Source of the DNA: a virus
DNA: 31,741 bases
Virus record (IMG/VR): IMGVR_UViG_3300027747_000013
Coordinates: 1-31,741 of that record
Strand: one strand, 5' to 3'
Below the pieces are notes generated by a model. That model saw only the letters and a program-made list of their open reading frames with translations, was not told where the DNA came from and did not search any database. The position numbers were made by a program, and so were the translations under genes. Below are positions 1-31,741 of this stretch, one piece after another (position 1 is the first letter of the stretch; every line of letters starts with the position of its first letter).

Positions 1-127
1 TTGCCAGAGCGGATCTGAACGCGGCGAAATCCTGCAAGGATCGCCTTCACTGGCTATTCGTTGAGCGCGGCTGGACCAAGATCGAGACGCCGAATCACAA
101 GTTCGCGATCCAAAAGAACGGCGGCAA
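1..127. repeat. Left copy of 127-bp terminal direct repeat (circular contig overlap)
   Basis: These bases are identical to 31615-31741. The repeat lies inside one open reading frame that runs unbroken across the joined ends. This is what a circular or circularly permuted molecule gives when a de Bruijn assembler leaves a k-mer-length overlap. A genuine short terminal repeat is less likely, because it would cut a conserved gene. The unique genome is therefore 31,614 bp. Confidence 0.93.
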
Positions 128-293
128 AGTCCCGCTCATCATCGCCGACATCGACCCGACGCTCGTCCCGGTGAAATACCAGAAGGTCACCGTTACCCTC
201 GATAACGACGCGATCCGTGCGGACCTAGACGGCGGCACGAGTCTCCCATTCGCCCGATTCGGTGAAGTTGGCTTTCACCTGAGGATTCGATGA
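1..293 (+). CDS. Siphovirus Gp157-family protein, 3' part (continues from 31377)
   Basis: This is the C-terminal part of the gene that begins at 31377. The reading frame here starts at base 3 and ends with TGA at 291-293. Joined across the circle, the protein is 176 aa. The N-terminal half is helical and charged. The C-terminal half has the Gp157 pattern: a basic helix, then KIETPNHKFAIQKN, then VPVKYQKVTV, and a short beta-rich end FGEVGFHLRIR. Gp157 proteins are common in early regions of temperate siphoviruses near recombination genes. Some have been linked to phage resistance, but their biochemical role is not established. The next start (ATG 290) overlaps this stop. Confidence 0.8.
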   Translation, partial: ARADLNAAKSCKDRLHWLFVERGWTKIETPNHKFAIQKNGGKVPLIIADIDPTLVPVKYQKVTVTLDNDAIRADLDGGTSLPFARFGEVGFHLRIR

Positions 294-334
294 ACCGGCT
301 ATTTACTGTCGAGGTTTCCGGAGTTGAGGCATGA
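290..334 (+). CDS. Possible 14-aa coupling peptide
   Basis: ATG at 290 overlaps the stop of the Gp157 gene (ATGA), and the frame ends with TGA at 332-334, overlapping the next ATG at 331. The predicted peptide is MNRLFTVEVSGVEA. It may serve only to carry ribosomes from one gene to the next. No function can be assigned and it may not be a stable product. Confidence 0.35.
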   Translation: MNRLFTVEVSGVEA

Positions 335-528
335 GCGTGATCCGCTACGACCACCTTTGCGAGGCGCTCAACGTCCCGGACGGGGCTTGCGAATGCGACC
401 CCGACATTAACTATCAATGTGATCATTGCTACGCGGTGGGCGGCGCGGAAGAGGCGCAAGAGATCCTGCTTGACCTTGATTACGTGACCGGGATCCAAAT
501 GGCCGAACGGGAATTGGTGCCCGCGTGA
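331..528 (+). CDS. Small cysteine-rich protein, 65 aa
   Basis: ATG 331 overlaps the preceding stop by four bases. Cysteines occur as CEC at residues 20-22 and CDHC at 30-33, which could bind one metal ion. The C-terminal half is a predicted acidic amphipathic helix. The family is not recognised. It belongs to the rightward early operon, so a small accessory or host-modifying role is an inference from position only. Confidence 0.6.
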   Translation: MSVIRYDHLCEALNVPDGACECDPDINYQCDHCYAVGGAEEAQEILLDLDYVTGIQMAERELVPA

Positions 529-749
529 TTCTGCTCGACCAAATCGCCGTCAACGCCGTCACCCGCTCGGTGGCACCTACCGAATTCGAGCCGTACCGCG
601 AACTCGATACCCCCGAGAAGATGACCGCGTTCTGCGATGCCTACGGGTTGGTGGAATCGCGAGTGCGGCTCGGTTACTTCGACCAAAACATCCGCACTTG
701 GATCATCGACCACGAGCTGACGACATGGCGCAAAGGGTGGGCCAAGTGA
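525..749 (+). CDS. Hypothetical protein, 74 aa
   Basis: The start is GTG 525, overlapping the previous stop (526-528) as GTGA. The protein is soluble and rich in aromatic and acidic residues, with no signal peptide or membrane segment. Its end overlaps the next gene by 25 bases. No family is recognised; the tight overlaps with both neighbours support it as a real gene. Confidence 0.55.
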   Translation: MILLDQIAVNAVTRSVAPTEFEPYRELDTPEKMTAFCDAYGLVESRVRLGYFDQNIRTWIIDHELTTWRKGWAK

Positions 750-877
750 TTGCCGCCCTGGTCGCCTTTACCGTAATCGCCATGATCGTGACCCTTGCCG
801 TCTGGTGCGGGATCATCCTCGCCGTTAGCGTGGAACGGCAAATTGAAGAAGAAAAAGCCAAGGAGTTTAAGAATTGA
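725..877 (+). CDS. Small single-pass membrane protein, 50 aa
   Basis: ATG 725 begins inside the end of the preceding gene and the frame stops at TGA 875-877. Residues about 8-35 form one hydrophobic membrane segment (VIAALVAFTVIAMIVTLAVW and onward), followed by a charged tail rich in Glu and Lys. The tail encodes the AAGGAG Shine-Dalgarno of the next gene. Small inner-membrane peptides in early phage operons often act on the host envelope or in exclusion, but nothing here proves that. Confidence 0.55.
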   Translation: MAQRVGQVIAALVAFTVIAMIVTLAVWCGIILAVSVERQIEEEKAKEFKN

Positions 878-1071
878 GCCTACTCGAAGCTTTAAAGCCA
901 GACCCCACCGAACCCGCTGAGCCGATCATGCCGAACTGCTACCACAACCCCATTGAGCGGATCCCGCGATGGAAAACCGCGCTGAACCTCGCGGTAATCG
1001 CTCTCGCCGTCGTTTTGCTCGCCTACTCGGTCGGGCCTACGCTTATTGGAATGATTTGGAGGAATAGATGA
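874..1071 (+). CDS. Small membrane protein with C-terminal TM, 65 aa
   Basis: TTG 874 is the best start: it has AAGGAG about eight bases upstream and overlaps the preceding stop as TTGA. An in-frame ATG lies further in at 928. Residues 1-34 are proline-rich and soluble. Residues about 36-60 form one membrane segment (ALNLAVIALAVVLLAYSVG), ending in a short basic tail. It may partner the adjacent 50-aa membrane peptide. No family is recognised. Confidence 0.6.
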   Translation: MSLLEALKPDPTEPAEPIMPNCYHNPIERIPRWKTALNLAVIALAVVLLAYSVGPTLIGMIWRNR

Positions 1072-1220
1072 CCCCCGCAACCCGCCCCGGCCACTTTACC
1101 GAGCCGATCACCCTAATGGGCACCTGCGCCACCTGCAAGCAGCCCAAACGACCCCAAGACCTGCTCGCGCATAACGGGGAGTGTCGCGAGTGCTACGAGA
1201 AGAGAGAAAAGAAGAAATGA
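1068..1220 (+). CDS. Zinc-knuckle peptide, 50 aa
   Basis: ATG 1068 overlaps the previous stop by four bases and the gene ends at TGA 1218-1220. Two CxxC pairs (Cys20/Cys23 and Cys39/Cys42) are spaced as in a one-zinc treble-clef or ribbon fold. The lysine-rich tail (EKREKKK) suggests contact with nucleic acid. It is a typical small phage zinc-finger protein of unknown target. Confidence 0.6.
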   Translation: MTPATRPGHFTEPITLMGTCATCKQPKRPQDLLAHNGECRECYEKREKKK

Positions 1221-1438
1221 CCGTTGAATCATTAGAAGAAGCCGTTCGATTGGCCGAAGAATTTATTCGCCGCGCTAAGTTGGTGCCAATTGTTGAAGGA
1301 ACCTACGGGCCTACTGCTACGGGGGATTTACCTGGCAAGAAATGGCGACGGGTTGGAGATTCCGCGATTTACCCTGCCGCTGCCAAACGGGCATCCCTTG
1401 ACTTGACCCGCGCTCTTGCGGACATGAGGAAGAGCTGA
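1217..1438 (+). CDS. Hypothetical protein, 73 aa
   Basis: The chosen start is ATG 1217, which overlaps the preceding stop (ATGA). An upstream in-frame codon exists, but using it would overlap the zinc-knuckle gene by 40 bases. Residues 3-18 form an acidic amphipathic helix, followed by a Gly/Pro turn region and a second helix at the end. No family is recognised. Confidence 0.55.
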   Translation: MTVESLEEAVRLAEEFIRRAKLVPIVEGTYGPTATGDLPGKKWRRVGDSAIYPAAAKRASLDLTRALADMRKS

Positions 1439-1926
1439 TGACCGCCGAAGAGCTGTTGGAGATTATTGCCGCCGCACCGGGCAAAATGTGGGAATGCGAT
1501 GGTGAATACGTTGTTGCGGACGTCCAAGTCATTGACGGCGTTGTATGTTCGCATCCAATTTGCGACATTGACTACGTAAACCAAGATGATTTTGATATAT
1601 GGGAATACCCAGAGTCGAGCAAAGCCATTGCTAAAGCCATCCTCGCCGCCCACAACGAAGCCCCGCGCATCATCCGCGAACTGCTTGCCCGCGTTGCCGA
1701 GTTGGAAGCCCAAGTGACGCCGAGGCCGATTGAGGAAGCGCCAAAGGATGAGCGGGTTTTAGTGTTCTGCCCCGAAGAAAGCGACTACGGCTACACCGCC
1801 GCGTGGGTAGTTGGTGAATACGTCCTGCATTCTTGGGAAGGGGATAGCCGCCTAGAAGATGGCGTTCAGCCTACCCACTGGCTACCCCTGCCGCCCGATC
1901 CGACGACCGAGGCGAAACAACCATGA
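1438..1926 (+). CDS. DUF551-domain protein, 162 aa
   Basis: ATG 1438 shares one base with the preceding stop (TGATG). The C-terminal region (about residues 96-155) has the DUF551 pattern: RPIEEAPKDERVLVF, then a Trp-containing strand, and the closing motif PTHWLPLPPDP. The middle is a helical Ala/Glu-rich segment (AIAKAILAAHNEAPRIIREL) like the linkers of Ead/Ea22-type early phage proteins. The function of DUF551 is unknown. The protein ends in TTEAKQP, resembling the tail of the next gene product. Confidence 0.65.
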   Translation: MTAEELLEIIAAAPGKMWECDGEYVVADVQVIDGVVCSHPICDIDYVNQDDFDIWEYPESSKAIAKAILAAHNEAPRIIRELLARVAELEAQVTPRPIEEAPKDERVLVFCPEESDYGYTAAWVVGEYVLHSWEGDSRLEDGVQPTHWLPLPPDPTTEAKQP

Positions 1927-1939
1927 TTTACGACCTAGA
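1905..1939 (+). repeat. Gene-boundary repeat, copy A
   Basis: This 35-bp segment matches 2459-2493 with one mismatch. It spans the end of one gene (GACCGAGGC), the spacer GAAACAACC and the first 17 bases of the next gene. It therefore duplicates a complete translation-start region. Confidence 0.85.
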
Positions 1940-2480
1940 CACCGAATTTATCGAAGACGGAAAGACCATTGACCTGATCAGCTTGGCTCTCGTGGCCGAG
2001 GACGGGCGAAAGCTCTACATCGAATTCAGTGACGTTGATTGGAGCAAAGCGAACGACTGGGTTCTCAAAAACGTGGTCCCGAGCCTGTGGCGCAGCGAGG
2101 GAAGCGGTCCATACCGTTGGCCGAACTGCCCGCACGAAGGCGGGTTTTATTCTAGGGCTACCGGCGCCATCGAAATCAAAGCATTCTTGGACCCCAAGCA
2201 ATACGGCAAACCTGAAATCTGGGGCTACTTCGCCGACTACGATTGGGTTGCCTTCTGCCAGCTATTTGGGCGAATGGTTGACGTGCCCGAAGGCTATCCG
2301 ATGTTCTGTCGCGACATTCAGCAATTGTGCATCGACAAAGGAAACCCTCCGCTCCCCAAGTGTAACGGCGAACACCACGCGCTGAACGATGCTTTGTGGA
2401 ATCAACAGATCCGCCTATGGCTTCAATCGTTGCCGTATCCGACCGAGGTGACCGAGGTGACCGAGGTGAAACAACCATGA
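1923..2480 (+). CDS. DEDD-type 3'-5' exoribonuclease-like protein (Rv2179c-like), 185 aa
   Basis: ATG 1923 overlaps the preceding stop. Three exonuclease motifs of the RNase-H fold are visible: DTEF near residues 6-9 (Exo I), GYFADYDWVAFCQLFG near 99-114 (Exo II) and HHALNDA near 151-157 (Exo III, DEDDh type). The length and motif order fit the Rv2179c-like exoribonuclease family, which trims RNA 3' ends with two divalent metals. In a phage early operon it could process or degrade host or phage RNA. The C-terminus ends in the repeat TEVTEVTEV, encoded by three copies of a 9-bp unit. Confidence 0.75.
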   Translation: MIYDLDTEFIEDGKTIDLISLALVAEDGRKLYIEFSDVDWSKANDWVLKNVVPSLWRSEGSGPYRWPNCPHEGGFYSRATGAIEIKAFLDPKQYGKPEIWGYFADYDWVAFCQLFGRMVDVPEGYPMFCRDIQQLCIDKGNPPLPKCNGEHHALNDALWNQQIRLWLQSLPYPTEVTEVTEVKQP

Positions 2481-2493
2481 TTTACGACCTAGA
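2441..2493 (+). repeat. Three 9-bp tandem repeats (GACCGAGGT) plus gene-boundary repeat, copy B
   Basis: GACCGAGGT occurs at 2441-2449, 2450-2458 and 2459-2467. It is followed by the spacer GAAACAACC and the ATG at 2477. Each unit carries a GAGGTGA Shine-Dalgarno-like core. Two further units (the second imperfect) stand at 2821-2838, before the next gene start. The segment 2459-2493 is copy B of the boundary repeat at 1905-1939. Confidence 0.85.
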
Positions 2494-2839
2494 ATCCGCG
2501 ATTGTGTGGGAGCGCGACCCCAACAAATTTCCGTTTGTTCGCGTTATTCTCCAACTTGTCCCATATCGAAAGAAGTGGCGAAACCGCTGGATTCCAAGTG
2601 ACGCGATTATCGTTGGCTATGCGGAAATTTGGGAAGGCCATCGCGGGTGGAACGGCAGATTTTGGCGACGGTGTTTTGTTGTTCGCAATTGCGACTACCC
2701 TTTTGGCGACGGTTACGCTCCCCCGAAATCGAAATACGTTCCATGCGAAGCCGTTGACCCGTTAACTCTCGCGCCTAATGTGCCGGGCAGCGTCACGGAA
2801 CGATGTTTCCGCGTTTCAACGACCGAGGTGACCGAGTGA
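2477..2839 (+). CDS. Hypothetical protein, 120 aa
   Basis: The chosen start is ATG 2477, which overlaps the exoribonuclease stop (ATGA); a longer open frame upstream lies within that gene. The first five residues (MIYDL) are encoded by a duplicated copy of the exoribonuclease gene's start. The rest is unrelated: basic, aromatic-rich, with many Trp residues. The C-terminal STTEVTE comes from the 9-bp repeat. No family is recognised. Confidence 0.6.
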   Translation: MIYDLESAIVWERDPNKFPFVRVILQLVPYRKKWRNRWIPSDAIIVGYAEIWEGHRGWNGRFWRRCFVVRNCDYPFGDGYAPPKSKYVPCEAVDPLTLAPNVPGSVTERCFRVSTTEVTE

Positions 2840-3033
2840 GGGAGTTCTTAAACAGCGACGACCCCAACGCCCCGCAGAATCGCCACCTGTGCCCATCTTG
2901 CGGCAAAAGTGCGGGCATGACGTGGAGCGTTTATCTAGGTGGCACATCGCACGGACCATGCCGGGAATGTGGACGGGACACGGTATCAACCGATGACAAT
3001 TGGACCGGCCCGACGACGGAGAGTGAAGCATGA
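2836..3033 (+). CDS. Zinc-ribbon protein, 65 aa
   Basis: GTG 2836 is preferred: it overlaps the previous stop (GTGA) and has GAGG seven bases upstream, inside the 9-bp repeat. An in-frame ATG at 2803 would overlap the previous gene. Cysteines CPSCG (residues about 19-23) and CRECG (about 41-45) form a typical one-zinc ribbon. It could bind DNA, RNA or a protein partner; no specific family is recognised. Confidence 0.65.
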   Translation: MREFLNSDDPNAPQNRHLCPSCGKSAGMTWSVYLGGTSHGPCRECGRDTVSTDDNWTGPTTESEA

Positions 3034-3179
3034 CAGCCATTGCCTACCTAGAAGAATTGGAATACACCATCGTCGAGACTCGCGGGAATTGTTTCGACAT
3101 TTACCGCTACGGGGAGTCATGGGAAGGATTTACCAAAGACCAGCTTGACGGCTTTGCGCGGGCTAGGGGATGGGAGTAA
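3030..3179 (+). CDS. Hypothetical protein, 49 aa (paralogue of 3463-3633)
   Basis: ATG 3030 overlaps the previous stop (ATGA) and the frame ends at TAA 3177-3179. The sequence contains YLEELEYTIVETRG and a later LDGFARARG. The peptide from 3463 has the same order of elements (YLESQGYTIEPVRG, then LAAFAERV). The two are probably diverged copies. The predicted fold is a small beta-strand followed by a helix. Function unknown. Confidence 0.55.
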   Translation: MTAIAYLEELEYTIVETRGNCFDIYRYGESWEGFTKDQLDGFARARGWE

Positions 3180-3469
3180 TGCACATAGAAGATCAGCTAC
3201 GGAAACTGCATAGTGACGCGGTTGCATCGCTTACCGAGGCGTTGGCAGACCTTAAAACGAGCGGAATCAGCGACGCCATTAAAGCGCGGTCGGTTCGCGT
3301 TTCCAGCGTGTCCCACATGACCACATTAGCGGACGGTGAGATTTTTCCTGAGTGGCAAATCGAGATTGACAACGCATCCCCGGACGCAAAAATCGGCACG
3401 ATGATGTACGACAAACTCAACGCTCGCGGATGGGCCGGGGAAAGTTATGAAGTGCGGTGCGTATGGTGA
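3179..3469 (+). CDS. Hypothetical protein, 96 aa
   Basis: The chosen start is ATG 3179, sharing a base with the previous TAA stop (TAATG). Another ATG nine bases upstream is less consistent with the overlap style of this operon. The N-terminal half is helical and the C-terminal half beta-rich. No family, signal peptide or membrane segment is seen. Confidence 0.55.
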   Translation: MHIEDQLRKLHSDAVASLTEALADLKTSGISDAIKARSVRVSSVSHMTTLADGEIFPEWQIEIDNASPDAKIGTMMYDKLNARGWAGESYEVRCVW

Positions 3470-3633
3470 CCCCAACCGACTACCTAGAATCGCAAGGCTA
3501 CACCATCGAACCCGTTCGCGGCATGGTCGAAGTGTGGATTGGGAACACGCTCGTTTTGAGCGACCTCACCGAAACCGAGCTGGCCGCGTTTGCCGAGCGC
3601 GTGAGGCTTCAGAAGGAAGGAGGGGAAAGGTAA
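3463..3633 (+). CDS. Hypothetical protein, 56 aa
   Basis: ATG 3463 lies just before the previous stop (3467-3469); a GTG at 3466 is an alternative start. It resembles the 49-aa product at 3030-3179 in its YLE...YTI...RG and L..FA elements. The codons for its C-terminus (QKEGGER) supply an AGGAGGGGAAAGG purine run that is the Shine-Dalgarno for the next gene. Function unknown. Confidence 0.55.
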   Translation: MVTPTDYLESQGYTIEPVRGMVEVWIGNTLVLSDLTETELAAFAERVRLQKEGGER

Positions 3634-3636
3634 CTC

Positions 3637-4029
3637 GTGACCTACCTTCCCCCCGAAATGCCGATCTCGCTCGCCAAACTGTGCGAGCTAACCGGTGTTG
3701 CCGAGGGGACGCTACGTGACGCCGTGCGGAGAAACCTTCTCGCGATCACACGACAACGCCCGACGCTCGTCCGACTTTCGGACTATTATCAATGGGCCAA
3801 TGCGGAAGAAGAGGGGGCGAGCGAGGGACGGGGAGGGGACGCCGGAACAACTTCCAAGCGGGCTGTACCGGTACGTGACCAAGTTGAAAACCGGGACAGT
3901 CAAGGGGCCAGCCAAGCCAACCAAAGAAGAGGCCCGGTTAGCTCTGGCCCAAAAGCTTCAAAGCCTAAGCGACGAAAGCGCGGCGAGGCCCCGGCGGTCG
4001 TTTGGGATTATGGCCAGATCGTGGACTGA
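3637..4029 (+). CDS. Excisionase-like HTH protein, 130 aa, overlapping int
   Basis: GTG 3637 has a strong purine-rich ribosome binding site (AAGGAGGGGAAAGG region) upstream. Residues about 10-55 (ISLAKLCELTGVAEGTLRDA, then a basic turn and YYQWANA) fit a MerR/excisionase-type winged helix. Such proteins bend attachment-site DNA and direct the integrase towards excision. The rest is a basic, low-complexity tail rich in Lys, Arg and Ser. The final 230 bases overlap the integrase gene in another frame, so that part may be constrained by int. Position directly before int supports the call. Confidence 0.6.
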   Translation: MTYLPPEMPISLAKLCELTGVAEGTLRDAVRRNLLAITRQRPTLVRLSDYYQWANAEEEGASEGRGGDAGTTSKRAVPVRDQVENRDSQGASQANQRRGPVSSGPKASKPKRRKRGEAPAVVWDYGQIVD

Positions 4030-4876
4030 ATCCAGGACGGACGCCGCGCCATCGACCCGCGACACTTGGAAGTATTGGGCGAGTGCGCTGGAATCCGATC
4101 CGCTCGCCAAGATCCCCGCGATCGAGATCACGCCGGCCGATTTCACCGCATGGTGGCGCCGGGCAAAAATGGCCGCTGTAACCAAGATCAAACGGGTGGC
4201 ATGGTTCAGGCAAGTCCTCAGAGACAACGGGATCCGGGTCGAATGGTCGCCGCCGAAAAGCGACAAGCACAACCCCCGTCGTCCGCTGAACGAAGCCGAG
4301 CGAGCCGCAGTTTTGAACTGTCTCGCCACCCTTCCCGACGATCTTCGGTTAGCTGTCCTGTTGTGCTGGTACGTGGGGCTTCGCCGGTCCGAAGCGTGTG
4401 GGCTGATGCACTCAGATAGGGACGGCGACGGGATTCGGGTACGCCGAACCGTGACCTATGCAGACGGAGCATTGAGGGTGAGGCCCAAGGGAAAAACTGG
4501 CGTATCGCTTGCCTGGGTCCCGCTCGCGCCGGTACTCCGTGATCTCATTGGCCCGCCGAGGAAAGGGTTTGTTCTGACCGACGATGCCAAACGACCGATG
4601 AACCCCAAGGTATTGTCGAACCGATTGACGGCGATCTTGAAGCCCATCATCCCGCTTGTTCCGAAGCTCGGCACTCATGCCCTTCGACGAACGTTTGGCA
4701 CCATGCTTTTGGAGTCAGGAACCGACGTAGTTACAGCTGCCAAGGCGATGAGACACGACCCCGCAACGCTCCTCAGAGACTACGCAAGATCCCGCGATGA
4801 CCTCACTTTGAAGGCTGTAGAAGGCGTGTTTTCAGGGTCCTTACCCCCATCAATTACACCCACCGAGCCGAAATAG
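3800..4876 (+). CDS. int: Tyrosine recombinase (phage integrase), 358 aa
   Basis: The protein catalyses site-specific integration and excision. Residues about 20-60 (GLYRYVTKLKTG onward) look like an arm-binding AP2-type N-terminal domain and 80-150 like a core-binding SAM-like domain. The catalytic domain shows Arg195 (GLRRSE), a Lys near 230, His293/Arg296 (THALRRTFG), His319 (MRHDP) and the nucleophile Tyr328 (LLRDYAR). ATG 3800 is the probable start, although the frame is open back to 3695 and no clear Shine-Dalgarno precedes it. It overlaps the excisionase-like gene by 230 bases in the +1 frame. A tRNA-like attP core lies 17 bases after the stop, the usual int-attP arrangement. Confidence 0.9.
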   Translation: MRKKRGRARDGEGTPEQLPSGLYRYVTKLKTGTVKGPAKPTKEEARLALAQKLQSLSDESAARPRRSFGIMARSWTESRTDAAPSTRDTWKYWASALESDPLAKIPAIEITPADFTAWWRRAKMAAVTKIKRVAWFRQVLRDNGIRVEWSPPKSDKHNPRRPLNEAERAAVLNCLATLPDDLRLAVLLCWYVGLRRSEACGLMHSDRDGDGIRVRRTVTYADGALRVRPKGKTGVSLAWVPLAPVLRDLIGPPRKGFVLTDDAKRPMNPKVLSNRLTAILKPIIPLVPKLGTHALRRTFGTMLLESGTDVVTAAKAMRHDPATLLRDYARSRDDLTLKAVEGVFSGSLPPSITPTEPK

Positions 4877-4893
4877 AACCTAAAGTGTCGGTC

Positions 4894-4916
4894 TTCGAAT
4901 CCTAGTCCGGCAGCCA
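4894..4916 (+). other. Candidate attP core: tRNA 3' end
   Basis: The sequence starts TTCGAATCC and ends CCGGCAGCCA. It reads as a tRNA from T54 to A76: T-loop TTCGAAT, T-stem 3' strand CCTAG, acceptor 3' strand TCCGGCA, discriminator G73 and encoded CCA. No 5' half is present, so this is not a tRNA gene. Phages carry such pieces to restore the host tRNA after integration. The implied U1-A72 pair with G73 is common in tRNA-Gln and tRNA-Asn, so one of those is the likely target. Confidence 0.85.
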
Positions 4917-4917
4917 C

Positions 4918-4933
4918 AAAATGAACGCATTTT
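4918..4933. other. Short AT-rich hairpin after attP core
   Basis: AAAATG and CATTTT flank a four-base loop (aacg). The stem is perfect but AT-rich. It could be a weak end signal for int transcription or a bending/binding element in attP; no T-run follows on the int strand. Confidence 0.4.
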
Positions 4934-4984
4934 GAGGCTGGAAAGTGGTTTTAAGCACGGGAACGGGAGCGCAAACCGCGGGAA

Positions 4985-5006
4985 GAATAACCCCACCGAA
5001 TAACCC
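4985..5006 (+). repeat. Candidate integrase arm-type sites
   Basis: GAATAACCC occurs at 4985-4993 and 4998-5006, with a period of 13 bp. Direct repeats of this size beside an attP core are typical arm-type binding sites for the integrase N-terminal domain. The stretch 4877-5045 holds no gene: it contains the attP core, the hairpin and these repeats. Confidence 0.5.
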
Positions 5007-5045
5007 ACGAACTATTAAGGATTACTTACACGTTGGGGCCAAAAG

Positions 5046-6098
5046 TCAGACTGCTATCTGACGAAGCATCTCCGTGTACTCAACCGCCTGGGAAAGTGAG
5101 GCAAAGTACGTGATGAACCGGTCATCGTGCTCGCTGTACTGGGGGTGGATCACGACGGCGCTACTTGGAGTCGAGCAGTCCATAAACTGATTCTGCTTCC
5201 CGTAGTCGTCAAAGCGTTTGTAGGTGCCAACGCGGATCGCGTGGGTCCGAAGACCCGCCACCTTTTGGGAGATGTACCCATCAGTGTGGATATGGCCCGA
5301 CACATAGATGTGGTCACGCTCGCCAAAGAACGCCGTTTTCATCGGTCCGTGCGTCGGGTGAAACTGCGAATGACCTTTGTGGTCGTGCCGAGCGTTTACG
5401 CGGACCACGTTGCTATTCTCAAGGTGCAGCGCCAGCCGTTGCCCGTGCATCGAGTAGAGCACGTTGAGGGTGGCCGCTGTAGACGCTGCTTTGTCGAGCT
5501 TTCCGCTCCAATGGTCATGGTTTCCTCCCACGGCCAACAGCCAAGGCAGTTGAGCGAAAAACCATTCGATCAGTCTGTGTGCTTGCGTGATCGTGGTTGT
5601 CTGGTGAGCATAAAGGCTTTGAAGTCGACCCACCCAGTTGTTTGTATAGTCTCCGATGCACATAGGAAAAACATAGTCCCGGTTTTGGCATGAGGCAAGG
5701 TCTGCTCGAAGCTGGGGGATGTTGCACCCGTCGTCGTCTAGGTGTGGATCGCCAAAAAAAGCAAGGCAGATAGGGCCGGGAGTGTGGATCTGAACAGGGA
5801 TAAGGGACGTTGCTCGGTCGCGTCCATCTTTAGCGTTAAATTGCCTGCATTTGTATTCCAGGATCTCTTCGGCAGTCAACTCACCTGCCGGGATCTGTGG
5901 CATGGAGAACGCCAGAGAAGTTTGCTTTTCTTGCGGTTCAGGTTCTTTAGGTAAGCCAAGCTCAATCAAAGATCGAGTTTGCTTATACCAAACGTATTGG
6001 TAGACCTTGTTGGGAAAATGCTTCGCTAACTCTTTCCCCCGTAGCCCTTTCCGTAGCAGGTCGTGAATAAGTTCCGTCTCTTTGGTCGTCCATGCCAT
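5046..6098 (-). CDS. Calcineurin-like metallophosphoesterase with N-terminal HTH-like region, 350 aa
   Basis: The metal-binding motifs are all present in order: GDPHLD (116-121), GD (149-150), GNHD (192-195), a His-rich stretch near 238-249 and GHIH (268-271). The enzyme should hydrolyse a phosphomono- or diester with two metal ions; the substrate is unknown. Residues 1-45 (WTTKETELIHDLLRKGLRGK onward) resemble a Myb/SANT or helix-turn-helix unit, so nucleic acid is a plausible substrate. The start ATG 6098 has GGAGG five bases upstream. A terminator precedes it and attP lies beyond it, so it is outside the late operon proper. It may be a lysogenic-conversion gene, a DNA-processing enzyme or, less likely, a lysis factor. 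Confidence 0.8.
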   Translation of the reverse strand: MAWTTKETELIHDLLRKGLRGKELAKHFPNKVYQYVWYKQTRSLIELGLPKEPEPQEKQTSLAFSMPQIPAGELTAEEILEYKCRQFNAKDGRDRATSLIPVQIHTPGPICLAFFGDPHLDDDGCNIPQLRADLASCQNRDYVFPMCIGDYTNNWVGRLQSLYAHQTTTITQAHRLIEWFFAQLPWLLAVGGNHDHWSGKLDKAASTAATLNVLYSMHGQRLALHLENSNVVRVNARHDHKGHSQFHPTHGPMKTAFFGERDHIYVSGHIHTDGYISQKVAGLRTHAIRVGTYKRFDDYGKQNQFMDCSTPSSAVVIHPQYSEHDDRFITYFASLSQAVEYTEMLRQIAV

Positions 6099-6111
6099 GC
6101 AAACCTCCGCA

Positions 6112-6150
6112 TAAAAATAATCGCCTCAATCCTTGAGGGGAATCAGGCGA
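6112..6150 (-). terminator. Intrinsic terminator after the tail esterase gene
   Basis: On the minus strand TCGCCT pairs with AGGCGA around an imperfect inner stem (ATTCC/GGAT), followed by TTATTTTT. It lies between the last tail gene and the phosphoesterase gene and probably ends the late transcript. The phosphoesterase Shine-Dalgarno follows directly. Confidence 0.65.
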
Positions 6151-6172
6151 CTAATCAACTCAGGTCGGTGCG

Positions 6173-7810
6173 CTACTTAGCCAAAACCCATTTCGTGCCG
6201 TTGTAATACACGACGGCACGACCGTAGTTGGTGGTTACCGCCGCGACTGCGCCACCGCCCGCCGCCGTCGCGTTGATCGCCTTATCCGAAGAGGTCAAAG
6301 AGATGTTGCCGGTACCCGCTCCACCGCCTTCGTCGTAGATGTAAAACGTCATGCCCTGAGTAGGCCCCGCAGGAAGCGCTAAAGACACCGCGCCGGTAGC
6401 GGTATAAGCAATCTGCGCTCCTGCCCAGGCGCTGATCGTGCCCGCGCCGGAGAAGTTCTGGAACCCGAAAGCGTTGACCCCCGAAAGCGAAAACGCCGAG
6501 GTAGACCGAGGTGCAATATCCCGAGGCAAAAGCCCAATAGTCAAGATCGCTCGATCCCAGTAAACGTAGTCCGTGTTTGCTGTTGTGCCCGTGTCGTTGT
6601 AAATATAGGCGTATAGGTAGGTGTCGGTTGGAGCAACGTAGACGTTTTGGACCATCCATTTGAACCCGTCTTGAGCCGTGATGTATTGCGGCGAGGTGTT
6701 GCTTGTTTGCGAACTGGTGGCAAGCGCAATTCGACCGGCCCCGAGTGACGCATTTGTCGAAGGCATATAACGTCGAACCGCAAGCGTACACCAGTGCCCC
6801 CTAAACGGCTTGAGCCCCGCAGCAGTCGTAAATGCTTGCCGAAGGTAGGAGTTTGATCCTGCCGCCGTCTGCGTGGTCCTCAGTGACACGCCCGAGATAT
6901 TGTCGTACTGCGTTGAGGACAGAGTACACGTAACGTTTGATGCCGTCCACCCGTAAGGCGTCCCGCTGTTGAGTGTCGCGAAATCACCGTTTACGAGGAA
7001 GTTGGGAGCATATTGATCAAGCGAACTAACAAACTGCGCGGGCTCTACTCCGGTGTAGCTGGATAGCGCTGAATACCAAGGCTGAAGGTACACCTGAGTG
7101 CCTGCCGCCGAAGGGTGAAGATTATCAACGTACCACGCCGAAGGCTTTCCCGCGTTAATGTAAAGGTCATAGACGTTCGCAATTCCGATGCCCCGGAGCC
7201 TAGCGACCGATTGCAGCATGTCCATGATGATCGCCATGTAGTTGTCGTCCCGATTAGGAGCTTGAGCGACCCAAACAAAGCCCGCATCCGGCCATACCTG
7301 CCAAATAGACTCTGTGAACTCGGTTGCTTGAGACAGGTACTTCCACGGAATACTGAAATCGTTCCCGTAACGCGACGTCATGTTTTTGCCGTGGTTGCAA
7401 ATCACAAGATCAGGAGCAACGGCAATATCTCGAATGGCTCCAAAGTGAGAGCCAAGGAAGTATTGGGGGATGGTGCCCGCGACGCTTCCGTTGTAGACGT
7501 TCAGCTTGAACGAGCCACTTCCCGTCTGTATCACGGTCGGAGACGCCGGAAAGTCACCGGTGCCCGTGTCGTAAAGGTAGTAGTTGACCGTGTAAGCGGG
7601 GTACTTGGGAGCAATCCAACTCGCGAGAAGGTAGACCCATTCGTCGGTTCCGTTGCCGGTCGAATCGCCGACCACCAAAATAGCGGTGTCGCGCTGGCCA
7701 GAACGAAGGGTGTTGAGCAGCTTTTGGCATTGGATTGACGGAGCCGTCGCGCCAAGCTTTGAGTAGGTCGCGTCGGCCTGGCCACGAGTAAGTGTTGGTT
7801 TTGAGTCCAT
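6173..7810 (-). CDS. SGNH/GDSL-type esterase tail protein, 545 aa
   Basis: The first ~250 residues form an SGNH hydrolase: VVGDSTGNG with nucleophile Ser50, an Asn block near residue 139 (ICNHGKN) and the catalytic Asp229/His232 in VDNLHPSAAG. Such domains remove acetyl or other ester groups from capsule, O-antigen or exopolysaccharide. Residues ~260-430 look like a beta-sandwich carbohydrate-binding module, and the C-terminal ~100 residues are a Gly/Ala/Thr-rich beta region ending in VVYYNGTKWVLAK, as in many fibre tips. The start ATG 7810 has AAAGGA about seven bases upstream. Being the last late gene after the other tail proteins, it is the probable receptor-binding or depolymerising protein. 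Confidence 0.75.
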   Translation of the reverse strand: MDSKPTLTRGQADATYSKLGATAPSIQCQKLLNTLRSGQRDTAILVVGDSTGNGTDEWVYLLASWIAPKYPAYTVNYYLYDTGTGDFPASPTVIQTGSGSFKLNVYNGSVAGTIPQYFLGSHFGAIRDIAVAPDLVICNHGKNMTSRYGNDFSIPWKYLSQATEFTESIWQVWPDAGFVWVAQAPNRDDNYMAIIMDMLQSVARLRGIGIANVYDLYINAGKPSAWYVDNLHPSAAGTQVYLQPWYSALSSYTGVEPAQFVSSLDQYAPNFLVNGDFATLNSGTPYGWTASNVTCTLSSTQYDNISGVSLRTTQTAAGSNSYLRQAFTTAAGLKPFRGHWCTLAVRRYMPSTNASLGAGRIALATSSQTSNTSPQYITAQDGFKWMVQNVYVAPTDTYLYAYIYNDTGTTANTDYVYWDRAILTIGLLPRDIAPRSTSAFSLSGVNAFGFQNFSGAGTISAWAGAQIAYTATGAVSLALPAGPTQGMTFYIYDEGGGAGTGNISLTSSDKAINATAAGGGAVAAVTTNYGRAVVYYNGTKWVLAK

Positions 7811-7822
7811 AGTGTTTTTCCT

Positions 7823-8149
7823 TTAGCCCATGATTTCCCAAGCGTTGAACGTGGCCGCGCCTCCCGCGCCATCGTTCCCGCAAACCCAAATCTCAACATT
7901 GTCGCGAGCAGACTCATTCCATTCGTAGGTGTCGCCCTTGTAAATGATCTGGTCTGCATCAGCAACGGTAAATGTCGAAGGCGCGGATGAGCCAACCGGC
8001 AAGAATCGAACGTAGAGGTCAAGCGCGGATGCAGGGGATACAAAAATCCCGGCCCCGGTTCGGTCAGCGGTTGGCGAAGAAAAGACCTTAGTCCACGCGG
8101 CGGCCGTCGTAGTGGTCGTTACCCTGGTTGATTGTTTTCGAATTCCCAT
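7823..8149 (-). CDS. Small tail-associated protein, 108 aa
   Basis: It lies between the large tail protein and the SGNH tail protein on the same strand, with the next start 13 bases after its stop. The composition is Thr/Ala/Gly-rich and beta-prone (VTTTTTAAAWTKVF, YEWNESARDNVEIWV), as in small virion surface or fibre-adaptor proteins. It has no signal peptide or membrane segment. The family is not recognised; a tail role is inferred from position. Confidence 0.6.
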   Translation of the reverse strand: MGIRKQSTRVTTTTTAAAWTKVFSSPTADRTGAGIFVSPASALDLYVRFLPVGSSAPSTFTVADADQIIYKGDTYEWNESARDNVEIWVCGNDGAGGAATFNAWEIMG

Positions 8150-8186
8150 ATCAGTTCATAGTCATGGCCCCGATGGGCGTCAGCGA

Positions 8187-11186
8187 TCAGGAGAAATTGA
8201 TTCCGTCTTCTGAGGTCTTGAAAACGATGGAACTGCTCACAAAATGGAGTAGCCCGATGACCGCTTTTCCGTCCGGCTGAACGGAGTACCGAGCGTCGAT
8301 TTCGGCGTCATCAAGCCCGGTCAAGTTGGTCGTCTGCTCGGCGTAGAGCGCGTTTCCTTGCGCGTCGTAAGCCCGCGTGTAGACCGTTCCCGAGTTGAGC
8401 CGGTACGTGTGGAAAATCCCGTCCGGCCTCTGCGCCGCCGTGCCGTGGCTTCCTGATCCAACGATTAGCGCCAAAGTAAGGCCCCCCGTTTCAATATTTG
8501 TTTCATAGAGGTTGATCGTCCCGGATTCGCAAAGACAGGCCCGAAGCACGTCGCCCCTGCCAGCTTGGGCATAATCAAAATTGGCCGAAGTCACGGTCAG
8601 CCCCGTGTCTCGGTCATCCCACGGAAAGCCGACGTTTTCGGCAAAACCAATCTGGAATGTGCCGTCGAGGTTGAACCCCCGCGCATGGCGGCCGGTCCGC
8701 GAAACCGCATAGGCTACGGGCTCTTCAGACGTTTTGCGTTGTTTTCTGAACGAGCTTCGCGCTCGCCGCCGATTCTGCCAATACTCATCAAGGTAGGGGT
8801 ATGTCCGCCGTGGATACTGAAGCTCGGTCCGATAATTCTTGTTGCCCTTTCCCCAAGGCGTCCCCGTACGGTAATGCCCTATCGCGTCCGTCAGCCCCGA
8901 ACCCGCCAAAATGCCGTGATCACTGACCCGGAAAGTTTGGACCCGAGCCGCGACGATCGGCAAATTATCCGTCCCGAAAACAAGCCCTTCAGCTCGTCCC
9001 CGAAGCGATTTTGAAAACAGTAGCGGAATCTCAGGATGGGCGTGATCAACCGCCGCGCCGGTCCACACGCCACGGCCAGCGTGAGGGTAGGCATATACCT
9101 CATCGAAGAGGTCTTGAGCGGGTACCGTGCCCGTCGTAGAGTCAAGCCAGTCGGTCCAAGTTGGCGTTACGCCATGAACAACCGTTGCCCCGCCGCCGCC
9201 GAGCAAGTGAAGCTCAAGACTTGATCCATGCCAACCGTCCGATAGGTCAGGGAGCGCGGCGAATGTCCACCCGGGAAAGTTGTTCCCCATCGTGACCATT
9301 TCGGAGATCAGGTACCAACGGTAATAAGGAGTTCCGCTGTATGGAGTCACGAGCGCCATGTCGGGAATGTCGCAGACGAGCCCATCGCGTTGGAGGAACG
9401 TCCACGGGCGAAGCGTCGTGTTATCGCTTCCCGAGTCCCATCCCGTTACGAAGTTGGTGAAGCCACCAAGGAAGTCGTACTTTGAATGCTCGCAATGAAG
9501 GGCAATCGAGTCAATCTGCAACGTTTCGCCGTCCGGGATTCCGCCGAACGCGATAGACGCCGCCGCCGTGGTGCCCCATCCCAGATCGTAGTCGTCATGT
9601 GGGTCCGTGTTCGTCGGAAACCCGCCGGGGTTCTCAATCGGGTACCGACTATCCCGCGCCTTCGTCGTGTCGCTTTCATCCGATGCGCAAGCTAGGTCTA
9701 AGTCTCGATCTATCCACGTCCCGGCCGTACTCGTGGTGATGTTCCACACGTGGCTTGCAAGCGTGACTGTGATGGGTACGTTGTCGCCTACCGTCGACCG
9801 AACCCGAACCCTGAGATACCGAAAAGGCTCAAGGACCTTGCGAGGGCTGAAGGTCCGGGTAGCTGAGCCCGTCCCGCCACTCACCGCCGCCGAAACCGCC
9901 CCAGACACCACGGATAGCGTTGTGTGAGCACCAGCCGCCCAACCGGTAGTCGAGCTACCATTGTCGAGGGTCACGTCATCGGTCCGCGTGACCGTCATCG
10001 CATCCCACTTCTTCCCCCTAAACTGGAGCCGCCAGTCTCGCGAATCCTCGCCCGACGAGCTAAGATCATTGACGTCAAGCCAAGCCTGAACCGGATTCCA
10101 TTGATCAGCATAAATCCCGGTTCCACCCGCGCCGTTAAGGTCCGCATCGGTCCCGTACCGAACTTGATTCAGCGTTAAAGTGCCCGCCGGCGTGAGGAAC
10201 ATCGGCGCGACTCGTCCCGGCTTGGAGATCACTCGAGCAAGCAACGAACCAGGATACGCTTGGTCCCACGCTCGAAGCCGCCCCTTCAAATCCCATTGAA
10301 GAGGAGGAAAGAGCGCGGCAAGGCACTCGCAGTAGCTGGTGAGGGTCAGCCCCGGAGCCGTCGCCGAGCATCCCCCAGTAGTGTGCGCCGTCGCGCCGCC
10401 GATTGTCTGAGACCAAGGCGCATTGAGATCAACGGTGTTGAATGTCGCGGTGGCCGCCGCTGTCATGTCAAGCAGAAAGCAGTCAGCCCGAGCAACACAC
10501 CGCCAACCGTAGTCGATGCCGTAGCCAAACGTGCGCACCAACTCAAACTCATTGGCCGCCGTGATGTTTACGAATGCCGTGGCACTATTCCCGTCGACCG
10601 AGATCGTCGCGGTAATTGCCGTCCCGCGCTTGGACACTTCGAAAAACCGAATCCCATAGCCTTTGATTCCGTCCTTCTGCCCGTCGCCAAACCCGTCGAG
10701 CACGGTGTCATCGCCCGCATTAAGCAAAGGTTCTTTTGGAAACCCGTCCGCGTCAACCTCGTCAAGGTAGTAAATCTCGCACCATTCTTCAAATGTGCCA
10801 GATACCGACCACGTGCCGGTAATGTGGCGAGAAAAGCCACCAGGCCGGGCAAACCTCGCAGTGACGACCGTATGATCGTCGTTGAGCGTCCCAGTACCCG
10901 TCAGCCCGGTTACTCGCGCATAGCACCGGTTACCAACGTTTCCGGTGCCTGGAGGCGTACACGCGCCGGCAGGGGGAAGCGAGCCGCCTTCGCTCGAAAC
11001 GTAACCGAATTCGCACCCGAGCGCACTCATCGCAAACGACGGTCGCCGGTAGCTTTCTTCGTTGACCGTGTATGGGTCCGGGTCAGTCGGAGGATTCGTA
11101 ACACAAACCCATTGCGAGGAATGGTAGCCGTCGAGCGTCCCCGCAAACTCGATCGTGCGCTGCCGTCCGGTCTTGAATGTCGCCAT
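8187..11186 (-). CDS. Large tail protein, probable tip/fibre component, 999 aa
   Basis: ATG 11186 follows the stop of the previous gene with no gap (TAAATG). The N-terminal third has several cysteines and beta-rich segments (ACTPPGTGNVGNRCYARVTG). The middle contains a jelly-roll-like region with many Gly, Thr and Ser residues. The C-terminal ~170 residues have repeats such as RPDGIFHTY and SVQPDGKAVIG and end SEDGINFS, reminiscent of BNR/beta-propeller blades that bind glycans. Size and position after the hub-like protein suggest a central or side fibre. No enzymatic motif is clear. Confidence 0.65.
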   Translation of the reverse strand: MATFKTGRQRTIEFAGTLDGYHSSQWVCVTNPPTDPDPYTVNEESYRRPSFAMSALGCEFGYVSSEGGSLPPAGACTPPGTGNVGNRCYARVTGLTGTGTLNDDHTVVTARFARPGGFSRHITGTWSVSGTFEEWCEIYYLDEVDADGFPKEPLLNAGDDTVLDGFGDGQKDGIKGYGIRFFEVSKRGTAITATISVDGNSATAFVNITAANEFELVRTFGYGIDYGWRCVARADCFLLDMTAAATATFNTVDLNAPWSQTIGGATAHTTGGCSATAPGLTLTSYCECLAALFPPLQWDLKGRLRAWDQAYPGSLLARVISKPGRVAPMFLTPAGTLTLNQVRYGTDADLNGAGGTGIYADQWNPVQAWLDVNDLSSSGEDSRDWRLQFRGKKWDAMTVTRTDDVTLDNGSSTTGWAAGAHTTLSVVSGAVSAAVSGGTGSATRTFSPRKVLEPFRYLRVRVRSTVGDNVPITVTLASHVWNITTSTAGTWIDRDLDLACASDESDTTKARDSRYPIENPGGFPTNTDPHDDYDLGWGTTAAASIAFGGIPDGETLQIDSIALHCEHSKYDFLGGFTNFVTGWDSGSDNTTLRPWTFLQRDGLVCDIPDMALVTPYSGTPYYRWYLISEMVTMGNNFPGWTFAALPDLSDGWHGSSLELHLLGGGGATVVHGVTPTWTDWLDSTTGTVPAQDLFDEVYAYPHAGRGVWTGAAVDHAHPEIPLLFSKSLRGRAEGLVFGTDNLPIVAARVQTFRVSDHGILAGSGLTDAIGHYRTGTPWGKGNKNYRTELQYPRRTYPYLDEYWQNRRRARSSFRKQRKTSEEPVAYAVSRTGRHARGFNLDGTFQIGFAENVGFPWDDRDTGLTVTSANFDYAQAGRGDVLRACLCESGTINLYETNIETGGLTLALIVGSGSHGTAAQRPDGIFHTYRLNSGTVYTRAYDAQGNALYAEQTTNLTGLDDAEIDARYSVQPDGKAVIGLLHFVSSSIVFKTSEDGINFS

Positions 11187-13544
11187 TTAGGGCACCGCGT
11201 AAGTCTTGACCGAAGTTTGTTTGGCAATGAACTCGCCGCCGGGGAAGACGATTGACCGATTAAAGTTGGCTAGGGATTGCTGACCGATGATGCTATCCGG
11301 GTCACTTCCGCCGCGATTAAGAAGTGTTCCACCGGTGTAGCTTGCCGATCGAACGCACACGCTGCCCGAGTCCTCAACATGGAACGTGACTGTGAACGCC
11401 GAAACCCGCACGTTTCGGCGCCCGTTTAGGCTCACGAGGTCACCGCGCCAAATCGGATAGCCGCCACTTTTGAAGAGCATTTCGCTCGTCCAATTCGAGA
11501 TCCAATATCGAGTCGAGACGCGAGGGAAGACCGCCGTCACTACCCTCGTTGCCGCGTCTTGCGAAGTAATTCGCGGGTCAGTCAGCCCAAGAACAAGGGG
11601 AGCGCCTACCCAATTGTCAGGGCGTGAGCTAGGATCCGTGTTGACCGTCTGAGAAGCCGCACTGACTTTGTACGATTGAATTGCTTTCTTCAGTCTTGGG
11701 TCATAGCCTGAAACTCGAACCTCGTTGGCATCAAGCGGTAGCGGCCGCTCGGTGTAGCTGAAATACACGTCTCGCGCTGGCTTTGAAGCGGCTACCGCGT
11801 CCGCGCTGGTTCGGTACAAGGTGTAGTCCGGGGTCGACGAAAGCGCGTCAGGATCAAGGAACATGGCAACGAGCCCACTGCCCCCCGGTTTCAGTCCCCA
11901 AAGGTAGCCCGCCGCGTAGGTCGAAACAAGCCGCGCCAGCTCATCATATGGGTTCGCGTTGACGTCGATGACCGCATTGAACGGATCGTCGTTCAGACTG
12001 CCAGGAATTACCGGAAGGTTAAACCCGATATTTTGGAGACTCATTTCCGACAGGTTTACGCCGAAGTAATAGTACAGATAACTGACAATCGAATCCCAAG
12101 TGACCGCCGGGGAAGAATCCGAAAGGGGAAGGCCGTCAAGCGGAATCCGCTCCCGAAACTGAAGGTGTTGGGCAAGGTAAAGCCGGTCCCGAACCTCGCA
12201 AGAAAGCCGCCGGGCCCCGTCATAAACTGCATCGGTTAGGCTCGGTTCCATCATCACGCCGTCAATGATGACTTTGCTCCCAATCTTGACTTTTACCGGT
12301 CGATTTCCGAGAGTCAACAGCTTTGCCACGTTTGAAGCGCCAAGCGTCTCAGGGTTTTTAAGCGAGAACGTAAACGACACGCCGCCGGGTTCATCGGGGA
12401 CCGTCAGCATCGGCGAAGGGTCTCGCACGATGTAGGGCGTCAGGTCAAATTCTTCCGCTGCACTCGTGTTCGCGAATGTTGGAGCGTAGGCCGCGTGAGC
12501 GCCATAGAGGAACGGGGTGTGAATCCCACTTCCGACCATGCTGACTTTCATCAAAAGGTCACGAGTTGAGCTATTAGGGGTGTACGCGGTTGCGTCCGTC
12601 TTGACCGGAACAAAGGCAGAAACCTTGTTGACCGTATCGGGAATCGTGCCGTTATAAGGCTGATCACCGAGGATCATGGCGTTCGTGATGCTTGCGCCCA
12701 CGCCGGTGTTTGTCCGCGCCTCAAGCGTTGCGCCGGTCGGTGGCGGAACCATCATGGAGATCGGCAAAGAGGTCACGTAGCCCGACGTCGCAAACTTCAG
12801 CGGGGCAAGCTCGATATTGATTGAGCCGGTTGGCACGTTGACCCAAAACTTCGTGTCACCGAGAATGACGGGGTCGGTAGCCGTCTCATTGATGTCCGCG
12901 AACGTGTGGATAAACCCGTCGTTGGTTTCAATGTTGAGAACGAGCAGATCCCGCTTCCTGAATGGCAGGACCATGAACGATGCGTAGGTATCGGCCTGGG
13001 TCGCGTTGCTGATCGTGTACTGACCGACCTGAACACCGTCCGTCCACACTTCGACGATGCCGCCCACTCGGAACCGAAGCGAGCGCCCCACCGTTCCGTC
13101 GCCCGTGTTGGACCAACCGCATTCGAAGTAGATCCCATCCTTTTGGCCTTCGATGTTGTAAACGTAGAACGAGACGAACCACGCCCGATTCTTTGCGTAG
13201 CTCCCCGTTGTGCTGATCGAAGTTCGAACGCCGCCGGTCAGCCCGCTTTGGTTGATAAGGCGAACATTGCCCGCGCCCCGATTGTTCGCCACCTGCCACT
13301 CCGAAGCTGACGCCGTGATGCCAAAATCCGAGAGTGAGAGCCGAAGGGTATCCCCGGTGTTTGAGGTGTCCCACGCATCGGTAAAGCAAGCCGGTTGGAG
13401 CATCACCGTCCCGCCGATAGGTTCGATGTAGGTCCCTGAAAACGCGAGCCCATTGAACTCGAACTTGGCCGCCGTCATTGAGAGCCGAGGCGTGGAAAGC
13501 CGTCGTTGCGCGGTATCAATTAGGACTGTTAGCGCGTCTGGCAT
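11187..13544 (-). CDS. Tail hub-like / tip attachment protein, 785 aa
   Basis: It follows the tape measure gene in the late order, with the + strand gene 13570-13836 in between. The N-terminal ~250 residues resemble a concanavalin/jelly-roll carbohydrate-binding fold (FYVYNIEGQKDGIYFECGWS, LRFRVGGIVEVW). Residues ~400-760 resemble phage tail hub proteins: VKVKIGSKVIIDGVM, RRLSCEVRDRL, and the late NEVRVSGYDP and WRGDLVSLNGR segments. It probably closes the tail tube and starts the tip. The start ATG 13544 lacks an obvious Shine-Dalgarno. Confidence 0.6.
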   Translation of the reverse strand: MPDALTVLIDTAQRRLSTPRLSMTAAKFEFNGLAFSGTYIEPIGGTVMLQPACFTDAWDTSNTGDTLRLSLSDFGITASASEWQVANNRGAGNVRLINQSGLTGGVRTSISTTGSYAKNRAWFVSFYVYNIEGQKDGIYFECGWSNTGDGTVGRSLRFRVGGIVEVWTDGVQVGQYTISNATQADTYASFMVLPFRKRDLLVLNIETNDGFIHTFADINETATDPVILGDTKFWVNVPTGSINIELAPLKFATSGYVTSLPISMMVPPPTGATLEARTNTGVGASITNAMILGDQPYNGTIPDTVNKVSAFVPVKTDATAYTPNSSTRDLLMKVSMVGSGIHTPFLYGAHAAYAPTFANTSAAEEFDLTPYIVRDPSPMLTVPDEPGGVSFTFSLKNPETLGASNVAKLLTLGNRPVKVKIGSKVIIDGVMMEPSLTDAVYDGARRLSCEVRDRLYLAQHLQFRERIPLDGLPLSDSSPAVTWDSIVSYLYYYFGVNLSEMSLQNIGFNLPVIPGSLNDDPFNAVIDVNANPYDELARLVSTYAAGYLWGLKPGGSGLVAMFLDPDALSSTPDYTLYRTSADAVAASKPARDVYFSYTERPLPLDANEVRVSGYDPRLKKAIQSYKVSAASQTVNTDPSSRPDNWVGAPLVLGLTDPRITSQDAATRVVTAVFPRVSTRYWISNWTSEMLFKSGGYPIWRGDLVSLNGRRNVRVSAFTVTFHVEDSGSVCVRSASYTGGTLLNRGGSDPDSIIGQQSLANFNRSIVFPGGEFIAKQTSVKTYAVP

Positions 13545-13554
13545 AGGTACCGTG

Positions 13555-13563
13555 TGTTAGAAT
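13555..13563 (+). promoter_or_regulatory. Extended -10 promoter for the reverse-oriented small gene
   Basis: TGT followed by TAGAAT forms an extended -10 element (TGn plus hexamer at 13558-13563). No good -35 is seen at 16-18 bp spacing. Transcription should start near 13570, where the reading frame begins, leaving little or no leader. Confidence 0.5.
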
Positions 13564-13569
13564 GCGGGC

Positions 13570-13836
13570 GTGATGGATAGCAATGTTTGCCCTAGATGCC
13601 AGCGACCGGCACTGGTGCAAACTCAAAATAGAGTGGAGAACTCGTGGCGCACCTACCTCTTGAGGGTCGCCGGGATTCTTTTCTTAATTGGCCTCGTGAC
13701 CATTTGCGCCTACGGGATCGTGCTCATAATTTTGGCGACGATCATCGCAATTTTTGGACTATTCCTGCCGTCAACAGTTGCCGGGACAATCAATGTTCAG
13801 TGCCTGCAATGCGGGCTTGTGTTGCCGCCTCGTTAG
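13570..13836 (+). CDS. Zinc-ribbon and two-TM membrane protein (moron), 88 aa
   Basis: This gene runs against the late tail genes and sits in its own gap between the hub-like and tape measure genes. CPRCQRPAL near the N-terminus and CLQCGLVLPPR at the C-terminus form a split zinc ribbon that brackets two hydrophobic segments (about residues 31-50 and 52-70). Both ends should therefore face the same side of the membrane. The start is GTG 13570 or ATG 13573. An extended -10 lies only 6-9 bases upstream, which predicts a leaderless mRNA. Independent expression and reverse orientation are hallmarks of morons; superinfection exclusion or host modification is plausible but unproven. Confidence 0.7.
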   Translation: MMDSNVCPRCQRPALVQTQNRVENSWRTYLLRVAGILFLIGLVTICAYGIVLIILATIIAIFGLFLPSTVAGTINVQCLQCGLVLPPR

Positions 13837-15341
13837 CGCCTAGCCACGCGGTTGGGCATACCTGAGTTTCGAGCCATGGCGAGCTGATGCCCAAGCAGTT
13901 CCGCTCTCAGTTCCGCTGCGAACTGAAGGAGCAGCCGTTCGGGCTTGCCAGTCATCGGACTATTCGTTCCGAGCGCCGCGCCGATCCGAACGGGCGAAGC
14001 CGCTTCTTCCGCCCGAGCGCCGCCGCCAAGGATTTGCCGTTGGAGATCTAGCGACTTTTGGGCAAGGTCGACGAGTTTCGCCGTGTTCCGCGCCACAGGG
14101 TCTTGAGTGAGTGCGTCCGGTTGCGGAACGGTTGGAAATGTTGGCGCTGGCCCGTCTGGAGTTTCCCTCGCATTTCTAAACCGGTTCCGTATTTGCGCCT
14201 CCGACAACTTCAGCTGCGAATCAAGTATGCCGCTTTTGAGACCAGCGGAAAACTTTAAGACTCGGTCGACCGCTTCTTGGTCGCGGCCTCCCGAAGCACT
14301 TACTTTTACGATGTCAACTAGATACCCAATAGAATCAACAAAATACTTTAGTCGAATCGACGCTTGAGCAAGCCCGACAAAGAAATTTTCAAAAACTGTA
14401 CTACTTGATTTGAGCCCGGACCCAAGACCAAGGAATTGCCCAGCGACAAATGGCACGACACCCGACTTCACCAGTAAAGACATATCCGCCGTGAACGACT
14501 GAAGGAACGGCAACAAGAGCTTATTGACTTCGTCCCCGATCTGCCTGAACGCTTGACCCGCAACGTCCGAGACGTTCGCCCGAATGTTTTCCGCGCCACC
14601 GCTGATTGAGTCCGCGATGGTCTTCAATCGCCCTTCGCTGATCTTCTGAATGGCGTCGAAGACTTGGTCCGACGTGCCTTGGATCTCGCCCGCTTTGGTC
14701 ACGCCGACACCCTGAGCGCGTAGATCTTGAGCGCCTACGCCCGCCTTACGGAAGACTTCAAACGCTTCGCCGAAAGACCCGCCCTTGACCCGTGCCAGCG
14801 CACCTGCAACCTGAATTAGCCCCTGCGGATCTACGCCCGACGTCACGAGCGCAAACCGCTCAATGATGGGCAAGAATCGACCAACGTCAAGCCCCGAAGC
14901 CGCGAGTTGTGCCGACGCCCGCGCCAGATCCTCTAACCCGAACGCTGATTTGGTCGCGTAGCTTTCCAGGTACGACATCGCCTGCGTTCCAGCTTCAATC
15001 CCCCCGAGCGCACCGGCGAACGTCCGCTTCATTGTATCGAACGACGCCGACGCCTCCGACGCCGCATTCGCAAACGCCAATAGCGCACCGCCGCCCGCCG
15101 CAACACCCGCCGCAATACCCGCCGCCAACTCCGACGCCGCATTCGCGAACCCCAATAGCGCCCCGCCGCCCCCCGCAACACCCGCCGCCGCCGCAAGCCC
15201 AAAGCCGCCGATTTTGGCCATGCCGGCGCCGAGCCCTTGAGCGGACGCAAGGAATCCTTTCGTGGCCGTGCTCGCTTTCTGAACCCCGGCCGAATAGTGG
15301 TCAACCATTCGGAACTCGGTTACTAGGACTTCATCTGGCAT
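13833..15341 (-). CDS. Tail tape measure protein, 502 aa
   Basis: It follows the frameshifted chaperone genes, its usual place, and shares a base with the GT stop (TAATG at 15341). The N-terminal ~100 residues are Ala/Gly-rich and hydrophobic. A TMP-like domain follows (residues ~100-270: SFDTMKRTFAGALGGIEAGT, YATKSAFGLEDLARASAQLA, GSFGEAFEVFRKAG). The middle hydrophobic segments probably enter or cross the membrane during DNA injection, and the C-terminus is helical. At 502 aa it predicts a fairly short tail. The N-terminal region contains an internal duplication. Confidence 0.85.
   Translation of the reverse strand: MPDEVLVTEFRMVDHYSAGVQKASTATKGFLASAQGLGAGMAKIGGFGLAAAAGVAGGGGALLGFANAASELAAGIAAGVAAGGGALLAFANAASEASASFDTMKRTFAGALGGIEAGTQAMSYLESYATKSAFGLEDLARASAQLAASGLDVGRFLPIIERFALVTSGVDPQGLIQVAGALARVKGGSFGEAFEVFRKAGVGAQDLRAQGVGVTKAGEIQGTSDQVFDAIQKISEGRLKTIADSISGGAENIRANVSDVAGQAFRQIGDEVNKLLLPFLQSFTADMSLLVKSGVVPFVAGQFLGLGSGLKSSSTVFENFFVGLAQASIRLKYFVDSIGYLVDIVKVSASGGRDQEAVDRVLKFSAGLKSGILDSQLKLSEAQIRNRFRNARETPDGPAPTFPTVPQPDALTQDPVARNTAKLVDLAQKSLDLQRQILGGGARAEEAASPVRIGAALGTNSPMTGKPERLLLQFAAELRAELLGHQLAMARNSGMPNRVARR
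15055..15189 (-). repeat. 75-bp duplication within the tape measure gene
   Basis: The segment beginning at 15055 recurs from 15130 with high identity, a period of 75 bp or 25 codons. Both copies encode GVA-x-GGGALL-x-FANAASE. In-frame duplication of tape measure segments is a known way for tail length to change. Confidence 0.8.
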
Positions 15342-15960
15342 TACAAGATCCCTCTTCGCCCGCTTTCAATCGCGAGAATTTCCGCACTGACCATATCCAC
15401 TAACTGTCGTTCCTGCCGAGGCGTCAAGTCTTCGGGGTGGCAACCAAAGACCCGCCCACTCACCTCAATTTCTAAGGCAAGGAGCGGATTCGCCTTCAGT
15501 CTTTTTTTGCTTCGCCGTAAAGCTCGTTCTTCAGGTTCACCAAGAAATTGGAGCTGTACCAAGTGATCTGATCCATCACGTAAGAGATCAGGTGAGGGGC
15601 CGACGTCAGCCGCAACGCATCGACCGGGGTAAAGCCCGGTGACAGGCAAAGCCGGTGAAGCGTGAACGCCGCCTCTACGTTCTCTTGGCTTACCAGGTCC
15701 CCAAGTTCGCGGAATGGGGCCGGGAGAAGGTCATTGTTGCCCGCCTTCACCGCCGCCGCTTTTGCGTCAAGGAGTTGCTTGACAAAGCCCAATTTGTCTT
15801 TTTCGAAAGCCTTCTTTTCTGCGTAGGAGCCGAAGCCTTTGAAGGTCAGCCCCCCGCCGTTGGGCAAAGCAATTTCGAACGTTGTGGGAGCGCCAAACGC
15901 TTCAAGAAGCGAATCAACGTCTACGGCAACAGGGGTTTCAGGGCTTAGCGTTTGGCTCAT
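15341..15960 (-). CDS. Tail assembly chaperone GT fusion by -1 frameshift, 206 aa
   Basis: Ribosomes that slip back one base at the A7 run (15508-15502) leave the G frame and read RLKANPLLAL onward to a stop at 15341-15343. This adds 53 residues to the first 153 of G. In lambda-type tails G and GT bind the tape measure protein and tube subunits and promote tail assembly at a fixed ratio. Position between the tube gene and the tape measure gene, absence of a separate good start for the second frame, and the stop-start overlap with the tape measure gene all support the call. Confidence 0.8.
15496..15960 (-). CDS. Tail assembly chaperone G, 154 aa
   Basis: This is the unshifted product, ending GEAKKD at TGA 15498-15496. 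The start ATG 15960 has AGAGG upstream (AAGAGGTAACAA). The protein is helical and acidic at the N-terminus, with residues ~30-150 resembling siphovirus tail assembly chaperones (FKGFGSYAEKKAFEKDKLGF, SPGFTPVDALRL). It is expected to be absent from mature virions. It overlaps the parS-containing small frame by 23 bases. Confidence 0.8.
   Translation of the reverse strand: MSQTLSPETPVAVDVDSLLEAFGAPTTFEIALPNGGGLTFKGFGSYAEKKAFEKDKLGFVKQLLDAKAAAVKAGNNDLLPAPFRELGDLVSQENVEAAFTLHRLCLSPGFTPVDALRLTSAPHLISYVMDQITWYSSNFLVNLKNELYGEAKKD
15502..15508 (-). promoter_or_regulatory. Slippery heptamer A-AAA-AAA for -1 frameshifting
   Basis: On the minus strand the G frame reads GCA AAA AAA GAC TGA. Both tRNAs can re-pair after a one-base backward slip, giving AGA CTG AAG in the new frame. 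The site lies three codons before the G stop, as in other siphovirus G/T pairs. Confidence 0.8.
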
Positions 15961-16099
15961 TTGTTACCTCTTCCTTTTTCTCGCTCTCGGTCACATTTTG
16001 CGGCTCCTGAACTGTTTCACGTGAAACATCTCGTTTGCCGCCAAAACCGCCGTTTGCAGCGGGGTCATTCCAATCTGGTCTGATGTCGTGTCGTTCCAT
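15938..16099 (-). CDS. Small acidic protein spanning the parS sequence, 53 aa
   Basis: ATG 16099 lies three bases after the tail tube stop, and the frame ends at TGA 15940-15938 inside the G gene. The peptide is hydrophilic and disordered-looking, rich in Glu, Asn and Pro, with no fold recognised. Its codons GTT TCA CGT GAA ACA carry most of a perfect parS palindrome. Small proteins do occur at this place in some phages, but the frame may exist mainly as spacer DNA around parS. Confidence 0.45.
   Translation of the reverse strand: MERHDIRPDWNDPAANGGFGGKRDVSRETVQEPQNVTESEKKEEVTNEPNAKP
16013..16028. other. Perfect bacterial parS (ParB-binding centromere site)
   Basis: The palindrome TGTTTCACGTGAAACA is exactly the conserved bacterial chromosomal parS consensus. 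Chance occurrence of a given 16-mer in 31.6 kb is of the order of one in 100,000. The phage shows no ParA or ParB gene, so host ParB is the expected binder. The site lies between the tail tube gene and the G/GT chaperone genes. Confidence 0.9.
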
Positions 16100-16101
16100 G
16101 T

Positions 16102-16923
16102 TTAGCTCGATGCCGCCAGCGTAACGGTGCTGTAAGTTACAAAGCTGTAGTTTTCTTCCACCAATTGCCCGTCGACGACCTTGAAAGAAAACGAATCAAA
16201 GACCGCGTTTCCGCTGGCTTTGATGCCGTGAGTATCGGACGCAAGCGCGTTCTGGAAGGTGAACGACACCTCCGTCGTCGGTGCGTTCAACGCCTTTTCG
16301 AGAATCGTACTGGTGCCGGTCGGGGCTGCCGGATAAGCGCCCGCTCCTGGATCTCCTCCGTCAAAAGACATGCTGATTTGCTGAAGCGCGTACCGTTGGC
16401 CCGTTAACGTCGCCTCATTCAAGTTCATGGCGAAGGTCAGCACGACCGAATTAACCGTGATGCTGACCGTTTGATCATTGTTTGAAAAGTCGGACCCGCC
16501 CAAGAAGTCGAATAGGGTTTTGGCATCGTCCGATTCAACGTCGATATCTACCGAGATTTGATAATCCTTAGCGGTGACTTGAGGCTTCCCGTACTTCTCC
16601 CCAACGCCTGCTTGCATCACGTGCTCAAACGAACCGGAGAGCGTGAAGCTCTTGAGCACGTTGAGGTAAGACACGCCGCCGATTGTGAATGCGGTCACGT
16701 TTACGTGAGAGACGCGCTGGCTTCCGCTGACGACCGAGGCAAGATCCACCGATAGTTTGCAGTTCGCCTTAACGCCTTGGGAATTCTTTCCGAGTCGAGC
16801 AATTAGCCCCGCGTCCTGCTTTTCGTTGGTCATCGAAAAGGTGAAGTTGGTCCCGGCGGCAACGAGCGCAATACCCCCAGCCGTGAAAATGCCGATGTCC
16901 TGTCCTGAGTAGCGTGTTGCCAT
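16102..16923 (-). CDS. Major tail tube protein, 273 aa
   Basis: The position, just upstream of the chaperones and downstream of the head-tail connectors, is that of the siphovirus tail tube subunit. The sequence is beta-rich with alternating hydrophobic residues (TNFTFSMTNEKQDAG, VNVTAFTIGGVSYLNV, QTVSITVNSVVLTFAMNL), as expected for a tube fold that polymerises into hexameric rings. AGGAAA precedes ATG 16923 by about seven bases. No extra Ig-like domain is evident. Confidence 0.75.
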   Translation of the reverse strand: MATRYSGQDIGIFTAGGIALVAAGTNFTFSMTNEKQDAGLIARLGKNSQGVKANCKLSVDLASVVSGSQRVSHVNVTAFTIGGVSYLNVLKSFTLSGSFEHVMQAGVGEKYGKPQVTAKDYQISVDIDVESDDAKTLFDFLGGSDFSNNDQTVSITVNSVVLTFAMNLNEATLTGQRYALQQISMSFDGGDPGAGAYPAAPTGTSTILEKALNAPTTEVSFTFQNALASDTHGIKASGNAVFDSFSFKVVDGQLVEENYSFVTYSTVTLAASS

Positions 16924-16924
16924 T

Positions 16925-17437
16925 TTATGTTTTCCTGATTAGCTGACGATAGAGTTTTTGAGCGACGGCGAGACGTAGCTTGTGGCGTTTGCGGATAATC
17001 CCCTGCTTACCGCCACTAGAGTAGAAGCCGCGAGAGACCATCTTTCGGGTGCCGGTTGGCGAAAGAACAAAACGGGCGTATCGGATGCGAAAACCCATCT
17101 TCACCACTTGGTCTTTGCCTTGCGGTGGTGTCTCGAAATACGAACGCCGAAGGGCTCCGGTCTGCTCGTTGATGGGTAGCAGGTTGACCCGAAAACCACG
17201 CTTCCCGGCGAGACGCTTTGACGTCTGATTGCCGCGTTGAGCTAGTCCTTCCCGAGCAAACGGATGACCTGCCGCCCGAAGTTCACTCGTTTTAATTTGT
17301 CCGGCGGTGAACTCAAAGTGATCGTCTTTGCCGCCGTCGTACAGTTCTTTGTGAACCGTCTTAGCCGTGACTCCGACTTGAGCAAACCGTTTTTCCATTG
17401 CTGCACCAAAGGAAGCGATGTTCGTGTGCTGCGCCAT
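16925..17437 (-). CDS. Neck/tail completion protein, HK97 gp10-like, 170 aa
   Basis: The C-terminal half is strongly basic, with GFRIRYARFVLSPTGTRKMVSRGFYSSGG and a final helix rich in Arg and Lys. The motif of an aromatic-basic stretch followed by a Gly-rich turn is typical of HK97 gp10-type minor proteins at the head-tail junction. It lies between the terminator-like gene and the tail tube gene. The exact role is inferred. Confidence 0.55.
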   Translation of the reverse strand: MAQHTNIASFGAAMEKRFAQVGVTAKTVHKELYDGGKDDHFEFTAGQIKTSELRAAGHPFAREGLAQRGNQTSKRLAGKRGFRVNLLPINEQTGALRRSYFETPPQGKDQVVKMGFRIRYARFVLSPTGTRKMVSRGFYSSGGKQGIIRKRHKLRLAVAQKLYRQLIRKT

Positions 17438-17439
17438 GA

Positions 17440-17874
17440 CTAGGGCCTCATCGTGCCGGTAATAGCGATTTGATAGGTTGCCCGCACTTCATAGGCCCTA
17501 TCGTTCGTCCCGTCCAGCTCGTCGTACTCAATCGTCGGCACGTCCTGCAGCGTCCCGTAGCTTGGAGCCTTCAGCGTGGTCGAGCCCATGAGCGCATTAA
17601 TCAAGTCGTTTGCCCGAGCGATCTTTTCGGATCCGATCAACGTGGTTGACGAACTGGAATACGCGAATCGTCCGGTAATCCGGATCTCGTACATATAGGT
17701 TTGTTCGGTCGGCGAACCCGATAACCGCGTCATGTTTGATATCGCCAGATGGGCATACGGAAAGTTATCCGCCGCGATTTGGGGCCGGTCGATCTCAATT
17801 TGAGCCGGTGACCAAGCCGTTTTGATCGCCGCCGCAACGTCAACCAAGACCGATTCGGTAAGCGGTCTTCCCAT
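17440..17874 (-). CDS. Probable tail terminator protein, 144 aa
   Basis: ATG 17874 shares a base with the previous stop (TGATG). The protein has a mixed alpha/beta pattern with a C-terminal strand RAYEVRATYQIAITGTM and an early helix LVDVAAAIKTAW, like tail terminators (lambda U / HK97 gp11 type) that cap the tube and join it to the head. Size and position agree; sequence motifs are weak. Confidence 0.55.
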   Translation of the reverse strand: MGRPLTESVLVDVAAAIKTAWSPAQIEIDRPQIAADNFPYAHLAISNMTRLSGSPTEQTYMYEIRITGRFAYSSSSTTLIGSEKIARANDLINALMGSTTLKAPSYGTLQDVPTIEYDELDGTNDRAYEVRATYQIAITGTMRP

Positions 17875-18212
17875 CAGTTATTAATCCTTTCAATGACGAC
17901 CAAAGCGTAGTCGAGCGCCGTCGCCCCCTTGCTTCGTTTCATTGAATGCACGACAGAGTAAAGAATGCCTTCAAACGTGACCCGTGCCCCCTGAGGGAAC
18001 TTGGTCAGGTCAGACGCCGCCGCAAAAATCCGAGCCGGGTTATTTAGCTGGACGCCAAAATCTTCAAACGCTCGCCCTGGCGTCAGCTTCTGGAAGTCAC
18101 ACGCCACGTTCACCGATGATCCAATCACTGGGTTTGCAGTCAGCTTCGTGGTCCCGTCAATCGCCGCCGTCTGAGGTGCCACCGCAACCGTGTTCGGGTA
18201 CCGCCATGCCAT
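17874..18212 (-). CDS. Probable head-closure (stopper) protein, 112 aa
   Basis: It is a small beta-rich protein with ARVTFEGILYSVVHSMKRS near the C-terminus, like phage head-tail joining proteins of the stopper type. It directly follows the adaptor gene (TAA then ATG without a gap) and overlaps the terminator-like gene. The function is inferred mainly from gene order. Confidence 0.55.
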   Translation of the reverse strand: MAWRYPNTVAVAPQTAAIDGTTKLTANPVIGSSVNVACDFQKLTPGRAFEDFGVQLNNPARIFAAASDLTKFPQGARVTFEGILYSVVHSMKRSKGATALDYALVVIERINN

Positions 18213-18830
18213 TTAGCCAATCACCTTCATGTATCGCGCTACGGCCCGATCAAACACGCCGCGGAGCCGGGAAACGGTGTCATCCGCGCTGTACTTGACG
18301 CTTCGATCTCCCTGCTTTTCTTCGGCAACGGTGCCCGACTCGCCCGCTTGCTGAATCAGTAATTGCGAAGCCGCCCGCGAAAGGATTGCTTCAAACACCG
18401 CTTTGGGCATGGAGGACGCATACCCAAGCTTTCCGGTGATGAGGATCGAGCCCGGCTGAACGCTTGGAAGAGTCACGAAATCAATCGCTTCAACCGGTCG
18501 ACCAAGCTGCGCGTATTGGTACGGTCGCGCCATGTAGTCATCAAATTCGGCAAGTACCGTCCCCGTGCCAGACCCGGAGTAATCGGTGCGCACTTCTGTG
18601 ATCGCCCAACAATCCGCGATCACGAGCCGAATGTTCTTCCCTGTCGGCATGGGAAGCGTGTACCGGATCGCCGTCGTGCTCGAATCGCCCTCAAACTTTT
18701 GGCGGCCCGTCTTCTCTTCGAATTCCTGGGTGGCCGACGTCAAAAGCGCCGATAGGTCAGCCGAACCCGACGCAGTTACCCCGATCGTCGTCAGGAAGTT
18801 GGTTAGATCAGTGGTGGTCGGTGCAGCCAT
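18213..18830 (-). CDS. Head-tail adaptor protein, 205 aa
   Basis: The N-terminal helix (LTNFLTTIGVTASGSADLSA LLTSATQEFEEKTGR) and the C-terminal helices with VFEAILSRAASQLLIQQA match the helical adaptor proteins (HK97 gp6 / SPP1 gp15 type) that bind beneath the portal. It is the first connector gene after the capsid and decoration genes. The ATG lacks a clear Shine-Dalgarno and lies ten bases after a stem-loop, which could affect its translation. Confidence 0.65.
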   Translation of the reverse strand: MAAPTTTDLTNFLTTIGVTASGSADLSALLTSATQEFEEKTGRQKFEGDSSTTAIRYTLPMPTGKNIRLVIADCWAITEVRTDYSGSGTGTVLAEFDDYMARPYQYAQLGRPVEAIDFVTLPSVQPGSILITGKLGYASSMPKAVFEAILSRAASQLLIQQAGESGTVAEEKQGDRSVKYSADDTVSRLRGVFDRAVARYMKVIG

Positions 18831-18839
18831 AAATTAGAA

Positions 18840-18863
18840 AGGCCACTCGGTTAGGAGTGGCCT
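18840..18863 (-). terminator. Stem-loop between capsid and connector genes
   Basis: AGGCCACTC pairs perfectly with GAGTGGCCT over a six-base loop. On the transcribed strand it is followed by TTTCTAATTT. It resembles a partial intrinsic terminator or RNA-processing site that would lower expression of the connector genes relative to the capsid. Confidence 0.6.
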
Positions 18864-18887
18864 GATAGTCGTCAGCCTGGTTAGGGC

Positions 18888-19355
18888 TTACGCAACGGAG
18901 ACCGGAGCAGCGATAAACTGCCCGGCGGTCGTCAACTGAGTGTACGGCTTCGCTCGTGGTTGACCCATGATCGCAAGCAGAGCGTTTATGACCGTGTTAG
19001 CTACTCCCCGGTCGATCGCCACGCGGTAGTACCGCTTGGTTGGGTTGGTGGTGCCGATTCCGAGCATCTTGTTCGCCGTGTTTGCCGAAGCATCGGTGAA
19101 CGACTGCGTTGCGTTGGTCACGTCGGCCCACGTTGAATTGTCGTCCGAAGACTGCAATTTCCACGTGAAGGTACCCGTATCAACGTTTGTCCCGAAGACC
19201 GCGAGGAAGGTCAAGCTAACCGGCCCGATGCCCTGAAGGTCAACGGCAACGCTGTTGACGTCGGTCGTGCCCGCTGCAAGCGTGTAGGTGGTCGTAGCGC
19301 CGTCGTTGGGAGCGACGTGCTGAATGGCCGAATCGAGGAGGAAGGTTGTCAACAT
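18888..19355 (-). CDS. Probable capsid decoration or head-associated protein, 155 aa
   Basis: It lies directly after the capsid gene with AGGTGA before its ATG 19355. The protein is beta-rich (VDTGTFTWKLQSSDDNSTWADV, RYYRVAIDRG), like small beta-sandwich virion proteins. Its position fits a decoration protein binding the capsid surface. Identity is inferred from position and composition. Confidence 0.55.
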   Translation of the reverse strand: MLTTFLLDSAIQHVAPNDGATTTYTLAAGTTDVNSVAVDLQGIGPVSLTFLAVFGTNVDTGTFTWKLQSSDDNSTWADVTNATQSFTDASANTANKMLGIGTTNPTKRYYRVAIDRGVANTVINALLAIMGQPRAKPYTQLTTAGQFIAAPVSVA

Positions 19356-19357
19356 GG

Positions 19358-20632
19358 TTAGCTCACCTTGACCCGTGCGAACGCGCCTTCTTGAGCCGGT
19401 GCGCCATCGGTTTCGAAGTTGTATACAAAGCCAAGTTCGTTGGAGTTGGCGTAAGTCTCGTTAAGGGGAATGATCTCGTTGAGAAGGTTGTCTACGATGA
19501 TGTAACCCAACTTGAGGTTGGCAAGAGTCATCGGGTACGTGCCCGTGGTGATGTTGCCGCTGACGCCGGGGTCAGGCATGAACTCAGAGATGGCCGTGGG
19601 AACACCCAAGATCGTCGAAGGCATTCCGCCGACGAGCGTTTGCGCGTTGTACATACCGACACCTGCCGGGGACCAAATGTACTGGTTGTTGGAGTCCTTG
19701 ACCTTTCGGATTCGGGCTTCCATGTTACGGTGAAGGAACCACGTTAGGTCTCCACGGTAACCAGCTTCGATGAGAGCATAAGCGTTGACGATATCGTCAA
19801 AACCGACCGTATTTGCAGTGCCCGAGGACACGTCTCGCGATGTGGAAACGCCCGACGTAGAAGCGACGTTGAACCCAAGCGGCTGACCCACACCGGTTCC
19901 GCTAATGAATGCCTTTTCTTCTGTGTAGGCTCGTGACCTTGTGATCTTGCGCATGAACTCCGCTTCAGCGTTGGCCGCGTTGCGAATGAGCTTGCGAGAA
20001 AGCTTGATGAGTTTAGACCCACGATGCGGCTGTAGTTCGCGTCGTCCGATGGTCGATTCCGTCGAAACCGAAACCGCCGCCGTCTCTGCGACCCACGAGA
20101 AATCATTCAGGTCGGACGAGGTGACAAATCCGAGAGAGTCAGCACCGAGAACCGAATAGACTTCCGACATCGACCGGATGTAGGTCATCTTGGCAACGTT
20201 GGTGATGATTCGCTCGGCCATCTGAAGAGGCGTCACGAAGTACCCCGCGCCAGAAAGGTCAGTCTCACTGAAAGCGTGAAGTTTCGCGTCTTCCTGCCAT
20301 GCCTGGCGATAGGTTTCGCTTCGGTGGCCGCTTTTCAGCACTTCAAGGAACTGGTGGTCGATGTTCTTGCCTTTTTGCTTGGCGCTCGCATCAGCACGCG
20401 CCCCAGACGCGACACCGGAGCCCGGCGCTGGCTGAGATAGCAAGATCGTGGCCTGCTCGCTTTGCTTAACGAGATCAATTTGATCGTTAAGTTTGTCGAA
20501 GTCAGCAACCGCCTGAGTCCAAGCGGTCCTATCCGATTCGGTCATGTCGTTGGGGGTCCCGTTGGATTTCTCCATAAAGCCCCGGATGTCGTGCGCAAGT
20601 TTAATGCGCTTTTCCATTAGCTCTTTCAACAT
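19358..20632 (-). CDS. HK97-fold major capsid protein, 424 aa
   Basis: Residues 1-110 are a charged helical delta (scaffolding) domain, probably removed by the protease. The rest matches the HK97 family: GAGYFVTPLQMAERIITNVA, the E-loop region, AFISGTGVGQPLGFN (residues ~240-255), RGDLTWFLHRNMEARIRKVKD, and the late AEFMPDPG-like strand and NELGFVYNFETDG region. ATG 20632 has AGAGGA upstream. It follows the protease gene as in all HK97-type modules. No obvious Lys/Asn cross-link motif was established. Confidence 0.88.
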   Translation of the reverse strand: MLKELMEKRIKLAHDIRGFMEKSNGTPNDMTESDRTAWTQAVADFDKLNDQIDLVKQSEQATILLSQPAPGSGVASGARADASAKQKGKNIDHQFLEVLKSGHRSETYRQAWQEDAKLHAFSETDLSGAGYFVTPLQMAERIITNVAKMTYIRSMSEVYSVLGADSLGFVTSSDLNDFSWVAETAAVSVSTESTIGRRELQPHRGSKLIKLSRKLIRNAANAEAEFMRKITRSRAYTEEKAFISGTGVGQPLGFNVASTSGVSTSRDVSSGTANTVGFDDIVNAYALIEAGYRGDLTWFLHRNMEARIRKVKDSNNQYIWSPAGVGMYNAQTLVGGMPSTILGVPTAISEFMPDPGVSGNITTGTYPMTLANLKLGYIIVDNLLNEIIPLNETYANSNELGFVYNFETDGAPAQEGAFARVKVS

Positions 20633-20633
20633 T

Positions 20634-21479
20634 TTATTTATCCTCTTGCAAAAGGAACAACGAATGCGACCGAAGGCGCAATAGTTCGATGCTCGCTGAT
20701 TTGTCCTCTTCCAATTCGGGTGGACTCACCGACATTTCAAGCACGGAGCCCGAGACTGCGTGTATTTGCCGGATGATCAATTGCCGATCTTCGGAAAGCC
20801 GTCGTCCGTTTTGTTCGCGGAGTTTGGCGACGTCGAGTGCTCGTTGAATCCCAGCAAGCGAGAATTCAAGATGCGTTTCGAGATCCAGACCATGCGCTGA
20901 ATCCCCGTTAAGACTTTGGACCTGTCGAGCTTTGGCAAGATGGTTCGCCCCAACCAGCACAATCGACCACTCATAAAGCTCGGTGACGCTGCGAATGAGG
21001 TTGCACGAGTATTTCCACGCTTTGATGGATTTGGCGTCGTACTGCGTGAGGTCACCACCCTCGTCTTCGATGGCTTTGAGAAGTTCCGCGCCCGAATTGA
21101 AGTATTGAATTGTTCCGTAGTCCGGGGTGAAGCCGATGGACACGCTGACCGACTTACCCGCGCCCATTCGCTCCATAGCGATCGTGCGAGCTTCTTGACC
21201 GGCTTCGGTCGCGTGGAACTGGGCAACGCTCACCAGCTCGTTTCCTTGGATCTTCGCCGAGATCGGCATACCGATGGGGAGATCATCCCAGTCGTGACCA
21301 ACCAGAATCGCGCCATCGTTCACGAACCCTTTGAGCGCCGCCGAAGTAAATGCACCAGGCGCAAAGACGCACCCGATACGGAGCATGGTCCCCGTGGTCG
21401 AAGCTGTGACTTCGATCTGGTTATCCTTGATCGCACCAAGCGCGTGGAAAATGGCGGTCTTCTTTTCGTTCATGTTCAT
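20634..21479 (-). CDS. Prohead maturation protease (HK97 family), 281 aa
   Basis: The serine protease motifs are His62 in LVGHDWDDLPIGMP and a Ser in KSVSVSIGF (Ser112 or Ser114), with a final acidic contact in YEWSIVLVGANHLAKA. It cleaves the capsid delta domain inside the procapsid. The C-terminal ~100 residues are helical and may act in scaffolding. The start overlaps the portal stop; a second ATG two codons in is possible. Confidence 0.85.
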   Translation of the reverse strand: MNMNEKKTAIFHALGAIKDNQIEVTASTTGTMLRIGCVFAPGAFTSAALKGFVNDGAILVGHDWDDLPIGMPISAKIQGNELVSVAQFHATEAGQEARTIAMERMGAGKSVSVSIGFTPDYGTIQYFNSGAELLKAIEDEGGDLTQYDAKSIKAWKYSCNLIRSVTELYEWSIVLVGANHLAKARQVQSLNGDSAHGLDLETHLEFSLAGIQRALDVAKLREQNGRRLSEDRQLIIRQIHAVSGSVLEMSVSPPELEEDKSASIELLRLRSHSLFLLQEDK

Positions 21480-23461
21480 TCAACTGGTCCAAACGGGCTT
21501 AGTCCGTCCGACACCCGAACCCATCGGCATTTGCAATTCCCAAGGCAAACCGTGTTCCCTTCCCGAGGGTGAGTAAACGCGGTCGAATCATCAAAAGGAG
21601 AAAGCGACGCGATGTAAAGGCAGTCCGGACAATGTTCGGCAACGCCCAACTGCCAGTCATACTTTTCATCCGGCGTTCCGGCGGCAATAAAGCCCGCTGA
21701 CGCGCTCGAAGAGGTCTTTAGGCTGTAGAGCCCTGCCCGCTGCCGAAGTGCCCCTTCGATGTCAAGGGACCCGTCATCGCCGTTGTACCGCCCGTCTTCA
21801 ATGTCCTGAAGGAAGCCAAGCAGGAATTCCTGCTCTACGTCGGTCGTGGTCTTGGTAAAGTTCGCAACTTGGTCAGTCGTTGGCGTCGCTCCGCCCGTTT
21901 GGAGCCCGAGCGTGTACTGAACTTTGTGGGTGTCGTAGATCGCTTGAGTCAGCTCGCTTTTGAGCCCTTCGATATCGAGCTTCCCCGCTTTGTAGTCGTC
22001 AAAAGCGTTCATCATCGCCCGGTCCATCTTATTAATGTTCCGGTTATGCGTTGACTGTGCCAGCTTGTCTCGCGTGACCTTGTGGGTGACGATGCCCGGC
22101 GTTCGTCCGGCATTCTCTAGCCGTTTCCGGTTGGCTTCGCCCATGCGGATAGCCCAATCCGAAAGCCCTTGTTTCTTTGCCGTGTCCGCTGGTGCGCCGA
22201 TGCCCGACGCCCGCGCCTGAAGGTCAAAGTAGGTCACACCCTTATCAGTGCTTTCCGGGGTCTCGCCCATCACCTCTTTAGCCCGGTAGCGGTCGATGAT
22301 GCCCGCTAGGAAGTTTGCTCGGTTGTTCTCGTCTCGTGCGTTGGTTTCGTCGGCAAGCCATGATACGGCCGAAGTGTCCCACGCATACCGGAACATGGCC
22401 GGGTCCATTCCGAACTCGGGAAGGATCTGTTGAGACCACTGCGCCGCCATATCCCGCGCCATCGGAAGCACCGTGAGGTTACCAAGCGCGTCAAGTGCTT
22501 CAGCAAGGTTCGCGTAGGTCTTGGACGAAGAGGGCAACCCGAACGCCATCGGATCGCCACCGAGCGCCGCGCAAATTCGGTCGGTTGGAATCGAGCGAAT
22601 CGCTCCAAGGTCAAGGTCTTTCGGGCTGAACGTTAGCGGATTGATTTTTGACGGAAACGGCAAGTAAACCGCTTGGCCGCGAGCGTCCAAAATTGTCTCA
22701 TTGATCAGGTCACGCATATCCCGCATTTGTTGCGGAGTCGGAGCCGTGCCGCCTGGTGGAACCGTTTCCGGCGTCATCACGTGCGCGCCAGTCGCCCCAT
22801 TCCGAAGAAGGGTATCGAGCCAACCCGACGCCTGATTATCCGCGCTGACTTCCCGAAGCTGACCGTAAAGCGGCGAGAAGCCGCAACGAACGTCAAGCGG
22901 ATCAATCCCGTTGCGGGTCATCAAGACGTCTTCGTAGTTCAGATCAACCGGACCCGCGCCATAGGCCACGTAACGATAGTGGGTGATTAGCTTCAGCCCA
23001 TCGGGATTGTCACGGTCGCTTAGGATCTGCGTCCAGTTGTGAGGCATGTACCAAAAGCCGATGAGCCGCCCCGCGTTGTCCCGTCGCTTAAAGAGAAACG
23101 AATGCCCGCGAGTGTCCAACGAAAGGATAAGGCCAGCAATCAGGGCATTCCCGTTGTAATAGTCGTTCGGGTGATTGAAAACGTTGACCGCTTGAGCGAC
23201 CTGCGGACCTTGAGCACGATTCCACTGATTCTTGGCCGGGTTCCACTTTTGGACGATTAGCTCCAAGTCCTGAAGCATCGTCGCTTTTCGCTGAATGCAC
23301 GTCGCGACAATCGAATTGTTCCACGGATCGCCAACCTCTTCGGCGTAGTTGATTCGCGAATTGCGAAGCCACGGCGTAGCACGGTACATTGACGGGCCAC
23401 GGTTCGGGCCTTGCGGACGGAATGCCTGCAACCACTTGGTAGCCGTTTTTAGTAGGTTCAT
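21476..23461 (-). CDS. Portal protein with MuF-like C-terminal extension, 661 aa
   Basis: ATG 23461 overlaps the terminase stop (ATGA) and has AAAGG about eight bases upstream; the frame is open to 23527. Residues ~20-400 form an HK97-type portal (WNNSIVATCIQRKATMLQDL, YNGNALIAGLILSLDTRGHS, the AALGGDPMAFGLPSS motif near 300). Residues ~420-661 look like a head-morphogenesis MuF-type module: a helical part (NRNINKMDRAMMNAFDDYKA) and a terminal CPDC...CLGNCKC metal-binding motif. It forms the dodecameric DNA channel, with the added domain perhaps going into the capsid. Confidence 0.8.
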   Translation of the reverse strand: MNLLKTATKWLQAFRPQGPNRGPSMYRATPWLRNSRINYAEEVGDPWNNSIVATCIQRKATMLQDLELIVQKWNPAKNQWNRAQGPQVAQAVNVFNHPNDYYNGNALIAGLILSLDTRGHSFLFKRRDNAGRLIGFWYMPHNWTQILSDRDNPDGLKLITHYRYVAYGAGPVDLNYEDVLMTRNGIDPLDVRCGFSPLYGQLREVSADNQASGWLDTLLRNGATGAHVMTPETVPPGGTAPTPQQMRDMRDLINETILDARGQAVYLPFPSKINPLTFSPKDLDLGAIRSIPTDRICAALGGDPMAFGLPSSSKTYANLAEALDALGNLTVLPMARDMAAQWSQQILPEFGMDPAMFRYAWDTSAVSWLADETNARDENNRANFLAGIIDRYRAKEVMGETPESTDKGVTYFDLQARASGIGAPADTAKKQGLSDWAIRMGEANRKRLENAGRTPGIVTHKVTRDKLAQSTHNRNINKMDRAMMNAFDDYKAGKLDIEGLKSELTQAIYDTHKVQYTLGLQTGGATPTTDQVANFTKTTTDVEQEFLLGFLQDIEDGRYNGDDGSLDIEGALRQRAGLYSLKTSSSASAGFIAAGTPDEKYDWQLGVAEHCPDCLYIASLSPFDDSTAFTHPREGNTVCLGNCKCRWVRVSDGLSPFGPVE

Positions 23462-24690
23462 AGCATTACCTTTCGCCAATCGTCGAGATCCATAGAGAAG
23501 CCTGTCTGTCTCGGCCGGAACTCCCATGCAGCCAACGCAAGTCCGATAACCGTGTCATCGTGCATGCCGTCGGGTGCGTTCATCGTCACGGTTCCTTTCG
23601 CGGTCACGTCGTATTCGTAGGCAAGCAACTCGCCAGTCTGTACCGGGTCATTCAAAAGTGAAATCGCTCGCCGCTCAAACTGAAGTTGCAAATTCTCAAT
23701 AAGCTGTCGTTTTGAGTCGTGCGTGAACTTGAAAGACACCACGCGATGACTCGGAAGCCGCCGCCGAATCAATTCATAGACTGGGTCCCCGACGCCCGTG
23801 GAATCGACCACGAGCACCGCGCCGGGGTGTTGCTCGACGACTCGCGCCACCCGTTCTACCGTCGCTTCCCACTGGATGCCGTTCCATCGGCTTAGGTGGT
23901 TTTGCCGCCCGTCCTCGCCTAGACCACTGAGTACCGAATAGTCCTGAGTCCGCGCAAGGTCAAGCCCGAAAAACTTACAAGGGTCGCCCTGCGTGTGGCT
24001 ACCAATGCACTCACGAACGCCTTGGAACACGCCGCCCGCATCTTCAAGGAACTCCGCTAGATACTCTTGCCGGAATGACCGTTCCGGCATTTGCGCGCGG
24101 GCGATTTCGATGAACGATGACCGGATGTACGGGTTTGCCGACGTTGGAGCATGAAACGATGCCCAAAGGCTTTGCGTCGGGTCCTGCCCGCGCTGGAATG
24201 CTTCATGGAAGAAGTTCATCCCCTTGGGTGTGCCGAGTAGCCAGGCCTCGCCGCTGTAGTCGCTAAGCGTCGGAAGAATCGCGTCGTTCCAGATTTGGCC
24301 TAGCTTCTTGCAAAGCCCGGCTTCGTCGATCGCGACCCGTTTGTACTTTCGCGAACGGCCGGCGTCTTCGTCTTCGAGCGTCCAACCTTCCCACGTTCCG
24401 CCGTTGATCAGCTCAATTCGCCGGTCCGTCGCGTTAGCCGACTTGATGACCGGCTTCAGCCTCACCACCATGTCACGGAACGATTGAGCGAGGAGCTTGT
24501 ACGTTGGAGCAAAGTAACCGAACGGGGCCGCTTCGTCGACCATCGTTTCGACGGCCAGCTCGCAGTTCACAAGGTGGGTCTTTCCAAACCGACGACCGCA
24601 GGCGACCGCGTTAAACGTCTTCCGAGCCGCTAAGATCCTCATCTGCCCCGGGTGAGGCATCGGGATACTCAATGCGATCTCTTTTGACAC
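23458..24690 (-). CDS. terL: Terminase large subunit, 410 aa
   Basis: The ATPase has Walker A GRRFGKT (32-38) and Walker B VAIDEA (Asp122/Glu123). The RNase-H-like nuclease has Asp244 (GLDLART), Asp296 (VVDSTG) and Asp378/379 (HDDTVI). It packages and cuts phage DNA at the portal. The start is GTG 24690, inside the small subunit gene by 80 bases. Length is on the short side, as for compact terminases. Confidence 0.9.
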   Translation of the reverse strand: MSKEIALSIPMPHPGQMRILAARKTFNAVACGRRFGKTHLVNCELAVETMVDEAAPFGYFAPTYKLLAQSFRDMVVRLKPVIKSANATDRRIELINGGTWEGWTLEDEDAGRSRKYKRVAIDEAGLCKKLGQIWNDAILPTLSDYSGEAWLLGTPKGMNFFHEAFQRGQDPTQSLWASFHAPTSANPYIRSSFIEIARAQMPERSFRQEYLAEFLEDAGGVFQGVRECIGSHTQGDPCKFFGLDLARTQDYSVLSGLGEDGRQNHLSRWNGIQWEATVERVARVVEQHPGAVLVVDSTGVGDPVYELIRRRLPSHRVVSFKFTHDSKRQLIENLQLQFERRAISLLNDPVQTGELLAYEYDVTAKGTVTMNAPDGMHDDTVIGLALAAWEFRPRQTGFSMDLDDWRKVML

Positions 24691-25045
24691 GGATGACTAC
24701 TTCCCCGGAGTGATCGAGCTTCTCGGTGAACATTCCGAGGTACTTACCTTCGAGTTCAGCGGCTTTGAGAGCCGCGCTGAACTGCCCCGCTTCTTCTGCC
24801 AATTTGCCGCGTCGTTCGATGTCTCTCAAGACGTCGTCAGCGGTTCTCTTGGTCCGTTCCGCTCGTTGCGCAAAAGCTTCTTGGATAGCTTGCTGAATCA
24901 AAGGTTTTGAAAGGTTCTCGGTTGATATGGATTGAGCCGTTTTCGCGCTGTATCCTGCTTTGATCGCCGCCTGTGTCGCGTTTAGGTCAACAAGGTATTC
25001 CTGAACGAATAGCGCCTGCTTTGGGGTCAGCTTGCTATTCGCCAT
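24611..25045 (-). CDS. terS: Terminase small subunit, 144 aa
   Basis: ATG 25045 has AAGGA about nine bases upstream and is preferred to an in-frame GTG at 25099. The sequence opens LTPKQALFVQEYLVDLNATQ AAIKAGYS, the classic Terminase_2 N-terminal helix-turn-helix that recognises the packaging site. A helical oligomerisation region and an acidic tail (GADEDLSGSEDV) follow. Confidence 0.88.
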   Translation of the reverse strand: MANSKLTPKQALFVQEYLVDLNATQAAIKAGYSAKTAQSISTENLSKPLIQQAIQEAFAQRAERTKRTADDVLRDIERRGKLAEEAGQFSAALKAAELEGKYLGMFTEKLDHSGEVVIRVKRDRIEYPDASPGADEDLSGSEDV

Positions 25046-25132
25046 CGCGTCAGTTCCTTGGCTTCCCGCCGTTGCGCTCGTTGCTTCCGGAGTCGCCACG
25101 CCCGCATTCGGCTCCGGGTGTTGAGCTTGATC

Positions 25133-25345
25133 TTAGCCAACGTTCCCCGGCGGGTTGACGTCCTCACTGTCCGCACTGTGGTTCGGGTTCATGGTGCCGA
25201 CAACCGCAAGCACGATCCCCGTGGCCACCGTCGCCTCTTGGGGGCTAAGCACACCACGCAGAGACAGCATCGTCAAAATGCCACCGACCACGGCCATGAT
25301 GGACTTCGAGTTAAATACAAAATGCTTAAATGGCTGATTTTTCAT
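25133..25345 (-). CDS. Putative holin, 70 aa
   Basis: Two membrane segments (about residues 15-32, SIMAVVGGILTMLSLRG, and 37-52, ATVATGIVLAVVGTM) are joined by a short loop, with a basic N-terminus and an acidic C-terminus. Size and layout suit a class II holin. GAGG lies about eight bases before ATG 25345. It is adjacent to another membrane-coiled-coil gene at the head of the late operon. Confidence 0.55.
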   Translation of the reverse strand: MKNQPFKHFVFNSKSIMAVVGGILTMLSLRGVLSPQEATVATGIVLAVVGTMNPNHSADSEDVNPPGNVG

Positions 25346-25348
25346 GGC

Positions 25349-25585
25349 TTAACCTCGCGATAGCTTTTCTTTGATCCATTCCAAATTGGTCTGAATTTGG
25401 GTGAGTGTTTCCGCGACGTGCCGAAGCTCGGTGTTTTGGTTGTCGCTCTGGCGCTTCACCGCCGTGAGGTCGTTCTTGACCGCCTGCATGTCCACCCAAA
25501 GCTTTCCGCAAGCCACAGCAAGGCCCAGAACCGCTGAAGAGGCCACGGTAGTGACAAACGTTGTGAAGTCGATTGGGATTGTCAT
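25349..25585 (-). CDS. XhlA-like membrane coiled-coil protein (lysis accessory), 78 aa
   Basis: ATG 25585 is chosen; upstream codons to 25678 would add an unlikely Pro/Trp-rich leader. An N-terminal membrane segment (FVTTVASSAVLGLAVACGKL) is followed by a coiled coil (VKNDLTAVKRQSDNQNTELR) ending LEWIKEKLSRG, as in XhlA/BhlA-type holin-associated proteins. It is the first gene of the late operon. Confidence 0.55.
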   Translation of the reverse strand: MTIPIDFTTFVTTVASSAVLGLAVACGKLWVDMQAVKNDLTAVKRQSDNQNTELRHVAETLTQIQTNLEWIKEKLSRG

Positions 25586-25685
25586 CGGCTTTAGTTCAAA
25601 TCGCCCCGTCCGTGCCGGGTGTGGCGCCCAGGCGGTGCGGGGGTACTGCGGCCCGAACCATGGCGAGAAAGGGCCCATAACGAAA
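25586..25685. other. GC-rich non-coding patch at the start of the late operon
   Basis: Between the late terminator and the first late gene lies a GC-rich stretch, densest near 25613-25670. It has no convincing gene. As it sits close to the terminase genes it could hold the packaging (cos or pac) site, but no specific signature was found. Confidence 0.3.
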
Positions 25686-25716
25686 AAGGCCCCGCCTGAT
25701 TATTCAGTGGGGCCTT
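25686..25716 (-). terminator. Intrinsic terminator in the late leader (tR'-like)
   Basis: AAGGCCCC pairs with GGGGCCTT (25709-25716 with 25686-25693), with an inner CTGA/TCAG stem. A run of T follows on the minus strand. It stands about 40 bases downstream of the start site predicted for the late promoter and would stop that transcript unless RNA polymerase is modified. Confidence 0.88.
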
Positions 25717-25737
25717 CAAAAATTGTGGATATTCAGT
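25701..25737 (-). repeat. Repeated octamer in the late leader
   Basis: ACTGAATA (minus strand) occurs at 25737-25730 and again at 25708-25701, the second copy inside the terminator loop. The repeat could allow alternative RNA pairing or bind a regulator. Confidence 0.4.
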
Positions 25738-25763
25738 CACACCGGTATCGGTATAACGAGAAA

Positions 25764-25792
25764 AGGGTATCACGGAATTGGCCGCTTGTCAA
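25764..25792 (-). promoter_or_regulatory. Late promoter (pR'-like)
   Basis: The -35 is TTGACA (25792-25787), the spacer 17 bp and the -10 TACCCT (25769-25764), extended by TGA just upstream. The start should be near 25757. It is the best sigma-70 type promoter seen in the window. Confidence 0.8.
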
Positions 25793-25817
25793 GGGCTGTC
25801 GAAAAATCTCAGGAAAT

Positions 25818-26324
25818 TCATCGAGCCCCCGAGGGCATGACCCACGTATCGCCAACCTTCTTCGCCCCATCAGGGATAGGCGCATCGTCTTCAATATCGA
25901 TCCCGCCAAATTCGAACGGGGTCGCCCGCATCTTGGCGACAAGGTCTTTCATGAACTGATTGAGCACCGTGCCCGCAACTAGCGGCTTTGGGTAGCCAAG
26001 CAAAAACATGACCCCTGCGTCGGCAAGCATCCTTGGCCAAAGCTCGCCGGGATAAGCGTTCTCAATCTTCGTGATGTCACCGCCGCCACGCCCGTCGCAT
26101 TGTGAGGCCGACGGAGCATAAACCCAGAGTAGGAACGGCTTGGCTTTCCGAAACGTGCGTACCGACTGGATGTACTCCGATGCCGCAAGATTCAAGGACT
26201 GCCCCGTCATGCCCCCATTGCCGTTCGGCCTGATCCTGAGCTGAATGCCGTTCGCCCCACCCGCCTGGTAGTCAGCCCAAAGCTGAATCAACTCGATCGG
26301 CGTAAAGTCCCTTCGTCTTTTCAT
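25818..26324 (-). CDS. Unknown protein in the position of a late regulator, 168 aa
   Basis: ATG 26324 follows a very strong Shine-Dalgarno (AAGGAAGGAGGGCGGG region); an in-frame GTG at 26363 overlaps the previous stop and is an alternative. The N-terminus is basic (MKRRRDFTPIELIQLWADYQ). A central region has WVYAPSASQCDGRGGGD and the C-terminus is acidic then Gly-rich. No known antiterminator, sigma factor or lysis family is recognised. It is the last gene before the late promoter-terminator pair, the place held by Q in lambda, so a role in switching on late transcription is a positional hypothesis only. Confidence 0.5.
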   Translation of the reverse strand: MKRRRDFTPIELIQLWADYQAGGANGIQLRIRPNGNGGMTGQSLNLAASEYIQSVRTFRKAKPFLLWVYAPSASQCDGRGGGDITKIENAYPGELWPRMLADAGVMFLLGYPKPLVAGTVLNQFMKDLVAKMRATPFEFGGIDIEDDAPIPDGAKKVGDTWVMPSGAR

Positions 26325-26359
26325 CCCGCCCTCCTTCCTTGGTATCGGTCGTTCCAGAA

Positions 26360-26824
26360 TCACTTGAGTTCTGCCGGTTGAAGTTTTGATTCCTCTAGCG
26401 AGATCGCTCCTCGGCGTATTGCCATCATCAAGAAATCGACTCGCCTCGCCTTGTGGATGTCCTTCTTGGGGAACCTATTTTTGATCATGTCGAGCGCCGC
26501 GGCCCGCACGGATTCACCGTCAGCGTCGGCCCAATTCCCGCCAAATTCGCCGCTGACTGCCCACCATCGTAAGCCTTTTCCGGGCGTCGAGTCCGCCGCT
26601 CTACCGGGCAGGAACCGGCGGAAATCAACCCATCGAGGTGGGCGTTGCATGTCCGAATTCATGATCTTCTGGCAAGCCTGTTCGACTTCCCGATCGCTAT
26701 ATTCCTCAAGATTTGGCTCCCATGCTCGCCAAAGGTTGTTCGGCAAACCAGCCTGATTGAAGTTCCCCCAGAGCTTCGCCAAGGCCACCTGCTTTGGGCT
26801 TTGGCGGTTCTCGTAGCCGCTCAT
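26360..26824 (-). CDS. Possible helicase loader, 154 aa
   Basis: ATG 26824 overlaps the initiator stop (ATGA). The N-terminal part (VALAKLWGNFNQAGLPN, then EYSDREVEQACQKIM and RPPRWVDFRRFLP) resembles the helical N-terminal domain of G39P-like helicase loaders and related phage replication proteins. The placement directly after the initiator supports a replication role. No ATPase motif is present. Confidence 0.45.
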   Translation of the reverse strand: MSGYENRQSPKQVALAKLWGNFNQAGLPNNLWRAWEPNLEEYSDREVEQACQKIMNSDMQRPPRWVDFRRFLPGRAADSTPGKGLRWWAVSGEFGGNWADADGESVRAAALDMIKNRFPKKDIHKARRVDFLMMAIRRGAISLEESKLQPAELK

Positions 26825-27642
26825 CGGATGACCTCACGTTGCCTTCGAAAGGCTTCCCGCTTCCTGTCGATCTCATCCTGGTCATGCCCTTCGGGGACGG
26901 GCAGCTTCGTCGGGTCGAATGCGGCAAGCGGGTTTGATTTCCCGAAAATCGCGCCGGCGCTTTTCGGCATAAGCCTCGTCACGGGGTCCGGTGGGTTTCC
27001 GGTTTCCGGGTCCGGTTCTCCCACAAAAATAAAATTGGGCCCAGGTTGAAGTCTTGCGGCAGGTGGCTCGGGGTCAGCAATTTCCGGGGCCTCCCCGTTC
27101 TTAGTACCTACTACCTCTTGTATTTCTTTATTGGGATGGGATGGGATGGGATGGGATGGGAGTAGCGTTACATGGTGTGTTACATGCGCGTTACATTCAA
27201 TCGTGTTCGCATCCTGTAACAGCGTTACATCCGCGTTACACGATGCGTTACCATCAGCTTGCAACGGTGTTACACTCGGTTGTTTAGTTGGCTTCTGTGT
27301 TCGCTTCGATTCGCGATGAGCGGCAACCCTAGCTGCGGCTTCTTCGGCTTTCGCCTCTCGGGTTTGCTTGGACGGGTTGTACTTGAGGAATGACCGGATC
27401 TGATACCCGCCATCGACCTTCACCCACCACGGATCGCTGCCGCCTTTGCCTTCTATGAGGTCCTTGAGGCCGGTGGTGCGACCTCCTCGCAGTTTAAGTA
27501 ATCGAGCATCCGAAATGAACCCGTCCGTCTTGAGGCGGTTGGCGCAAGTGATGCCGCAGATGTGGAGCGCGATCGCGTTGTCGCTCATCAGGGCGGTATC
27601 GTCCTCGTCGTCAAAAGTGTCGGTGATCCTAGCCCAAGCCAT
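26821..27642 (-). CDS. Replication initiator (replisome organiser-like), 273 aa, with internal origin
   Basis: Residues 1-110 (WARITDTFDDEDDTALMSDN AIALHICGITCANRLKTDG) match the winged-helix N-terminal domain of phage replication initiators. Residues ~118-175 are a low-complexity linker rich in Asn, Val, Thr and Cys, encoded by an array of GCGTTACA-type iterons. PSHPIPSHP follows, encoded by a pentanucleotide repeat. The C-terminal part is proline-rich and ends in a basic helix that may contact the loader. Initiator with iterons inside its own gene is the lambda O plan. ATG 27642 shares a base with the RusA stop. Confidence 0.7.
   Translation of the reverse strand: MAWARITDTFDDEDDTALMSDNAIALHICGITCANRLKTDGFISDARLLKLRGGRTTGLKDLIEGKGGSDPWWVKVDGGYQIRSFLKYNPSKQTREAKAEEAAARVAAHRESKRTQKPTKQPSVTPLQADGNASCNADVTLLQDANTIECNAHVTHHVTLLPSHPIPSHPNKEIQEVVGTKNGEAPEIADPEPPAARLQPGPNFIFVGEPDPETGNPPDPVTRLMPKSAGAIFGKSNPLAAFDPTKLPVPEGHDQDEIDRKREAFRRQREVIR
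27099..27132. other. AT-rich stretch, probable DNA unwinding element
   Basis: About 71 percent A+T over 34 bp, in otherwise GC-leaning coding DNA. It lies on the far side of the G-rich tract from the iterons, in the order iterons, G-tract, AT-rich DNA. Confidence 0.5.
27133..27161 (+). repeat. (GGGAT)n microsatellite, potential G-quadruplex
   Basis: Five complete GGGAT units and a final GGGA give six G-triplets separated by two-base loops on the + strand. Four such triplets suffice for a parallel G-quadruplex. The tract lies between the iterons and the AT-rich stretch. Confidence 0.85.
27165..27275. other. Iteron array: candidate replication origin
   Basis: The core GYGTTACAY starts at 27165, 27177, 27188, 27222, 27233, 27245 (last bases degenerate) and 27267. 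An inverted copy covers about 27214-27222. Spacings are 11-12 bp or multiples, so the sites lie on one face of the helix. They lie inside the initiator gene, as in lambda ori. Confidence 0.8.
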
Positions 27643-28070
27643 CAGTCAATCACCTCAATGGTCACCACGATTTGGCACTTGCCCCCGTGCTCCTTCTGCG
27701 TGCCCTTTAGCTCAACGTCTCCCACTTTTAACCACTTCCTAGTGTCGTCTGGTATCCAGCCCGCGTCCACGATGCCGTCGTAAGCTGCCTTAAGTGCGCC
27801 AATGGCGTTAGGTTCGTCGCGTGGTCGATAGATGTCCGGATCTGCGCTTGGCCCCATGTACCAATCGGTCGAAACTCGAATGCGCCTCGGGTACCAATCG
27901 CTAGGCTTGGCATTTTTGGCGAGCAACTTCACCACGTCCCGGTATCCCGTGGCTCGCTCGGTGCCGTTGGCTGCCTTGTGCCTTTGTCGCCAATGGTAGT
28001 GGGCATTCTGGCTCAATGCCCTTGGGGGAAGAGGGATAGTAAACGAGTAGATCAATCCTTCACCCCACAA
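27642..28070 (-). CDS. RusA-like Holliday junction resolvase, 142 aa
   Basis: The sequence opens with a FTIPLPPRALSQNAHYHW strand-turn and contains the acidic cluster of the RusA family: PDIYRPRDEPNAIGALKAAYDG, then VDAGWIPDDTRK. These hold the metal-binding aspartates. RusA dimers cut four-way junctions and help resolve phage recombination or replication intermediates. TTG 28070 is the outer start; TTG 28055, which overlaps the preceding stop, is an alternative. Confidence 0.75.
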   Translation of the reverse strand: MWGEGLIYSFTIPLPPRALSQNAHYHWRQRHKAANGTERATGYRDVVKLLAKNAKPSDWYPRRIRVSTDWYMGPSADPDIYRPRDEPNAIGALKAAYDGIVDAGWIPDDTRKWLKVGDVELKGTQKEHGGKCQIVVTIEVID

Positions 28071-28249
28071 ATCTGCTTCACTGAATCGAAATCAAGCCTT
28101 AACTGGATGGCGATATCTTCAAAGCCATATCCTTGCTTGCGAAGCCTCTCAATGGTCGCGACGTGGCACTTGGTCGCTTTCATGAACGGGCGGCGAGCAT
28201 GAACACGCCGCTCCCACTTGACTGAGTTATCACGGTTAAAATCGCTCAA
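28052..28249 (-). CDS. Small HTH protein, 65 aa
   Basis: TTG 28249 has GAGGCG about five bases upstream; a later ATG in frame would give 43 aa. The C-terminal half (TIERLRKQGYGFEDIAIQLR, then DFDSVKQIC) reads as a helix-turn-helix. It may act as a small regulator within the replication operon. No specific family is assigned. Confidence 0.55.
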   Translation of the reverse strand: MSDFNRDNSVKWERRVHARRPFMKATKCHVATIERLRKQGYGFEDIAIQLRLDFDSVKQICGVKD

Positions 28250-28415
28250 CGTTCGCCTCTAATCGGTTGGCCGCTTCGTCGAGCACGGCCACGTAGTAGA
28301 GCGCATATCCATCCTTTGATTCCACGCGCTTCACGTCCAAACCAAACCCCCGAAGGGCGACGGCAAGCTGGTCGCTCGCCATGTCCTTCGGGGCAAGATC
28401 GGTCGGGCTTGCCAT
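28236..28415 (-). CDS. Hypothetical protein, 59 aa
   Basis: ATG 28415 overlaps the SSB stop (TAATG); a longer open frame upstream lies within ssb. The sequence includes a helix (ASDQLAVALRGFG), a strand-turn-strand (VKRVESKDGYALYYVAV) and a C-terminal helix. No family is recognised. Confidence 0.5.
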   Translation of the reverse strand: MASPTDLAPKDMASDQLAVALRGFGLDVKRVESKDGYALYYVAVLDEAANRLEANVERF

Positions 28416-28828
28416 TAGTCGTCCTCGAAGGGGTCGTATGCCGCCGCCTCGGGTGTTGGCGCCGCATTCCGCGCCGGTTGTCTCGTAGCTCCTTCGGGAT
28501 CGTCTTTCACTCGGTCCAGGCCCTTCACGTTGTCCGCAGTGACTTCCCAAATCTCACGCTGCACACCTTCTTTGTCGGTGTACTTGCGAGACTCAATCCG
28601 GCCATCGACGGCGATTAGGCGGCCCTTCGTGATGTAGTTCGAGACGTATTCGGAGTTGTGCCCCCAAGCTTTGACGTTAAAGAAATCGGCGGTCGGTTCG
28701 TTCGGATCGGTCGGCTTGCGGCCCTTCTCCACCGCAATGGAGAAGGTGGCGTAGTTCTTTCCCGTGGTCGTCGTGCGGATTTCCGGATCTCGGGTGAGTC
28801 GACCAATGAGGACGATGCGGTTAAACAA
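28415..28828 (-). CDS. ssb: Single-stranded DNA-binding protein, 137 aa
   Basis: The OB fold is clear: MFNRIVLIGRLTRDPEIRTT, then ATFSIAVEKGRK, FFNVKAWG and LIAVDGRIESRKYTDKEG. A disordered linker leads to the acidic C-terminal tip DPFEDD, which binds partner proteins. The TTG start at 28828 is supported by AGGAGG six bases upstream. It partners the adjacent Sak4-like ATPase. Confidence 0.92.
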   Translation of the reverse strand: MFNRIVLIGRLTRDPEIRTTTTGKNYATFSIAVEKGRKPTDPNEPTADFFNVKAWGHNSEYVSNYITKGRLIAVDGRIESRKYTDKEGVQREIWEVTADNVKGLDRVKDDPEGATRQPARNAAPTPEAAAYDPFEDD

Positions 28829-30008
28829 TCAAGGCCTCCTGAGTCTTATCGGCAAACGGGTCTTCAGTCGCGCCAACCAGTTCGGGCTTTTCAAGATTCG
28901 GGAAGCCTGATCCAGCCCATTCGATCACCGTCTCAAAGTCACGCAATCCGCCTTGGTGCGCCTGGGTAATTGCCGCCGCCGCCGTGATCGGCAGGTCGGA
29001 GTCTTTGCAAAGGTCGACCAGTTCCTGCCACTCCATTGGGCTTGGATTGAATTGATTAAGTGCGCTTGTCAAAGCCGCGTTGCGCTCGGCACGGTTCCAT
29101 TCGTTTGCCAATTCGAGGCTTCGAATACCAGCCGCGTGAGCCGCCTTGACGATCTCCGCGCCAACCTCAACGGGCCGCCCACGAAGGAACCGAGTCCAGT
29201 CGGGAGTATCAAAACCCCATGCCGCCCGAATCGCTTTTAACTCGGGATCACCCTTTGGCCGCGGTTGACTTGCGACGTCACCGCGCGGCTGAGCCGCATC
29301 CTCTTGAACCGGGGAAGGTCGCTCGGCAATCTCCTGAACTTCGGCCGAGTCAAGCCAGTTCAAAAACGTGTCGCCGGTCTTCGAGTCAATCCGAAAAATC
29401 CGGTTTCCAAAAAGACCGGTCCGGTCCTTGGTTTGGGAAGCGTTGTGCGCCATGTCGAGCTGGAACACGGTCGTAAACTCGTATTCGACATCCGGTTCTT
29501 GAATAGCCGCGAGTCCGACCTTTTGGACCTTGCCGCCCTCTTGGGAGTAGTCCGTCTTCGCCCGCATGCACGCGATAACGTGAATGCGGCTTTGAAGAAT
29601 GGCGTTCTTGAGTTCGTCGGCTTCGGCCTTCACCGGCCCCCAGTTCGCGTACTGGTTTTGCTTCCCGCCGCGCTGGTCGAGTTGCTCCTTTCGGTCAAGC
29701 AAATACTTCCAAGCGTGAGAGAAGGAATCAATAATGATGACCTTGTATCCCGCTTCTTCAGCTTGCTGAATCGCCGCAATGTACTTCTCAGGGGAGAATG
29801 GCGGCTCAATGTCCGCAACGTCGAATTCGGTCACGTGTGAGTAAAGCGACGCCGAACCATTCTCCGTGTCGATGACCGCGATCGGCCCGCCCTTCGCCAA
29901 TCCCTTCGCCAATTCGAGCGCCGAACGAGTCTTCCCGCTCCCTGATGCGCCCATCAGCCCTACTTTCAAGAAGACGCGCTTCCTGCTGGCTTTCTTAAAT
30001 AAGCTCAA
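28821..30008 (-). CDS. Sak4-like AAA/RecA-fold recombination ATPase, 395 aa
   Basis: Walker A GASGSGKT (20-27), Walker B VIIIDSF (90-96) and the sequence VFLKVGLMGASG fit the AAA_24/Sak4 family of phage single-strand annealing proteins related to the RecA core. These act with a cognate SSB, which is the next gene and overlaps its stop. Residues ~240-395 form a second helical region of unknown function, joined by a Pro/Gln-rich linker. The start is TTG 30008, after GGAGGAAGGAAT. Confidence 0.78.
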   Translation of the reverse strand: MSLFKKASRKRVFLKVGLMGASGSGKTRSALELAKGLAKGGPIAVIDTENGSASLYSHVTEFDVADIEPPFSPEKYIAAIQQAEEAGYKVIIIDSFSHAWKYLLDRKEQLDQRGGKQNQYANWGPVKAEADELKNAILQSRIHVIACMRAKTDYSQEGGKVQKVGLAAIQEPDVEYEFTTVFQLDMAHNASQTKDRTGLFGNRIFRIDSKTGDTFLNWLDSAEVQEIAERPSPVQEDAAQPRGDVASQPRPKGDPELKAIRAAWGFDTPDWTRFLRGRPVEVGAEIVKAAHAAGIRSLELANEWNRAERNAALTSALNQFNPSPMEWQELVDLCKDSDLPITAAAAITQAHQGGLRDFETVIEWAGSGFPNLEKPELVGATEDPFADKTQEALIV

Positions 30009-30334
30009 ATTCCTTCCTCCGTTTTGGTCGTGCAGGCGGTATCATCAGACAGACAGTTCGTCCGATCCGCCTCAAGTGGGTCGTGGGCCTCGCTCTTGTC
30101 AGGGGGCGGGGCCTTTTTGGTGTCTCGGATTCGATTTGCAATTATCCGAATCGCGTTTACGCTCACGGAACCGGTCGCAGACAACGGGGCGAAAAGCGCA
30201 GCGAGTGCTTCGGCTGTCTCATCAGTCCGCCCCCAGCCCCAGTACCGCGAGGCAATTTCCGCCTCAACGATTGGCGAAAACAGGCGTCTACGTCCTTGGG
30301 CCTTTCGGTCGCTAAACACGGTTTCTGTGTTCAT
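30005..30334 (-). CDS. First gene of the leftward early operon, unknown, 109 aa
   Basis: ATG 30334 lies about where transcription from the TATATT box (30347-30342) should begin, so the mRNA may be leaderless; a GTG two codons earlier is an alternative. The central segment (IVEAEIASRYWGWGRTDETA, then SVSVNAIRIIANRIRDTKK) could be a helix-turn-helix. The acidic C-terminus overlaps the Sak4 start. An operator lies within its first codons. It sits where cro or an early activator might be expected, but no family is recognised. Confidence 0.55.
   Translation of the reverse strand: MNTETVFSDRKAQGRRRLFSPIVEAEIASRYWGWGRTDETAEALAALFAPLSATGSVSVNAIRIIANRIRDTKKAPPPDKSEAHDPLEADRTNCLSDDTACTTKTEEGI
30316..30330. 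promoter_or_regulatory. Operator 1 (CI site) in the leftward early gene
   Basis: Read on the minus strand it is ACACAGAAACCGTGT, one base different from operator 3. It lies just downstream of the leftward promoter, where repressor would block early transcription. Confidence 0.75.
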
Positions 30335-30340
30335 CCGCAC

Positions 30341-30347
30341 TAATATA
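30341..30347. promoter_or_regulatory. Divergent early/cI -10 region
   Basis: The AT box reads TATATT leftward (30347-30342) and TAATAT rightward (30341-30346). It could serve both the early operon and cI. No good -35 is present in either direction. Confidence 0.5.
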
Positions 30348-30355
30348 CACGGGCA

Positions 30356-30370
30356 ACACGGGTTCGGTGT
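30356..30370. promoter_or_regulatory. Operator 2 (CI site) before cI
   Basis: On the minus strand it reads ACACCGAACCCGTGT, matching operator 1 at 13 of 15 positions. Its centre is 40 bp from that of operator 1, close to four helical turns. It ends next to the cI start codon and would cover the -35 region of the leftward promoter. Confidence 0.65.
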
Positions 30371-31174
30371 ATGGAATTTTGTGCTTTTTTGGTGAATCCT
30401 TACGGCATGGCTTATAGCCCTGGCGAAAAAATAGGCATCGCACGATCCAAGAAAGGCCCCAAAGGTTGGAGCCAGACTGATTTGGCTACGGCGCTGGCCA
30501 AAAAACGGGCATTAGGCATTGATAACGTCCCGAAGTGGCGCTGTCGGATTGCGAACTACGAGAACAACCGTCCAACCCCACCGCCGGAACCTTTGAAGCT
30601 CATCGCTGAAGCCCTTGGGGTGTCGCTCAGCTGGTTTTATGAGCCGGAGGACGACACGCCGGTCTGGAAAGGCGTTGAGATCGACGGCGCGGGGGTCTCA
30701 GCGTTTGCCAGCGTTGTGCCTATCGGTAAAACCCGAATGATATATGCTGGTGAAACCCCTTGCTCAACTAATTGGGGCGATCCGCTTTCAGGAGGTGAGG
30801 ACATCGAAGTAGACGCACGCTTCGCGGGACGCGACCGGTTTGTCACTCGGTTTGTAAACGACTCGTGTTACCCTGCGCTCAAAGAAGGCGACCTTGGTAT
30901 ATGGGAGCGAGACAATCGCCCGAACTTTGGCGTCATCGTCCTTGCTCAACGCAAAGGCGACCATGCGTGTACCGCTAAGATGCTCGCCGTCGATACCAAG
31001 ACTTTGACGCCCAAGCTGCTACCTATCAATCCTCAGACTGAACCGCCAAGCAACGGTGAAGGGTGGGGAGCCATTGCTCGCCTAGTGGGCGTCATCCGCG
31101 ATGAAGACGGGCTTGAGCAGACGTGGCATCGACCGAGCGGGCTTCGACCAAGAGACCTAATTCCCGCCATGTGA
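30371..31174 (+). CDS. CI-like repressor with S24 autocleavage domain, 267 aa
   Basis: The protein maintains lysogeny by binding operators. Residues ~17-92 form a Cro/CI helix-turn-helix (KGWSQTDLATALAKKRA, then the recognition helix and LIAEALGVSLSWFY). A cleavage site Ala126-Gly127 (MIYAGET) precedes the LexA-like peptidase with nucleophile Ser165 (FVNDSCYPALKEGD) and general base Lys203 (CTAKML), so the SOS response should induce the prophage. The usual DSM is DSC here. ATG 30371 lacks a Shine-Dalgarno; ATG 30407 (residue 13) is a serious alternative start. It is flanked by operators on both sides. Confidence 0.88.
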   Translation: MEFCAFLVNPYGMAYSPGEKIGIARSKKGPKGWSQTDLATALAKKRALGIDNVPKWRCRIANYENNRPTPPPEPLKLIAEALGVSLSWFYEPEDDTPVWKGVEIDGAGVSAFASVVPIGKTRMIYAGETPCSTNWGDPLSGGEDIEVDARFAGRDRFVTRFVNDSCYPALKEGDLGIWERDNRPNFGVIVLAQRKGDHACTAKMLAVDTKTLTPKLLPINPQTEPPSNGEGWGAIARLVGVIRDEDGLEQTWHRPSGLRPRDLIPAM

Positions 31175-31183
31175 ACGCCTAAC

Positions 31184-31213
31184 AAAAAACACCAAAAAAA
31201 CACCACTTAAAAA
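31184..31213. promoter_or_regulatory. Phased A-tracts (UP-element-like)
   Basis: AAAAAACACCA occurs twice with an 11-bp period (31184-31194 and 31195-31205), followed by a third A-run at 31209-31213. Tracts in helical phase bend DNA and can contact RNA polymerase alpha. They precede the rightward operon. Confidence 0.5.
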
Positions 31214-31227
31214 CACAGAAACTGTGT
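31213..31227. promoter_or_regulatory. Operator 3 (CI site) at the rightward promoter
   Basis: ACACAGAAACTGTGT is a perfect inverted repeat apart from its central bases. It overlaps the first base of the -10 TATCAT, so bound repressor would exclude RNA polymerase. Confidence 0.75.
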
Positions 31228-31232
31228 ATCAT
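31227..31232 (+). promoter_or_regulatory. -10 element of the rightward early promoter
   Basis: TATCAT is preceded by TG, as is the TATATT of the leftward promoter. The start should lie near 31239, giving a leader of about 34 bases with a small GCCCG/CGGGC hairpin (31243-31258). Confidence 0.55.
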
Positions 31233-31272
31233 GTTCTCCGTAGCCCGCTGACACGGGCATAGGAGAACTAAG

Positions 31273-31377
31273 ATGCGAGCTGTCAACTTTTGCCGACACT
31301 GGGAGAACCTTCGGGAAATCTTCCGCGACCTTCACGATCTGTTCGTCGCCCCCTATCGAATCCGGGTGGTGCTCTAA
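31273..31377 (+). CDS. Small basic leader protein, 34 aa
   Basis: ATG 31273 has AGGAG about seven bases upstream and is the first start after the rightward promoter. The peptide is basic and aromatic (MRAVNFCRHWENLREIFRDL, then FVAPYRIRVVL). Its TAA overlaps the next ATG (TAATG). It may be a regulator or only a translation leader for the Gp157 gene. Confidence 0.55.
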   Translation: MRAVNFCRHWENLREIFRDLHDLFVAPYRIRVVL

Positions 31378-31741
31378 TGCCCACCCCAACCCGAACCTTC
31401 GTCGAGATCGATATCGAGCTCGATCAAATCGCCGATGCCTTCGACCGATTAGGCGACGGGGGCACGGAAGAAGAAATCCTCGCTGCCGTCGAAGCCTACT
31501 TCGGCGACCTCATGGACGAGCGAGACCGCAAGCTCGACAACTACGCTCGCTTCATCGCTCAGCGACAAGCTTACGCCGAGTTCCGCGAAACCGAGGCCAA
31601 GCGCCTCGCCGCCCTTGCCAGAGCGGATCTGAACGCGGCGAAATCCTGCAAGGATCGCCTTCACTGGCTATTCGTTGAGCGCGGCTGGACCAAGATCGAG
31701 ACGCCGAATCACAAGTTCGCGATCCAAAAGAACGGCGGCAA
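31377..31741 (+). CDS. Siphovirus Gp157-family protein, 5' part (continues at 1)
   Basis: ATG 31377 shares a base with the preceding stop. The first ~80 residues are acidic and helical (EIDIELDQIADAFDRLGDGG, then EILAAVEAYFGDLMDERDRK), with a coiled-coil continuation to RADLNAAKSCKDRLHWLFVE. The gene runs off the window end and continues at base 3 of the window. The last 127 bases repeat the first 127. Confidence 0.8.
   Translation, partial: MPTPTRTFVEIDIELDQIADAFDRLGDGGTEEEILAAVEAYFGDLMDERDRKLDNYARFIAQRQAYAEFRETEAKRLAALARADLNAAKSCKDRLHWLFVERGWTKIETPNHKFAIQKNGG
31615..31741. repeat. Right copy of 127-bp terminal direct repeat
   Basis: Identical to 1-127. See the left copy for the interpretation as circular contig overlap. 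Confidence 0.93.

Follow-up and report, generated by a model that had tools for sequence, protein, structure and literature searches.

An exact bacterial parS site in a temperate siphophage genome that encodes neither ParA nor ParB

ParB proteins recognise parS, load there as clamps and spread, and the described systems closest to the locus considered here are mobile elements that carry such sites and have no Par proteins of their own. According to the part of PMC9437464 that cites Meijer et al. (2005), the genome of phage phi29 is drawn into the spore by the host ParB protein Spo0J. The published phi29 genome contains four parS sites with one mismatch each, and its relative B103 has one exact and one near site and no ParB. 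SGI1 carries copies of parS through which it borrows the ParB of the IncC plasmid, and experiments showed that it is stabilised as a result (PMC10954446). The phage-plasmids P1, N15 and Mic1 also keep a centromere on an extrachromosomal phage genome, but they encode both ParA and ParB and use site sequences of their own. Our searches of the open-access literature returned neither a survey of parS in ParB-less phages nor a paper joining phi29, Spo0J and parS.

The stretch analysed here, which we call the window, is a 31,741-base IMG/VR record containing a single exact parS, TGTTTCACGTGAAACA. This is the same 16-mer that serves the chromosomal ParABS systems of B. subtilis and Caulobacter and that lies beside valS and cdsA in Armatimonadota, although the window copy is viral and sits away from an origin and from parAB. 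It is the sole match in the window at up to three mismatches, and Markov models of order 0-4 predict only 3e-6 to 1.1e-5 exact copies; the perfect site picked out in a previous sequence-only reading, which had proposed this comparison, is thus confirmed as exact and single, with a chance of about 1e-5 per contig. Like phi29 and B103, the window phage combines parS with the lack of a phage ParB (tested in B103), but the phi29-type phages are virulent and linear with several sites, whereas the window phage is temperate and circular with one. Its presumed host phylum, Armatimonadota, is not known to form spores. SGI1 shares with it the status of a mobile element with parS and no Par proteins, and differs in being a non-phage element with two sites that relies on a plasmid rather than a chromosomal ParB and on a helper protein too. 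Given the published case of phi29 and Spo0J and the experiments on SGI1, the suggestion that such borrowing was undescribed is not supported, and other kinds of phage carry parS as well.

A 127-bp direct repeat at both ends of the window shows that the genome is complete and closes into a circle of about 31.6 kb (Table 1). It belongs to a siphophage with an HK97-type capsid that is temperate, as its integrase indicates. The ParB_N domain had no match in this phage, Pfam scans of the window likewise returned no ParB, and the only ParA-like signal was a sub-threshold CbiA match (E 0.002) on the Sak4/AAA_24 ATPase. Since the genome is complete, the absence of ParB is meaningful, and the earlier impression that the phage lacks ParAB holds. 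The phage therefore has the make-up of an orphan-parS element, with parS present and ParB absent, and not that of a phage-plasmid with its own ParABS, as it encodes neither ParA nor ParB. Elsewhere in the genome, a tail protein at 6173-7810 gave a weak, below-cut-off match to GDSL esterases and may be an enzyme whose target is surface polysaccharide.

Table 1. Coordinates of the features of the window discussed in the text.
Feature	Position	Strand	Basis
Terminal direct repeat, copy 1	1..127		sequence repeat
Tyrosine integrase	3695..4876	+	PHROG 1, E 1e-34; PF00589
Distal tail protein, tracer of the phage family	11187..13544	-	matched in 20/291 Armatimonadota genomes
Tape measure protein	13833..15341	-	position and homologues
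Tail assembly chaperone, second frame	15341..15649	-	overlapping open frames; slippery run
Tail assembly chaperone, first frame	15496..15960	-	position; homologues in L333, L346, L349, L355
Small gene (53 aa) carrying parS	15938..16099	-	ORF; positional homologues
Exact parS, TGTTTCACGTGAAACA	16013..16028		16-bp palindrome; kept in L480 at the same codons
Major tail (tube) protein	16102..16923	-	position, synteny; homologues in Armatimonadota prophages; no family match
Major capsid protein	19358..20632	-	PHROG 10, E 1.8e-58
Capsid maturation protease (by position)	20634..21479	-	synteny
Portal protein	21476..23527	-	synteny with the annotated Chymera order; homologues
Terminase large subunit	23458..24690	-	PHROG 2, E 5.1e-41
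Terminase small subunit	24611..25099	-	PF03592, E 3e-28
Sak4/AAA_24-type recombination ATPase, not ParA	28821..30008	-	PF13479, E 1.7e-20; PHROG 124
CI-like repressor	30371..31174	+	PF01381; PHROGs 3, 4 and 8
Terminal direct repeat, copy 2	31615..31741		sequence repeat

The site lies within a 53-aa gene between those for the major tail protein and the tail assembly chaperone, in agreement with the small reading frame between tail genes that had been described. Its product (MERHDI..NGGFGGKRDVSRETVQEP..) has a charged tail that is probably disordered, and parS is read in frame as VSRET. Positional homologues with a GGFGG-like motif are present in L480, L484, L485, L486, L489, L355, L359 and L369, and the parS-bearing portion is the one that varies among relatives, which bears out the proposal that this slot could accommodate parS without harm to a conserved protein. 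The chaperone first frame overlaps the small gene by 23 nt, with its start codon inside the end of that gene. Where the two chaperone frames overlap, the minus strand reads C AAAAAAA G (15508-15502), a slippery run at which the second frame is probably reached by programmed frameshifting.

Four records (L122, L123, L125, L126) keep parS, and because they are 99.8-100% identical to the window they are uninformative on conservation. The informative comparison is with L480. This separate phage has tail genes that match those of the window at 64-82% protein identity and about 73% DNA identity, and the same codons hold an exact parS (MERHDIAPDWNNPANNGGFGGNPDVSRETIQEPQ). In the neighbouring genes, where the two phages share an amino acid they also share its codon in only about half of the cases, and five consecutive identical codons occur in 1.4% of the other stretches compared. 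The chance that all five codons for V, S, R, E and T were kept is put at about 0.003, rising to 0.016 when the amino acids are taken as given, values that come from one pair only and are statistically weak. The small gene of L484, L485, L486 and L489, the first three being relatives at about 45-72% identity, contains neither VSRET nor parS, and the site is absent from all Armatimonadota prophage loci examined and from 22 further viral records. With L480 the one independent relative that shares the site and more distant relatives doing without it, parS was gained within the clade that the window forms with L480. The VSRET peptide itself is not needed, because relatives have unrelated residues at this position. 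The search among relatives that had been proposed therefore gives a divided answer: the exact site recurs at the same codons in L480 and is missing from every more distant relative, so that absence from all close relatives, one of the outcomes named as fatal to the idea, did not come about. For G346, another close relative when whole genomes are compared, the sequence breaks off on either side of the locus, and it lies outside this scoring. In L480 itself, the region 3511-5219 stands out, with a capsid gene only 35% identical and a next gene 50% identical to their window counterparts amid neighbours at 69-82%; by this identity profile it is a swap of the capsid module.

When the terminase was used to query bacterial genomes, the loci sharing most of the other genes were two Armatimonadota prophages (L134, L135), and the terminase-matched loci from many other phyla lacked the synteny. 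The Armatimonadota genomes matched by the distal tail protein (Table 1) also have the head and tail genes in syntenic order, and from this prophage synteny we infer an Armatimonadota host. All ten of the tested Armatimonadota genomes with related prophages encode ParB, most of them as one ParB_N protein. Three of these ParBs were inspected and have the CTP box GERRxRA together with Q162, G170, K171, S172, R173, N178, G201 and R204, and the pair R173 and G201 is specific for parS (PMC7383237). At least one exact parS was found in 130 of 291 Armatimonadota genomes, which mostly have one or two, and the reversed control gave none; in three chromosomes the 16-mer adjoins valS and cdsA. We rejected the identification of the window site as a Noc-binding site (NBS), since its sequence is that of parS and the ParBs of the presumed host have R173/G201 and not the Q173/R201 of Noc. 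Capture of a host parS fragment was also rejected, because the flanks of the window site have nothing in common with those of chromosomal sites and encode the small protein of the phage family. Two features of the Armatimonadota sites deserve separate mention. The valS-cdsA parS lies about 1 Mb from parB, unlike the usual parAB-parS arrangement (G158:C1:1881103 and 177764; G004:C1:1305983 and 2242586). The 6.7-Mb assembly G006 (MAG Fimbriimonadaceae SJ840, the genome of L167) contains 112 exact parS and 159 at up to one mismatch, strongly clustered on contigs C22, C46 and others, where the control gives zero and other Armatimonadota have 0-13; this excess may reflect a centromere spread over the genome, a megaplasmid or contaminating sequence.

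parS is strongly over-represented in phages. Exact copies occur in at least 120 IMG/VR stretches, a lower bound that may include some small contigs of host DNA, against one for the reversed palindrome of equal composition. Among isolate phages, a query consisting of parS extended by one base at either end matched 198 of 50,697 records, and its reversed control matched none. Host contamination is unlikely to be the main source of the IMG/VR matches, because isolates behave alike and 46 of 50 parS records among the matches listed, searched whole, had no ParB_N; three had weak matches above the cut-off. ParB_N was likewise absent from all 11 of the parS-bearing isolates tested, namely Bacillus, Ruegeria, Gordonia, Butyrivibrio, Lactobacillus, Microbacterium, Clavibacter and Glutamicibacter phages and two Microviridae. 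In the 5.9-kb record of the filamentous bajarodino virus 6 (L476) the exact site occurs six times and the control not at all. A marine family was sampled through its terminase, independently of parS. Among its members with enough upstream DNA, an exact parS lies within 300 bp before terL, at varying distances, in 9 of 31 members at 70% identity or more and in 1 of 40 more distant members; the reversed control was never seen. This distribution looks like repeated gain and loss in a preferred slot. The TerL of the family, which takes in L029, L083, L066, L097, L120 and L093 and relatives as well as L380-L457, is 64% identical to that of Pelagibacter phage HTVC027P, and about a third of its close members have an exact parS 30-145 bp upstream of terL.

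A host-type parS, the absence of a phage ParB and a tolerant, disordered gene make recruitment of host ParB the natural inference, so that this part of the sequence-only reading stands, apart from its novelty. Binding of host ParB at the window parS is predicted and seems very likely. We propose that parS arose within the fast-evolving small late gene of the window clade and was then kept. When the phage genome is present as a circle, after infection or excision, the site would be recognised by host ParB, which would close as a CTP clamp and slide along neighbouring phage DNA, and the phage DNA would then be tied to the ParA/nucleoid (and SMC) machinery of the host. The circle would thereby be positioned and partitioned like the host chromosome, which would keep it in both daughter cells until it integrates, or throughout a slow or carrier infection. 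We put the probability that such positioning or partition is the main gain from parS at about 0.5; the binding, the spreading and the benefit are what we infer from the site and the presumed host. The precedents of phi29 and SGI1 show that borrowing of this kind can pay. Counting against partition are the informative retention of the site in L480 alone among relatives, the brief need for partition in a temperate, integrating phage, and the presence of one site, which is weaker than the four of phi29.

It is also conceivable, though unlikely, that host ParB spreads from parS across the late genes and, either in the prophage or at an early stage of infection, reduces or times their transcription in the manner of a silencer supplied by the host. 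The site does lie centrally in the late operon and, on the circular map in window coordinates, more or less facing the repressor and integrase, and the marine phages have theirs just upstream of terL. Butyrivibrio virus Arian, which is unrelated to the window phage and belongs to another host phylum, carries an exact parS in the corresponding slot, which directly follows the major tail gene and precedes small genes and the tape measure gene; this phage has three sites by match count and no ParB. However, other phages carry parS elsewhere, including the non-coding DNA of ssDNA phages, and many bacteria show little or no silencing by ParB. Decidedly improbable, in our view, is a role in which ParB at parS loads SMC or otherwise shapes phage DNA and so aids replication, decatenation or packaging: ParB loads SMC at parS in many bacteria and the marine-family sites stand in front of terL, but the window site shows no sign of a nearby origin or pac site, and the slot varies among phages.

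We have little confidence in the idea that replicating phage DNA acts as a decoy which titrates host ParB and disturbs chromosome segregation or the cell cycle. SGI1 does destabilise its helper plasmid through the borrowed parS (PMC10954446), and because presumed hosts mostly have 0-2 exact sites, even one per phage copy could matter; a single site is nevertheless a poor sponge, and the arrays to be expected are seen in only some phages. Hardly credible is the view that the 16-mer is incidental, arising by chance or kept for the VSRET peptide, for although very many contigs exist in which a site expected about 1e-5 times per genome might turn up, although more distant relatives do without it and although its apparent intergenic preference vanishes against other TCACGTGA octamers, the counts of parS and control in IMG/VR and in isolates put a chance origin below about 1%, and relatives carry unrelated residues instead of VSRET.

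Beyond the partition proposed for the window phage, exact parS sites span unrelated dsDNA and ssDNA phages, virulent and temperate, and we give roughly even odds to the wider proposal that they use host ParB, with host-centromere borrowing as a general, uncharted phage strategy gained independently, each lineage in its own slot, and spore entrapment by phi29 as a special case. Should carriage of the host centromere prove routine among phages, ParB would count as a host factor for phages of many bacteria besides those that form spores, and the segregation machinery would move, fold or protect phage DNA. parS alone would be an unsafe marker of a chromosome or origin in metagenomes, and it could link uncultured phages to hosts whose ParB reads it. 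Laboratory systems that already have the sites include B103 or phi29 in B. subtilis and phages of Gordonia and Microbacterium.

Two observations on the phage sites remain. The ssDNA phages (Inoviridae and Microviridae-like) with exact parS comprise L476, SpV4 (L459), phi-CA82 (L472), L006, L026 and L076; the two Microviridae tested, both parS-bearing, have no ParB. Among the IMG/VR matches listed (120 loci), 84 of 146 sites fall in called ORFs, against a coding density of 93%, but avoidance of genes was rejected because the distribution of other TCACGTGA octamers is similar (13 of 19 in genes; Fisher P 0.62). In 59 of these 84 coding sites parS is read in the VSRET frame, often in disordered stretches of unrelated proteins.
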